Shown: positions 1 through 53,709, numbered from the stretch's first letter. The stretch: DNA of 53,709 nt from Candidatus Cybelea sp. (GCA_036489315.1 DASXFZ010000041.1:1-53709), one strand, 5' to 3'. The notes: a model not told the origin generated them from the letters alone. A program made the numbers and translations.

Positions 1-1312
1 CGACGGCGACCCGCGGATGCTCTGCCGGCGCGAAACAGACGAACCAGGAGTGCGAGCGACCGAGCGGATTCGTGGCCGTCCCGGTCTTCCCGGCGACGCT
101 CACGTGCGGGATCTGCGCCGGTGTGCCGGTCCCGCGCTCGACCACGGCGATCATCATCTTCGTTACCTTCGCGGCCGTGTCGCTCGATACCGGGTTTGCG
201 AGCGTCCCGGTGGCGGAGACGCTTGCGGGAACTCCGTCGCGAACGATCTGACGCACGACGTACGGACGCGGTTCGGCCCCGCCGTTTGCGATCGTCGCAC
301 CGATCAAGGCCATCTGCAACGGGGAGACGAGCAGCGCGCCCTGGCCGAAACCCATCTGCGCGAGCTCGCCGGGGACGATGGCCGCCTTGGGCGGCACCCG
401 GCTGGTTTCGGCGGGAAGCTGAAAATCGAGCGACGCGCCGATGCCCCAGCGATCGAGATAGGAATAGAACGTATCCGTGCCCATCTTCAGGGCAATCTGC
501 GCGAAGTCGACGTTGCTCGAGAGCGCGAAGGCGGTCGTCAAATCGCCGTAGCCCGTTGCTTCGCTTTCGTTGTCGTGCAGCGTAAAGTCACCGATCTGGA
601 GATACCCCGGATCGTCGAAATGTGAATCCATCGCGACCGTGTTGCTGTCCAGCGCCGCCGCCGCCGTGAAGATCTTGAAGGTCGAGCCGGGTGGATAGAG
701 ACCGTCGAGCGCGCGATCGAGCAGCGGAGAACCGGCGTCACCGCGCAGCGAAGGAAACTCCCCGTCGAAGTCGTTGGGATCGTAGCTCGGTACGCTCGCA
801 ATCGCAAGCAGCGCACCCGTCTGCGGGTCGATCACGACGCCTGCCGCGCGCGAATAGCGCGTCAGCGAAGCAAAGAGCTGTGCTTGAACGGCGGGAACGA
901 TCGTCGTAATCACGTCGGCGCCGCGGGGCGGTGCAGTCGATCCCCGCAAGGTTGCGGCAAGCTCTTGCAGCTGCGCGATCGCGTCCCCGCTGGCGTCGGG
1001 GGGCGAGAGCGCGCGATCGAAGGCTGCCTCGATGCCGGAGGCACCGTAGCGCGTCGAATCGTAGCCGACGAGTGCGGCCAGCGACGCGCCCAGCGGGTAT
1101 TCGCGGCGCCCGCCCGCGGTCTGCGCGAGGACCGTGCCGTCGCCGGCAAGGATTCGACCGCGGCCGGCGTCGAGCAGGGCATGACGCGGATTGTCGGCGC
1201 GCTGGGCGATTTTCGGCGCCGCGACCAACGCAATATAGATCTGGCGAATCGCTAAGACGATGAACAGGACGACGAAGAAGGCGGCCAAGTCGCGGATGGC
1301 GCGGTTGGTCAT
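1..1312 (-). CDS. Class B penicillin-binding protein (peptidoglycan transpeptidase), 3' end cut by window edge
   Basis: A peptidoglycan D,D-transpeptidase anchored in the inner membrane with its catalytic domain in the periplasm. The reading frame from ATG at 1312 runs off the window start, so about 437 residues are visible. There is one N-terminal membrane segment (about residues 9-29). All three penicillin-binding motifs are readable: S210-T-F-K213 with the acylated serine, S265-S-N267, and K409-T-G411. No glycosyltransferase domain precedes the transpeptidase, and the short N-terminal region resembles PbpA/FtsI-type class B enzymes. The start overlaps the stop of the upstream hypothetical gene by 4 bases (ATGA), so it is probably translationally coupled at the tail of the carB transcript. 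In many bacteria such genes sit beside a RodA/FtsW partner. That partner, if present, would lie beyond the window. The family call is secure; elongation versus division role is not decided. Confidence 0.93.
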   Translation of the reverse strand, partial: MTNRAIRDLAAFFVVLFIVLAIRQIYIALVAAPKIAQRADNPRHALLDAGRGRILAGDGTVLAQTAGGRREYPLGASLAALVGYDSTRYGASGIEAAFDRALSPPDASGDAIAQLQELAATLRGSTAPPRGADVITTIVPAVQAQLFASLTRYSRAAGVVIDPQTGALLAIASVPSYDPNDFDGEFPSLRGDAGSPLLDRALDGLYPPGSTFKIFTAAAALDSNTVAMDSHFDDPGYLQIGDFTLHDNESEATGYGDLTTAFALSSNVDFAQIALKMGTDTFYSYLDRWGIGASLDFQLPAETSRVPPKAAIVPGELAQMGFGQGALLVSPLQMALIGATIANGGAEPRPYVVRQIVRDGVPASVSATGTLANPVSSDTAAKVTKMMIAVVERGTGTPAQIPHVSVAGKTGTATNPLGRSHSWFVCFAPAEHPRVAV

Positions 1313-2157
1313 GCCTCGCGCAGCAGGGAGAAGCCGGCATCGGTTTTGACCGCCATGTGTGCTCGCGACGGCTGCGTCGCGACAAACGCGTTCACCAGCG
1401 CGTGCGCGACGCTCGGCGGAACCTTGCCCATCGAAAGCACCTCCTCGACGCCGAGTTCGTCGAGCAGCGGCGTCGCGACGTACGCGCAGTCGGGAATCGT
1501 CTCGAAGTGGCGCTCTTCGTACTGACCCTCATGCCACGGCCCGCGCTTACCGAACGCGGACGCGTGATGATCCCAGGCGCAGAGCTGCTTTTCTTTCCAA
1601 AGGAACTCGTTGCGCACGCAGAGCCGGCGGCACGCCGCGCAGGCAACGAGATCGCTCGGCGGCTGCGCGAGCCCATCGGCGACCGCCTCGGGGAGGTCTT
1701 CGAGGTTCAGAACGCTGCGCTCGTCGACTACCTGCGGGAAGGGAGTCTCCCAGTGCGTACGAGCCAATATCTCGACATCTCGAACCGAAGCGATGAACGC
1801 CCCCTCGTCTTCGGGCGGAAAGGTGCGATCGATCCAATCGAAGAGGCCCGAGAGGGGGATCCCCACATCTTGCAGCGCGCTGCCGACCGCGACGCCGCGC
1901 GGCGTCCAGGCGAGCGGCACGAGCCGAATCGTGATGATTTCTCCGCCGCGATCGCCTTTTTTCGTGGGTCGAAAGCTGCTCGTCGCGGCCATCGTGCTGG
2001 CGTTGCCGCCGAGAATGAAGACCCGCTCGTCCGGCGCGCCGTCTACGTCCGGATCGTCGTCAAGGCGCTGCGGTACTCTTGAAGGCTGCGCGGAGGGCCG
2101 GCCCGGCTTGCGAGCGCCTCCGCCAGCGCCCGCGCCGTATCTAAACTCGTCAAACAC
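1309..2157 (-). CDS. Hypothetical protein with a Cys/His cluster
   Basis: I do not recognise this 282-residue protein. The N-terminal 40 or so residues are Gly/Arg/Pro-rich and probably disordered. The rest looks folded, with hydrophobic strands near residues 75-100. A cluster at C173-x2-C176-x3-C180 followed by C193 and H197-H198 could bind zinc or another metal. The frame opens with GTG at 2157, which overlaps the 3' end of carB by 115 bases. The next in-frame ATG is at 1992, 50 bases after the carB stop, so the true start may be there or between. Its stop overlaps the start of the penicillin-binding protein by 4 bases. It may be an accessory to that envelope gene or simply a rider on the carB operon. 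The coding call is supported by its tight packing between two clear genes. No function is assigned. Confidence 0.65.
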   Translation of the reverse strand: MFDEFRYGAGAGGGARKPGRPSAQPSRVPQRLDDDPDVDGAPDERVFILGGNASTMAATSSFRPTKKGDRGGEIITIRLVPLAWTPRGVAVGSALQDVGIPLSGLFDWIDRTFPPEDEGAFIASVRDVEILARTHWETPFPQVVDERSVLNLEDLPEAVADGLAQPPSDLVACAACRRLCVRNEFLWKEKQLCAWDHHASAFGKRGPWHEGQYEERHFETIPDCAYVATPLLDELGVEEVLSMGKVPPSVAHALVNAFVATQPSRAHMAVKTDAGFSLLREA

Positions 2158-5100
2158 GCAATGCTCGCTTCGACCGCGGCCCTGCGAATCTTGTAGTCGT
2201 CGGTGATTTCTCTGGCACCCTTCGCGTCGTTGATCACCAAATCGACCGCGCGCGAGGCGATGATGTCGACCACGTGCGGCGACCCGTCGGCGATCTTGTT
2301 GACGCGCTCGCTCTCGATGCCGGCCGCTGCGAGCAGCGCGTGGGTACCGGGCGTGGCGACGAGGCGATGCCCTAGCTCGGCGTAGGCGCGCAGTACGGCC
2401 ACCGATTCTTCCTTGCTCTCGTCGGCGATCGAGGCGAGGACGCGCGCACCGCTTCCCGGCAAGCGGATGCCGGCCGCGAGAAAACCCTTGCGCAGCGCGC
2501 CGCCGAAGCTTTCGTCGATCCCCAAGACCTCGCCGGTCGACTTCATCTCCGGCCCCAAGATTGTCTCGACGCCGCGCATCTTCGAAAACGAGAAGACCGG
2601 CACTTTCACGACGACATACGGAACGTGCGGCTGCAGGCCGACGCCGTACTCCATATCCCGCAGCCGCTCGCCCAGCGCGATTCGCGTCGCAGCGGCCACC
2701 AGATTGATGCCGGTCGCCTTCTGGATGATCGGAACCGTGCGGCTCGCGCGCGGATTCGCCTCGATGATGTAGAGCCCGCCGTCGTGTACGACGAACTGAA
2801 TGTTGATCAGCCCGCGAATGCCGAGCTCTTGCGCGATCGCGTGCGTCACCTCCGCGATGCGGCGCTCCATCGCGGGCGTGGTTACTTGAACGGGATAGAC
2901 GCTGATCGAGTCGCCCGAATGGACGCCGGCGCGTTCGATGTGCTCGAAGACTCCGGGAATCAGCGCATCCTCGCCGTCGAAGACGGCGTCGACCTCGACC
3001 TCGAGGCCGCGCAGGTACTTATCGACCAGCAGCGGTGCCTCGGGCAAGATCGGCGGCGCCGATTCCGCGTAGGCCGCCAACTGCGCTTCGTTGTACACGA
3101 TCTCCATCGCGCGGCCGCCCAGCACGAACGAGGGGCGCACCAGGACGGGGAAGCCCAACTCGCGTGCAATCACGCGAGCCTCACGGAAGCTGCGCGCGGC
3201 CTTTCCCTGTGGGCGGGCGACGTCCAAACGCGAAAGCGCCGCGTCGAACTGTTCCCGGTTCTCCGCCATATCCAGCGACTTGCGATCGCTTCCGACGATC
3301 GTGACGCCGCGCCGGGTCAGCTCCCCGGCGAGGTTGATCGCCGTCTGTCCGCCAAACGCGAGCATGACTCCGCAGGCAGCGGTCGCGCGATACGCCGCCT
3401 CGACCTCATCGGCGCCGGGCGGCTCGAAGACCAGCGTGTCGGAGATGTCGAAGTCCGTCGACACCGTCTCCGGGTTGTTGTTGACGACGACCGGCGAGCG
3501 GCCCGCAGCCCGCAGCGCCCAAGCCGCGTGCACGCAGCTGTAGTCGAACTCGATGCCTTGCCCGATACGAATCGGCCCGCTTCCCACGACGACGACCGCC
3601 TGCGCCGGCGTGGGGCGCATCTCATCCTGCTCGCCGCGCGAGAGATAGTAGTAGGGCGACTTCGCCGGGAACTCGGCGGCGGCCGTGTCGACCATGCGAA
3701 ACGCGCTCCCCTCACCGCTCGGGGATCCGAAGCTCGCGGTCGAGTATCCCGCCGCGAGCAGCGTTGCCGCGTCGCCGTTGCCCCCGCGCGCGCGTCGTTC
3801 GAGCTCGACGAGCTCCGCGAGCTCGTGCAGCCAGAATCGATCGATCGCCGAGAGTTCCACGATCCGCTCGATCGTCGCACCGCGTTCCGCACTGCGCGCG
3901 AGCAGTTCGCAGACGGCGAAGAGGCGCTCGTGGGTCGGCCGCGCGATGACCGCTTCGAGCTCGCCGTCGCTCCACTCGCGCAGCGGTCCGGTCAGCGTCT
4001 CACGGTTGAGATCGAGGCCGCGCACCGCTTTGAGCAGCGCCGCGCGAAAGGTCCGCCCGATCCCCATCGCCTCACCCGTCGACTTCATCTGCGTTCCAAT
4101 CAGCGTGTCCGCGATCGGGAACTTGTCGAACGGCCAGCGCGGAATCTTGACGACGACGTAATCGAGCGTCGGTTCGTAGGCGGCCTTCGTTACGCCGGTG
4201 ACCGGATTCTCGATTTGATCGAGGCGTTGCCCGAGCGCGATGCGCGTCGAGATCTTGGCGATCGGATAGCCCGTCGCTTTGGACGCGAGCGCCGAGCTAC
4301 GCGAAACGCGCGGGTTTACTTCGATGATCGCGTACTCGCTGCTAGTGGGGTGGAGCGCAAACTGGATGTTGCAGCCGCCCTGCACGTCGAGGGCGCGGAT
4401 GACGTTGATGCTGGCGGTGCGCAGCATTTGGTACTCGAGGTCCGAGAGCGTCTGCGAGGGAGCGACGACGATCGAATCTCCGGTGTGGACCCCGACGGGA
4501 TCGATGTTCTCCATGTTGCAGACGACGATGCAGTTGTCGGCCGCGTCGCGCAACACTTCGTACTCGATCTCTTTCCAGCCCAGCAGCGACGTTTCGAGCA
4601 GGACCTGATGGATCAAGCTCGCCGAGAGCCCCGCGTCCAGCGTCGTGCGCAGCTCGGCCTCGTTCGAAACGATGCCGCCGCCCGTGCCCGCCAGCGTGTA
4701 GGCGGGACGCACGACCAGCGGATAGCCGGCGATCTCCGCAAAGCCGACGCCCGCTTCGATATCGGTGACGATCGCGCTCTCGGCGACGGGCTCGCCGATC
4801 TCTTGCATCTTGAGCTTGAAGCGCTCGCGATCTTCGGCGAGGCGGATCGTATCGATCGGCGTTCCGAGCAGCTCGATGCCGTAGCGCTGCAGGATGCCGG
4901 CTTCGTCGAGCTCGACGGCAAGGTTGAGGCCGGTCTGGCCGCCGAGCGTCGGGAGCAGCGCGTCGGGCCGCTCGCGCGCGACGATCTCTTCGACCGAGGC
5001 CGTCGTCAACGGCTCTAAGTAGACCGCATCCGCGATCTCGGGATCGGTCATGATCGTGGCGGGGTTCGAGTTGACGAGGACGACTCGATGGCCTTCCTCA

Positions 5101-5201
5101 CGCAGCGCGCGGCACGCTTGAACGCCGGCGTAGTCGAATTCGGCGGCCTGCCCGATGACGATCGGTCCCGAGCCGATGACCATGACGTTCCGCCGCGACA
5201 C
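2043..5201 (-). CDS. carB: Carbamoyl-phosphate synthase large subunit
   Basis: CarB makes carbamoyl phosphate from bicarbonate, ATP and ammonia channelled from CarA, feeding pyrimidine and arginine synthesis in the cytoplasm. The protein shows the internally duplicated ATP-grasp plan: an N-terminal half opening with VIGSGPIVIGQAAEFDY and a second half with VVVGSGPIRIGQGIEFDYS, followed by the C-terminal MGS-like allosteric domain. The open frame extends to 5480, but that extension lies over pdxH and has no homology. GTG at 5201 preceded by AGAGG at 6-nt spacing gives 1052 residues, close to the usual 1030-1075. It lies 44 bases after pdxH in a leftward chain that begins upstream with valS-pyrR-pyrB-pyrC-carA. 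Its partner carA is about 4 kb upstream, separated by the MoxR module and pdxH. In many bacteria carA and carB are adjacent. Confidence 0.97.
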   Translation of the reverse strand: MSRRNVMVIGSGPIVIGQAAEFDYAGVQACRALREEGHRVVLVNSNPATIMTDPEIADAVYLEPLTTASVEEIVARERPDALLPTLGGQTGLNLAVELDEAGILQRYGIELLGTPIDTIRLAEDRERFKLKMQEIGEPVAESAIVTDIEAGVGFAEIAGYPLVVRPAYTLAGTGGGIVSNEAELRTTLDAGLSASLIHQVLLETSLLGWKEIEYEVLRDAADNCIVVCNMENIDPVGVHTGDSIVVAPSQTLSDLEYQMLRTASINVIRALDVQGGCNIQFALHPTSSEYAIIEVNPRVSRSSALASKATGYPIAKISTRIALGQRLDQIENPVTGVTKAAYEPTLDYVVVKIPRWPFDKFPIADTLIGTQMKSTGEAMGIGRTFRAALLKAVRGLDLNRETLTGPLREWSDGELEAVIARPTHERLFAVCELLARSAERGATIERIVELSAIDRFWLHELAELVELERRARGGNGDAATLLAAGYSTASFGSPSGEGSAFRMVDTAAAEFPAKSPYYYLSRGEQDEMRPTPAQAVVVVGSGPIRIGQGIEFDYSCVHAAWALRAAGRSPVVVNNNPETVSTDFDISDTLVFEPPGADEVEAAYRATAACGVMLAFGGQTAINLAGELTRRGVTIVGSDRKSLDMAENREQFDAALSRLDVARPQGKAARSFREARVIARELGFPVLVRPSFVLGGRAMEIVYNEAQLAAYAESAPPILPEAPLLVDKYLRGLEVEVDAVFDGEDALIPGVFEHIERAGVHSGDSISVYPVQVTTPAMERRIAEVTHAIAQELGIRGLINIQFVVHDGGLYIIEANPRASRTVPIIQKATGINLVAAATRIALGERLRDMEYGVGLQPHVPYVVVKVPVFSFSKMRGVETILGPEMKSTGEVLGIDESFGGALRKGFLAAGIRLPGSGARVLASIADESKEESVAVLRAYAELGHRLVATPGTHALLAAAGIESERVNKIADGSPHVVDIIASRAVDLVINDAKGAREITDDYKIRRAAVEASIACLTSLDTARALAEALASRAGPPRSLQEYRSALTTIRT

Positions 5202-5245
5202 TTCGGGCCTCTGTGTTTGGGGAGCGGTGCTGCGGTCCCTATCGG

Positions 5246-5821
5246 CTACGGCTGCAGGAGGCGCCTGCGCCAATCGCCGCCGCGGCGTTCGTAGGCCGTG
5301 CGCTCGTGCATCCGATTGGGGCGGCCCTGCCAAAACTCGAAGTAGTCCGGTACGAGCAAATAACCGCCCCAGGAGTGCGGACGCGGGACTTCTTCCCCTT
5401 CGAAGCGCTGCTCGAAGTGCTCGTAGCGCTCGGATAGCAGCGCGTGCGACTCGATCTCGGCGCTCTGTTCGGAGGCCCACGCAGCAAGCTGGTGCCCGCG
5501 CGGGCGCGCCGCGAAATACTCGTCCGACTCGCTCTCGGCGAGCTGCTTCACCTCACCCTCGACACGAGCTTGGCGCTCGATCCACGGCCAGTAGAACGTT
5601 ACGGCCGCAAAAGGATTTGCCGCGAGATCCTCCGCCTTGCGGCTTCCGTACGAGGTGTAGAAGCGCAGGCCGCGATCGTCGAGTCCGCGCAGCAGGACCA
5701 TGCGGGCGGACGGGCGCGCCCGAGCGTCGGCGGTTGCCAAGCACATTGCGATTGCCTCCAAGCGGCTGCCGCCGCCGGCATCGGCGATCCATCCGTTCAA
5801 GAGTTCGATCGGCGAGTTCAC
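5246..5821 (-). CDS. pdxH: Pyridoxamine/pyridoxine 5'-phosphate oxidase
   Basis: An FMN-dependent oxidase that converts pyridoxine or pyridoxamine 5'-phosphate to pyridoxal 5'-phosphate in the cytoplasm. The protein has 191 residues. Recognisable family segments are SARMVLLRGLDDRGLRFYT and SRKAEDLAANPFA (FMN and phosphate binding), an RPRGHQLAAWAS segment, and the C-terminal WGGYLLVP...FWQGRPNRMHER region ending in WRRRLLQP. It is slightly shorter than E. coli PdxH (218) because the N-terminal arm is reduced. It starts with GTG at 5821 in a GTGA overlap with the stop of the von Willebrand gene, so translation is probably coupled. Finding pdxH between an AAA/VWA module and carB has no obvious metabolic logic and looks like operon growth rather than function. 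Confidence 0.94.
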   Translation of the reverse strand: MNSPIELLNGWIADAGGGSRLEAIAMCLATADARARPSARMVLLRGLDDRGLRFYTSYGSRKAEDLAANPFAAVTFYWPWIERQARVEGEVKQLAESESDEYFAARPRGHQLAAWASEQSAEIESHALLSERYEHFEQRFEGEEVPRPHSWGGYLLVPDYFEFWQGRPNRMHERTAYERRGGDWRRRLLQP

Positions 5822-6738
5822 GGATACCGGCCCAAGCCGAATCCCAGCAGAAACGCGACGAGCATGCCGAGCGCGCCCGCAACGGCAAACGGCACGGATG
5901 CATCGACGTGCTGTTTCTGCAGCGAGGTGATGCGGCCCAGGCGCGCGAGCGCGTCGCGCAGCTGCGCGGCATTCTCGACGCGCGCGTACGCGCCGCCGCT
6001 GGCACCTGCGTAGCTGCGCAGCGCTTCCTCATCGATCGTGGCTTCTTGGTTCGTCCCGGGGATGAGTCCGCCGTTGGGCGTCCCGATGCCGACGGTATAT
6101 ATCGGAATGTGATGTGCGCCGAGGTATTGCGCCACTTCCGCGGGATCGGTTCCGCTGTTGTTGACGCCGTCGGTGATCAAGATAACGACCCGGTGCCCGC
6201 GCGGCGGGAGCTGGCGCGCCGCCATCGCGAGCGCGTCGCCGATCGCCGTCGCGCCGTTGGGCGCGGGAATCTCATCGAGCCCGGCGATCACCGCCTGATG
6301 GTCGGCGCTGAGCGGAACGACGACGCCCGCCGCACCCGCAAAAGCAATCACGCCGATCTTCGTGCCCGGTGGGCTCTCGCCGATGAAGGCTCGGGCCGCT
6401 GCCTTCGACGCCGCGGCGCGTGTCGGAAAGACATCGGTCGACGACATCGAGCCCGACGTATCGATACAGATGAAGACGCTCCCGTCGCGCGCCGGAAGGT
6501 AGAGCGAGAGGTGCGGACCGCTTGCCCCGAGCACGACGGCGCCCAGCGCCACGATCCAAAGAGCCTGTAGGGCGCGCGGGATCCACGCTCGCGGCTTCGC
6601 GGCTTGCGCGAAGAAGGTGACGCTGCTGTAAGCAAGGTCTTGCGAGGTCGCGCGCCGCTGCAGCAGCGCGTAGAGAAAGCCGAACGCGATCAACGCGACG
6701 ATCCCCACCACCAGACGAATCGGATGATCGAAGCTCAC
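5818..6738 (-). CDS. BatA-like membrane protein with von Willebrand factor A domain
   Basis: A membrane-bound VWA protein of the kind encoded beside MoxR ATPases and DUF58 proteins. From GTG at 6738 it has 306 residues. There are two N-terminal membrane segments (about residues 8-26 and 55-73), then a VWA domain whose metal-ion-dependent adhesion site reads D93-T-S95-G-S97, and a third hydrophobic segment at the extreme C terminus. This is the Aerotolerance/BatA architecture, with the domain held between membrane anchors. A much longer open frame continues upstream, but it lies over the DUF58 gene in another frame. The chosen start overlaps the DUF58 stop as GTGA, matching the pattern of neighbouring genes. 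The family is linked to envelope stress and to MoxR-dependent assembly of secreted or membrane complexes. The partner here is unknown. Confidence 0.88.
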   Translation of the reverse strand: MSFDHPIRLVVGIVALIAFGFLYALLQRRATSQDLAYSSVTFFAQAAKPRAWIPRALQALWIVALGAVVLGASGPHLSLYLPARDGSVFICIDTSGSMSSTDVFPTRAAASKAAARAFIGESPPGTKIGVIAFAGAAGVVVPLSADHQAVIAGLDEIPAPNGATAIGDALAMAARQLPPRGHRVVILITDGVNNSGTDPAEVAQYLGAHHIPIYTVGIGTPNGGLIPGTNQEATIDEEALRSYAGASGGAYARVENAAQLRDALARLGRITSLQKQHVDASVPFAVAGALGMLVAFLLGFGLGRYP

Positions 6739-7541
6739 GAGCGTAAACCAAAGGCGGCTAAGAGCGAACCGCGCCCGCTCTCTTCGCGCAGCACGCCGGT
6801 TCGCCAGTTCGCGGTTTCGAAGCGGCGAAGCAGGGTTGCTTCGCGCGCGCGCACCGCCGCGTGATACGACGCGCGCTCGCGCTTTCCAATGTAGCCACGC
6901 AGTTCGCCGCCCTCGGCGCCGCGCAGACGAACGATCCCGGCCAGCGGCAGCTGCTCGTACCAAGGATCGCGCGCCAAGAGCGCAGTGCAATCGAAACGCG
7001 ACCCGAGATCGGCCAGCTCGCGATCGAACTGCTCGCCAAGGTCGTACCAATCGGAGATCGCTAAGAGCGCCGTGCCGCGCGGCAGAGCCGCGCGCGCAGT
7101 GCGCAGCGTGCGCCCCAAGTCGAACTCGTCCGCGGCGTCGCGGTGCGCGACGGCCCGTCGTGAGCCGCGCTGGAGCGCCGCCGGCGTGATATTCGCGCCG
7201 TCGACGCGAATGCAGCGATCGTCCGACATTGCGGCCCCGAACCAATCGTCCAGCGCCTCGCGTCCGGCCGCCAGCAGCGGGCGGCGCCGGCCGACGCACA
7301 TCGAGCCTGAGGTGTCGAGAATGACGGCGAGCGTGAGCGTGACGTCCTCGAGCACGACGCGCGACTGCAGCTCGCCCGAGCGCGCGGTGGAGGCCCAGTC
7401 GATGCGCCGCACGTCGTCTCCCGGCACGTACGATCGCAGCTCGACAAACTCGTAGCCGTCGCCGCGATAGATCGTCGGCGAGCCGGCGCCGAAGTGACGC
7501 GGCCGCCGGCGCGCGCGCAGAAGCGCCTCTCGGAGCGTCAT
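6735..7541 (-). CDS. DUF58 protein (MoxR-associated)
   Basis: A 268-residue protein with the DUF58 signature: a segment around GDGYEFVELRSYVPGDD followed by VRRIDWASTARSG near residues 27-55, then a VWA-like portion with LDTSGSM at about residues 75-81. Proteins of this family are encoded next to MoxR AAA ATPases and are thought to act with them as chaperone-like partners. The exact biochemical role is not established. It starts at ATG 7541, four bases after the MoxR stop, and its TGA overlaps the start of the BatA-like gene. No membrane segment is evident, so it is probably cytoplasmic or peripheral. The context BatD-like, MoxR, DUF58, VWA in one coupled string makes the family assignment firm. 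Confidence 0.9.
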   Translation of the reverse strand: MTLREALLRARRRPRHFGAGSPTIYRGDGYEFVELRSYVPGDDVRRIDWASTARSGELQSRVVLEDVTLTLAVILDTSGSMCVGRRRPLLAAGREALDDWFGAAMSDDRCIRVDGANITPAALQRGSRRAVAHRDAADEFDLGRTLRTARAALPRGTALLAISDWYDLGEQFDRELADLGSRFDCTALLARDPWYEQLPLAGIVRLRGAEGGELRGYIGKRERASYHAAVRAREATLLRRFETANWRTGVLREESGRGSLLAAFGLRS

Positions 7542-7545
7542 TCCC

Positions 7546-8520
7546 CTACGGTGCGGGAACCGCGGCGATCATGGCGGCGATCACCTCGTCGGCGGCGATG
7601 TTTTCGGTTGCGAGCCGGTAATTGAAGCCGATTCGATGGCGCAGCGTGGCCGCCGCCACCGCGCGCACGTCGTCGGGCAGCGCAAAGTCCCGGCCGTCGA
7701 GCAGCGCCCGTCCGCGCGCGAGGAAGGCCAGCGCCAGCGTCGCCCGCGGGCTCGCGCCGTAGTCGATCAGCTCCGAGGCGCGATGCGTCGCGCCTCCACT
7801 CGAACGTACGGACACCCCCTCCGCCTCGCGTGTAATCGCCACCAGGTCGACGATGTAGCGCTTGAGTTTCTCGTCGATGTGCACTTCGTGCGCTGCGGCG
7901 CGCCAGCTGCGAACGTCGTCGAGCGTCGCCACCGCGCGTACCGGCTGCGTATCGGCTAGCGCAAAGCGATCGAGGATCTCGCGTTCCTGATCGCGGGTCG
8001 GATATCCGACGTTGATCTTCATCAAAAAGCGGTCCATCTGGGCGATCGGCAGCGCGTAGGTCCCCTCGGAATCCAGCGGATTCATCGTCGCCATGACGAC
8101 GAACGGGTCGGGCAGCGCGTGCGACTGCGGTCCGATCGTTACTTGGCGCTCTTGCATCGCTTCCAGCAGCGCCGACTGCACCTTCGCCGGTGCGCGGTTG
8201 ATCTCGTCGGCGAGCACGACGTTGGCAAAGATCGGGCCGAGCACCGTTGCGAAGCTGCTCTCCCGCTGATCGAAGATCCGCGTGCCGACGATGTCGCTGG
8301 GGAGCAGATCGGGCGTGAACTGAACCCGTTTGAACTCGCCTTCGAGCGCGGCGGCCAGCGACCGGCAGGCCAGCGTTTTTGCCAGCCCCGGCGGGCCCTC
8401 GAGCAGCACGTGGCCGTTGCAGAGCAGTGCGAGGAGCAGGCCTTCGATGACCGCCTCTTGTCCGACGATCGTCTTCGCGAGCGCGGCGCGAAGATCGCCC
8501 GGTTCCCGTGCCGCGATCAT
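7546..8520 (-). CDS. MoxR family AAA+ ATPase
   Basis: A cytoplasmic AAA+ ATPase of the MoxR/RavA clade, believed to act as a chaperone that matures protein complexes together with VWA partners. The 324-residue protein (from ATG 8520) has Walker A GPPGLAKT at residues 42-49, a Walker B segment around VVLADEINRAP, sensor 1 ATMNP, an arginine-finger region and a C-terminal lid. The ATG at 8520 overlaps the TGA of the BatD-like gene (ATGA), which is why I prefer it to an upstream in-frame start. It is followed after 4 bases by the DUF58 gene. The module is embedded between carA and pdxH/carB, so it is probably transcribed with pyrimidine genes. Confidence 0.94.
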   Translation of the reverse strand: MIAAREPGDLRAALAKTIVGQEAVIEGLLLALLCNGHVLLEGPPGLAKTLACRSLAAALEGEFKRVQFTPDLLPSDIVGTRIFDQRESSFATVLGPIFANVVLADEINRAPAKVQSALLEAMQERQVTIGPQSHALPDPFVVMATMNPLDSEGTYALPIAQMDRFLMKINVGYPTRDQEREILDRFALADTQPVRAVATLDDVRSWRAAAHEVHIDEKLKRYIVDLVAITREAEGVSVRSSGGATHRASELIDYGASPRATLALAFLARGRALLDGRDFALPDDVRAVAAATLRHRIGFNYRLATENIAADEVIAAMIAAVPAP

Positions 8521-9398
8521 ACGAGCGATCCTGCGTACCGCTCGAGCGCGCCGCACGCGTCTTCGATCGCCGGTGCAAGATCGGCGTCGTAGGTAAAGGC
8601 ACTGCGCTCGAGCGCGATCAGCACGTCGCGCAGCGGCACGTCATCGGTTCCGGGACGGCGCAGCACGTCGGCGAGCGTCGCCCCTTCGGAGGCGCCGATC
8701 GTCCGCCAGACGGCGGCGCGAACGCGTACCGCGGCGGCTCTCGTGCGTTCGGCCCTCAAGACCACCAGTGCGTCTTCGATTTGCTGGCGAAGCGTCCGCT
8801 GCGGAGGCGGCGGCGCGACGGGTTCGAGGACGATTGGAACCACGACTCTGGGGCGGTTTGCCGCCGCACGCACCGCCAAGAGGACGATGACGCCGAGCGC
8901 GACGAGCACCACGAGCGGCGCGAGGATCCAAACCACTCCGAGCAACGCGGAGCGGACGCTGGAGGCGATTCGCTCGGGGGATTGCCCCGCGACGAGTTTC
9001 AGGTCATTCGTGTACCACTCTTTGGGGTGGCCGTCTCGCGCGTCGACGGCTTGCAGCGTCGCCGGCGCGATCGCAAGCGTTCCCGGGTCGTGGGCGACGA
9101 CGGTGATCACTTCGCGGTACTGCGATCCGTGAGAATCGCTCGTGATCTCCCGCTCGTCGCCGAGCAGTTCGAGCGCAGCGAGCAGCGGCAGTTCGATGTT
9201 GTTGATCTCGCTCACGCGCTCGCGCACGCGCAGCGAAACGATGAGGTGAAAGGGCGCGTCGACCCGCGGCCGAGTCGTGTCGGCGGAAAGCACGAACGAC
9301 TCAACCGAGAGCCGCTGCAGGCTCTGTGCGGTGCACATGCTGCAGGAAAGAAGCGCCGCGAATGCGGCGGCGACCAGGCCGGTTAGGAGACGCGTCAA
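8517..9398 (-). CDS. BatD-like membrane protein, partner of the MoxR/VWA module
   Basis: A 293-residue protein with an N-terminal secretion signal (hydrophobic run about residues 3-18), an extracytoplasmic beta-rich region (about 25-145), one membrane segment (about 155-185) and a cytoplasmic helical tail. This is the plan of BatD/oxygen-tolerance proteins. Sequence recognition is modest, so the call rests on architecture plus position directly before MoxR, DUF58 and a BatA-like VWA protein. Two starts are possible: TTG at 9398, which overlaps the carA stop as TTGA and gives a textbook signal peptide, or GTG at 9422, 24 bases into carA. I chose TTG because most junctions in this operon use such overlaps. 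Membrane placement suggests that it presents or receives substrates for the VWA protein, which is an inference. Confidence 0.7.
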   Translation of the reverse strand: MTRLLTGLVAAAFAALLSCSMCTAQSLQRLSVESFVLSADTTRPRVDAPFHLIVSLRVRERVSEINNIELPLLAALELLGDEREITSDSHGSQYREVITVVAHDPGTLAIAPATLQAVDARDGHPKEWYTNDLKLVAGQSPERIASSVRSALLGVVWILAPLVVLVALGVIVLLAVRAAANRPRVVVPIVLEPVAPPPPQRTLRQQIEDALVVLRAERTRAAAVRVRAAVWRTIGASEGATLADVLRRPGTDDVPLRDVLIALERSAFTYDADLAPAIEDACGALERYAGSLV

Positions 9399-10483
9399 GC
9401 TCGGGAGACTCCCGAAAGCCACTTCGCGAAGAGATAGCGCGCGTCGAATGGGCCGGGCGACGCCTCCGGATGAAACTGCACCGCCGCAATTGGCAGGGTG
9501 CGGTGACGGAAGCCTTCATTCGTGCCGTCGTTGAGGTTGGTCATCGTTGCCTCGAGATCGTCGGGAAGCGACTGCGCGTCGACGGCGTAGCCGTGGTTGT
9601 GGGCGGTGACGATCACCGCCCCGGCCTCGAGCTCCTTCACCGGTTGGTTCCCGCCGCGATGCCCGTACGGCAACTTGTAGGTTCTGCCGCCGCACGCCAG
9701 CGCCAGCAGCTGATGCCCCAAACAGACGCCGAAGAGCGGCTTGCGACCGACCAGCCCGCGAAGCGCGTCGATCGTCTGCGTGAGATCGGTCGGGTCTCCA
9801 GGCCCGGGCGAGACGACGACCGCGTCGGGCTCGAGTGCGAGCACTTCGTCGGCGCTCGCGTCGTAGGGAACGACCGAGACCGCCGCCCCGAGCGCCTCGA
9901 GCTGCCGCAGGATCGCGCGTTTGACGCCGCAGTCGATCACGACGATTCTGGGGCCGGGACCGGACGCCGCGACGAAGGCCTCGCGCGCGGCAACGCTGGG
10001 AACGAGCGCTTTCGTGTTAGCGGTGCGCACGTAGTCGGCGAGGCTCCGTTCGGCCTCGCGCAAAGCCGGCTCGCCGACGGCCAGCGCCGCCCAAATCGTT
10101 CCGTGTTCCCGCAGCGCAATCGTAATCGCGCGCGTATCCGCCTCGACGAGGGCGGGAACGAGCCATTGGTCAAGCCACGACGGCAAGCTCTGCTTCGAAA
10201 GGTGGTGTGAGGGGTGATGGGCGATCTGTTTGATCACGGTCGCGGCGGCGCACGGGCGGCCGGACTGCGCGGCACTTCCCGAGATGCCGTAGTTCCCGAT
10301 CATCGGGTAGGTGAACGTCAGAATCTGCCCCGCATACGACGGATCGGTCAGCGCTTCTTCATAACCGGTCATCCCCGTATAGAAAACCGCCTCGCCTAGC
10401 GCGATGCCCTCGACGCCGAGGCCCTGGCCGTCGAAACGGCTGCCGTCGGCCAAGAACAGCGCCGCCGGAGTTAACGCCGTCAT
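9395..10483 (-). CDS. carA: Carbamoyl-phosphate synthase small subunit (glutaminase)
   Basis: CarA hydrolyses glutamine and passes ammonia to CarB. The 362-residue protein has the family N-terminal domain (LADGSRFDGQGLG, FYTGMTGYEEALTDPSY) and a class I glutamine amidotransferase domain with nucleophile C254 in FGVCLGHQ and the His-x-Glu pair in QFHPEASPGP near the C terminus. The length matches the usual 360-385. Its ATG at 10483 overlaps the pyrC stop (ATGA), and its own stop abuts the start of the BatD-like gene. The distance to carB (about 4 kb) means that stoichiometric synthesis of the two subunits depends on a long polycistronic message or on separate promoters. Confidence 0.97.
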   Translation of the reverse strand: MTALTPAALFLADGSRFDGQGLGVEGIALGEAVFYTGMTGYEEALTDPSYAGQILTFTYPMIGNYGISGSAAQSGRPCAAATVIKQIAHHPSHHLSKQSLPSWLDQWLVPALVEADTRAITIALREHGTIWAALAVGEPALREAERSLADYVRTANTKALVPSVAAREAFVAASGPGPRIVVIDCGVKRAILRQLEALGAAVSVVPYDASADEVLALEPDAVVVSPGPGDPTDLTQTIDALRGLVGRKPLFGVCLGHQLLALACGGRTYKLPYGHRGGNQPVKELEAGAVIVTAHNHGYAVDAQSLPDDLEATMTNLNDGTNEGFRHRTLPIAAVQFHPEASPGPFDARYLFAKWLSGVSRA

Positions 10484-11718
10484 ACGGCAATCTCGGCTCG
10501 ATAGCGAAGCTCGCCGCCGACGATCGTCGCCAGAACTCTACGGGGCAGCTTCCAGCCCGCAAAGGGCGTCGACTTACCCTTCGATGCGAACGCGGCCGGA
10601 TCTACGATCCACTCGCGCTGCGCGAAGATGGTGACGTCGGCCCGCGCGCCGCGCTCCAGCGAACCGCCGGCGATTCCCAAGATGCGCGCGGGATTGGTCG
10701 ACAGCATTTCGACGAAGCGGGAGACGGGCAGATCGGGGAGCGCGTGCGCGTAGGCGCCCACCGCGACCTCCAAGCCGGAGAAGCCGGGAGCGATGGTTCC
10801 GCCGGCGCCGCTTTTTTCCGCGCTCGTGTGCGGTGCGTGATCGCTGGCGAACGCATCGATCGTGCCGTCGCGAACGCCTTCACGCAGCGCGGCGCAGTCT
10901 TCTTCTTCACGCAGCGGCGGGTTGACGCGCGCCGCGGGGCCGAGCTCGCGCGCGCTCTCGCCGGTAAGGATCAGATGGTGCGGCGTCACTTCGCACGTTA
11001 CCGGCGCTCCTTGCCGGCGTGCGACGCGCACGAGATCGAGCGCGCACCGCGTCGTGAGATGCGCGACGTGCCAGTTCTTCATCGTCGCCGCGGCGATAAC
11101 GAGATCGCGCGCGACGGCGAGGTCTTCGGCCATCGGCGGCCGGCCCGCAGCACTCGGGAAACTCGGATCTTCGCAGTGCGAAATGAAGACGCCGGCGACC
11201 GCGCGGCCGCGCTGCGCTACCGCGAGCGCGACGGGCGCGCCGGCGATCGTGTCGCCGTCGTCGGAGAACGCGACGGCGCCCGCGCGCACGAGCGCTTCGT
11301 AGTCGCACGGTTCCAAGCCCAGACGCCCGAGCGTCATGGCGGCGATCGGGTAGACGCGGCAGCGAGCCTCGCGAGCGATTTGCTCGCGCAGCCGCTCGAG
11401 CGTTGCCGGCGCGTCGAGCGCCGGCTTCGTGTTCGGCATGCAGGCAACGCTGGTAAAGCCGCCTCGGACGGCGGCCTCCGTGCCGGTCGCAATCGTCTCC
11501 TTTTCGGGATAGCCGGGTTCGCGCAGGTGCACGTGCATGTCGACGAAGCCGGGAGCGACGATCGACCCGCGGGCGTCGATGACGAGCTCTTCTTCTCGCG
11601 CCGTCAAGTGCTCGCCGATCGCTTCGATGACTCCAGCGCCGATCCGCACGTCGCGCAGTCCATCGAAGCGGTTCGCGGGGTCGACGACCCTGCCGCCCTT
11701 GATGAGGAGGGCTTCCAT
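10480..11718 (-). CDS. pyrC: Dihydroorotase (class I)
   Basis: Zinc amidohydrolase that cyclises carbamoyl aspartate to dihydroorotate, the third step of pyrimidine synthesis. The 412-residue protein carries the metal-binding DMHVHLREPG (H62, H64), the segment VACMPNTKP, and the C-terminal ASDHAPH with its catalytic Asp, typical of class I dihydroorotases of about 420-430 residues. No inactivating change is visible, so this is probably the active enzyme and not the inactive structural homologue that accompanies some ATCases. It starts at ATG 11718, three bases after the pyrB stop, and overlaps carA by 4 bases. Confidence 0.96.
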   Translation of the reverse strand: MEALLIKGGRVVDPANRFDGLRDVRIGAGVIEAIGEHLTAREEELVIDARGSIVAPGFVDMHVHLREPGYPEKETIATGTEAAVRGGFTSVACMPNTKPALDAPATLERLREQIAREARCRVYPIAAMTLGRLGLEPCDYEALVRAGAVAFSDDGDTIAGAPVALAVAQRGRAVAGVFISHCEDPSFPSAAGRPPMAEDLAVARDLVIAAATMKNWHVAHLTTRCALDLVRVARRQGAPVTCEVTPHHLILTGESARELGPAARVNPPLREEEDCAALREGVRDGTIDAFASDHAPHTSAEKSGAGGTIAPGFSGLEVAVGAYAHALPDLPVSRFVEMLSTNPARILGIAGGSLERGARADVTIFAQREWIVDPAAFASKGKSTPFAGWKLPRRVLATIVGGELRYRAEIAV

Positions 11719-11721
11719 CGG

Positions 11722-12630
11722 TTATAGGCTTCTCGCGTTAACGAGCAGATCCAAAACCGCCATTCGGATCGCGATGCCGTGGTGCACCTGGCGTGCGTAG
11801 CGCCAGCCTGCGAACGCCAGCACCGAATCGTCGAGCTCCATCCCGCGGTTGTAGGGCCCGGGATGCATGACGATCGCCTCTCGCCGCAGCGACTTGAGCC
11901 TTCGTGCGTCGAGCCGGTACGCGCTCACGTACTCCGTATCGGTGATCGGCATCGCGGCGAAGCGCTCGCGCTGAATGCGCAGCAAAACGATCGCGTCGAC
12001 GTCCGGCAGCACCGCGTCGAAATCGCGTTCGACGCGGACGCCGTTGCCGGCATAGCTGGACGGCAGAAACGGCTCCGGGCCGACGAGGACGACGCTCGCA
12101 CCGAGCCGTCCGAGACCACGAATCGCCGAATGCGCGACGCGGCTATGCAGAACGTCGCCGACGATCGCGATCGAGCGCCCGGCAAGATCGCCGAACTCTT
12201 CGATCAGGGTGTAGATGTCGAGCAGCGCCTGCGTCGGATGGGCGTGCGCGCCGTCGCCGGCATTGATCACGTGCCCGTCGAAGCCCAGCGCGATCTTCGC
12301 GGGGAAGCCGGCCTGCGGATGGCGCACGACGACGACGGAGATCCCCATCGCGCCCAGCGTCATCGCCATATCTTCGAGCGTCTCGCCTTTGCTTGCCAGG
12401 CTCGAATTGCGCGGGACGAGGTTCACGACGTCGGCCCCCAGCCGCAGTTCGGCGAGGTTGAATGAGGTGAACGTGCGAGTGCTCTCCTCGAAAAACATGT
12501 TGACGCAGGCTTTACCGGCGAGCCTCGGCCCGGGCGGCGTCTGTTCGAACTGCGTCGTGCGGTCGAAAATGTACGCGAGTTCTTCAGCGGTCAGATCGTC
12601 GAGATCGAGGAGGCTACGGCGAATCCGCAT
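11722..12630 (-). CDS. pyrB: Aspartate carbamoyltransferase catalytic subunit
   Basis: Condenses carbamoyl phosphate with aspartate in the cytoplasm. The 302-residue protein shows the carbamoyl-phosphate loop FFEESTRTFTSF (S-T-R-T conserved, with Phe in the position that is often Arg or His), the HPTQALLD substrate segment, and the C-terminal VMHPGPYNRGMEL loop. No regulatory pyrI follows, which fits the PyrR-controlled, pyrI-less type. The start at 12630 lies 17 bases inside pyrR, again suggesting translational coupling. pyrC follows after 3 bases. Confidence 0.96.
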   Translation of the reverse strand: MRIRRSLLDLDDLTAEELAYIFDRTTQFEQTPPGPRLAGKACVNMFFEESTRTFTSFNLAELRLGADVVNLVPRNSSLASKGETLEDMAMTLGAMGISVVVVRHPQAGFPAKIALGFDGHVINAGDGAHAHPTQALLDIYTLIEEFGDLAGRSIAIVGDVLHSRVAHSAIRGLGRLGASVVLVGPEPFLPSSYAGNGVRVERDFDAVLPDVDAIVLLRIQRERFAAMPITDTEYVSAYRLDARRLKSLRREAIVMHPGPYNRGMELDDSVLAFAGWRYARQVHHGIAIRMAVLDLLVNARSL

Positions 12631-13168
12631 CGGTGGTTCCCAGGATATCGATTTCGTCCGAGTCGGAGGGCTGCGGCGAGAGAACGACCTTTACGCGCTG
12701 ATTGCGCGACGTCGGCGTAAACCGGCCTACATAGTCGGGCTGAATCGGGATCTCGCGCAGGCCGCGGTCGACGAGCACGCAGAGGCGGATCGCCGCGGGC
12801 CTTCCGAAGTCGGTGACGGCGTCGAGCGCCGAGCGAATCGTGCGCCCGGTGTAGAGCACGTCATCGACGATGACGACGTGCCGCCCGGAGAGGTCGACGG
12901 GAATCTGCGACTCCGGCAGCTCGTGCGTCACTCGGTCGTCGCGGTAGAGGTTGATATTGAGGAACCCGAGCGCCGGCATGCGGCCGGCGATCCGTTCGAT
13001 TTCGGCGGCGATTCGCACGGCCAGTGCCTCGCCCCCGCGGCGCACGGCGAGGATGACGAGTTCGTCCTGCGCCTCGTTGGGTTCGACGATTTGGTACGCG
13101 AGGCGCGAGATGACGCGCGCGATCTCGTCACGCTTGGCCAAAATACGATAGGGCGCGGTAGCGGTCAT
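12614..13168 (-). CDS. pyrR: PyrR: pyrimidine operon attenuator protein / uracil phosphoribosyltransferase
   Basis: PyrR proteins bind pyr leader RNA in response to UMP/UTP and often also have uracil phosphoribosyltransferase activity. The 184-residue protein has the PRPP-binding loop HVVIVDDVLYTGRTIR at about residues 95-110 and the family segments LAVRRGGEALA and LYRDDRV. Its ATG at 13168 overlaps the valS stop (ATGA), so it is read from the valS message. I looked for a leader with tandem PyrR-binding hairpins and an attenuator in front of it and found no room, because valS coding sequence abuts directly. If regulation by PyrR occurs, its RNA target would have to lie inside valS or elsewhere. 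Confidence 0.95.
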   Translation of the reverse strand: MTATAPYRILAKRDEIARVISRLAYQIVEPNEAQDELVILAVRRGGEALAVRIAAEIERIAGRMPALGFLNINLYRDDRVTHELPESQIPVDLSGRHVVIVDDVLYTGRTIRSALDAVTDFGRPAAIRLCVLVDRGLREIPIQPDYVGRFTPTSRNQRVKVVLSPQPSDSDEIDILGTTDADSP

Positions 13169-15774
13169 GCGGGCTCCTTTAGCGCGCGCAGCGCCGCTTC
13201 GACGCGCTCGAGGTCGCGACGGTATCCCTGCAGTTTCTCGCGCTCTTTCGCGACGACGTGCGGCGCGGCGTTTGCGACGAAGGCTTCATTTCCGAGCTTT
13301 TTCTCTCCGCGATCGATCTCCGACCGCAGGTGCGCCACTTCCTTGCGATAGCGCTCCTCGAGGACGCCGTGCGGTGCGTGAACGCTGACCGAGGCGAGCG
13401 CCTCCTCGAGCGATGCCCCAGCCGGCCCCGAGCGCTCGATGGTGCCGGCGGCGAAGAGTGCGAGCAGCTCGGCCGGCTCGTCGGGGACATTCGTGGGCAC
13501 CGCAATTGCGATGCGTTCCTTGGGATGCACGCCGATCTCGGCGCGCAGGTTGCGGACGCGTTCGATCGCGCGCGTCAGGGCGGCAAACTCCGCCGCCGCC
13601 TCGTCGAAGGCGGGGATCTCGAAGGCGTCGGGCCAGTTCGCGGTCACGATCGTCGGTCCGTCGTGGGGCAGCGCGAGCCAGATCTCCTCGCTAATGAAGG
13701 GTGCGATCGGGTGGAGCAAACGCATCGCGTTGTTCCAGACGAATGAGAGCACCGCCGCCCTCGTCGGGCGGTTCCGTTGCGCTTTGGTGGCTTCCACATA
13801 CCAGTCGCAGTACTCGTACCAAAGGAAACGCCAGATGGTTTCGGCCGCGTTGCCGAAGTCGTAGGCGCTCAACAGTTCGCTCATGCGGACGACCGTCTCG
13901 CGCAGGCGAGTGAGGATCCATCTGTCGGCGATGGTTAGCGCGCCGGCGGCCGGGAGCGTGGCGGCTTGCGGCAGACCCTCGGGCAACGCAAGCAGGTAGC
14001 GAGTTGCGTTCCATATCTTGTTGTTGAAGTTGCGCGCCTCCTCACAGCGCGACTCGTGGTAGCGAATCTCCTGACTTTCGAGGCGCATCTGCCGCAGGAT
14101 CGAGAGGCGAAACGCGTCGGCGCCGTATTTGTCGGCGAGGTCCATCGGATCGATCACGTTGCCGAGCGACTTCGACATCTTCCGCCCGGCCGCGTCGAAA
14201 ACCAGCGGGGTGATGACCACGTCGCTAAACGGGACGTTCCTCATGAAGTAGAGGCCCAGCATTACCATGCGCGCGACCCAGAGGAAAATGATCTCGCCGC
14301 CGGTCAGCAGCGCTTGCGACGGATACCAGCAACGCAGCTCCGGCGACTCCTCCGGCCAACCAAGAATCGAGAACGGCCAGATGCCACTCGAGAACCAGGT
14401 GTCGAGCGTATCGGGATCGCGCGTAAGATCGGTCGTGCCGTAGGTGCGCCGTGCGATCTCTCGCGCCTCTTCTTCACTCTCGGCGACGACTTCGCGGCCG
14501 TCGGGCGCGTACCAAACGGGAAGCCGGTGTCCCCACCAGATCTGACGCGAGACGTTCCAGTCGCGGATATTTTCGAGCCAGCGCTCGTAGGTGCGTCCGT
14601 GCCGCTCGGGAACGAAGCGGACCCGTCCGTCGCGGTAGGCGTCGAGCGCCGGCCTCGCGAGCGGCGCCATGCGAACGAACCACTGGAGCGACAGCAAGGG
14701 CTCGACGACATCGCCGCTGCGTTCGCTCGTGGCAACGGAATGCCGGTGCGGCTGCGCTTCGAGCAACGCACCACTTTTTTGCAGGTCGGCAACGATTCGT
14801 TCCCGTGCCGCATAGCGATCCAGCCCCAGATACGGACCGACGCTGCAGTCCGCTCCGGTTATGCGCGCGTCGAGTCCGATCACCGACGGCATCTCCAGCG
14901 AGTGGCGCAGGCCGATCTCGTAGTCGGTCGGATCGTGCGCCGGCGTAACCTTGACGGCACCCGTTCCAAACTCGGGATCGACGGCCTCGTCGGAGACGAT
15001 GGGAATCGCACGATCGAAGAGCGGCGGCAGCCAGACGCTCCGCCCGACGAGCGCCGCGTATCGCTCGTCGTTGGGATGCACGGCGATGGCGACGTCGGCG
15101 AGCATCGTCTCGGGGCGGGTCGTCGCGATCTCGATGCCGCTATCGGGATCATTCTTATCGAACGGATAGCGGATACGCCATAGCGTGCCGTCGCGCTCGA
15201 CGTATTCGAGCTCGGCATCGGAGACGGTGGTCTTCGCGGTCGGATCCCAGTTGATCAGACGCGTTCCGCGGTAGATCAGGCCGTCGCGATAAAGGGTGAC
15301 GAAGACGCGCCGGACCGCCGCCGAGAGGGCGTCGTCCATCGTAAAGCGCGAGCGCTGCCAGTCCGGCCCGAAGCCGAGCCGGCGAAACTGTTCGAAGATT
15401 TGGCCGCCGTACGTTCGCGACCACTCCCACGCTCGCTCGACGAATGCTTCACGGCCGAGGTCTTCGCGGCGGCGGCCCTCCTTCCCGAGCTCTCTGATCA
15501 GCACCGCCTCGGTGGCGATCGCCGCATGATCGAGGCCCGGCAGCCAATCCGCGTTGTCCCCAAGCATTCGGTGGTAGCGCGTCAGCACGTCCATCGGCGC
15601 GTAGGTCGAGCCGTGCCCCAAATGCGCGCGGGCCGTTACATTCGGCGGCGGCATGCAGATGATAAATGGCGGCCGTGCCGGATCCGGGTCCTCGTGAAAG
15701 TAACCGTTGCGCTCCCAGTGCGCGTACAGGCGCGCTTCGGTCGCCTGCGGATCGTACTGCTTAGGGCGGTCCAT
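13165..15774 (-). CDS. valS: Valyl-tRNA synthetase
   Basis: Class I aminoacyl-tRNA synthetase that charges tRNA-Val, with an editing domain against threonine. From ATG 15774 it has 869 residues. The HIGH-type motif is H51-L-G-H54 following PPPNVTARA, the KMSKS motif is intact in AGRKMSKSLGN, and the tail forms the usual valS coiled coil (about the last 60 residues). The frame stays open to TTG 15804, but the ATG at 15774 gives the normal family N terminus. The stop overlaps the pyrR start by 4 bases. No T-box leader was seen upstream; the gap to clpX holds only hairpins. Confidence 0.97.
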   Translation of the reverse strand: MDRPKQYDPQATEARLYAHWERNGYFHEDPDPARPPFIICMPPPNVTARAHLGHGSTYAPMDVLTRYHRMLGDNADWLPGLDHAAIATEAVLIRELGKEGRRREDLGREAFVERAWEWSRTYGGQIFEQFRRLGFGPDWQRSRFTMDDALSAAVRRVFVTLYRDGLIYRGTRLINWDPTAKTTVSDAELEYVERDGTLWRIRYPFDKNDPDSGIEIATTRPETMLADVAIAVHPNDERYAALVGRSVWLPPLFDRAIPIVSDEAVDPEFGTGAVKVTPAHDPTDYEIGLRHSLEMPSVIGLDARITGADCSVGPYLGLDRYAARERIVADLQKSGALLEAQPHRHSVATSERSGDVVEPLLSLQWFVRMAPLARPALDAYRDGRVRFVPERHGRTYERWLENIRDWNVSRQIWWGHRLPVWYAPDGREVVAESEEEAREIARRTYGTTDLTRDPDTLDTWFSSGIWPFSILGWPEESPELRCWYPSQALLTGGEIIFLWVARMVMLGLYFMRNVPFSDVVITPLVFDAAGRKMSKSLGNVIDPMDLADKYGADAFRLSILRQMRLESQEIRYHESRCEEARNFNNKIWNATRYLLALPEGLPQAATLPAAGALTIADRWILTRLRETVVRMSELLSAYDFGNAAETIWRFLWYEYCDWYVEATKAQRNRPTRAAVLSFVWNNAMRLLHPIAPFISEEIWLALPHDGPTIVTANWPDAFEIPAFDEAAAEFAALTRAIERVRNLRAEIGVHPKERIAIAVPTNVPDEPAELLALFAAGTIERSGPAGASLEEALASVSVHAPHGVLEERYRKEVAHLRSEIDRGEKKLGNEAFVANAAPHVVAKEREKLQGYRRDLERVEAALRALKEPA

Positions 15775-15893
15775 CGGTGGGCCTGCGTTCAGCACCGCCG
15801 CCAACGCCGCCTCTCAGAGCGCTCAGAACGATGAAGCTTGGTGAAAGCGAACCGGAGCGGGGGTTAGGGGTTAGATTTGGCCCAGGTCGAGGA

Positions 15894-15936
15894 GCCGAGA
15901 GCCGAAGTTTACGACTTGGTAATCGAGGCTCTCGGC
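15894..15936 (-). terminator. Long hairpin between clpX and valS (possible terminator or processing site)
   Basis: A perfect 10-bp inverted repeat (GCCGAGAGCC at 15894-15903 and GGCTCTCGGC at 15927-15936) encloses a 23-nt loop, 28 bases after the clpX stop. A smaller GGGGC/GCCCC hairpin follows the stop directly. No U-run follows, so it is not a canonical intrinsic terminator. It could protect the clpX mRNA 3' end, act with Rho, or mark a processing site. The T-box consensus is absent. Confidence 0.45.
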
Positions 15937-15963
15937 GACGAAGAGATGGGGCAAATGTAGCCC

Positions 15964-17226
15964 CTAAGCCGGCATATCTTTCTTTTGGTCGGGGTGGTAG
16001 ATCAACGTCGGCGCCTCTTTCTTCTCGATGACGTCTTTGTTGACGACGCACTTCTTCACGCCTTGCAGTGAGGGGAGATCGTACATCACCTCGAGCATCG
16101 TCTCTTCCAGAATCGAGCGAAGTCCGCGCGCACCCGTCTTGCGGCGCTGTGCCTTGTTGGCGATCGCGACGAGCGCTTCTTTGGTGAACTGCAGGTCGAC
16201 GCCATCCATGTTGAGGATCTTCTGGAACTGGCGAACGAGTGCATTGCGCGGTTCGGTGAGGATGCGGCGCAGCGCCAGCTCGTCGAGCGCATCGAGCGTT
16301 ACGACGATCGGCAGACGCCCGATGAACTCCGGAATCAAGCCGAAGCGCAGCAAATCCTCGGGCATCAGCTGCTGGAAGAGTTTGCCCAGCCGCATGTCGC
16401 GCTTGCCTTCGGGCTGCGCCCGGAAGCCCATGTTATTCGCCGCGACCCGGGACTCGATGATCCGTTCGAGGCCGTCGAAGGCGCCGCCGCAGATAAAGAG
16501 CACGTTGGTCGTATCGATCTGGATGAACTCTTGATGCGGATGCTTGCGGCCACCTTGCGGCGGGACATTGGCCGTGGTGCCTTCGAGAATCTTGAGCAGC
16601 GCCTGCTGCACGCCTTCGCCCGAAACGTCGCGGGTGATCGAGGGGTTTTCGCTCTTTCGCGCGATCTTGTCGATCTCGTCGATGTAGACGATGCCCTTTT
16701 CGGCGCGCTTGACGTCGTAGTCGGCCGCCTGAATGAGCTTCAGCAGAATGTTCTCGACGTCTTCGCCGACGTAGCCGGCCTCGGTCAGCGAGGTCGCATC
16801 GGCCATCGCGAGCGGAACGTCGAGGATCTTCGCCAGCGTCTGTGCGAGGTAGGTCTTGCCCGAACCCGTCGGCCCAACCAGCAGAATGTTCGACTTTTGA
16901 AGCTCGACGTCGTCGGCCGTGCCGCCGGCGTTGATGCGCTTGTAATGGTTGTAGACCGCGACGGCCAGCGACTTCTTCGCGCGCTCCTGCCCGATCACGT
17001 ACTGATTGAGAATGTGGTTGATCTCTTTGGGCTTCGGGATGTTGCGTAGGCGCAGGCTCTCGTCGACGTTTTTGTAGAGCTCTTCCTCGATGATCTCGTT
17101 ACAAAGCTCGATGCACTCGTCGCAAATATAGACCCCTGGGCCGGCGATCAATTTGCGAACCTGCTCCTGGGACTTTCCACAGAAGCTACATTTCAGCTGA
17201 CCTTTGTCGTCTCCAAAGCGAAACAT
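15964..17226 (-). CDS. clpX: ATP-dependent Clp protease ATP-binding subunit ClpX
   Basis: AAA+ unfoldase that feeds substrates to ClpP. The 420-residue protein has the N-terminal zinc-binding domain (C13, C16, C35, C38), Walker A GPTGSGKT, the pore loop in AGYVGEDVE and the sensor/RFGLIPEF regions. The C-terminal half carries the IGF-like loop region that docks on ClpP. It starts 24 bases downstream of clpP, and the arrangement tig-clpP-clpX is widely conserved. Its length and motifs are normal. Confidence 0.98.
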
Positions 17227-17250
17227 CAGCTTCCGGGGTCCCCCTACCTC

Positions 17251-17859
17251 CTATGCCGGTATCGGCAAGCCATGGCGGTTTTCGATAATTTCGTCGATTA
17301 TCCCGTAGTCCTTGGCCTCCTGGGCAGTCATATAATAATCCCGCTCGATGTCTTTGAGAACCTGGTCGAGCGGTTTTTTGGTGGTTTCCTGGTAGATCCG
17401 CGCCACCGTATGCCGGGTAGCGACCAGGTCGCGGGCGGCAATCTCGATCTCGGTCGCCTGGCCGCCGATTTGCTGGACAAAGGGCTGATGGATCACGACC
17501 TTGGAGTTCGGAAGGGCATACCGCTTTCCGGCGGCTCCTCCCGTTAACAGGATCGACCCCATCGAGGCCGCCAGGCCCATGCAGATCGTGGCCACGTCCG
17601 GCTTAATGAAGCGCATCGCGTCGTACATCGCCAGTCCCGCCGTAACGCTCCCGCCGGGGCTGTTGAGGTACATATCGATGTCCTTGTCCGGGTCTTCTTT
17701 TTCGAGGAAGAGCAGCTGTGCAATGACCAGACTCGACATATTGTCGTCGATCACGCCGCCGACGAAGACGATGCGGTCTTTGAGCAACCGCGAATAGATG
17801 TCGTAGGCGCGTTCACCTCGTGCCGTTTGCTCCACGACCATCGGTACTAAATGTCCCAT
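17251..17859 (-). CDS. clpP: ATP-dependent Clp protease proteolytic subunit
   Basis: Self-compartmentalised serine protease. The 202-residue protein shows the triad S99 (GLAASMGS), H124 (VIHQP) and D174 (IERDYYM), plus the NSPGGSV oxyanion/strand segment. It lies 11 bases after tig and 24 before clpX, so the three are almost certainly one transcript. A short N-terminal propeptide is likely, as in the family. Confidence 0.98.
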
Positions 17860-17870
17860 GAATCGTTTAA

Positions 17871-19145
17871 CTACGACACCGAACGCGTAGTTTCTTGGTC
17901 GCCCTCGACCTCCGCGCTATCGATCAGCAGCTCGAGCGTTTTGGTTCGCACGATGCCCTCCATCAAGGAGAGCAAGTTGTTGCCTAGCGCCTTGCGTATA
18001 CGCGCCGCCGGCTGACCGTATCGGCGTGCGAGCGTTTCGAGTTCTTCGGAAACGTCCGAGGGCGTCGCTGCGACTTTTTCGGCTTTTGCGATCTGCTCGA
18101 CCAAAAGCGTGGTTTTTACGCGCGATTCGGCCTCCGGGCGAAGCGAGGCTCGCAGATCTTCGTCGCCCTGCGAGGCCGCGCCGGCCGCGGCATCCTCCAC
18201 CAGACGGTCGAGCTCCGCTTCGACCATCGTCGGCGGCAGCGCGAAATCGTGGCTGGCGAGGAGCTTTTCGACGACCTCGTTCCCGATGGCCCGGCGGCGG
18301 CGGGATTTCGCCACGGCCTCGAGCCGGTAGCGGAGGTCGGCTCTCAATTCCTCGACCGTCTGGTTGCTGGAAACGGCCCGCGCGAACTCGTCGTCGATTG
18401 CCGGCAGTTCGTATTCTTTGAGTTCGTGCAGGCTGATGGCGAAGACGGCAGGCTTGCCGGCCACCGCAGCCGAGGGATAGTCATCGGGGAAGCGCACCTC
18501 GACGTTCCGGCTTTCGCCGGCGTTCATCCCGACGATGCCGGCAACGAACCCTGGAACGAAGCGGCCCTCGGAGAGGTCGACGCTCTGGCCTTGGGCGCTT
18601 CCGCCATCAAACGGGACGCCGTCGATGGTCCCGGCGTAGTCGATCGTCGCAAGGTCGCCCATGGCCGCGGGCCGGGCAACCGGAACGAGCGTCGCACGCT
18701 CTTTGGCGAGCGCGGCCAGGCTCCGTTCCACGTCGTCGTCGGTCACCTCGATCGGCGGGCGAGCAACGCTGATTCCCATGTACTTGCCGAGTTCGATGGC
18801 CGGGCGGACCTCGACGGTCGCCTTCAGCCGGACCGGGCGCCCGTCGCTCTCCTCGATCACTTCGACTTTGGGGCGATCCACCGGGTCGAGGTCGTGCTCG
18901 CGCACCGCCTTGGCATAGACCTCGGGAATCACGTCCTCAACGGCTTGGCTCGTGACCGCTTCGCTGCCATAGGTCTGCTCGAAAATCTTGCGAGGGACTT
19001 TCCCGGCGCGGAATCCGGGCAGGCGCACGCCTTTGGAGAGTTTGCGGTAGGCTCGCTCCTCGGCCGCCGCGAGCTCATCTGCACCGATCGAGAACTCAAG
19101 CGCCACCTCGGTGGGCGCGAGTCGGGTCAAAGTCGAGCTGGTCAT
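17871..19145 (-). CDS. tig: Trigger factor
   Basis: Ribosome-associated chaperone and peptidyl-prolyl isomerase. The 424-residue protein (ATG 19145) has the ribosome-docking signature around [19 protein letters not shown] at about residues 40-58, an FKBP-type PPIase domain ([14 protein letters not shown] and [16 protein letters not shown]) and the helical C-terminal arms. The frame is open further upstream, but that extension runs through a tRNA-Gly gene and is not coding. Only 12 bases separate the tRNA from the ATG and no Shine-Dalgarno sequence is visible there, so tig is probably translated from a very short or processed leader. Confidence 0.96.
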
Positions 19146-19157
19146 ATCTAATAAATT

Positions 19158-19229
19158 AGCGGAAGACGAGATTCGAACTCGCGACCCTCGCCTTGGCAAG
19201 GCGATGCTCTACCACTGAGCTACTTCCGC
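19158..19229 (-). tRNA. tRNA-Gly(GCC)
   Basis: The reverse strand folds into a complete cloverleaf: acceptor GCGGAAG/CTTCCGC, D-arm, anticodon loop TTGCCAA (anticodon GCC), T-loop TTCGAAT, discriminator U. Total 72 nt, CCA not encoded. Its 3' end is 12 bases from the tig start. Confidence 0.97.
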
Positions 19230-19260
19230 ACGAACCCTTCCGTTGGCGCGCAGCGCGCAA

Positions 19261-19342
19261 TGGGCAAGCAGAGACTCGAACTCTGACGGGTCGCCCCACT
19301 GGAACCTAAATCCAGCGCGTCTGCCAGTTCCGCCACTTGCCC
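19261..19342 (-). tRNA. tRNA-Leu(TAG)
   Basis: Class II tRNA on the reverse strand with acceptor GGGCAAG/CTTGCCC, anticodon stem-loop CTGGATTTAGGTTCCAG (anticodon TAG), a long variable arm and T-loop TTCGAGT. Discriminator A, CCA not encoded. It precedes tRNA-Gly by 31 bases and is probably co-transcribed with it and tig. Confidence 0.96.
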
Positions 19343-19410
19343 GGCGACCTCCTTAGATAGAACGCCTCCGATGCTTTTCCTTCCGGTGTAGCGGCGCTTG
19401 GTGGCTCTGC

Positions 19411-19416
19411 TATGAT
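19411..19416 (+). promoter_or_regulatory. Candidate -10 element for the glycosidase-like lipoprotein
   Basis: TATGAT lies 6 bases before the ATG at 19423. If it is a -10 box, transcription would begin at or next to the A of the start codon, giving a leaderless mRNA. No Shine-Dalgarno sequence is present, which agrees. A good -35 hexamer is not evident, so the call is tentative. Confidence 0.35.
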
Positions 19417-19422
19417 TGACCG

Positions 19423-20736
19423 ATGCGTCAGCTTCCCATCGCGCTGCTTCTTTTTGCGTTTGCTGCAGCGTGCAACAGCACCAACGACATTCCTCACACG
19501 GCCCTGCCGGGGCCCTCGACCGCCCCGTCCGGGAAGGTCGACACCGAGTTCATCGTCGACGGCCGCTACATCGACCTCAAGCGAGTCCGGCTGGATTCTT
19601 CGGCGATTCGGCCGGCCGCTGCGAAGAAGTTCTTCCTTAAGGGCCTGGTCTATTGGCCGACGCCGATCGGTAAGGACGTCTCCGACCCGCCGATGCTCGA
19701 CGATGCGCTGCGCGACGGCAACGAAGCGGTCTGGTCGCGCGATCTTCCGCTCATCCGTGCCGCAGGCGCCAACGCGATCCACGTCTACAACGTCGTGCCG
19801 CCGGACTTCGACAAGGATACCGGGCCGATCACAAAGTTCCTCAACGCCGCCTGGAACGGCGGGAAGAAGCCGGTCTACGTTCTGATGAGCATCCACTTTA
19901 CGGGCGAGAAACTGCTCAACGACGGGGCCGTCAAATCGCTGGCCACGCAGTATCACGATCTCGACGCGAAGTACGCGAAGTACCCTGCCGTCTTCGGCGT
20001 GTCGATCAGCAACGAGATCGGCGCCGACAACTTCCTCACGAATGCGAAATGGTGGCAAGGCTTCAACACGGTCGCAAAGGCGGCGAAAAAGGGCTTTGCC
20101 GACGGCGGCGATCCCGACAAGATCGTCACGACCTCCGAACCCGACGGGGAGATCGGTTTCGTCAAAGCGGGCGAGAAGTTCGGTGCGGCGGTTGACGCGT
20201 GGGGAATTAACATCTACCGCGGACGCACCTTTACCTCGCTCTTCAAAGAGCTCAAGCAGACGACGAGCAAACCCACGATGCTGACCGAGTACGGCGCGAG
20301 CGCCGCGTATCACGTCGACTGGACCAATACCTACGACTGGCGCAACGGCATCAATCAGCCCGGCGCGTGTCATCCCGACAAACAGTCCGGCCCCGATAAC
20401 CGCGACGTCAAGGAGCTTCCTAAGAACGGCGATCCAGGAATGCCGGGGCTCGTCGACCTGGTCTGGAACAACGGCCGGTGGCTGAGCGACGGATTCGAAG
20501 ACGGCGGCGTGCTTGCCGGCGGCTTCTACTTTGAGTGGAGCGACGAGTGGTGGAAGAGCGGGAACAAGGATAAGCACGTCGGCAACATCGCCTTCAACGG
20601 ACACTATCCCGGATGCAGCAACGACGAGGCATGGTTTGGGCTGAACTCGGTCTCGCGCGGGAGCGGCGTACTCGACGTGCTGACGCCGCGACCCACCTTA
20701 AAGCAGATCACGCAGAGTTGGGCGGCGGCGCCGTAG
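19423..20736 (+). CDS. Lipoprotein with glycoside-hydrolase-like TIM barrel
   Basis: A 437-residue predicted lipoprotein: signal peptide with lipobox FAAAC and lipidated C17. The body reads as a clan A (beta/alpha)8 glycosidase: a strand ending in FGVSISNEIG puts a candidate acid/base E198 after Asn, and KPTMLTEYGAS puts a candidate nucleophile E289 at the end of a later strand. Overall it resembles GH72-like glucanosyltransferases and GH2/GH5-like barrels more than any one family I can name. The enzyme would act outside the inner membrane on a beta-glucan or similar chain. It is transcribed rightward, divergent from the tRNA/tig operon. Exact substrate is unknown. Confidence 0.75.
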   Translation: MRQLPIALLLFAFAAACNSTNDIPHTALPGPSTAPSGKVDTEFIVDGRYIDLKRVRLDSSAIRPAAAKKFFLKGLVYWPTPIGKDVSDPPMLDDALRDGNEAVWSRDLPLIRAAGANAIHVYNVVPPDFDKDTGPITKFLNAAWNGGKKPVYVLMSIHFTGEKLLNDGAVKSLATQYHDLDAKYAKYPAVFGVSISNEIGADNFLTNAKWWQGFNTVAKAAKKGFADGGDPDKIVTTSEPDGEIGFVKAGEKFGAAVDAWGINIYRGRTFTSLFKELKQTTSKPTMLTEYGASAAYHVDWTNTYDWRNGINQPGACHPDKQSGPDNRDVKELPKNGDPGMPGLVDLVWNNGRWLSDGFEDGGVLAGGFYFEWSDEWWKSGNKDKHVGNIAFNGHYPGCSNDEAWFGLNSVSRGSGVLDVLTPRPTLKQITQSWAAAP

Positions 20737-20761
20737 CGGCGCGTGGCGGGCGCTGCTGCAG

Positions 20762-21130
20762 CTACGCTTCTTTAGGCAACGTTTCGTAAAAGGTTACGAC
20801 GTTGCCAAGAGGGTCGGCAATCGCCATCGAGATCTCGCCCCATTCTTGTTTGCGCAGGCCGGGCCGCGAATGCCGGTACTGTTTCTCGAGGAGCGCCTCT
20901 TGGTAGGCGCGCAGCCCCGGCGTCTCGATCCGAATGTGCGCTCCGAAGGTGCCGTCTCCAAAGTGCTCGCTCAAGTGAAGTACGGCATCGTCTCGCGATA
21001 TCTGCGCGTACAGCGGAAGATTCGCAGCGAAATAATGTTCCCAGTCGATCTGAAAACCTAAGAAGCCGCAATAAAAGTCCTTTGCTTTCGCCACGTCGAG
21101 AATGCGTAAAATCGGTACGACACGTCCCAT
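20762..21130 (-). CDS. Glyoxalase/bleomycin-resistance-fold protein
   Basis: A 122-residue single-module vicinal-oxygen-chelate protein. Family features include the N-terminal VPILRILDVAKAKDFYCGFLGF, a central HLSEHFGD segment, and the C-terminal ADPLGNVVTFYET strand. The closest type is the bleomycin-resistance/glyoxalase superfamily members of about 120 residues that bind drugs or small metabolites as dimers. Which ligand it binds is not deducible. It converges with the glycosidase-like gene (25 bases apart) and is divergent from the sulfatase gene, sharing a 103-base intergenic region with it. Confidence 0.85.
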   Translation of the reverse strand: MGRVVPILRILDVAKAKDFYCGFLGFQIDWEHYFAANLPLYAQISRDDAVLHLSEHFGDGTFGAHIRIETPGLRAYQEALLEKQYRHSRPGLRKQEWGEISMAIADPLGNVVTFYETLPKEA

Positions 21131-21233
21131 TGCTCAGATTTACCGCCAGGCATCGTGAAAGTCTTTCCAGCTTACCTCCGAGGATAAGGCGAGAAGGTCG
21201 TGCCGACGCTGTGGCCCGAACCCCGCCATTCTT

Positions 21234-23591
21234 ATGTCGACTAGCAGTGACGCCCTAAAACGCGACGTCTTACCGATTCCTGACGAGCAGTTCGTCGGGC
21301 TCACGACCTACGATGCGAAGGATCCGAACACGAAGTATCCTCCCATCAAGCCCCTGCGCCCGCCTGCGGGCGCGCCGAACGTTCTGATCGTGCTGATCGA
21401 CGACGCCGGCTTTGGCGCCTCATCGGCCTTCGGCGGGCCGTGTCACACGCCCAACGCCGAGAAGCTCGCCGGGCGCGGCTTGAAGTACACGCGCTTTCAT
21501 ACGACAGCGCTCTGCTCGCCAACGCGAGCGGCGCTGCTGACCGGACGCAACCACCATTCGGTCGGCATGGGCGCGATCACCGAGATGGCGACCTCGGCGC
21601 CGGGCAATAGCAGCGTCCGTCCAAAGAGCAAGGCACCCCTCGCGGAGATTCTCCTGCTCAACGGTTACTCGACGGCACAGTTCGGCAAGTGCCACGAAGT
21701 GCCGATGTGGGAAGTTTCACCCGTGGGGCCGTTTCATCAGTGGCCGACCGGCTCGGGCTTCGAACATTTCTACGGTTTCGTCGGCGGCGAGGCGAACCAG
21801 TACTATCCGGGGCTCTACGAGGGCACGAGGGCCGTCGACCCGCCCAAGACGCCCGAAGAAGGCTACACGCTGACCGAAGACCTGGCCGATCGCGCGATCA
21901 CGTGGATTCGCCAGCAGAAAGCGATGATGCCCGATAAGCCGTTCTTCGTTTACTTTGCTCCCGGCGCGACGCACGCGCCGCATCACGTTCCCAAGGAGTG
22001 GTCGGATAAGTACCGCGGCCAGTTCGACGACGGCTGGGACAAGCTGCGCGAAAAGACGTTCGCGCGTCAGAAAGAACTCGGCGTGATTCCCGAGGATGCG
22101 GAACTCACCAAGCGCCATGCGGAGATCCCGGCCTGGGACGAGATGCCGGCCGATCTCAAGCCGGTCTTGGCGCGGCAGATGGAGATCTACGCCGGATTTC
22201 TCGAGCAGGTCGACCATCACGCCGGCCGCCTTTTTCACACGCTCGACGAGCTCGGTATCCTTGAGGACACGCTGATCTACTACATCATCGGCGATAACGG
22301 CGCGTCGGCGGAGGGCACGCTCAAGGGGTGCTTCAACGAGATGACGACGCTTAACGGAATGCCCGGCATCGAGACGACGGAGTTTCTGCTCAGCCGGATC
22401 GACGATTTCGGAACGCCGAAGGCGTACAATCACTACGCCGTCGGCTGGGCGCACGCGTTGTGCACGCCGTATCAGTGGACCAAACAGGTTGCCTCGCACT
22501 ACGGAGGCACGCGTAACGGTACGATCGTCGCGTGGCCGAGCCGCATCCGCTCCAAGGGCGAGACGCGCGATCAGTTTCATCACGTTATCGACGTCGCGAA
22601 GACGGTTTTAGACGTTACCGGCGTTCCCGAACCCCGCAGCGTCAACGGCATCGACCAGGCGCCGCTGGAGGGCGTGAGCATGGCGCCCACCTTTGACAAC
22701 GCAAAGGCTCCCGAAGAGCATTCGGTCCAGTACTTCGAGATGTTCGGAAACCGCGGGCTGTATCACCAGGGCTGGACGGCAGTGACCAAGCACCGCACCC
22801 CGTGGACGACCGACCAGCCGCCGCCGTTCGACGACGACGTGTGGGAACTGTACGCTCCCGACGACTGGTCGCAGGCACGCAACGTGGTCGCCGATCATCC
22901 AGAGAAGCTCGCGGAGATGCAGCGGCTCTGGCTCATCGAAGCGGTGAAATACAACGTCGTACCGCTTGACGACCGCAGCTACGAACGCATCAACCCCGAT
23001 CTCGCCGGCCGTCCGCAACTGGTTACCGGAACGTCGCAGACGCTTTTTGCCGGCATGCGGGTCGCCGAAGGCTGCATCATCAACCTCAAAAACAAATCGC
23101 ACTCTGTGACCGCGGAGATTACCGTTCCCGACGAAGGCGCGAAGGGCGTGATCGTCACGCAAGGCGGCTTCGTTGGCGGCTGGACGCTCTACGCAAACGA
23201 GGGGCGACTGAAGTACTGTTACAACTTCTTTGGCCTCGAACACTACTTCACCGAAACTTCCCAGCCGATTCCGTCCGGCAAGCATCAGGTGCGAATGGAG
23301 TTCAAATACGACGGGGGCGGCCTCGCCAAGGGCGGCGACGTCACGCTCTACTGCGACGGCAAAGAAGTTGGAAAAGGCCGCGTCGATAAAACCGAGCCCA
23401 TGGGTTACTCGGCCGACGAGGCGTGTGACGTTGGCTCCGACACCGGCTCGCCCGCCTCTCCGGATTACGGCGCGACCGGCAACGCCTTCAACGGAAAGGT
23501 CGAATGGGTTCGCCTCGATATCGGCGACGACGACCACAGTCACCTCATCAGTGCCGAGGATCAGATCAAGGTGGCGATGGCGCGCCAGTAG
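21234..23591 (+). CDS. Arylsulfatase (formylglycine-dependent)
   Basis: A 785-residue sulfatase of the alkaline-phosphatase superfamily. The metal-binding D56-D57 in VLIDDAGFG and the modification motif C94-S-P-T-R98, in which Cys is converted to formylglycine, are intact. A second metal-site region reads IIGDNGAS. The C-terminal 200 residues form an extra beta-rich domain with a GKVEWVRLDIG strand, common in large arylsulfatases of the AtsA-like type. No signal peptide is seen, so it is either cytoplasmic or exported without a classical signal. No formylglycine-generating enzyme or anaerobic maturase is encoded beside it. The start has no visible Shine-Dalgarno sequence. Substrate unknown. 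Confidence 0.93.
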   Translation: MSTSSDALKRDVLPIPDEQFVGLTTYDAKDPNTKYPPIKPLRPPAGAPNVLIVLIDDAGFGASSAFGGPCHTPNAEKLAGRGLKYTRFHTTALCSPTRAALLTGRNHHSVGMGAITEMATSAPGNSSVRPKSKAPLAEILLLNGYSTAQFGKCHEVPMWEVSPVGPFHQWPTGSGFEHFYGFVGGEANQYYPGLYEGTRAVDPPKTPEEGYTLTEDLADRAITWIRQQKAMMPDKPFFVYFAPGATHAPHHVPKEWSDKYRGQFDDGWDKLREKTFARQKELGVIPEDAELTKRHAEIPAWDEMPADLKPVLARQMEIYAGFLEQVDHHAGRLFHTLDELGILEDTLIYYIIGDNGASAEGTLKGCFNEMTTLNGMPGIETTEFLLSRIDDFGTPKAYNHYAVGWAHALCTPYQWTKQVASHYGGTRNGTIVAWPSRIRSKGETRDQFHHVIDVAKTVLDVTGVPEPRSVNGIDQAPLEGVSMAPTFDNAKAPEEHSVQYFEMFGNRGLYHQGWTAVTKHRTPWTTDQPPPFDDDVWELYAPDDWSQARNVVADHPEKLAEMQRLWLIEAVKYNVVPLDDRSYERINPDLAGRPQLVTGTSQTLFAGMRVAEGCIINLKNKSHSVTAEITVPDEGAKGVIVTQGGFVGGWTLYANEGRLKYCYNFFGLEHYFTETSQPIPSGKHQVRMEFKYDGGGLAKGGDVTLYCDGKEVGKGRVDKTEPMGYSADEACDVGSDTGSPASPDYGATGNAFNGKVEWVRLDIGDDDHSHLISAEDQIKVAMARQ

Positions 23592-23636
23592 ATGGTTCAC
23601 GAGCCGCGAGCCTCTTGAGCCGGGTAAGGGGTACGA

Positions 23637-23867
23637 ATGAGTAAGTCTGCAGGTTCTAACGGGAAGCGCAAAAGCGTCACCCTGCAAGTCGTAGCGAAGC
23701 CACCTAAAGGCGCCGCCGTGCTAAACTTCTCTGGCGGCCCGTTTATCGCAGAAGCGCATCCCGATACGAATTATGTTTGCGGAACATGTAAGGTTGTGCG
23801 GTTCTTCTTCTCATGGCCAACGTTAACCCGAAGGTCGTCCAGCAACGGCTCAGCCACGCTTCCATAA
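23637..23867 (+). CDS. Small CxxC protein, probably 3'-truncated
   Basis: A good AAGGGG ribosome site precedes ATG 23637. The first 52 residues look like a genuine small protein ending in a zinc-knuckle-like NYVCGTCK. After that the frame enters DNA that in another frame encodes a recombinase tail, and the last 24 residues (rich in Ser, Arg and Phe) are probably read-through of foreign sequence. I read this as a small CxxC protein that lost its own 3' end to an insertion. Function unknown. Confidence 0.5.
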   Translation: MSKSAGSNGKRKSVTLQVVAKPPKGAAVLNFSGGPFIAEAHPDTNYVCGTCKVVRFFFSWPTLTRRSSSNGSATLP

Positions 23868-23899
23868 CCCTCACCATGGACGCGTACGCGGCCTGGTGA
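23795..23899 (+). pseudogene. Tyrosine recombinase (integrase) C-terminal remnant
   Basis: The frame ending at TGA 23897-23899 reads CAVLLLMANVNPKVVQQRLS followed by HASITLTMDAYAAW. This matches the C-terminal catalytic stretch of phage-type integrases, including the histidine of the LSH motif and the nucleophile tyrosine of the T-x-x-x-Y motif. A stop lies just upstream in this frame and nothing of the rest of the gene remains. It sits 124 bases from tRNA-Lys(CTT), a typical integration target. Confidence 0.8.
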
Positions 23900-24022
23900 G
23901 CCTCTTCGCTAAGCCCGCCAAACGGAAAACGGCCTAACTGCCGTGCATTTGCCGGACATGCTCGAAACTCGAGAAAAAGAAAGCCTCACGAAACATTATA
24001 TCCCGCAAGGCTTTCAAATCTC

Positions 24023-24094
24023 TGCACCGCGAAGGACTCGAACCTTCAACCAACTGATTAAGAGTCAGCTGCTCTACCATTGAGCTAGCGGTGC
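24023..24094 (-). tRNA. tRNA-Lys(CTT)
   Basis: Reverse-strand cloverleaf with acceptor GCACCGC/GCGGTGC, anticodon loop CTCTTAA (anticodon CTT), T-loop TTCGAGT, discriminator A. 72 nt, CCA not encoded. It is flanked by two integrase remnants, suggesting past use as an attachment site. A second lysine tRNA (TTT) lies at 38664. Confidence 0.97.
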
Positions 24095-24157
24095 ATATGC
24101 CTTTATCTATTAAGTTTTTGGCCTAGGCCCTTTTTCTTGGTCCGCCTAAGGTCCACC

Positions 24158-24436
24158 TTACGCGGCCTCGTTCTTGCCCTTGAGGTCCCGTAGGGCCGCA
24201 AAGGTTTCGCCCATGGCGCCGGCAGCGACCTTCTGCATTGGTCGGGATGTAAGCGCTGCAGGTCTTAAGGGTAAAGCCGATTTCTTTGTGGCCGAGCCTC
24301 TCGGACACGATCTCGGGGTGGATGTTGTGAAGGAGTAGCTGGATCGCGCAGTTGTGACGGAGACGATGGACCACGACACCCCCTGTAGACCGGCCGCCTC
24401 GCAAATTGCCCGCCAGACTTCGGCGTAGAAGTGGAG
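24158..24436 (-). pseudogene. Tyrosine recombinase C-terminal remnant with two frameshifts
   Basis: Reading the reverse strand, three successive segments in three frames assemble an integrase C terminus: an AEVWRAICEAAGLQGV segment, then VVHRLRHNCAIQLLLHN through SERLGHKEIGFTLKT, then MQKVAAGAMGETFAALRDL up to the stop near 24158. The HRLRH and LGH motifs are present, but the nucleophile position reads T-C-S instead of T-Y-S, so even the intact part would be inactive. This is a second, independent recombinase relic on the other side of the same tRNA. Confidence 0.8.
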
Positions 24437-24445
24437 CTGGAGTGG

Positions 24446-24854
24446 CTAGGATGTACGTCCCCAAGCCTGTGACTCGATCTTCCATTCGCCTCCGTGCTTT
24501 GCGAATGTGTACGCCAGGGTGCCGGTTCGAGCGACGGTTTGATTGTTGATCGTCACGGTCAGCGTCCCTGAGATGACGGCGTAAGCATAGGACCCTTCGA
24601 CATTCCAGAACCCCATTTCGTATGAGAGGTGCTCATAGGTCACGTGAAGGTCCTTACGCCATTTCGCGGACATCAGCGAGCCAGTTATCTGGAGCATTGG
24701 GATTCAGCCAGCGATATGGGGCTATACCGTCGATAATAATTGCCGTGTCGCCGAAAACGCTTCGGAATAGGGCGCCGTCCTGGGTGTTGAATCCATTGAT
24801 GTGGTTATCTATGAGACTCTGAATTTCAAGCGGTAGTGCGGGCGTAATGGTCAT
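24446..24854 (-). pseudogene. NTF2/SnoaL-like protein gene split by a frameshift
   Basis: Two overlapping leftward frames make one NTF2-like fold protein. The first (from ATG 24854) gives about 67 residues: an N-terminal helix with PLEIQSLIDNHINGFNTQD and a strand ending in DVREMA. It stops at TAA near 24653. The second continues with KDLHVTYEHLSYEMGFWNV through WKIESQAWGRTS. Removing one base at about 24655 (GCG-T-AAG) restores a continuous product of about 135 residues, typical of DUF4440/SnoaL-like proteins. It is either a real pseudogene, in keeping with the decayed neighbourhood, or a sequencing error. Confidence 0.7.
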
Positions 24855-25238
24855 CCTCCCATGTTGTCCAACCATATCACGTTCCGGGGATCAGTAGGGC
24901 GGGCCCAGGCCCGCAGGATCACCTTGCCCCGATGGCGCCGGAAAGGCCAACAAGGCCATTCGGTCAGTAACGATCCGAGCTGCTGGCAATGACGTCGCGG
25001 CGCGATTTCAACACTGCGACGCCGGCGAAAAACCGAGGGCTCCAGCACGAGCGAGCAAGCGCTGACTAGCGTGCTAACTAGCGCGCATTTTTCGTTAATA
25101 CGTCAACGTTTTCAAACATTGGTAATCGGCTCGTTTGCCAGGGGAAGCGAGCGAGTTGCTACCGTAGTAGTTTGCACGGTTTCCACCACCATTGCGTCGG
25201 TGGCATCGTTTAGCACCATAGCTGCGAAGGAGTTCAAG
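24855..25238. other. Divergent intergenic region, 384 bp
   Basis: No convincing gene is seen. The right half is less GC-rich than the surrounding coding DNA and contains the imperfect dyad at 25093-25108. The left half is GC-rich. It should hold the promoter of the small lipoprotein at 25239 and perhaps that of the broken NTF2-like gene. Confidence 0.5.
25093..25108. promoter_or_regulatory. Imperfect 16-bp dyad, copy 2 (candidate operator)
   Basis: CGTTAAT-AC-GTCAACG is a near copy (14 of 16 bases) of the perfect dyad CGTTAAC-AC-GTTAACG at 35513-35528. It lies 130 bases upstream of the lipoprotein start at 25239. Shared sequence and promoter position suggest a common transcription factor site; the factor is unknown. 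Confidence 0.45.
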
Positions 25239-25754
25239 GTGCGTATACTACTCGTTCTAACGGTTGCTGCGACACTTGGTCTTTCCGCATGTTCTGGCGG
25301 CTCACAAGCCGTGCCCGGTGGCTCGCAGTCAGTTTCCAGCGCTTCGAAGGCGGTCGCGCCGATGGGTCAGCATATCTATCTAGCCATGGTCGCCCGTAAG
25401 CATCCGCATGGGCGACAAATGTTAGCGTGCCCGTCAAAGTATTTCTCGTGTGAGGACGTGACGTGGGGATCTACGACCACGTATCAAACCTGCGTCATGA
25501 TCGGCTTTTCGTGCTCAAAAGATGCGTGGTACTTCGACCAGACGATGTTTACCTACGAGAATCATCGTCTGTCCTATCGCGTTCTCGGGGCCTTCAGTCC
25601 GAATCCTGGCGACCCGGTCCAGGGCTCGCTCACCGAAAGGTTCCAGCTCGCGCCTTCGGGCGGGATGGTTAAATACGACCAGCACATCGTCGCTTGTAAT
25701 CCCAACTACAGTCCGTCCTGCGTGGCCGGCGACGTGGGAATCATTCCCGACTAG
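25239..25754 (+). CDS. Small secreted lipoprotein, unknown function
   Basis: A 171-residue predicted lipoprotein. GTG at 25239 has a strong AAGGAG site 6 bases upstream, and the product begins with a short signal peptide and lipobox LSAC, which settles the start although the frame is open much further upstream. The mature part starts with a Ser/Gly-rich linker and then a compact domain with several Cys (around LACPSKYFSCED, QTCVMIGFSC and VACNPNYSPSC), suggesting disulfides. I do not recognise a family. It is followed by a strong intrinsic terminator and converges with the envelope operon. Confidence 0.75.
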   Translation: MRILLVLTVAATLGLSACSGGSQAVPGGSQSVSSASKAVAPMGQHIYLAMVARKHPHGRQMLACPSKYFSCEDVTWGSTTTYQTCVMIGFSCSKDAWYFDQTMFTYENHRLSYRVLGAFSPNPGDPVQGSLTERFQLAPSGGMVKYDQHIVACNPNYSPSCVAGDVGIIPD

Positions 25755-25782
25755 CGACGGTTCTGCGTTCCGCTCATCTAGA

Positions 25783-25820
25783 CGGGAGGCTCGCATGTAG
25801 CGAGCCTCCCGTTCGTTTTT
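25783..25820 (+). terminator. Rho-independent terminator of the small lipoprotein gene
   Basis: A perfect 12-bp stem (CGGGAGGCTCGC / GCGAGCCTCCCG) with loop ATGTA is followed by TTCGTTTTT. It lies 29 bases after the stop at 25754. The hairpin could also slow leftward transcription from the operon, but no U-run follows in that direction. Confidence 0.9.
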
Positions 25821-25836
25821 CGCGCTGCACGCAGGG

Positions 25837-26991
25837 CTACTGCTCGAGCTCGTGCACGCTGTTGGAGTTCGTGTCGGTGTAAAACAACGCCGCGTTGGTA
25901 TCATTGGTCCCCGTTGCCGCCAGCCCAAAGACGCCTTGGGTATGGCTCTTGTCGACGACCTTCGTGGCTAGGATCTGGCCCGCGGGCGTCAACTCGACGA
26001 GCTCGTTGGCGGTCCCCTTGGTGTTGGCTACGATAAGGTTTCCGTTTGGCAGCAGCACCGAGGCCAGCGGGGCGTTTAACGGCGAGCCGGCATGAATCAG
26101 TTTCCCGCAGGTCGTCTTGGCGTGTTTGCACTGGAACGTCTTGCCGCCCGGCTTAACGACGATCTCATCTTTCTCAAGCAGATTGCTCGCGTGCAAGAAC
26201 TCAACGACGGTGTTCGTCACGCCATCGACGATGTCGAGCGTATCGGGATAAGAGTTGTATTGAAGGCCCGAGGGGCCGAGTTTGCCTCCAGGGGCGGACT
26301 TGTTCACCGCAAAGCCGTCCGCTACTTCGGTCGCCTGCCCGTTACCGTAAAAGCCGACACTGATGCTGACGATCGACCCGGACTCGGCGTTGCTCACGTA
26401 GACATAGGCCGGCGAATAGGGCTCCATTGGATTCGCGCTTACCTCTGAGAGCGGCACCTTGAATAGAGAACCCGTATACGCCCTTATCTTCTTGGCCTCT
26501 TCGTTGAAGTTTACAACGGTGCCCCCGGCAAAACCCGCGACATACACCTCGGAAGCACCGGTTATCACACTCCCGTCGCAGCCCTTAATCGAGGCATCTG
26601 CAACAAAGCGAGTGGGCTTCGAACCCGGAGTTGGGTTCAGTACTTCAACCGTGGTCCCCGCTCCAGCCGCGCCGGACTTATCGCTAAAGTTGCATACGAG
26701 CAACTGTCCTTTTTGCAGCAGCCCGTGGCCGCTGGGGACGATCGATATGGAACGGGGACCTTTGTCGCCGTTGTGAGAATCGACCGTCGATCCGATCACG
26801 ACGTTCTTCGTGAGCTTCTTGAGAATCGACGTCGTGTCGGCCGGCTTCGCCACAGCGTCACGCGAGAAGAGCGGCGACCCGATGCCCTGCGGCGCGCTGC
26901 CTACGGGATTGACGCGGCTGGTCGCACAGGCAGAACTCGCAAGGAGCACCACCACGGCGCTGAGCGCGGCACGACTGCGGAATTTCAACAT
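25837..26991 (-). CDS. Beta-propeller-like lipoprotein, last gene of the envelope operon
   Basis: A 384-residue predicted lipoprotein. ATG 26991 is preceded by GAGGG at 7-nt spacing; the product begins with a signal peptide and lipobox SSAC. Upstream in-frame starts add a charged stretch without signal character and are rejected. The mature protein has repeated strand-turn units such as GQLLVCNFSD, SEVYVAGFAGGTVVNF, AYVYVSNAESGSIVSI and GNLIVANTKGTANEL, the pattern of NHL/6-phosphogluconolactonase-like propellers. It lies 23 bases after the first GloVer gene in the same orientation. Role unknown; surface sensing or polymer binding is conjecture. Confidence 0.75.
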   Translation of the reverse strand: MLKFRSRAALSAVVVLLASSACATSRVNPVGSAPQGIGSPLFSRDAVAKPADTTSILKKLTKNVVIGSTVDSHNGDKGPRSISIVPSGHGLLQKGQLLVCNFSDKSGAAGAGTTVEVLNPTPGSKPTRFVADASIKGCDGSVITGASEVYVAGFAGGTVVNFNEEAKKIRAYTGSLFKVPLSEVSANPMEPYSPAYVYVSNAESGSIVSISVGFYGNGQATEVADGFAVNKSAPGGKLGPSGLQYNSYPDTLDIVDGVTNTVVEFLHASNLLEKDEIVVKPGGKTFQCKHAKTTCGKLIHAGSPLNAPLASVLLPNGNLIVANTKGTANELVELTPAGQILATKVVDKSHTQGVFGLAATGTNDTNAALFYTDTNSNSVHELEQ

Positions 26992-27014
26992 CTCGGAGCC
27001 CTCACTTTTGCACA

Positions 27015-28220
27015 TCACGGCGACACCGAGTACACGATGCCGCAACACGAATAGTCGTCTTCTTTCTGACCGCCCCACGTTGTGTTGCCGTACAGAACGC
27101 CATTTACCACCGTCAGGCCGGCCACCGGCCCGAAGCCTTGGAGCTGACCTTTAAACGCATACAGCACCGTCTGAGTGCCGGTCTTCGTGAGCTTGTAAAC
27201 GACTCCGTAGTTACCCGGAGCGCCGAAAGCCGTCGTCCCGAAAAGCACGCCCTTGGCAAAGACGAGTCCGGCATCGGGTGCGGCTCCGTCGGTCCCGTTA
27301 AAGCTAAAAATCACCTTTTCTTGGCCCGGGAGCGAGATCGCAAATACGCTCCCCTTGTTGTTTGTGCCGCCCTTGCGCGTCGTACCGTAAAGCACCCCGC
27401 GAACCACGAGCAGACGGGCCTGCGGTTCGGCGCCGTCGCCCGCGCCGGCGAAACGGTGGATTATGGTCTCCGCGCCGGCCGGCGTGATCTTAAAGACGGC
27501 TCCCCCGCCGGCCGGTCCGCCGCCGGCGCTCGCCGTGCCGTAAAGCGCCCCGTTGAGCACGACCATTCTCGCGAAGGGTTTCTCGCCGTCCTGGCCGCCG
27601 CGAAAGCTGTGAAGGACCTTTTCCGTGCCGGACGGGGTGATCGAGAAAACGGTTCCCAGATTGTTCGCGCCGCCCTGGTAGGTCGTGCCGTAAAGGGTAC
27701 CGTTGAAGTTTACCAGGCTCGCGCGCGGATAGCTTCCGTCGGCATTCGCGCACTTAAAACTATAGAGGGTGTGCTCAGTGCCCGACGGCGTAATCGTGAA
27801 AACGATCCCGCAGTTGTGCGCGCCGCCCTGCTGCGTCGTTCCATAAAACTCGCCCTTTAGGTACGTAACTCCCCCGAACGGGCGTATGCCGTCCTTGCCC
27901 CCTGTAAATCGATAGAGCACCGTTTCATCGCCCGAAGTCGTCACTTTGAAGACCGTGCCGTAATACTGCGGCGACCAGCCCGCGTATGTCGTGCCGAAGA
28001 GGGCTCCGTTTAAACTGGTGAGGTCGGCAAATGGGCCGCCTCCGTTGGGGCCCCCGGTCCACCGATAGAGCAGCTTGAAAGTGCCGCCCGCGGCCGGTTG
28101 GCTGCGTGAAGCGCCATCGACACGCACGAGAGCCGCCGTACGCGGAATCGCCGAGGAGTTGCCCGATTGGGAGCAGGCCGCGAGCATCGCGGCGCAGGGG
28201 AGCAGCTTAATTATGTTCAC
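27015..28220 (-). CDS. GloVer-type tandem-repeat propeller lipoprotein (copy 1)
   Basis: A 401-residue lipoprotein (lipobox LAAC) with seven repeats of about 45-50 residues, each carrying a core like LYGTTxxGG preceded by a hydrophobic strand and followed by GTVFxI. This is the choice-of-anchor GloVer repeat. Seven units fit a seven-bladed propeller. The last unit ends in CCGIVYSVSP. It begins at GTG 28220 with GAGG 7 bases upstream and overlaps the preceding stop as GTGA. A paralogue of identical length and repeat number is three genes upstream (30476-31681). Such proteins are common in some soil phyla. Their ligand is not known. Confidence 0.88.
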   Translation of the reverse strand: MNIIKLLPCAAMLAACSQSGNSSAIPRTAALVRVDGASRSQPAAGGTFKLLYRWTGGPNGGGPFADLTSLNGALFGTTYAGWSPQYYGTVFKVTTSGDETVLYRFTGGKDGIRPFGGVTYLKGEFYGTTQQGGAHNCGIVFTITPSGTEHTLYSFKCANADGSYPRASLVNFNGTLYGTTYQGGANNLGTVFSITPSGTEKVLHSFRGGQDGEKPFARMVVLNGALYGTASAGGGPAGGGAVFKITPAGAETIIHRFAGAGDGAEPQARLLVVRGVLYGTTRKGGTNNKGSVFAISLPGQEKVIFSFNGTDGAAPDAGLVFAKGVLFGTTAFGAPGNYGVVYKLTKTGTQTVLYAFKGQLQGFGPVAGLTVVNGVLYGNTTWGGQKEDDYSCCGIVYSVSP

Positions 28221-29212
28221 TTTGTATCCTCTGTTCGACGGCTTTCGTCGAGGGAAGCCGGCGGACTGACCGCAACGCCGTAGACGCTCTTGAGGCCGCT
28301 TGTAATGCTCTTGATGCGCGTCCCAGCCGGATAGCTGTATTCGTCGACGGAGTTAGCGGCCGTGTTGGTTACGAACACGTAGTGCCCACCCGCATCAAGC
28401 GCGAGGAAACGTGGAGAGCCTTGCGCGGCAAAGGTTTTCGTTGGCATGCAAGAGAGTCCGTGACATTTTCCGCCTTTGGCAAAGACCTGAACGCCGGGGA
28501 GCGTGGCGTTTGCTACGAGCAGGCTGCCCGCGCTATTCGACACGACCCCCCCGTCTTCCCAGAACTTCAATCCGGACTGCAGGCCGAGATCCTCGCCTTT
28601 GGTCGTTCCGTGCCGATATTCGTAGTAGTACATGTACCAGTAGAGGTTCTCGTAGTTCACGTACATGTTGCCGGCGCCATCCAGCGTTAGACCGGTCGGG
28701 TAGCAGGAGCAGGGATTTCGAATCGTCGCCGACGGTTCCGCGGAACCCTTGGGAAACTCGACGACCGAGTGGGGAAACGAATAGAAATTCGCAACGTAGA
28801 GCATCCCGCTGCCATCGACGGCAACGTCGATCGGACCCGTCAAATCCTTGCTGAACGTCGCGACCGGCGTGTGGCCGCCTTCGCGGTACTCCGCAACGGT
28901 ATTGCCGGCGGTATTGGCGACGAAGAGGTCGCCCGATTTGTCGACGGCGAGTCCGGCCGGCGCGTCGATGCCCTGCGTGATCGTCGAAAGCTCCTTGACT
29001 ACCGACCCGGTAAGTTGGAAAACGTGCACTGCCTTGGCGACGGGATCGGAGACGTACAGTTTCAAACGAAGCGTAAAATGCTGTGCGCCCGGCTGGACGC
29101 GAAACGGCATGGTCTGCGGTAGCGTCTGGGCACCCTCTCTCGAGCATCCGCCGGCCGATGCCAGCGCGAAAAGCAGCGCGTATCCGCCTATCCGCAGGTT
29201 CATATCATTCAT
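28217..29212 (-). CDS. NHL-repeat propeller lipoprotein
   Basis: A 331-residue predicted lipoprotein (lipobox SAGGC). Repeated NHL units are visible, for example PAGLAVDKSGDLFVANTAGN, PIDVAVDGSGMLYVANF and PTGLTLDGAGNMYVNY, consistent with a six- or seven-bladed propeller. A tyrosine-rich insertion follows the third unit (around NLYWYMYYYEY). The first ATG at 29212 overlaps the stop of the phosphoesterase gene by 8 bases; a second ATG is three codons later. Its own stop overlaps the next GTG. Probable surface or periplasmic binding protein. Confidence 0.85.
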   Translation of the reverse strand: MNDMNLRIGGYALLFALASAGGCSREGAQTLPQTMPFRVQPGAQHFTLRLKLYVSDPVAKAVHVFQLTGSVVKELSTITQGIDAPAGLAVDKSGDLFVANTAGNTVAEYREGGHTPVATFSKDLTGPIDVAVDGSGMLYVANFYSFPHSVVEFPKGSAEPSATIRNPCSCYPTGLTLDGAGNMYVNYENLYWYMYYYEYRHGTTKGEDLGLQSGLKFWEDGGVVSNSAGSLLVANATLPGVQVFAKGGKCHGLSCMPTKTFAAQGSPRFLALDAGGHYVFVTNTAANSVDEYSYPAGTRIKSITSGLKSVYGVAVSPPASLDESRRTEDTK

Positions 29213-30476
29213 CGTCCGGCGCCGTGTTCGTTGCGTGGGCCTCGACGTCGCGGACGTCGTAGGGTGCGAGAATCGGGCGAAACGCGCTGGGCTTCTTCTT
29301 GAAGTCGAAGCAGTTCAGCGGCGCCGCGGCGCCCGAGTCGCTGCGCCCGAGCGCCGGCAGATCGAATCGTTGCTCTACGAACTTCAAGATGCTTCCGAAC
29401 CGGTACGGAGTATGGTCGACGTACCCCGGTTTGGCGAAGGGTGAGATGCAGAGCAGCGGCACCCGCATGCCGAGCCCGTCGAAGCCTTGCTGTTGAGGGC
29501 TGACGTCGTCGTACCAGCCGCCCCAGTCATCCCATATCACGAAGATTGCAGTAGAGGACCAGAACTTACTTTTCCCAATGGCGTTAACGACCGACGCCAC
29601 CCACGATGGCCCACGTTTGCTCTTCGAGCCGGGATGATCGGAAAGCGCGTTTGACGGGATCACCCACGTCACGCCGGCGAGCTGGCCGTTCGCGACGTCG
29701 TTCAGTATTTTGGTCTCGGGAAAGGACATGTGTTTTTGCCAATCCGGGCCGTTGCGAATTTTCGCGATCGCATCGAATGCGTTCCAAAGGTAACCGTCGC
29801 CCGTTTTCGGCGAGTAGTAGCGCCACGAAACGCCCTTTGAATCCAGACCACCGGCAATCGTCGAGTAGGTGAAACACGGGGTCTCTTCGCCGTAGGGCTG
29901 CCCGGCTACATTGAGCACGCCGATGACGTTGCCGGAGGGGCCGTCGCAGCCCCAGGGGGCATCGGCGGGGTGATTGTACGTTCGGCCCGCCCAACCGGCG
30001 ATCAAAAACTGGTGCGCAACGAAGCTGCCGTCCAACTGAGAGAACATCCGATCGCTCAGCACGTATTGCTGTGCCATGTCCCAGTAGGGCGTGATCTCGG
30101 ATTTGGAAACGTACTTGTACTGGGGATACGGATCACCGCTACCTTGACCGTTGCTATACTCGTTGGCGAAACCGTCCATTTTGCCCGAATCGTAGGCGGT
30201 CTTGGCGTCTTGAAGCCCGTGCGAGATGTCGTAGAAGGCCGCGAGAGAGACGGGCTTTAGCTCAGTCGTCTTTCCGTTGGGCAGTTTTCCCGTCGAGACC
30301 GAGTGCGCTCCGGGAAAGCCGTGGAACAGGTTATCGAAGCTGCGATTTTCCTGCACGATTATTACGATGTGATCGATCTGCGAAAGCCCGGCCTGCGGCG
30401 CCGGCGGCGTGTTCGCAAAACTGGCCGTCAATACGAGAGCAGCCATAACGATGAAGACGACCCGAATTCCCCGCAT
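29205..30476 (-). CDS. Secreted phosphoesterase (phospholipase C / acid phosphatase AcpA-like)
   Basis: A 423-residue exported enzyme of the phosphoesterase family that includes bacterial phospholipase C and AcpA. The signal peptide ends near residue 22. The hallmark N-terminal segment HIVIIVQENRSFDNLFHGFP binds metal through Glu/Asn, DGSFVAHQ is the likely nucleophile region, and FVIWDDWGGWYDDV supplies the second metal site. ATG 30476 is in a one-base overlap with the stop of the upstream GloVer gene (TGATG), which fixes the start. Substrate could be phospholipid, a phosphorylated glycan or another phosphoester. Presence in a glycosyltransferase operon makes a polymer- or lipid-linked phosphoester plausible, but this is inference. 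Confidence 0.87.
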   Translation of the reverse strand: MRGIRVVFIVMAALVLTASFANTPPAPQAGLSQIDHIVIIVQENRSFDNLFHGFPGAHSVSTGKLPNGKTTELKPVSLAAFYDISHGLQDAKTAYDSGKMDGFANEYSNGQGSGDPYPQYKYVSKSEITPYWDMAQQYVLSDRMFSQLDGSFVAHQFLIAGWAGRTYNHPADAPWGCDGPSGNVIGVLNVAGQPYGEETPCFTYSTIAGGLDSKGVSWRYYSPKTGDGYLWNAFDAIAKIRNGPDWQKHMSFPETKILNDVANGQLAGVTWVIPSNALSDHPGSKSKRGPSWVASVVNAIGKSKFWSSTAIFVIWDDWGGWYDDVSPQQQGFDGLGMRVPLLCISPFAKPGYVDHTPYRFGSILKFVEQRFDLPALGRSDSGAAAPLNCFDFKKKPSAFRPILAPYDVRDVEAHATNTAPDDE

Positions 30477-31681
30477 CACGGCTTCACTTTGTAGACGACT
30501 CCGCAGCAGACGGGTCCGTTTTTGCGCGGGTTGCCGCCGCCCCACGCGGTGGTTCCGTAAAGCTGACCGTTGGCATACATCAAACGTCCCACCGGACCGC
30601 GGCCGTGCGATTCGTTGAACCGGTGGAGAATGACTTCGGCGCCGTTTTCACCTATCTTGTAGACGGTACCGTAGCCATTGGTTCCGCCGGCGCTCGTCGT
30701 TCCGAAGAGCTCGTCGCCCACGACGACGAGTTTGGAAAGCGGCTTCGCACCGTCCGGACTTCCCTCGAAGCTGTAGAGCACCGTTTTTACGCCGGCGGTC
30801 GTGATCGTAAAAACCGTTCCAAGCCCCCGCGCGCCTCCAAGCCGCGTCGTGCCGTAAAGCTTGTTGCCGACGCGCGTCAAGCCCGCGATCGGCTGCGCCC
30901 CGTCGGCACCGCCCTTGAAACGGTAAAATATGCTTTCCTGACCGGACATCGAAATCTCGAAGATAGTTCCATAGTTCCCCGCTCCTCCGCCTTCAGATGT
31001 CGTGCCGAAAAGCAGGCCGTTTACAGCCGTGAGGCTCGAGTACGGATGCGCCCCGTCGGAGCCCCCGCGGAAGCGATGGAGTACCTTCTCCGGTTGCGAT
31101 GCTCCGATCTCGAAGACGGTGCCGTTCTGGCTCGAGCCCCCGAGATACGTCGTGCCATAGAGCATGCCGGCAACGTTCGTGAGATCGGAGCGTGGATATT
31201 CTCCGTCTTGGCCGCCGCTAAAACTGTGGAGCACCGTTTCCGTTCCGGAGGTCGTAATCGAAAAAACGGTTCCATCCGCCTTTGTACCGCCTTCTTGGGT
31301 CGTGCCATATAACAAGCCGTTTACTTCGGTCAATCCGCCAAATGGCTTCGCGCCGTCGGCGCCGCGTTTGAAGTCGTAGAGAACGCTCTCGGCACCGTCG
31401 GCCGCGACGGTAAAGACCGCGCCGACCTCCTTGCCTCCACTATAGGCCGTCCCGTAAAACGTGCCGTCGACCTCGGTGAGGCCGTCGAAGGGCGTCGCAG
31501 CATCCGGAACGTTCTTAAAACCGTAGATCACTTGATAAGGATGGGCGACCCCGCTCGACGCGTTTGCAGGGTTGACTCGAACGTCGGGCCCGATATTCAT
31601 CGGCGAACACGCCGCGAAAACGGCGCTGCAAACGACTAATATGCCCGCGCATCGGCAACCTAACTTTGCAAGAATCCGCAC
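30476..31681 (-). CDS. GloVer-type tandem-repeat propeller lipoprotein (copy 2)
   Basis: A 401-residue lipoprotein (lipobox FAAC) with seven GloVer units whose cores read FYGTAYSGG, LYGTTQEGG, LYGTTYLGG, LFGTTSEGG, LYGTTRLGG, LFGTTSAGG and LYGTTAWGG. The last unit ends CCGVVYKVKP, nearly the same as the end of copy 1. GTG start at 31681, 14 bases after the stop of the toroid-like gene. The two copies are separated by the phosphoesterase and the NHL protein, so this is an old duplication and not a fresh tandem repeat. Likely a seven-bladed propeller facing the periplasm or cell surface. Confidence 0.88.
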   Translation of the reverse strand: MRILAKLGCRCAGILVVCSAVFAACSPMNIGPDVRVNPANASSGVAHPYQVIYGFKNVPDAATPFDGLTEVDGTFYGTAYSGGKEVGAVFTVAADGAESVLYDFKRGADGAKPFGGLTEVNGLLYGTTQEGGTKADGTVFSITTSGTETVLHSFSGGQDGEYPRSDLTNVAGMLYGTTYLGGSSQNGTVFEIGASQPEKVLHRFRGGSDGAHPYSSLTAVNGLLFGTTSEGGGAGNYGTIFEISMSGQESIFYRFKGGADGAQPIAGLTRVGNKLYGTTRLGGARGLGTVFTITTAGVKTVLYSFEGSPDGAKPLSKLVVVGDELFGTTSAGGTNGYGTVYKIGENGAEVILHRFNESHGRGPVGRLMYANGQLYGTTAWGGGNPRKNGPVCCGVVYKVKP

Positions 31682-31695
31682 GGCGCCTCGGCGAC

Positions 31696-32895
31696 CTACG
31701 TTATTGCGATCCAGTAGCCGGTGACGAGCGCTTCGGCAGAATCCTGCACCGCACCGCCGTCGACCTGCAGTCCCCAGCGATAGCCGCCATCGGACGCGGC
31801 CGACAAGCCGAAAACGTGTTCGAGCGATCGTCGCGTTTCATTGTCGAGCCGGCCGGCGACTGCCAGCAGCTGGAAATACATTGCCGACGTAACCACGTCG
31901 TAATACGGTGCCGATCCGGAGCGGAACCCCGAGCCGCCGGTGCCGACATCGATGTAGGCAAAAAAAGCACCGTCTTTTGGCTTGGCCCAGCGCAGGAACG
32001 CGTCGACGGCGCTCTTCTGGCCCATGCGCTGCGCTCCCAGGGCCGACATCATCATGTTGTCCCCGATGCCGATCTTTCGGCCATCGTCCTCGATCTTGTA
32101 CCAGCGCCAGCGTTGCGCGGAGTAACCGCGCGGAGGGTAGCCCGGATCATAGTGGTCGTAATACGCGCCATTTGCAGCCTGGGCGCGGAGCAAAAACGCC
32201 TGACCGCCCGCAAAGAGTTTGGCGGTCGCGCCATCCCCGTTCGCCTGGGCGAAGTCATGCAAGGCGTCCCAGAAGAGCATCGCGACGTTGGGAACCAAGA
32301 GATTCTGAAACTGGCCGCCCGGAGTGGCGTACTGCATTGGGAAATCGAGGTTATCGACGAGCATCCCTTGGCGCTCGCCGTCCACCATCCGCTTGACGAA
32401 TTCTACGAATCCGCCCGCGATCCGAAGCTTGGCCGGGTCGGGGCGGAGCTTATGCGCTTCCATAACCGCTTTCGTCGCGGCCAATGCATCCGAGGAGTAG
32501 AACAATGGTGCCGGGTCGTTGGCGATCGAGGGCACTCCGCCGCCCACGAAGCGATTCGATGCGTAGGCCTTTTGCAGGCGGCCGAGGCCGCCGACGAGCC
32601 GATCTGCTACGTCGGGATGGCTTTCGTTGAGCAACAATATCGCGTACGCGGTCGCCAGCGGCGATTCTTCACCTGCGTGCGGACCAAACCGGTAGTACCT
32701 GCAAAGATCGTTCGACGTGACTTGATAGTTCAGAACCCATCGTTCGAAGGAGTGCCGCCGCCCCTCCGGGCCCGCGCCCGAGCAGGCCTGCGGCAGCGCT
32801 AACATGGCAGAGGGAAGGATCGCCGCGCCTGCGAGCCTCGCTAGGAAGCTCGAGCGGGGTACGGAGGCACTCCTGAAAGCTGGTTCATCCTTCAA
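31696..32895 (-). CDS. Lipoprotein with alpha/alpha-toroid-like fold, possible glycan-acting enzyme
   Basis: A 399-residue predicted exported protein: positively charged N terminus, hydrophobic core and a Cys at PQACSG that would be lipidated. The mature part is helical with recurring Asp/Asn/Tyr/Trp motifs (YYRFGPHAGEESPLATAYA, DNLDFPMQYATPGG, YYDHYDPGYPP, RWRWYKIEDDG, DNMMMSALGA), resembling (alpha/alpha)6 glycosidases and lyases. I cannot place it in a named family. The frame opens at TTG 32907, but TTG 32895 overlaps the barrel gene's stop (TTGA) and has GGAG about 7 bases upstream, so I use it. Position next to a glycosyltransferase and an outer-membrane barrel suggests a periplasmic enzyme that trims or modifies the polymer, as in other synthase-dependent systems. 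Confidence 0.65.
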   Translation of the reverse strand: MKDEPAFRSASVPRSSFLARLAGAAILPSAMLALPQACSGAGPEGRRHSFERWVLNYQVTSNDLCRYYRFGPHAGEESPLATAYAILLLNESHPDVADRLVGGLGRLQKAYASNRFVGGGVPSIANDPAPLFYSSDALAATKAVMEAHKLRPDPAKLRIAGGFVEFVKRMVDGERQGMLVDNLDFPMQYATPGGQFQNLLVPNVAMLFWDALHDFAQANGDGATAKLFAGGQAFLLRAQAANGAYYDHYDPGYPPRGYSAQRWRWYKIEDDGRKIGIGDNMMMSALGAQRMGQKSAVDAFLRWAKPKDGAFFAYIDVGTGGSGFRSGSAPYYDVVTSAMYFQLLAVAGRLDNETRRSLEHVFGLSAASDGGYRWGLQVDGGAVQDSAEALVTGYWIAIT

Positions 32896-33731
32896 AAGAT
32901 GCTCCAAATTCCGAAGGTTACCCCGCGCGCCTGGTAGACCGGGGCGCCGTTGGTCGCGTTAACCAAATGAGAGAAAAACCCATTGGCTTCGATTCCCCAC
33001 CGCGCTCCCCGCTGGGTAGTACGGCCGAGCTGCTGTTCGGTACCCACCGTGTAGGTTTGCCCAAAGTCGTTTGCAAGCGCTTGGGGCAGGCCGGGGATCG
33101 AAACCAGATATTGCTGCGAACCAAAGAGACCCGTCGCCGAATATTTCGAGCGTATCGTCGGGGTAACGTCCCACGCCGCGAGAAGCCCGCTCTTGGTCTG
33201 GGCGCCGGTGTTTGCGGCAACCAGATAGCGTAGTTGAACGTCTCCGCCGGGATAGTAGTATTGCGGTCCGGTGGAAAACTGCTTGAGCGTCGTGCCGCCC
33301 CAGTAGGTAACGTAGTCCTCGGCTACGGCCATAACGAGCCTGAGATCCGGCGTCGTCTTATAATCGAACTCGAGATGGGCATTCGTGTGCGAATACGGGT
33401 TCGACGTGCCGTAACCGAAGTTGAAGTCGCCGTAAAGGCGCGACGTTATCGAGTGGTTGATTCCGGCCGCGAAGTATTCCCCGTGCGTAGGAAACGAGAC
33501 GTCGCCGTCGGCCTGGTGCGCGACTTCAAAGTTAATCGCTTGGACGCCCGGCGTAACGAATACGATTTTCGCGTCTTGGATGATCCACGGTCCGTAGGCA
33601 TTGCCCGGGCTGCTAAAACCGATCGACGTACCGCTGACGTCCAGCCGGTCGTAGGCGTCCGCGAGCGCGACGCGCCCGCAGCACGAAAACGCCGCGCCGA
33701 CGAGAATACCGATTTGGACGGATCGCCTCAC
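32892..33731 (-). CDS. YaiO-like outer-membrane beta-barrel protein
   Basis: A 279-residue protein with a cleavable signal peptide (processing near ALADAYD) followed by alternating amphipathic strands and a C-terminal aromatic residue (GIWSIF), the sorting signal of outer-membrane barrels. Strand pairs such as YGDFNFGYGTSN, AHLEFDYKTT and the closing VYQARGVTFGIW recall the YaiO family. It starts at GTG 33731 in a GTGA overlap with the glycosyltransferase stop, with AAGGAG upstream. A barrel directly coupled to a membrane synthase is a strong hint of polymer export across the outer membrane. The YaiO call is by eye and moderate. Confidence 0.75.
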   Translation of the reverse strand: MRRSVQIGILVGAAFSCCGRVALADAYDRLDVSGTSIGFSSPGNAYGPWIIQDAKIVFVTPGVQAINFEVAHQADGDVSFPTHGEYFAAGINHSITSRLYGDFNFGYGTSNPYSHTNAHLEFDYKTTPDLRLVMAVAEDYVTYWGGTTLKQFSTGPQYYYPGGDVQLRYLVAANTGAQTKSGLLAAWDVTPTIRSKYSATGLFGSQQYLVSIPGLPQALANDFGQTYTVGTEQQLGRTTQRGARWGIEANGFFSHLVNATNGAPVYQARGVTFGIWSIF

Positions 33732-35293
33732 AAAATGACTCCTTCGGCAATTGATGCCGCAGATGAGCGCTCAGACGGGCAACGCGCCCGCTGCGCGCTC
33801 TCGCCTCCCGGTTTTATTAGCCCTTGCTCGACGGAAACTTCCAACGCGCTTGGTCGTCCGGGCGCGCCTTGTGCCAGTGCGAGATCGGGCTCGGCTTCAG
33901 CGTTCACCGTAACGTTGCTGACGTGCGGCGTATGATACAGCCAGTCCGCTTTCCCCACGCTGAATATCGCCCATATTACAGCCGGCGGCCAAGCGAGAAC
34001 GGTAAAGATAAGCGTGTAAAATGAGTACAGGAGCACCCGGCCGCCCCTAACGAACGGATTTTTGCCGAGCTTCTCCGCGCCCCAGAAGCCAACGACCTGA
34101 TAGCCAAAGATGAAGAACAGCGCAATCCCTTCAAAGACGCGTTGGACCGTTCCACCCGCTAAGGGTCCCGTGATTGTAAAGTCGCGAACCCAGATCCCGG
34201 CTAGGATTGGCCAGGTGAGAAAACTCGCCAGCAGCGCGAAGGGCACGAGATAATAGAGCGCGAGTTCCAACAGCGCGATGTCACCGCGGACGATGCCTTG
34301 CCAAAGGCAGCGAAAGAAATGGTAGTACGCCACCCGCGAGTGGCCGCACATCCAGCGCATGCGTTGCCGGATCGCCACCCAGATATTCTGCGGCTTTTCG
34401 TCGTAAATATGTGCCTCGGGAACGTAGCCGACCCGAACCCCGGATTCGACAGCCAAAATTCCATTGAGCTCGATGTCTTCGGTCTGCGTCCGCGTACCGC
34501 CCCAGTGTTTGCGCAGCAGCTTCGCCTCGCAGCACCAACCCGTCCCGCATATGAGCACGCTGCAAAACGTGCGCATGCGTCCCGTTAAGTACATGCGGGA
34601 GGCAGAGACGCAGGAACACCATAGCGCTTTGGTGATCCAGTTATCCGACCCGTTGAGGACGTCGTGAAATGCCTGCATGCAGCGAAAGCCGCGCGTTTCT
34701 ATGGCGTTGTTCATCGATTGGAGATAGTTAGTGCCAACGACGTTGTCCGCATCGAAAACCGCCACGTACCGGTCGTCGTCTTCACTCAAGAGTTCTCGAA
34801 ACGCATAATCGAGAGCTCGGTGTTTACCAAAGCCTCTGGTGGGAGTGAACATCACCTTTGCGCCGAGGTCGCCCGCGATCTGCGCCGTGTTGTCCGTTCC
34901 GTCGAAGATTACCCAGATCTCGTAGAGCTCTGCCGGGTAATCCTGCCCGAGTAAGCTCAGCACGGGATTTACAATGACGCGTTCCTCGTTATACGCGGGA
35001 ATCATGCAAATAAAGCGATGCTTTGGCGGATGAGGCGGGTTCGGCCGCAGCTGAGGAAAACTGAAAAGCATAAAACCTAGTATCGGAAATACCCAAACTA
35101 GGTAAACGAGCGCGCAGGTCGGGTAGTAGATCAGGTTTACGTTTGCGTGGTAATGCTCCGCGCGCATGGCCCAGAGCGACACTGTGACCAAAAGTGGAGC
35201 GCCGACGATCAGTACTGCGGCTAGCGGTGGCATTCGCAGCGACAAGATCGCTTTGTGGCAAGCTCCTTTTGCCAAGCCAACCATTCGACTCAT
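33728..35293 (-). CDS. Processive family 2 glycosyltransferase (membrane polysaccharide synthase)
   Basis: A 521-residue inner-membrane glycosyltransferase. Two N-terminal membrane segments (about residues 22-45 and 53-80) precede a GT-A domain with MIPAYNEE, the metal-binding DAD, the acceptor-site TED and the QxxRW signature RQRMRW. Three or four more membrane segments follow. This is the cellulose/hyaluronan/PNAG synthase plan. The stretch around LWCSCVSASRMY and CSVLICGTGWCCE is unusually rich in Cys close to the active site. No PilZ domain is present. ATG 35293 has GGAGA at 5-nt spacing. It heads the operon, so the polymer product is presumably the reason for the downstream barrel and lipoproteins. 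Confidence 0.92.
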   Translation of the reverse strand: MSRMVGLAKGACHKAILSLRMPPLAAVLIVGAPLLVTVSLWAMRAEHYHANVNLIYYPTCALVYLVWVFPILGFMLFSFPQLRPNPPHPPKHRFICMIPAYNEERVIVNPVLSLLGQDYPAELYEIWVIFDGTDNTAQIAGDLGAKVMFTPTRGFGKHRALDYAFRELLSEDDDRYVAVFDADNVVGTNYLQSMNNAIETRGFRCMQAFHDVLNGSDNWITKALWCSCVSASRMYLTGRMRTFCSVLICGTGWCCEAKLLRKHWGGTRTQTEDIELNGILAVESGVRVGYVPEAHIYDEKPQNIWVAIRQRMRWMCGHSRVAYYHFFRCLWQGIVRGDIALLELALYYLVPFALLASFLTWPILAGIWVRDFTITGPLAGGTVQRVFEGIALFFIFGYQVVGFWGAEKLGKNPFVRGGRVLLYSFYTLIFTVLAWPPAVIWAIFSVGKADWLYHTPHVSNVTVNAEAEPDLALAQGAPGRPSALEVSVEQGLIKPGGESAQRARCPSERSSAASIAEGVIL

Positions 35294-35854
35294 TTCGGTC
35301 TCCGAAGATAGTGCCGGGTAGCTAAAATATTCGCGAGGCCTATCGTGGCTGCGATACCGTTCGTACTAAGAGGTGAATCCCCTCGCGCAACGCCGTGCTA
35401 TTTTGGCTTGCGTTCGGCGACCGACAATTTCCGACGAACGAAAGAACACTTTTCGAACGTAAAAACGCGCAACTGCATGGTTACATTGAGCGAGTAAGTT
35501 CATTCTCTTATCCGTTAACACGTTAACGTACGATGCAAGTACAGTGCAAGATGTTTGGGCGGCGTTGAAGTCGCAACGCGACGAGTTTAGGACGCTCGAC
35601 ATCATCTATAACGTGCGCGGGTTATAGACGTAAGACGCTACTCGTTCGTCGATCGCATCGACGATGCAAACGCTTCAGGGAAGCGAGCGTGCCATTGTCC
35701 GAAAGCTTGGCCGATGCCTGCATCGAGCGTCAGGGAGCGGATGGGCGGCGGCCCGATCCGCGCTCAGGCGGGGCCGCCAAGCCTGGATTCCGGCGTTTCG
35801 CCTCCGCTCCGTACGCTCGGAGGATGAATAAGCAAGCAGCGCCAAATTGCGACT
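35294..35854. other. Divergent intergenic region, 561 bp
   Basis: Promoter region between the leftward envelope operon and the rightward PQQ-like gene. It is visibly less GC-rich in its middle third and contains the perfect 16-bp dyad at 35513-35528. No convincing small gene or RNA was seen; short open frames here have no ribosome site or coding character. Confidence 0.6.
35513..35528. promoter_or_regulatory. Perfect 16-bp dyad, copy 1 (candidate operator)
   Basis: CGTTAAC-AC-GTTAACG is a perfect 7-bp inverted repeat with a 2-bp spacer, the size expected for a dimeric regulator. It lies 220 bases upstream of the glycosyltransferase start and 327 bases upstream of the PQQ-like gene. A near copy occurs at 25093-25108. 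The binding protein is unknown. Confidence 0.5.
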
Positions 35855-37294
35855 ATGCTCCAGAGATCGAGCGCCTTTGCGATCGTCTTTTTGATGACGG
35901 GGCTTCCCGCACGTGCCGTCGATTGGCCCGTTTTTGGGTTCGATCCGGCCCGCAGCAGCTTCAACTCTTCCGAGCGGGCGCTCACGGTCGGCAACGTCCA
36001 TCGCCTGCGTGAGCGATGGCAGATCGCGTTCGGGGCCGGCTTGGTCGCGGACTCGACGCCGATTTTCCTCAATCGTGTGCGTATCGGGCGCTCCCACCGC
36101 CCGATGCTGTATCAGACGACCACAAGCGGCGTTACGTTCGGCATCGAGGCGCTTTCAGGACGAATCGTTTGGAAGTTTGCAACCCACGGGCCGAAGTACA
36201 CGCGATCCACGCCGGCAGCGGATCCGTCCGGCGCGGCAATCTACGCCCCGGGGGTCGACGGCAAGGTCCACAAACTCGACGCTGCGACGGGTCGCGAGGT
36301 TCGATCGGCGGGTTTCCCGGCCCGCGTCTCGCATATGCCGAATACCGAGGCGGACGACGCTCCGCTCAACGTTGCCAATGGTTATGTGTACGCAACGACC
36401 TCCGCGTACAACGACGACGACGCCCTGCCGTACCTCGGGCACGTGGTCGGCGTTAGCCTCACGAGCGGCGAAGAGCGAGTCTTCAATTCGCTGTGCAGCA
36501 AGGTGCACAAGCTCCCCGAACCCCATTTCTGCCGGCAGCAGCGCTCGGGAATATGGTCGCGCGGCAGCGCCGTCGTCGATCCCGACTCGTCGATGAACGG
36601 CCGCATCTACGTCTCGACGGGAAACGGCGACTTCAACGCCAACACCGGCGGCCACAACTACGGCGACTCCGTGCTCGCGCTTGCTCCGGACCTTTCGGAC
36701 CTGTACGGGAGCTATACGCCGACGGACTACCAGCAGCTACAGGAACGCGATCTGGACATCGGCAGCACCTCGCCGACGCTCTTGCCGCGCCAGCCGTCGA
36801 GCACTACGCCGTTAATGCTTGCACAGGGCGGTAAGGATGGCGTGCTGCGGCTGGTCGATCGTGCCTCGCTCCCCGGCGTCGGCGGAGAGTTGCAAATGCT
36901 CAATCTGCCGTCTGCGCTGTTTTCCACGCCCGCAGTGTGGACCGATGCCTCGAATAACGCGTGGATCTTTATGGGATTTCCAAGCGTCGTTCAGGCATAT
37001 CGTCTGGAGACCAGCGCGTCGGGGGTCAGCCAACTCGTGGGCATCTGGCAAAACGCTGCGGGCTCGACGGTACTCGGTACTTCACCGGTGGTCGCCAACG
37101 GCATCGTCTTCGTCGCGTTCAACGGCCAGATCGTAGCGCTCAATGCGCGCACCGGGTCCGAGCTCTGGAGCAGCGCGACGTCGAGTTCGGGGAAGACGAT
37201 CGGCAGCGTCCACTGGGAGAGCCCGATCGTTGTCAACGGCTGGGTCTACTGCTCGGACCACAACGGCAGCTTAACCGCCTACGCGTTACCGTGA
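35855..37294 (+). CDS. PQQ-like beta-propeller secreted protein
   Basis: A 479-residue exported protein: signal peptide cleaved at ARA-VDW, then a PQQ-enzyme-like/BamB-like propeller. Typical blades contain GVTFGIEALSGRIVWKFATHG, GKVHKLDAATGREV, GIVFVAFNGQIVALNARTGSELWS and the final GWVYCSDHNGSLTAYALP. Tryptophan-docking Gly-x-x-x-W repeats are present, but I do not see a clear calcium/PQQ active site, so an enzymatic role is doubtful. It is transcribed divergently from the polysaccharide operon and may belong to the same regulon, given the shared upstream dyad. Confidence 0.82.
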   Translation: MLQRSSAFAIVFLMTGLPARAVDWPVFGFDPARSSFNSSERALTVGNVHRLRERWQIAFGAGLVADSTPIFLNRVRIGRSHRPMLYQTTTSGVTFGIEALSGRIVWKFATHGPKYTRSTPAADPSGAAIYAPGVDGKVHKLDAATGREVRSAGFPARVSHMPNTEADDAPLNVANGYVYATTSAYNDDDALPYLGHVVGVSLTSGEERVFNSLCSKVHKLPEPHFCRQQRSGIWSRGSAVVDPDSSMNGRIYVSTGNGDFNANTGGHNYGDSVLALAPDLSDLYGSYTPTDYQQLQERDLDIGSTSPTLLPRQPSSTTPLMLAQGGKDGVLRLVDRASLPGVGGELQMLNLPSALFSTPAVWTDASNNAWIFMGFPSVVQAYRLETSASGVSQLVGIWQNAAGSTVLGTSPVVANGIVFVAFNGQIVALNARTGSELWSSATSSSGKTIGSVHWESPIVVNGWVYCSDHNGSLTAYALP

Positions 37295-37311
37295 CGCCGT
37301 AGCGCCGTCAC

Positions 37312-37345
37312 AAAAAAGCGAGCCCGCTTTCGCAAGGCTCGCTTT
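37312..37345 (-). terminator. Intrinsic terminator of the NHL lipoprotein gene, possibly bidirectional
   Basis: Stem AAAGCGAGCC / GGCTCGCTTT with an 11-nt loop; read leftward it is followed by a further run of T (six in total), the correct polarity for the gene ending at 37431. Rightward the stem itself ends in TTT, so it may also stop the PQQ-like gene, whose stop is at 37294. Confidence 0.85.
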
Positions 37346-37430
37346 GCTTAGGACTTCAGCTGCACTGCGGCAGAACTTTAGAATAGCCGCCTGACTGCTG
37401 AGCTAGTCAACGAAGAATCGTCGGCAACAG

Positions 37431-38507
37431 CTACTTGTTGCTGATGGCCGCGCCGATCGGCTCTGAAATGCCGGTGGTCGTGGAGTTGGTCGGCGCGCCG
37501 CCGGCCGGATAGGCCCAACGGGCCGCTACGCTCGGAGCCGATCCCTCGGAGATGCATCCGCCCCCGTAGTACTTGCCTCCCGGGGAGATCACCGCTTGAT
37601 CGACGTCGCAGCCACCGCCGTCGGTGTTGGTAAGCGGCGTCGAGCCAGTGATCGTTGCGACCGAGCCGGAAACCGTGACTGCATATAGGCAAGACGCACC
37701 AGCATCATTGCACTCTTGGTCGCCAAGGATCAAGCCGGCGTTCTTGTTCCAGTTTACCGAGCCTGGGAAGAACAGGGTGCCGCCGCTGACGCTGACCGTC
37801 GTCATGTTGCTGCTTCCGCTGGGAAGCACGGAGAGCGAGTATCCGGCGCCGCCTTCTCCACTTACGTAGAGGTTCCCGTTGCCGTCATAGGCATCGAAGA
37901 AGTTTTCAGACTGGCTAGGATTGCTGTACTGCGTCGGCGTCCCGGTCGCATTGGGATACACTGCGACGGTGCCGTTACCGGAGGTGTTGAAGATGTTCGT
38001 AACGGCGAGATCGCCGGTTGCCTTGTTGATAGCGCAGCCGACCGGAAATCCGATCGAGTCGCTCAACGTGTTGAGCAGCGTTCCGGTGCGGGAGTATTGA
38101 AGGATTTGCTGCGTTCCCGTGTTGGTGATCCAGATGTTGCCCGATTTGTCGCTGCACATGCCTTGCGGCTCGCTGAGGCCCGTGAGCGTTCCCTTGAGTG
38201 CCATCGCCGGCATCGTGAAGATGTAGACGTCATTCGTGCCGTCGTCCGCAACGAAAAGCAGTCGAGGGGCGTTCTTGGCGTCGGGTGAAACGTGCGACTT
38301 ACTCTTGTCGCTGTGCACCTTCGGCGCCTTCACCGACGTATACGTAGCGTGGGGACCGCGCGCGCCCAGGGCGTGCGCACCACCCACCGCTGCTGGATTC
38401 ATGCCCATCGTGGGCGTCGAAGACTGCGTCCCGCCGCTACAGCCGGCGAGCAATGCCGCAACCCCCAGCGTGCCTAATGCATGCTGAGCCGTTCTCGACA
38501 ATTTCAT
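37431..38507 (-). CDS. NHL/YncE-like propeller lipoprotein
   Basis: A 358-residue predicted lipoprotein (lipobox LAGC) with a long Ser/Thr/His-rich linker to about residue 80 and then NHL-like blades: PQGMCSDKSGNIWITNTGT, PVGCAINKATGDLAVTN and FFDAYDGNGNLYVSGEG. A strong AAGGAG site 9 bases upstream and a clear terminator downstream indicate a monocistronic, well-expressed gene. It is separate from the operon at 25837-35293 but belongs to the same class of surface proteins. Confidence 0.82.
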   Translation of the reverse strand: MKLSRTAQHALGTLGVAALLAGCSGGTQSSTPTMGMNPAAVGGAHALGARGPHATYTSVKAPKVHSDKSKSHVSPDAKNAPRLLFVADDGTNDVYIFTMPAMALKGTLTGLSEPQGMCSDKSGNIWITNTGTQQILQYSRTGTLLNTLSDSIGFPVGCAINKATGDLAVTNIFNTSGNGTVAVYPNATGTPTQYSNPSQSENFFDAYDGNGNLYVSGEGGAGYSLSVLPSGSSNMTTVSVSGGTLFFPGSVNWNKNAGLILGDQECNDAGASCLYAVTVSGSVATITGSTPLTNTDGGGCDVDQAVISPGGKYYGGGCISEGSAPSVAARWAYPAGGAPTNSTTTGISEPIGAAISNK

Positions 38508-38663
38508 GCTGAAATGCTCCTTTTTGAGATGGAGTAATGTTCCGAGCGAACCTGATACGCCGAAACGCTAAAGTTCCCTACGAATAAGGGCGGCCTCTTT
38601 CTTAGAACGCTGGTCTTCAATAGGTAGCCCCTGCAAGAGGTCTGTTGCAGGGGCTACGGTCTC

Positions 38664-38736
38664 TGCGCCCTCCGGGACTCGAACCCGGGACCAACGGATT
38701 AAAAGTCCGCTGCTCTACCGACTGAGCTAAAGGCGC
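38664..38736 (-). tRNA. tRNA-Lys(TTT)
   Basis: Reverse-strand cloverleaf with acceptor GCGCCTT/AGGGCGC (one G-U pair), anticodon loop CTTTTAA (anticodon TTT), T-loop TTCGAGT, discriminator A. 73 nt, no encoded CCA. Last of four leftward tRNAs. Confidence 0.97.
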
Positions 38737-38746
38737 GCCGCTTTGG

Positions 38747-38821
38747 GGTGACTGACGGGATCCGAACCCGCGACCTCCGGTTCCACAGACCGGCGCTCTA
38801 ACCAACTGAGCTACAGTCACC
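38747..38821 (-). tRNA. tRNA-His(GTG)
   Basis: Acceptor GTGACTG/CAGTCAC with an encoded extra G at position -1 and discriminator C, both specific to histidine tRNA. Anticodon loop CTGTGGA (GTG). Separated from tRNA-Lys by 10 bases. Confidence 0.97.
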
Positions 38822-38882
38822 ATACGTCGTGCTTCTTCCCCGAACTTGCTGGGCATCCATCGCCGGCCGCCGGCCCTCCACA

Positions 38883-38956
38883 CGCGCCCGGAGGGACTCG
38901 AACCCCCATCATCGAGTTTAGAAGACTCGTGCCTTGTCCTGTTAGACCACGGGCGC
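38883..38956 (-). tRNA. tRNA-Arg(TCT)
   Basis: Acceptor GCGCCCG/CGGGCGC, anticodon loop CTTCTAA (TCT), T-loop TTCGAGT, discriminator G, no encoded CCA. Reads the AGA codon, which is rare in this GC-rich DNA. Confidence 0.96.
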
Positions 38957-39000
38957 AGGAAGGCATGGACCCTCCCAGAGGATACCACGCCTTCAATATC

Positions 39001-39074
39001 TCGGGACGACAGGAGTCGAACCTGCGACCTTCCGCACCCAAAACGGACGCTCTACCTGGCTGAGCTACGTCCCG
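39001..39074 (-). tRNA. tRNA-Pro(TGG)
   Basis: Acceptor CGGGACG/CGTCCCG, anticodon loop TTTGGGT (TGG), T-loop TTCGACT, discriminator A. First gene of the leftward tRNA cluster Pro-Arg-His-Lys. Confidence 0.97.
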
Positions 39075-39135
39075 CCTCGCGGCCGTCGAAGGCTTCGCGA
39101 TTTCCCGAGCAATCCTCTGCCGCCGATTTATTCCC

Positions 39136-39987
39136 TTACAGCGTCAGCGTATGTCCGGCAACGTACGCCGAGAGATCCATCGCCGGCGCGTCGGTTGCGA
39201 TCGCAAAACTCTGCACGATCCGCAATCCCGCGCGCATCGCGGCGCGCGCAACCCGCAGATTCGATCCGGGAACGAGCGCGCTGCACCAGGATGCGTTATA
39301 CCGGCGCGTGAGCGTCAATAGCGCATGCGCGAGAATCTGAACGATATAGTTCTGCGAGGCGCAGGCGATCGGGCCGACGCGTCCGTCTGCCCAAACGTAC
39401 GTGTAGGCGACGAACTCGCCGTTGAGAAAGAACGCATTGCCCGCCGCGCGCAGCGCGAAGTCGGCGTGATCCGCGTCGCGCGCCGTGCCGCGCGCCAGCC
39501 GATCCAATCCGCGTAAGCCGAACGCATGCCCGGCTGCGTCGAGCGGCTCGACGGCGAAGCGATAGTCACCCGCCGCCATCTTCGCCAGCTCTTCTTCCTT
39601 CGGAATCGCGCCGGCGAGCCGCAGGAGCGAGTCGCGCAGTGAAAGCCGCTGCCGCAGCGCAAGCGCTACCGCCGCCGAATCCGAGGGATCGACCAGCACA
39701 ACGCGCGCCCGCTCGTCGCAATCGCGCAGCGCCTGCGCGAGCAACTCGCGGCCGACGCCGCGGCCGCGGTAGGACGGCTCGACGAACAGATCCCCCACGT
39801 AGCGCTCCCCCTCGGCATCGCGCGCAACCGCTACGCCGACACTCTCGCCCACATCCCGCGCGACCCACGCCGCGCCCCGTTCGGCGGATTCGAGAGCGAA
39901 GCGGATGCCCGCCTCGTCGAAGGCTTGCCGGCGAGCGATTGCTCGGACGTCGTCGACCGAGGCTTGCTCGACCGGAAACTCAGACAC
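39136..39987 (-). CDS. GNAT-family N-acetyltransferase
   Basis: A 283-residue protein with an N-terminal GNAT domain (acetyl-CoA loop VEPSYRGRGVGRELL near residues 68-82) followed by a second, weaker GNAT-like half ending in VAGHTLTL. This two-domain length is common among GNAT proteins of unknown substrate. It lies 11 bases after rdgB and is probably co-transcribed with it. Substrate unknown. Confidence 0.83.
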   Translation of the reverse strand: MSEFPVEQASVDDVRAIARRQAFDEAGIRFALESAERGAAWVARDVGESVGVAVARDAEGERYVGDLFVEPSYRGRGVGRELLAQALRDCDERARVVLVDPSDSAAVALALRQRLSLRDSLLRLAGAIPKEEELAKMAAGDYRFAVEPLDAAGHAFGLRGLDRLARGTARDADHADFALRAAGNAFFLNGEFVAYTYVWADGRVGPIACASQNYIVQILAHALLTLTRRYNASWCSALVPGSNLRVARAAMRAGLRIVQSFAIATDAPAMDLSAYVAGHTLTL

Positions 39988-39998
39988 GGCTGCGGGCC

Positions 39999-40592
39999 TT
40001 AGACACGCTGCAGGGCAGCGAGCAACGCGTCCGCGGCGCGCCGCCGATGGCTGACGTCGTTCTTCTCCTTCTCGCTCAGCGCCGCAAAGCTGCAGCCCGC
40101 AGGCGGATAAAGAAAGATTGGATCGTAGCCAAAGCCTCCGCTGCCAAACTCATTTTCCAGAACGTAACCGTTGACGACACCTGTCGCGGCGATCGGCCCG
40201 CTGCCGGGTGCGATGAATGCCAGGGCGCAGACGAAGCGCGCCGTACGGCGATAGGGCGGGACGCCCCGCAAATCCGAGAGCAGGGTTGCGCGACGCTGCG
40301 GCCAGGTGATATCCGCTCCGCCGAAGCGCGCCGAGTAGATGCCCGGACCGCCGTCGAGCGCATCGACCTCCAGCCCGCTGTCGTCGGCGAGTACGCCGGC
40401 GGCGACGTTGCGCTCCTGCAGCACCGTCGCGAGTGCCTGAGCCTTCAAAATCGCGTTGCCGATGTAGCTGCCGGCGTCCTCGACGACGTCGGGATACTTG
40501 CGCGGCTTGACCAGCGTCAACCGCGAGTCCCCGAAGATCGCCTTGAGCTCGCGCAGCTTCCCTTCGTTGTGCGTTGCAACGTAGGTCTTCAT
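39999..40592 (-). CDS. rdgB: XTP/dITP diphosphatase (RdgB/HAM1 family)
   Basis: Housecleaning enzyme that hydrolyses non-canonical purine nucleoside triphosphates to monophosphates. From ATG 40592 it has 197 residues with ATHNEGKLRELKAIF at the N terminus, VLADDSGLEVDAL and GGPGIYSARFGG in the middle, and GSGGFGYDPIF near the C terminus, all family signatures. The frame is open upstream into lepA; another ATG at 40619 would add nine residues. It follows lepA by 35 bases. Confidence 0.95.
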   Translation of the reverse strand: MKTYVATHNEGKLRELKAIFGDSRLTLVKPRKYPDVVEDAGSYIGNAILKAQALATVLQERNVAAGVLADDSGLEVDALDGGPGIYSARFGGADITWPQRRATLLSDLRGVPPYRRTARFVCALAFIAPGSGPIAATGVVNGYVLENEFGSGGFGYDPIFLYPPAGCSFAALSEKEKNDVSHRRRAADALLAALQRV

Positions 40593-40627
40593 TCCGCTCA
40601 GGCTTTGGCCGCGTGCCATAGCCGGCG

Positions 40628-42454
40628 TCAGCTCCCCAGGCGAAGGACCGCCATGAACGCCTCCTGCGGCAGCTCGACCCTTCCCACGCGTTTCATCCGC
40701 TCCTTGCCGGCTTTCTGCTTTTCGAGCAGCTTCCGCTTTCGCGTAATATCGCCGCCGTAGCACTTCGAAAGGACGTTCTTGCGCATCGCGCTCACCGTCT
40801 CGCGCGCGACGACCTTTCCGCCGATCGCGGCCTGAATCGGCACCTCGAACATCTGCCGTGGAATCAGCTCCTTGAGCTTCTCGGTCATCGCGCGGCCGCG
40901 CGCCACCGCCTTGTCGCGCGCCACGATAAATGAGAGCGCATCGACGGGCTCGTTGTTGAGCAGGATTTCAAGCTTCGCAAGGTCGCCTTCGCGATACCCG
41001 ATGACCTCGTAGTCGAGCGAGGCGTAGCCCTTCGTCCGCGATTTGAGCGCGTCGAAGAAATCGACGATCACTTCGATGAGCGGCATCTCGTAGGTGACGA
41101 TGACGCGCCCGTCGTGCAGGTACTCCATGTTATCGAGCGTTCCGCGCCGGCTCTGCGTGATATCCATGATCGCGCCAACGTAGTCGGGCGGCGAGATGAT
41201 CGTCGCCTTTACGTAGGGCTCCTCGATCATGCGGATCGCCGTCGGCGGCGGCAGCTTCGAGGGATTGTCGATCGTGACGACCGTTCCGTCGCTGCGAACT
41301 ACGCGAAAGCCGACCGACGGCGAGGTCGCGATCAAATCGAGTCCGTAGTTGCGTTCGAGCCGTTCCTGGACGATCTCCATGTGCAGCAGCCCCAGGAAGC
41401 CGCAGCGAAAGCCGAAGCCCAGCGCCGCCGAGTTCTCCGCCTCGTAGACGAGCGCCGCGTCGTTGAGCTTGAGCTTCTCCAGCGCGTCGCGCAGCCCGTC
41501 GTACTCGCCTTCATTGGGATAGAGGCCGCAGTAAACCATTGGCACGGCCTTGCGGTAACCCGTCAGCGGGATGTGCGCGGGATCGCTCGCCGAGGTGATC
41601 GTATCGCCGACGTCGATCTCGCCGAGCGACTTGATGTTCGCGATGACGTAGCCGACGCTCCCGATCTCGAGCGACTTGGTCGCGCGCATGTCGGGCGTAA
41701 AGATGCCGACCTCGGTACACTCGAAGATTCGCTGATGTGCCATCGAGACAAAGCGCGTGCCGGCGGTGAGCTCGCCGTCGACGACGCGCACGTAGCTGAC
41801 GACGCCTCGATATGGGTCGAACTGCGCGTTGAAGACCAGCGCGCGCAGGCGGTCGCGGTGCCCCTTCGGCGGCGGAATTCGATGGACGATCGCCTCGACG
41901 ATCTCTTCGATTCCCACGCCGTTTTTGGCGCTGGCCAAGATGCACTCGCTCTTCTCGATCACGAGCAGCTCTTCGACTTCGCCCATGACGCGCTCGGGAT
42001 CGGCCGCCGGCAGATCTATCTTGTTGATCACCGGGATGATCGTTAGGTCGTGCTCGAGCGCGAGATGATAGTTCGCGAGCGTCTGTGCTTCGATGCCCTG
42101 CGCCGCGTCGATGATCAGCAGCGCGCCTTCACAGGCGGCCAGCGACCGTGAGACCTCGTATGAAAAGTCGACGTGCCCCGGCGTATCGATGAGGTTGAGC
42201 CGGTAATCTTCGCCGTTGCGGGCGCGATAATCCAGCGTCACCGGGTGCATGCGGATCGTAATACCCCGCTCCCGCTCGAGGTCCATGGCGTCCAGCGCCT
42301 GCTCTTCGAGATTCCGCGCGGCTACCGTCCGCGTGATTTCGAGCAGACGATCGGAGAGCGTCGTCTTGCCGTGATCGATGTGAGCGATGATGCAGAAGTT
42401 CCGCACGTTGTCCGCAACGTCGAGACGATGTGGGTGCTCGGCCCGCAGTGTCAT
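40628..42454 (-). CDS. lepA: Elongation factor 4 (LepA)
   Basis: Ribosome-bound GTPase that back-translocates or remodels stalled ribosomes. The 608-residue protein (ATG 42454) has the G1 motif [10 protein letters not shown]3 DTPGHVDF and G4 NKID, the effector region RGITI, and the LepA-specific C-terminal domain with [16 protein letters not shown]. The start overlaps the stop of the YggT gene by one base (TGATG). The frame continues upstream through the YggT gene in another frame and is not coding there. Confidence 0.98.
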
Positions 42455-42744
42455 CAGAATATTTGGATGCAGGCGTTGACTTCGAGCGAGAAGACGCCGC
42501 GCCTGACGACGAACTGCAGGATCAGCAACAGCACGAGGAACGCCAGGTCGAGGCCGCCAATCGGCGGGATCACGCGACGGATCGGGTTGAGCACCGGCTC
42601 GATGATCGAAGCCAGGTAGTAGACCCAGCGCCCTCGGCGCAGATCCGGAAACCAGGAAATGATCGCATAGACGAAGAGCAGGATCGTGTAGACGTTGACC
42701 GCGCCGTACAGCAGCTTCGCAAGGTCGCAAAGCAATAAATTCAC
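42454..42744 (-). CDS. YggT family membrane protein
   Basis: A 96-residue integral membrane protein with two YggT-type hydrophobic regions (about residues 15-33 and 63-85), joined by a loop with [21 protein letters not shown], the family hallmark. It begins at GTG 42744 and its stop overlaps lepA. YggT proteins are linked to osmotic tolerance and cell division-associated membrane organisation in various bacteria, but the molecular role is unsettled. Confidence 0.9.
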
Positions 42745-42757
42745 GTTGACCGTCGTT

Positions 42758-43258
42758 CTACGAGCCCGCTGCGCGAGCCCGCTCGATCGCCTCCAGCTCC
42801 TCGGCCGATGCCTGAATCGTCGGTTTGAAGGCCTCGACGGGTTTACCGTACGTGCGCGTGTCGGCGCGAGAGTAGATGCTCGTCAGCACCACGCCGTTGC
42901 CTTGGCGATTGAGCAGTGCAAGCGCGTACGAGAGGCCTGACTCGGCGTCGGCAAAGGCGTCGTAGCGCACGAAGCCGCAGCGTGAAACGTCGCTAAGCGA
43001 AAGCGCCTCCAGCGCTGCGAGGCGACCCTGCGTGCTTTCGAGCGTGGAGCGAAGCGACGTATCCGCGCTCTCGAGGGCCGCAAGGCGCTCGGAGGCGCGA
43101 CCGGCGCCCCCAGAAATGAGCTCGTCGTGGACATCGACCAGCGCCTGCACTCGGCTTAGCGCGGGGCGTACGATGGCGAGGTGATAGATCACGAGCGCCG
43201 CCAAGGCAGCGCCAAAGGCGATTAGGGCGGCATATAACGGTGAGAACTGCTGCATCAT
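42758..43258 (-). CDS. DUF4446 family protein
   Basis: A 166-residue protein with an N-terminal membrane segment (about residues 8-28), a helical probable coiled coil (about 35-88) and a C-terminal domain with FVRYDAFADAESGLSYALAL and NGNGVVLTSIYSR, the DUF4446 signature. It is the first protein gene after the SRP RNA in this leftward group and is 13 bases from the YggT gene. Function unknown. Confidence 0.88.
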   Translation of the reverse strand: MMQQFSPLYAALIAFGAALAALVIYHLAIVRPALSRVQALVDVHDELISGGAGRASERLAALESADTSLRSTLESTQGRLAALEALSLSDVSRCGFVRYDAFADAESGLSYALALLNRQGNGVVLTSIYSRADTRTYGKPVEAFKPTIQASAEELEAIERARAAGS

Positions 43259-43287
43259 AACGCTTCTACTGCTGTAACCACGACGAG

Positions 43288-43383
43288 AGTCAGGTGGTTC
43301 ACGGCACCCGTAAGTGCTCGCTTACCGTTGCTACCTTCCGGTTCTGGCGGGGTTCACGAGTTTACGCCGCGCGAAGCCCAACT
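43288..43383 (-). ncRNA. ffs: Signal recognition particle RNA (4.5S type)
   Basis: On the reverse strand the conserved domain IV apex reads GCCAGAACCGGAAGGTAGCA, the GGAA tetraloop and asymmetric internal loop that bind Ffh. Flanking sequences pair, ending in a terminal stem of AGTTGGG with CCTGACT (G-U pairs allowed). About 96 nt, the short bacterial form without the Alu domain. It lies upstream of the DUF4446 gene. Ends are estimated from pairing. Confidence 0.9.
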
Positions 43384-43430
43384 CCCATCATGGCCAGGCC
43401 ATGATAGCACAAGCAGCCAACGATCTTTCC

Positions 43431-43943
43431 ATGGTTCGCCCCTTGCTCATCGCGGCCGCCACGCTCGCCGCCGCGACGGCGCCAATCCAGCTGCACAGCA
43501 GCGACCTAGCCGCCGGGCGCGCCATACCAAAACCGTTCATGGCGCGCGACTGCGGCGGCACCAATACATCGCCCTCGCTAAACTGGAGCGGTGTGCCGGA
43601 GGGCACGAAATCCTTTGCGGTGATCGTGCACGACGCCGACGCAGCGGTTTCCGGCGGGTTCTACCATTGGGTCGTTTACAATCTGCCGGCTCAGACCCGT
43701 CGCCTCGAGACCAATGCGAAACTTGCCCCCGGCGAAGTGGGCGAAAGCTCGACTGGACGCGCGCAGTATTACGGCCCATGCCCGCCTCCCGGGCCGACGC
43801 ATCACTATACGATCACCCTGTACGCGCTCGACGTCTCGCATTTTGCCGCCGACCAGCCCTTGACGGGCGCCGCGCTCGAACGGCAGATGGAAGGACACGT
43901 CATCGCGCGAGGCGTTCTCCAAAACACCGCATCGACTCCCTAA
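43431..43943 (+). CDS. YbhB/YbcL (PEBP) family protein
   Basis: A 170-residue phosphatidylethanolamine-binding-protein-like protein. After a signal peptide (hydrophobic about residues 4-18) come family motifs: NTSPSLNWSGVPEGTKSFAV, the DADA and FYHWVVYNLP segments, and YYGPCPPPGPTHHYTITLYA with the ligand-site DPD-GxHxY-type residues in modified form. The frame opens further upstream, partly over the SRP RNA gene; ATG 43431 gives a normal signal peptide, while ATG 43401 is possible. Followed by the CDGSH gene. Confidence 0.9.
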   Translation: MVRPLLIAAATLAAATAPIQLHSSDLAAGRAIPKPFMARDCGGTNTSPSLNWSGVPEGTKSFAVIVHDADAAVSGGFYHWVVYNLPAQTRRLETNAKLAPGEVGESSTGRAQYYGPCPPPGPTHHYTITLYALDVSHFAADQPLTGAALERQMEGHVIARGVLQNTASTP

Positions 43944-43980
43944 GCCGGAGCGCCGTCGAAAGCTGTCGAAGCAGACGGCA

Positions 43981-44214
43981 ATGAACGACGTTACGATCAA
44001 AGTTCGCGAGAGCGGCCCATATCTCGTTAGAGGAACGATCACGCTCACCGACGCCGACGGAAACCCCTACACCGTTTCGGGTGAGAATGTTGCGCTCTGC
44101 CGCTGCGGCGGCTCGCAAACCAAGCCCTTTTGCGACGGCTCCCACCGCGAAAACGGCTTTTCGGCCGGCGAGCGGGCTGCGGTCGAGCCGGGCGTCGAGC
44201 CGAGTACGGCGTAA
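43981..44214 (+). CDS. CDGSH iron-sulfur domain protein
   Basis: A 77-residue protein with one CDGSH zinc-finger-like domain: C40-R-C42, Ser-Gln-Thr-Lys-Pro and C51-D-G-S-H55. The 3 Cys/1 His set binds a 2Fe-2S cluster, as in mitoNEET-type proteins. Its stop TAA overlaps the hmgA ATG by one base, so it is translationally coupled to homogentisate dioxygenase, an iron enzyme. A role in electron or iron supply for that enzyme is a reasonable guess, not shown. Confidence 0.93.
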   Translation: MNDVTIKVRESGPYLVRGTITLTDADGNPYTVSGENVALCRCGGSQTKPFCDGSHRENGFSAGERAAVEPGVEPSTA

Positions 44215-45383
44215 TGCCCTCGTATCTTCGGGAAGGCCGCGTCCCGCATAAGCGCCACATTCAATTCCGACGCCCCGACGGCGGCCTCTACGCCGAAGAG
44301 CTCTTCTCAACCAAAGGGTTCGAGAGCGTCTACTCGCTGCTCTATCACCTCCGGCCGCCGACCGCGACGCTCGACGTACTTCCCTGGGATCGCCCGGCGA
44401 TTGCCTTCTCGGCGAACGAGCCGCTGCGCAACCGCCACTTCAAGACGCCGCAGCTTGCGCAGTCCGGGCTCGATGCCATCGAATCGCGCACGCCGGTGCT
44501 TGGTAACGAGGATATCGTCCTTTCGATTGCGAGCGCCGAGCGCCCGATGGAATACTTTTATCGCAATACCGGGGGCGACGAGCTACTCTTCGTCCACACC
44601 GGCTCCGGAATCATCGAAAGCCAGTTCGGCGAGCTCGCCTATCGCGCGCATGACTATCTCGTGATACCGACCGGAACGACCTACCGGGTCGTTCCAGCCT
44701 CGCCGACCCGGATGCTCGTTCACGAGTCGCGGGGCAGCGTGACGATTCCGCGCCGCTACCGCAATGAGTTCGGACAACTCGAGGAGCAGGCGCCGTACTA
44801 CGAACGCGACTTTCGAGCGCCGCTGCTGCAGGCCCCGGTTGAGGCGCAAGGCCAGTACGAGGTGCGCGTTACCAACGGTGGACGCAACGCGATTTACATC
44901 GTGCAGAATCATCCGTGCGACGTGGTCGGCTGGGACGGCTACTGTTACCCCTACGCTTTCAACCTCGAAGAGTTCATGCCGATCACTGGCAAGCTCCATC
45001 AGCCGCCGCCGGCGCACGCAACCTTCGAAGCGCCCGGCGCCGCGTTCTGCGCGTTCGTGCCGCGGCTCTTCGATTATCACCCGCTCGCGATTCCGGTGCC
45101 GTACAATCATTCGAGCGTCGACTGCGACGAAGTACTCTATTACGTCAGCGGAAATTTCATGAGCCGGCGAGGGGTCGAAGAGGGCTCGATCACTCTGCAT
45201 GCCGCGGGCGCGCCGCACGGCCCGCAGCCCGGCGCCGTCGAGTCGAGCCTCGGGAAAACGTCGACCGACGAGATCGCGGTGATGGTCGATACGTTCCGGC
45301 CGCTGCAGCTTACGCAGGCCGCGCTTCGCTCCGAAGATCCGGCGTACTTCCGTTCGTGGATCGAGACGTCCAGCGCCGTCTAG
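44214..45383 (+). CDS. hmgA: Homogentisate 1,2-dioxygenase
   Basis: Ring-cleaving non-haem iron dioxygenase that turns homogentisate into maleylacetoacetate. The 389-residue protein has the cupin-like HGD fold with GGDELLFVHTGSG, AHDYLVIPTGTTYRV, GWDGYCYPYAFNLEEF and the C-terminal YNHSSVDCDEVLYYVSG and HAAGAPHGPQPG segments carrying iron-ligand His/Glu residues. Shorter than the about 430-residue Pseudomonas/human enzyme, like other compact bacterial forms. ATG 44214 is chosen because it overlaps the CDGSH stop and begins at the family N terminus. It converges with fahA. Confidence 0.94.
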   Translation: MPSYLREGRVPHKRHIQFRRPDGGLYAEELFSTKGFESVYSLLYHLRPPTATLDVLPWDRPAIAFSANEPLRNRHFKTPQLAQSGLDAIESRTPVLGNEDIVLSIASAERPMEYFYRNTGGDELLFVHTGSGIIESQFGELAYRAHDYLVIPTGTTYRVVPASPTRMLVHESRGSVTIPRRYRNEFGQLEEQAPYYERDFRAPLLQAPVEAQGQYEVRVTNGGRNAIYIVQNHPCDVVGWDGYCYPYAFNLEEFMPITGKLHQPPPAHATFEAPGAAFCAFVPRLFDYHPLAIPVPYNHSSVDCDEVLYYVSGNFMSRRGVEEGSITLHAAGAPHGPQPGAVESSLGKTSTDEIAVMVDTFRPLQLTQAALRSEDPAYFRSWIETSSAV

Positions 45384-45407
45384 ACGAAGCCGCTGCGCAG
45401 TGGCGTC

Positions 45408-46691
45408 CTAGCTGGGCCTCACTCGCCCGCGAGCGCGGCCGAATCCGATGCGGCGTGCTCCGGGACGCTCGCACCAGCCGCGCAGCGTAACCTCGTCGCC
45501 GTCTTGCAAAAAAGCGCGGCTCTCGCCGCCCCCCAGTGAGATCGGGCGCTCGCCGTTCCATGAGAGCTCGATAAAGCTGCCCTGACTCGCGCCTTGCGAG
45601 CCGCTGATCGTTCCCGAGGCAAACAGATCTCCCGGTCGCGCGACGGCACCGTTGGAGGTTGCGTGCGCGAGCTGCTGCGCGATGCTCCAGTACATGTCGC
45701 GGAACGTCGTCCGGGAGATCGTTTGCGCAGCAGTGCCACGCTCGCGCATGCCATCGCTCTGCAGATCGACCGCGAGGGAGATATCGTAGGCCCAGGGACC
45801 CTCCGTCTTAAGGTACGGAAGCGGTGCCGGCTCTTGTACCGGCCCTGCAACGCGAAACGGCTCGAGCGCGTCGAGCGTAACGATCCACGGCGAAATCGTC
45901 GTCGCGAACGACTTGCCCAGGAATGGCCCCAGCGGCTGATACTCCCAAGCCTGAATATCGCGCGCGCTCCAGTCGTTGACGAGCACCAGGCCAAAAATAT
46001 GCTCGCGCGCGTCAGCAGACGGAATTGGGGTGCCCAAGCGATTGCCCGGACCCATAACGAAGCCCACCTCGAGTTCGATATCGAGCCGCCGGCTCGGCCC
46101 GTAGTCGGGGGCGTCCTCGTTGGGGGCCTTGCGTTGTCCCTGCGGACGGCGAACCTGCGTGCCGTCGATGACGATGCTGCTCGAGCGCCCGTGATACCCA
46201 ACCGGCAGCCAGCGCCAGTTCGGCATCAGCGGCTCGGCGTTGGGTCGAAAGAGGCGTCCCAAGTTCGTTGCGTGCTCGAGCGACGAGTAGAAGTCGACGT
46301 AGTCGCCGATCTCCATCGGCACGCGCATCTCGGCCGAATCGCGACGCGCAAAAAATGCTTCTCGATCCAACCGGGCTAGACGCGGATCGCCTCCGGCGCG
46401 CAGCAGCTGCGAGAGCCGCTCCCGCAGCGGCCCCCAGACGCTCGCCCCTGCAGCCAGCAGCGGATTGAGAACCGCGGCCGTCAGCAGCTCCCGCTCGCAG
46501 AGGTCGTCGAGCATTGCGGTCTCGGCGAGTTCGCGCAGGTCGAGGATTAGATCGCCGATCGCAACACCGATTCGTGCGACGCCGCGCTTTTCGAAGACGC
46601 CGAAGGGAAGGTTTTGAATCGGAAAGTCGCTCTCGGGTGCAACTTCGATCCAGGATTCGAGCCGTTGGTCGGTCGTGTCGCCTGGGCTCAT
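45408..46691 (-). CDS. fahA: Fumarylacetoacetase
   Basis: Final enzyme of tyrosine degradation; hydrolyses fumarylacetoacetate to fumarate and acetoacetate. The 427-residue protein has an N-terminal SH3-like domain (PIQNLPFGVF) and the C-terminal catalytic FAH domain with DYVDFYSSLEHATN, PNWRWLPVGYHGRSSS, the metal-binding DIELEVGFVMG and VLVNDWSARDIQAWEY, and LFASGTISG. Its ATG overlaps the stop of the unrecognised upstream gene (ATGA). Converges with hmgA across 24 bases. Confidence 0.97.
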   Translation of the reverse strand: MSPGDTTDQRLESWIEVAPESDFPIQNLPFGVFEKRGVARIGVAIGDLILDLRELAETAMLDDLCERELLTAAVLNPLLAAGASVWGPLRERLSQLLRAGGDPRLARLDREAFFARRDSAEMRVPMEIGDYVDFYSSLEHATNLGRLFRPNAEPLMPNWRWLPVGYHGRSSSIVIDGTQVRRPQGQRKAPNEDAPDYGPSRRLDIELEVGFVMGPGNRLGTPIPSADAREHIFGLVLVNDWSARDIQAWEYQPLGPFLGKSFATTISPWIVTLDALEPFRVAGPVQEPAPLPYLKTEGPWAYDISLAVDLQSDGMRERGTAAQTISRTTFRDMYWSIAQQLAHATSNGAVARPGDLFASGTISGSQGASQGSFIELSWNGERPISLGGGESRAFLQDGDEVTLRGWCERPGARRIGFGRARGRVRPS

Positions 46692-47581
46692 TGGGTAGGG
46701 AGAACCCCCAGCGCCGTCAAGTCCTCAACGGGTTCGGCGAAGCTGCAGCTGCCGTACGCAACGAAGGTCTGCTCGCGCGTCTCCCTCAGGCGAGCAACGT
46801 CGACACGCTGCTCCCTCCACCGCATCGCCGGCGCTTCGAAGCCAAACGCGCTCGGATCTTCTTCAGCGACGACCCGGCTCAGCGTGGCGAGATCGACGCG
46901 CGGCGCCAGCGCAGCGGCCGCCAAGATGTTGAGAAAGCCGTGCATCACGAAACCGCTCTGCGCGTTGAAGTGGCGCACGGGATGGTGCAGTCCGGCCGTT
47001 GCTTTAAACGGCACGCTCGCTGCCGCCGCGGCGGCGATGAAGCGCGCGACCTCGTCTACCGGCGGAAAGGCATCGCCGGTGACGCCGCCGCAGCGCAGCT
47101 TCGCACCGAATCTCGCCGAGGCCGCGGCCGAGAGCTCGCTTTCGATCGATAGCGAGTTCGCGGGCGAGCGCACGAACTCGAGATAGACCGGCAGATCCCC
47201 GAGCCCGAGCAGATCGAGCGTTACGCGAAGCTGCTGCAGCGATTCGCGCACCGTGCCCTCGTCATCGCTTCCGGTGGTCACCGGCAACTCGATCGTCTCG
47301 ATCGCAACGCCGGCGTTGCGGAGTGCTGCGAGCCTTTCGATTTCCGACGGAGCGGCGATGACCGAGAACGGCGCGGGCGCGTTCTGCCCTTCCTCCGCTA
47401 GGAGTTTTAAAGGGATGATAAACCGGCCGAGCATCCAGGCGTAGGGGCCCGACCGAGCTTGACGATACTCCTCTCGCGCCTGCGACAGCGAGAGTTGCGC
47501 CGGCGGGAAGAGGCCCGCGTAGTCAACTAAATCGGAGAAAGCCGCAAAAACAGCCGGCGACGCTGCAACCGATGTTCCCAT
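46688..47581 (-). CDS. Uncharacterised protein coupled to fumarylacetoacetase, TIM-barrel-like
   Basis: I do not recognise this 297-residue protein. Its strand-helix rhythm looks like a (beta/alpha)8 barrel: strands at PFSVIAA, IETIELPV, LPVYLEFV, GAKLRCGG and VPFKATAGLHH. The last, with a Lys and paired His at a strand end, followed by HGFLNILAAA, looks like an active site. It starts at ATG 47581, divergent from hpd with 56 bases between, and its stop overlaps fahA. That position, in a pathway cluster lacking maleylacetoacetate isomerase, makes an accessory or replacement step in homogentisate degradation plausible. It is not a glutathione-S-transferase fold like the known isomerase. Confidence 0.7.
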   Translation of the reverse strand: MGTSVAASPAVFAAFSDLVDYAGLFPPAQLSLSQAREEYRQARSGPYAWMLGRFIIPLKLLAEEGQNAPAPFSVIAAPSEIERLAALRNAGVAIETIELPVTTGSDDEGTVRESLQQLRVTLDLLGLGDLPVYLEFVRSPANSLSIESELSAAASARFGAKLRCGGVTGDAFPPVDEVARFIAAAAAASVPFKATAGLHHPVRHFNAQSGFVMHGFLNILAAAALAPRVDLATLSRVVAEEDPSAFGFEAPAMRWREQRVDVARLRETREQTFVAYGSCSFAEPVEDLTALGVLPTQ

Positions 47582-47637
47582 AGGGCGCCTGCTTTCGCGA
47601 CAGGGCCGCCGCCGCGCCTTCGCTAAGGCTCTCGATT

Positions 47638-48753
47638 ATGAGCACAATCACCGAGGCCCGCAGCAACCCGCTAGCGCAGATCGATTGGGACTACGTCGAA
47701 TTCTACGTCGGGAACGCCAAGCAGGCCGCGCACTTCTATATGTCGGCCTTCGGCTTCGAGCAAATCGCCTACGCCGGACCGGAGACCGGCGTCCGCGATC
47801 GCGTCAGCTATCTTCTGCAGCAGAACAAGCTGCGCTTCGTCCTGACCGCGAGCCTCCAGCCGGACGACGAGATCGCCCGTCACGTGGCCCTGCATGGCGA
47901 CGGCATCAAAGATATCGCGATTCTCGTCGAGGACGCGAATGCCGCCTTCGAGATGGCGGTCCGCGGCGGTGCCCGCGTCGTCGCCCCGCCCGAAGTCCTT
48001 GAAGATGCAAGCGGACGCATCGTTCGCGCTGCGATCGCAACCTATGGCGACACGGTGCATTCGTTCATTGCACGCGACGGGTATCGCGGCGTCTTCGCCC
48101 CCGGATTCGTCGAAGCGCCTCGCCGCATCGCCGGCACCCAGAAGCCCGGCCTGCTCTTCATCGATCACTGCGTCGGCAACGTCGGCTGGGGCGAGATGGA
48201 CGCCTGGGGCGATTTCTACGCACGCGTCTTCGGCTTCTCGCAACTCGTCTCGTTCGACGACAAAGACATCTCGACCGAGTTCACGGCGCTGCGTTCCAAG
48301 GTGATGACCGATCCGCGCCATCAGGTGAAGTTTCCGATCAACGAGCCTGCCCAGGGCAAAAAGAAATCGCAGATCGAGGAGTATCTCGACTTCTACCACG
48401 GCGCCGGCGTCCAGCACATGGCGATCCGCACCGACGACATCGCCGAAACGATCCGCGCGCTCAAAGCCAACGGCGTCGAATTCCTCGACACCCCGGATTC
48501 GTATTACGAGATGCTCCAAGAACGGGTTGGTACGATCGACGAAGCGATCGAGACGCTGCGCGAGCTGCGGATCCTCGTCGACCGCGACGACATGGGCTAC
48601 ATGCTGCAGATCTTCACCAAGCCGCTGCAGGACCGGCCGACCGTCTTCTTCGAGATCATCCAGCGCAAGGGCAGCCTCTCCTTCGGCAAAGGCAACTTCA
48701 AAGCGCTCTTCGTTTCGATCGAGCGAGAACAGGAAAAACGGGGAACGCTCTAG
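47638..48753 (+). CDS. hpd: 4-hydroxyphenylpyruvate dioxygenase
   Basis: Fe(II) dioxygenase that converts 4-hydroxyphenylpyruvate to homogentisate. The 371-residue protein has two vicinal-oxygen-chelate halves and the complete facial triad H177 (FIDHCVGNV), H260 (GVQHMAI) and E339 (FFEIIQRKG). The C-terminal gate region around GKGNFKALFVSIE is present. It faces the unrecognised gene/fahA divergently, so one 56-base region must serve both sides. The EgtB-like gene follows after 9 bases. Confidence 0.97.
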   Translation: MSTITEARSNPLAQIDWDYVEFYVGNAKQAAHFYMSAFGFEQIAYAGPETGVRDRVSYLLQQNKLRFVLTASLQPDDEIARHVALHGDGIKDIAILVEDANAAFEMAVRGGARVVAPPEVLEDASGRIVRAAIATYGDTVHSFIARDGYRGVFAPGFVEAPRRIAGTQKPGLLFIDHCVGNVGWGEMDAWGDFYARVFGFSQLVSFDDKDISTEFTALRSKVMTDPRHQVKFPINEPAQGKKKSQIEEYLDFYHGAGVQHMAIRTDDIAETIRALKANGVEFLDTPDSYYEMLQERVGTIDEAIETLRELRILVDRDDMGYMLQIFTKPLQDRPTVFFEIIQRKGSLSFGKGNFKALFVSIEREQEKRGTL

Positions 48754-48762
48754 GTCAGGATC

Positions 48763-50025
48763 ATGATTACTACGCCAGATATCGACCGCGCCGGCATGCT
48801 CGCGCGGTATCGCGAAAACCGCAAGCGGAGCGCCCGGCTCTTCGGGCTCGTCCACGAGGACGCGTTTTACGATCGTCCAATCCCGCTGCGCCATCCGTTT
48901 GCGTTCTACGAAGGACACATACCGGCGTTTAGCTACTTCACGCTCAACGAACGCAGCCTCGGCGCGCCCGCCCTCAATGCCGCCTTCGAACGGCTCTTCG
49001 AGCGCGGCATCGATCCGGGCAGTCGTGACGAGGCCCGCCGTCACGCTCGAAGCGATTGGCCGGCTCGCGATGCAGTTGCTGCGTTTGGGGTGCAATGCGA
49101 TACCGCGGTCGAACGTGCGCTGCACTCCGGCGCGATCGACGATCCATCGAATCCGCGGCTGGTTCGCGCGCAGGCGGCGTGGACGATCCTCGAACACGAA
49201 GAGATGCATCACGAGACGCTGCTCTACATCATCCATCAGTTGGAGCCCGGCCGCAAACAGAGAATCGCGCAGGAGCATCGCGATCACGCAGACCCGCGGT
49301 CGCCCCTCATCCGCGTCGAGCAGGGAACCGCGACGCTTGGGGCGCGGCCCGGCGAGATTCCCTTTGGCTGGGACAACGAGTTCGGCCGTACGACCGTCGA
49401 CGTTGCAGGCTTCGATATTATGCGGTATCCGGTAACGAACGGAGCTTGGCTTCGTTTCGTCGCCGAGGGCGGCCCCGCGCCGATCTTTTGGAAGGAACGC
49501 GACGGCGCGTGGTTCCTTCACACGCTTTTTGAGGAGATACCCTTGCCGCTATCGTGGCCCGTCTACGTCACTCATCGGCAGGCCGAAGCCTACGCTGCTT
49601 GGGCGGGGATGCGCCTCCCGAGCGAAGCCGAGTACCATCGCGCCGCCTACGGCGCGCCCGACGGCAGCGAACGCGCCTTCCCGTGGGGAACGCAAGAACC
49701 GCAGGCTCGGCACGGCAACTTCGGGATGGCGCGCTTCGACCCCGAACCCGTCGACGCTCGCCCGGACGGCGACAGCGCCTGGGGCGTCGCCGACCTCATC
49801 GGCAACGGTTGGGAGTGGACCGCAACACCCTTTGGCCCACTGCCCGGATTCGAGCCGATGGCCTCCTATCCGCAATACTCGGCCGACTTCTTTGACGGCC
49901 GCCACTACGTGATGAAGGGCGCGAGCCCGGTGACCGCCCGCACGATGATCCGGCGAAGCTTCCGCAACTGGTTCTTCGACGACTATCCCTACATGTACGC
50001 GAAGTTCCGGTGCGTCGCGGCGTGA
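48763..50025 (+). CDS. EgtB-like sulfoxide synthase family protein (DinB + FGE-sulfatase domains)
   Basis: A 420-residue two-domain protein with an N-terminal DinB-like four-helix domain and a C-terminal formylglycine-generating-enzyme-like (C-type lectin) domain. The iron-binding H145-x3-H149-x-E151 motif of EgtB/OvoA/SenA enzymes is intact (EHEEMHHETL), and GNGWEWTATPFGP and KGASPVTARTMIRRSFRNWF mark the FGE domain. EgtB joins a thiol to hercynine in ergothioneine synthesis. No EgtD methyltransferase or SenB-like gene is in the window, so the substrate is open. It lies 9 bases after hpd and overlaps icd by one base. Confidence 0.85.
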   Translation: MITTPDIDRAGMLARYRENRKRSARLFGLVHEDAFYDRPIPLRHPFAFYEGHIPAFSYFTLNERSLGAPALNAAFERLFERGIDPGSRDEARRHARSDWPARDAVAAFGVQCDTAVERALHSGAIDDPSNPRLVRAQAAWTILEHEEMHHETLLYIIHQLEPGRKQRIAQEHRDHADPRSPLIRVEQGTATLGARPGEIPFGWDNEFGRTTVDVAGFDIMRYPVTNGAWLRFVAEGGPAPIFWKERDGAWFLHTLFEEIPLPLSWPVYVTHRQAEAYAAWAGMRLPSEAEYHRAAYGAPDGSERAFPWGTQEPQARHGNFGMARFDPEPVDARPDGDSAWGVADLIGNGWEWTATPFGPLPGFEPMASYPQYSADFFDGRHYVMKGASPVTARTMIRRSFRNWFFDDYPYMYAKFRCVAA

Positions 50026-51461
50026 TGACGACACCAGTCACCGTTGCCTACGGCGACGGAATCGGCCCCGAAATCATGACCGCGACCCTGCGCATTCTCG
50101 ACGCTGCGGGCGCGCGGCTCGAACTCGAACGCATCGAGATCGGCGAGTCGATCTACGAAAAAGGTTTGAGCAACGGCATCGAGCCTTCGTCCTGGGAATC
50201 CCTGCGCCGCACGAAGGTCTTTTTGAAGGCGCCGATCACGACGCCTCAAGGCGGCGGCTTCAAAAGCCTCAACGTCACCGTTCGCAAGACGCTGGGCATG
50301 TACGCAAACGTGCGGCCCTGCATGTCGCTCTATCCGTACGTTGCAACCAAACATCCGGCGATGGACGTCGTCATCGTGCGCGAGAACGAGGAGGACGTCT
50401 ACGGCGGCATCGAGCACCGCCAGACCAATCAGGTCGCCCAGTGCCTCAAGTTGATCTCGCGCCCGGGAAGCAAGCGCATCATCCGCTACGCCTTCGAGTA
50501 CGCTCGCGCGAACAAACGCAAAAAAGTCACGTGCTTCACCAAAGACAACATCATGAAGATTACGGATGGCTTGTTCCACCGGACCTTCACCGAGATCGCC
50601 ACCGAGTATCCGGAGATCGAGAACGAGCACTGGATCGTCGACATCGGGGCGGCCAAGATGGCCGACACGCCCGAAGCCTTTGACGTGATCGTGATGCCGA
50701 ATCTCTACGGCGACGTGCTCTCCGACGTCGCCGCGCAGATCACCGGCTCCGTCGGCCTCGCGGGCTCGGCCAACATCGGCGACCACTGCTCGATGTTCGA
50801 GGCGATCCACGGCTCGGCGCCGCGCCGCGCGGGGCAAAACATGGCGAATCCCTCAGGCTTGCTGCATGGCGCGATCATGATGCTCGTGCACGTCGGCCAG
50901 GCCGACGCTGCGGAGCGAGTGCACAACGCCTGGCTGGTGACGATCGAAGAGGGCGTTCACACCTACGACATCTTCAAGGAAGGGACGTCGCGCAAAAAAG
51001 TCGGGACGAAAGAGTTTGCCGATGCGGTCATCGCGCGTTTGGGCGAGAAGCCTGAAAACCTCAAACCGGCCGAATACGATAAGGACGTTCAGATGAACCT
51101 GGCGATCCGGCCGGCGGGCAAACCGCCGATGAAGGTGCGAACTGGCGTCGACCTTTTCATCGACCGTCGCGACGGAGATCCCGACGTGATCGCCGGCCTG
51201 ATGCAGCAGCTCGACGTCGACGGCACGCGCCTCACCACGATCAGCAATCGGGGCACGAAGGTCTGGCCGAACGGAAATCCCGATACCTACTGGAGCGACC
51301 ACTGGTCGTGCCGCTTCGAAGGCGATGGGAAGCCGTTTACCGCCGATCACGTCGTCGCGCTGCTCGAGGCGGCGAACCGAGCCGGTTTCGACGTGATCAA
51401 GACCGAGGGGCTCTACACCTTCAACGGGGAGCGCGGGTACTCGCTCGCGCAAGGAGAGTAA
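50025..51461 (+). CDS. icd: NADP-dependent isocitrate dehydrogenase (Thermus-type, with C-terminal extension)
   Basis: Oxidative decarboxylation of isocitrate to 2-oxoglutarate in the TCA cycle. The 478-residue protein has the family start YGDGIGPEIM, substrate site around SLNVTVRKTLGMYANVRPC, VIVRENEEDVYGGIEH, the metal-binding NLYGDVLSDVAAQITG and the cofactor loop EAIHGSAPRRAGQNMANPS. A C-terminal domain of about 130 residues after the core resembles the long Thermus/Rickettsia-type enzymes. ATG 50025 overlaps the EgtB-like stop by one base. It shares 2-oxoglutarate and fumarate metabolism with the tyrosine genes only loosely. Confidence 0.92.
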   Translation: MTTPVTVAYGDGIGPEIMTATLRILDAAGARLELERIEIGESIYEKGLSNGIEPSSWESLRRTKVFLKAPITTPQGGGFKSLNVTVRKTLGMYANVRPCMSLYPYVATKHPAMDVVIVRENEEDVYGGIEHRQTNQVAQCLKLISRPGSKRIIRYAFEYARANKRKKVTCFTKDNIMKITDGLFHRTFTEIATEYPEIENEHWIVDIGAAKMADTPEAFDVIVMPNLYGDVLSDVAAQITGSVGLAGSANIGDHCSMFEAIHGSAPRRAGQNMANPSGLLHGAIMMLVHVGQADAAERVHNAWLVTIEEGVHTYDIFKEGTSRKKVGTKEFADAVIARLGEKPENLKPAEYDKDVQMNLAIRPAGKPPMKVRTGVDLFIDRRDGDPDVIAGLMQQLDVDGTRLTTISNRGTKVWPNGNPDTYWSDHWSCRFEGDGKPFTADHVVALLEAANRAGFDVIKTEGLYTFNGERGYSLAQGE

Positions 51462-51473
51462 GCCCAAAGAAAC

Positions 51474-52373
51474 GTGCGGATTGTTAGCCTGCTCCCCAGT
51501 GCCACGGAGATTCTCTTTGCGATCGGCGCCGGCGAGCAAATCGCCGGCGTCACGCATGAGTGCGATTATCCGGCGCGAGCGAGGGACTTACCCAAACTAA
51601 CGTCCGCGGCCGGACCGGAGCTGCGCGATCCCGGGGCGATCGATCGCCACGTGCGCTCCGCGGTTCACGCCGGCTCGAGCCTCTATCACCTCGATTCGGC
51701 GCTGCTCGAGCGTCTCGCACCCGACCTCATCGTTACCCAAGAGCTCTGCGAAGTCTGTGCCGTCTCGTACGAAATCGTCGTGCGCGCGGCGAAACAGTTG
51801 CGTTCCTCTCACCCGCAGCGGAGCGGGCCGCGTATCGTCTCGCTCGAGCCAGCGTCGCTCGACGACGTGTTTGCAACGATTTCTTTTTTGGGCGAGGTGA
51901 CGGGCCATGCGCCGGAAGCCGAAGCGCTGCTCGAAACGCTGCGCGCGCGCGCTGCCGCGCTCGGGGTTGAATCGCAGGGCCGTTCGCATCGTCCGCGGAC
52001 GCTCACCTTGGAGTGGATCGATCCGCCGATGAGCGCCGGGCACTGGATTCCCGGCATCGTCGAACTCGCCGGCGGCGAGCCGATCTTGGCGAATCCTGGT
52101 GCGAACTCGCAGCGCCTGGAGTGGGCGGAGATCGCGCGCGCACAGCCGGAGGCCGTCGTCGTCAGCCCATGCGGCTTCGACCTCGCCGCTACCGGGCGCG
52201 CCATTGACCAGCTCGACGCCGTAGCGCACTGGCGGGAACTCGACGCGCGCCGGAGCGGCCGGGTCCTAGCAATGGACGGCAACGCCTATCTAAGCCGCCC
52301 AGGCCCACGCCTAGTCGATGCGGCTGAAATCCTCGCTCGGTGGTATACTACCGTCGCGGAGTACGCCGGGTGA
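51474..52373 (+). CDS. Cobalamin-binding-type periplasmic-binding-fold protein without signal peptide
   Basis: A 299-residue protein of the BtuF/FepB substrate-binding fold: MRIVSLLPSATEILFAIGAG at the N terminus, THECDYP, the DLIVTQELCEVCAVS segment and PEAVVVSPCGFD. It has no signal peptide, like the cytoplasmic cobalamin-binding-like proteins annotated in many genomes. No BtuC/BtuD transporter is nearby. GTG start at 51474, 12 bases after icd. Its last six codons overlap the 5' end of the RNase P RNA gene, and the candidate rnpB -10 box lies inside it. Confidence 0.85.
   Translation: MRIVSLLPSATEILFAIGAGEQIAGVTHECDYPARARDLPKLTSAAGPELRDPGAIDRHVRSAVHAGSSLYHLDSALLERLAPDLIVTQELCEVCAVSYEIVVRAAKQLRSSHPQRSGPRIVSLEPASLDDVFATISFLGEVTGHAPEAEALLETLRARAAALGVESQGRSHRPRTLTLEWIDPPMSAGHWIPGIVELAGGEPILANPGANSQRLEWAEIARAQPEAVVVSPCGFDLAATGRAIDQLDAVAHWRELDARRSGRVLAMDGNAYLSRPGPRLVDAAEILARWYTTVAEYAG
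52344..52349 (+). promoter_or_regulatory. Candidate -10 element of the RNase P RNA gene
   Basis: TATACT lies 6-7 bases upstream of the inferred RNA 5' end at 52355-52356. It is inside the coding sequence of the preceding gene. A -35 element is not clear. Confidence 0.5.
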
Positions 52374-52831
52374 CCGCCCCTCGACGCGATCGGGGGGAGG
52401 AAAGTCCGGGCTTCATAGGGCTGGGTGCAGGATAACGTCCTGTCGGGGTGACTCGAAGGAAAGTGCCACAGAAACATACCGCCCCAGGTTGCGCCAAAGC
52501 GTAAGTTGCGGCGCAACTCAGGGGGCCCCAGGCGGCTTAGCCGCTGGGGGGCGCGCAGGTGCGAAGCACCGGAGTGCCTCTTAAAGAACGGGGGTCCCCA
52601 AAGTTGCAACGCAACTTTGGGGTAAGGGTGAAATTGGGAGGTAAGAGCTCCCAGAGTCTCGCGGTGACGCGGGCTCGGGTAAACCCCACCCGAAGCAAGA
52701 CAGCTCGATCGATACGGACGGCCCGTCCAAACGAGCAAAGTCGCAACGAGGCGTTCGGTAACGAACGCCCCAGAGAGATGGTCATCGCCCACGAGTTGGG
52801 AACAGAATCCGGCTTACAGGCGTACTTCGCA
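52355..52831 (+). ncRNA. rnpB: RNase P RNA
   Basis: Catalytic RNA that matures tRNA 5' ends. The conserved P4/CR-I strand GAGGAAAGTCCGGGCT starts near 52396, GGTAAGAGCTCCC and ACCCGAAGCAAGACA mark the later conserved regions, and ACAGAATCCGGCTTAC is the 3' P4 strand. Ends are set by helix P1: GCGGAGTACGCC (52356-52367) pairs with GGCGTACTTCGC (52819-52830). At about 477 nt it is roughly 100 longer than E. coli M1 RNA; the excess is in the P12 region (52483-52622), which holds four extra hairpins. The 5' end overlaps the upstream coding sequence. Confidence 0.96.
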
Positions 52832-52882
52832 CAGACGCAACCGGTGGGGCGCCAAAGGCGTTCTAGCGAAAGAGATCAATCG

Positions 52883-53287
52883 ATGATGAATCAGCAGTTT
52901 ACCCCCGAAATGACCGTCGACGAGGCGTTCAAGCTCCACGCCGGTGCGCGCCGAGTCTTCGCGCGCTTCCATCTAGGCGGTTGCTCGAATTGCGCGATTA
53001 GCGAATCCCATACGATCGGCGCGATCAGCGACGATTACGGCATCCCGCTTTCGATGCTCCTCGAAAACCTCAACGCGCTCTTCGATCAGCGCACGCTCTC
53101 GGTCGGCGATCGCGTCCGCATCCCCGAGGATATTCGCGCGAAGATTCCGCAGTTGGCGAGTGTTCCCGAGACCGGGGAGATCATCGCCGCGGAGGGCGGC
53201 GCATACACGGCCGATTTCGGCGACGTGCGCCTGCAGGGGCTTGCGGAAGACTTTGTCGGCGTCGAGGCCGAGGCCGCCGCCGGTTAG
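52883..53287 (+). CDS. DUF1858-domain protein
   Basis: A 134-residue protein. Residues 6-65 form a DUF1858-type domain (TPEMTVDEAFKLHAGARRVF, then GGCSNCAISESHTIG with a C-x2-C pair), a small helical domain found in proteins that bind metal or redox centres. The C-terminal half is acidic and unassigned, with GDRVRIPEDIRAKIP and EIIAAEGGAY strands. The frame is open through the RNase P RNA, but the ATG pair at 52883/52886 is the first after it and has a purine-rich AAAGAGA upstream. Its stop overlaps the convergent DUF2203 stop by 4 bases. Confidence 0.85.
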   Translation: MMNQQFTPEMTVDEAFKLHAGARRVFARFHLGGCSNCAISESHTIGAISDDYGIPLSMLLENLNALFDQRTLSVGDRVRIPEDIRAKIPQLASVPETGEIIAAEGGAYTADFGDVRLQGLAEDFVGVEAEAAAG

Positions 53288-53679
53288 ATTATCCGGCGGG
53301 CGGAGAAGCCTTCGTCCATGCCGTGCCAGTACTCTACCCCGGGCTCTCCCAGTTTCCAGCACAGATAGACCGGCTCGTCCCCGCGCATCGAGGGAAAGTC
53401 GAGCAATCCAAGGTCGATGTCTTTTACGACGCAGCCAAACGATTCGATCCGATAGATCAAGCGCCCGATCTCGTGTTTGAGCTCGGCGAATCGCGGCGCG
53501 GGAAGCGAGGAGCGCATTCCGGCTAAGCGCGGCCGCTGCGCCGGCCTCCCGTGATGCAGCGCCGGATCGGACTCCAAGAGCTTGATGGCAAGCTCGCGGC
53601 GCTTGGCCAGCAGCTCCTCGATCAGCGGCTCCAGCTTAGAAATGAGGGCGTTGGCGCGCTCGGGCGAAAAGAGCTTCAT
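53284..53679 (-). CDS. DUF2203 family protein
   Basis: A 131-residue protein with a helical N terminus (SPERANALISKLEPLIEELL) and the DUF2203 core: IESFGCVVKDIDLGLLDFP, VYLCWKLGEPGVEYWHGMDE. Function unknown; the family occurs in Actinobacteria, cyanobacteria and other phyla. It is complete, with its start 30 bases from the window edge, and overlaps the DUF1858 gene tail to tail. Confidence 0.9.
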   Translation of the reverse strand: MKLFSPERANALISKLEPLIEELLAKRRELAIKLLESDPALHHGRPAQRPRLAGMRSSLPAPRFAELKHEIGRLIYRIESFGCVVKDIDLGLLDFPSMRGDEPVYLCWKLGEPGVEYWHGMDEGFSARRII

Positions 53680-53709
53680 ATGGGTTCCCTGCGCATCGTC
53701 TTCGTTACG

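Follow-up and report, generated by a model that had tools for sequence, protein, structure and literature searches.

The window analysed here, 53,709 nucleotides long, comes from an uncultured soil bacterium of Candidatus Eremiobacterota and represents one contig of a genome of 3.09 Mb in 64 contigs. An ORF check of the window identified a predicted operon of eight genes, all on the minus strand at positions 25837-35293 and arranged in the order A to H. The operon lies within a larger insert between two tRNA-Lys genes, and the features of this region are the following.

A, 33728-35293, minus strand: family 2 glycosyltransferase, predicted processive polysaccharide synthase, 521 residues
B, 32892-33731, minus strand: YaiO-like outer-membrane β-barrel, predicted polymer exit channel, 279 residues
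C, 31696-32907, minus strand: exported (α/α)6 toroid, predicted glycan-acting enzyme, 403 residues, starting at TTG 32907 or TTG 32895
D, 30476-31681, minus strand: GloVer repeat lipoprotein between C and E
E, 29205-30476, minus strand: secreted AcpA/PLC-type phosphoesterase starting at ATG 30476, with a longer GTG ORF from 30545
F, 28217-29212, minus strand: NHL propeller, probable lipoprotein
G, 27015-28220, minus strand: second GloVer repeat lipoprotein, a local addition
H, 25837-26991, minus strand: propeller-like lipoprotein of a genus-expanded family, starting at ATG 26991 in an ORF from 27078, a local addition
Hairpin, 25781-25813: 14 pairs with a T-tail on the plus strand, between H and a convergent ORF (25071-25754), candidate shared terminator
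Insert, 24096-38663: 14.57 kb between tRNA-Lys(ctt) and tRNA-Lys(ttt), holding the operon
tRNA-Lys(ctt), 24022-24095
tRNA-Lys(ttt), 38664-38736
Integrase fragment, 24123-24485, minus strand: C-terminal part of a tyrosine integrase next to tRNA-Lys(ctt), matching PF00589 at 1.5e-4, below the cut-off, over profile positions 127-162 of 172

With the likeliest start codons, five of the seven junctions overlap, exactly as the original prediction had described for these eight leftward genes: A/B by four bases (GTGA), B/C by 16 (or by four, TTGA, if C starts at the TTG at 32895), D/E by one (TGATG), E/F by eight, and F/G by four (GTGA). The C/D and G/H junctions leave gaps of 14 and 23 bases. The T-tail of the hairpin downstream of H was scored on the plus strand only, and terminator-like sites in the region were not enriched over shuffled sequences. 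A sigma-70 promoter scan of the operon region was uninformative, returning fewer sites than the shuffles. On visual inspection, lipoprotein-like N-termini are seen in D, G, and H and, less clearly, in F; B and E appear to carry ordinary Sec signals, and C an export signal.

The A protein matches the GT2 family PF13641 in Pfam (1.5e-19), and its profile matches solved BcsA chains. The motifs FDGTD, DADN, TEDIE, and QRMRW (D, DxD, TED, and QxxRW) are invariant across four orthologues, and by this motif set A would be classed as a processive family 2 polysaccharide synthase; its flanking membrane segments were judged from hydrophobic stretches only. YaiP, a GT2 of E. coli, is a remote homologue with 25% identity. 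No second GT2-barrel system was found in the same genome: the barrel search returned one copy, and no barrel lies near the GT2 genes at C43 and C55.

The B protein scores 16.4 bits against the YaiO barrel family PF19413, below the cut-off of 23.9 bits. Its homologues in other genomes of the phylum exceed this cut-off (32.1 bits in G034, 48.1 in G113, and 40.5 in G097), and B is 35% and 31% identical to the homologues in G034 and G113, respectively. We therefore consider B probably related to the YaiO family, though outside its curated cut-off. The link to YaiO rests on the Pfam scores of these homologues, because the comparison of E. coli YaiO with the barrel profile was weak, giving no match and an hhalign probability of 23%. 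The model of B, computed from an alignment of ten sequences, is a barrel of 14 strands (pLDDT 78) and superimposes on CymD, FadL, OmpG, and CymA-type channels with Z-scores of about 18-20. The Foldseek list for this model also includes 4y25, which is titled a polysaccharide outer membrane secretin and which we take to be PgaA. The 14 modelled strands are fewer than the 16 to 18 of published synthase translocon barrels, the number that defines classical synthase-dependent export (PMC9601211).

The C protein has no Pfam or NCBIfam match and no meaningful match to the PDB by sequence. Its model is an (α/α)6 toroid of low confidence (pLDDT 65, from a four-sequence alignment), for which VIA-align gave the sugar 2-epimerase 3vw5 as the best structural match (Z-score of 20.9, 302 residues, 3.5 Å). 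GH8, GH88, and GH76 enzymes follow at Z-scores of about 17-18, and BcsZ appears in the Foldseek list, which also ranks terpene cyclases high. Terpene cyclases also adopt toroid folds, so that the fold by itself is no proof of a glycan substrate, and we regard C as a predicted, exported glycan-acting enzyme. Its orthologues were found only in three other Eremiobacterota, for which the public-record relatives are the Candidatus Eremiobacterota MAGs palsa_1483, palsa_1484, and CP_BM_ER_25; a search in plasmids found none. Another toroid found beside related barrels, C2, was compared as a possible homologue of C and treated as a separate family at an hhalign probability of 2%.

As for the accessory genes, D and G are GloVer proteins (TIGR03803) with seven repeats (5e-73, 240.7 bits) and six repeats (1e-74, 245.9 bits), respectively, against a cut-off of 44 bits, with repeats that may fold as propellers. 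E belongs to PF04185 (1.6e-56, 192.4 bits), and its QENxSFD and DD motifs align with those of the acid phosphatase 2d1g, so that both the family score and the catalytic motifs support the assignment. F matches the NHL family PF01436 (1.2e-8), and H shows a weak SGL-like propeller match (0.006). The family readings previously made from the sequence alone held for A, D, E, F, and G; those of B and H stayed below threshold, and C found no family in Pfam or NCBIfam. A literature search yielded no publication on GloVer proteins, nor any on propeller lipoproteins that serve polysaccharide export.

Of 149 genomes in the phylum, just three have strong homologues of A and C: two members of the same genus (G045 and G052) and one genome of the same family but another genus (G034). 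G045 and G052 show the order A-B-C-E-F, which all three species of the genus thus keep, with identities of 46-71%; the E orthologues are 63% identical in G045 and 67% in G052, where F falls into two reading frames next to an unknown base of the assembly. In G034, the order is A-B, toroid C2, a PQQ propeller, C, and another C2, and tblastn found neither E nor F on that operon contig. D, G, and H were found by tblastn on none of the three operon contigs. The contig of G045 stops about 0.9 kb past F, so that H could lie further out; the position of D is inside the contig, and D is clearly absent. Conservation of the gene order in relatives, by which the original prediction proposed to be judged, thus extends to A, B, and C and fails for D, G, and H, which by this comparison are variable local additions to a conserved core. 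The conserved core, its order, and the turnover of accessory genes are read directly from these genomes. A PQQ gene of the window (35855-37294) was also considered as an orthologue of the PQQ gene of the relatives and rejected at only 19.6 bits.

Homologues of the barrel were found more widely, in 16 of the 149 genomes including that of the window. Twelve of these genomes carry it beyond A-type operons, and a PgaC-like GT2 adjoins it in 11, the twelfth contig ending there. By profile, all 12 loci hold a hexapeptide/bactofilin-like repeat protein, one of them cut by a contig end. Toroid C2 is present at six and a PQQ propeller at four, and a 600-residue protein with a weak deacetylase or glycosidase-like match gave strong profile matches in four and fragments in three more. 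With the three A-type relatives added, the loci number 15 and span several genera and two families; a GT2 adjoins the barrel in 14 of them (the fifteenth contig ends first), C2 occurs in eight, a PQQ propeller in five, and an NHL propeller in two more. We consider this linkage the main support both for a polysaccharide role and for the propeller as a recurring neighbour. The operon of the window shares with the 12 loci a homologous barrel and an adjoining GT2, with C2 and PQQ propellers found at the proportions given above. It differs in the GT2 subfamily, in the absence of the hexapeptide/bactofilin protein, and in having toroid C in place of C2.

The nearest parallel appears to be the yaiO-yaiX-yaiP-yaiS locus of E. 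coli, which is annotated and uncharacterised; a literature search found no functional study of the yaiO locus. Its annotated order in K-12 is yaiO (barrel), yaiX (acyltransferase, broken by IS2), yaiP (GT2), and yaiS (deacetylase). Both loci combine a GT2 with a YaiO-family barrel in one gene group, and the hexapeptide protein and the occasional deacetylase-like protein of the Eremiobacterota relatives recall yaiX and yaiS. The operon of the window, however, has no hexapeptide or deacetylase gene and contains toroid C, phosphoesterase E, and propellers in addition. With PgaABCD (PNAG) and BcsABZC (cellulose), it shares a processive-type GT2, an outer-membrane barrel, and a predicted exported enzyme, C being modelled with a fold similar to that of BcsZ. 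In contrast to these, it lacks a TPR domain, a PgaD- or BcsB-like subunit, and PilZ, its barrel is modelled with 14 instead of 16 strands, and C is outside GH8 by sequence. Classical synthase systems have a TPR scaffold and a second inner-membrane subunit; Pfam detected no TPR-containing protein among the eight products or the scanned neighbours. The missing PilZ, previously called unusual, is not remarkable, as to our knowledge PgaC-type synthases also lack PilZ.

The position of the insert is equally evident from comparison. The same two tRNA-Lys genes are only 5 to 8 bases apart in five relatives (G051, G042, G050, G033, and G054), which share with the window the neighbouring trigger factor/ClpX and GNAT/Ham1/LepA genes. 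One gap further on, between tRNA-His and tRNA-Lys(ttt), G033 and G054 have insertions of some 3 and 7 kb, and the spacing from tRNA-Leu to tRNA-Lys(ctt) ranges between about 0.9 and 12.7 kb. Because neighbouring tRNA gaps also hold inserts or vary in size, the tRNA-Lys region can be regarded as an insertion hotspot. The GC content of the insert is 0.597, compared with 0.64-0.66 in the outer flanks, and the part at 19.3-24.0 kb is similar to it at 0.609. A search around the insert found no att repeats, and the integrase is a fragment, so that the intact integrase and flanking att sites of an integrative genomic island are both missing; the difference between the occupied and the empty tRNA site is clear. 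The insert likely arrived horizontally or by recombination. The operon contigs of G045 and G052 contain no tRNA genes.

We interpret the operon as a lineage-specific version of a YaiO-type locus for polysaccharide synthesis and export, the core of which produces a surface polysaccharide and exports it, and assign this reading a probability of about 0.62. From the families and folds we infer the polymer, its export step, and the functions of C to H as follows. A would polymerise a nucleotide sugar and move the chain across the inner membrane, exported C may trim or epimerise it in the periplasm, and B would release it through the outer membrane. The propeller lipoproteins on the envelope (F in three members of the genus; GloVer and H only here) may hold the polymer or partner enzymes. 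E would act as an exoenzyme, for which scavenging of matrix phosphate is more likely than cutting of the polymer. The absence of a TPR scaffold or second inner-membrane subunit, the 14-strand model, the EpsU match of A described below, the pLDDT of 65 for C, and the sub-threshold score of B count against this reading.

The core of synthase, outer-membrane barrel, and exported enzyme postulated in the original prediction is supported by the adjoining GT2 in 14 of 15 loci. Its further proposal, a new secretion machine built as a single surface complex of all eight products, with four propellers binding or decorating the polymer and the phosphoesterase releasing it, seems very unlikely to us. The tight, overlapping gene order, the recurrence of a propeller beside the barrel in relatives, and the conservation of E-F with A-B-C in two relatives would fit such a complex; however, none of the three orthologous operons contains D, G, or H, and that of G034 also lacks E and F. 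Moreover, the same families are abundant in this genome, with 59 PF04185 matches, about 20 GloVer genes (133 repeats, grouped by hand into frames), at least 17 NHL frames (150 of 233 first-look candidates scored), and seven copies of the H family, which is present in 44 of the 149 phylum genomes. In the stretches C13, C40, and C60, phosphoesterase, H, GloVer, and NHL genes lie close together with neither a GT2 nor a barrel. By these comparisons, we rate the operon as a variant of a known but uncharacterised kind of locus and not as a new secretion system.

This clustering could instead indicate a composite locus, in which the synthase core and an unrelated phosphoesterase-propeller cassette were joined in one transcription unit and share no mechanism. 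Of 20 GloVer genes, 8 have a PF04185 gene within 3 kb, versus 2.45 expected when the typed positions are placed uniformly at random on a line of 3.09 Mb with contig extents approximated (p about 0.001); when this contig is left out, 6 of 18 do, versus 2.19 (p = 0.018). In the H family, five of seven members have such a neighbour, or four of six versus 0.75 expected without this contig (p = 0.004), and the proximity of NHL genes to PF04185 was not significant in the same 3 kb test. Part of the GloVer and H clustering could reflect a common tendency of these genes to lie in variable regions. At C59, the paralogue most similar to E within the genome (56-59%) is followed by a homologue of F (47%), so that the two-gene cassette E-F also occurs on its own, and the insert itself occupies a variable tRNA site. 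A chance join would, however, not predict A-B-C-E-F in three species at such identities, nor the propellers recurring beside the barrel in other genera, and we consider a composite locus unlikely, though not implausible. Doubts about the core itself arise from the best NCBIfam match of A, EpsU (5e-33, far under its cut-off), a transferase of a Wzx/Wzy pathway (PMC7484181), since A could then be non-polymerising. It might modify a lipid-linked or lipopolysaccharide glycan, with B serving as a general channel, in line with the likeness of B to OmpG and CymA and with the lack of a TPR or partner subunit. The full processive motif set, the BcsA profile match, and the linkage of PgaC-like GT2s to the barrel across the phylum argue against this, and we find it distinctly unlikely.

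Within our interpretation of a YaiO-type locus, one may speculate about an exchangeable display system, in which the exporter works with interchangeable propeller lipoproteins that anchor a matrix holding phosphorus-scavenging enzymes at the cell surface, the propeller class being swapped between species; we offer this only tentatively. For these soil bacteria, the E family in any case points to an unusual expansion of phosphoesterases. The comparison separates the core genes of such an operon from the exchanged ones, and the recurrent association of barrel, GT2, toroids, and propellers in a largely uncultured phylum provides a testable case for polysaccharide export by YaiO-type barrels.

The tRNA cluster carrying the segment that contains the operon is an insertion hotspot, and relatives differ in which of its gaps hold inserts; here, the segment (24096-38663) lies between the two tRNA-Lys genes. 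The features of the cluster, its surroundings and the structural RNA genes of the window are as follows:

19423-20736, (+), GH72-like gene (weak match), adjoining the insert
21234-23591, (+), sulfatase gene, adjoining the insert
24022-39074, tRNA cluster Lys-Lys-His-Arg-Pro
35855-37294, (+), PQQ_2 propeller-type gene, located within the insert, upstream of the operon and not part of it
37431-38507, (-), NHL propeller-type gene, also within the insert and, like the PQQ_2 gene, upstream of the operon and not part of it
43285-43383, bacterial small SRP RNA gene
52358-52832, RNase P RNA (class A) gene

Relatives of the sulfatase with 64-68% identity occur in many members of the genus, residing elsewhere in those genomes where both were locatable. 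A separate stretch of the window's own genome (L071, G000:C47:27634-32433) groups three GloVer genes with several NHL genes, without a synthase.

Across the phylum, we observed loci combining GT2, hexapeptide/bactofilin and barrel genes with the second toroid family, C2 (L034, L035, L037, L038, L039, L029 and others), which resemble the yaiO group of E. coli. In E. coli K-12, the acyltransferase gene yaiX, located between yaiO and yaiP, is broken by IS2 (L080:6845-8873); therefore, K-12 may lack the phenotype of the locus.

The PF04185 phosphoesterase family, represented in the operon by the gene at 29205-30476, has 59 matches in the 3.1 Mb genome, whereas only two of the 14 control genomes contain any. 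Genus relatives hold similar numbers, counted as first-look candidates. The expansion is unusual and perhaps plays a role in phosphorus acquisition.
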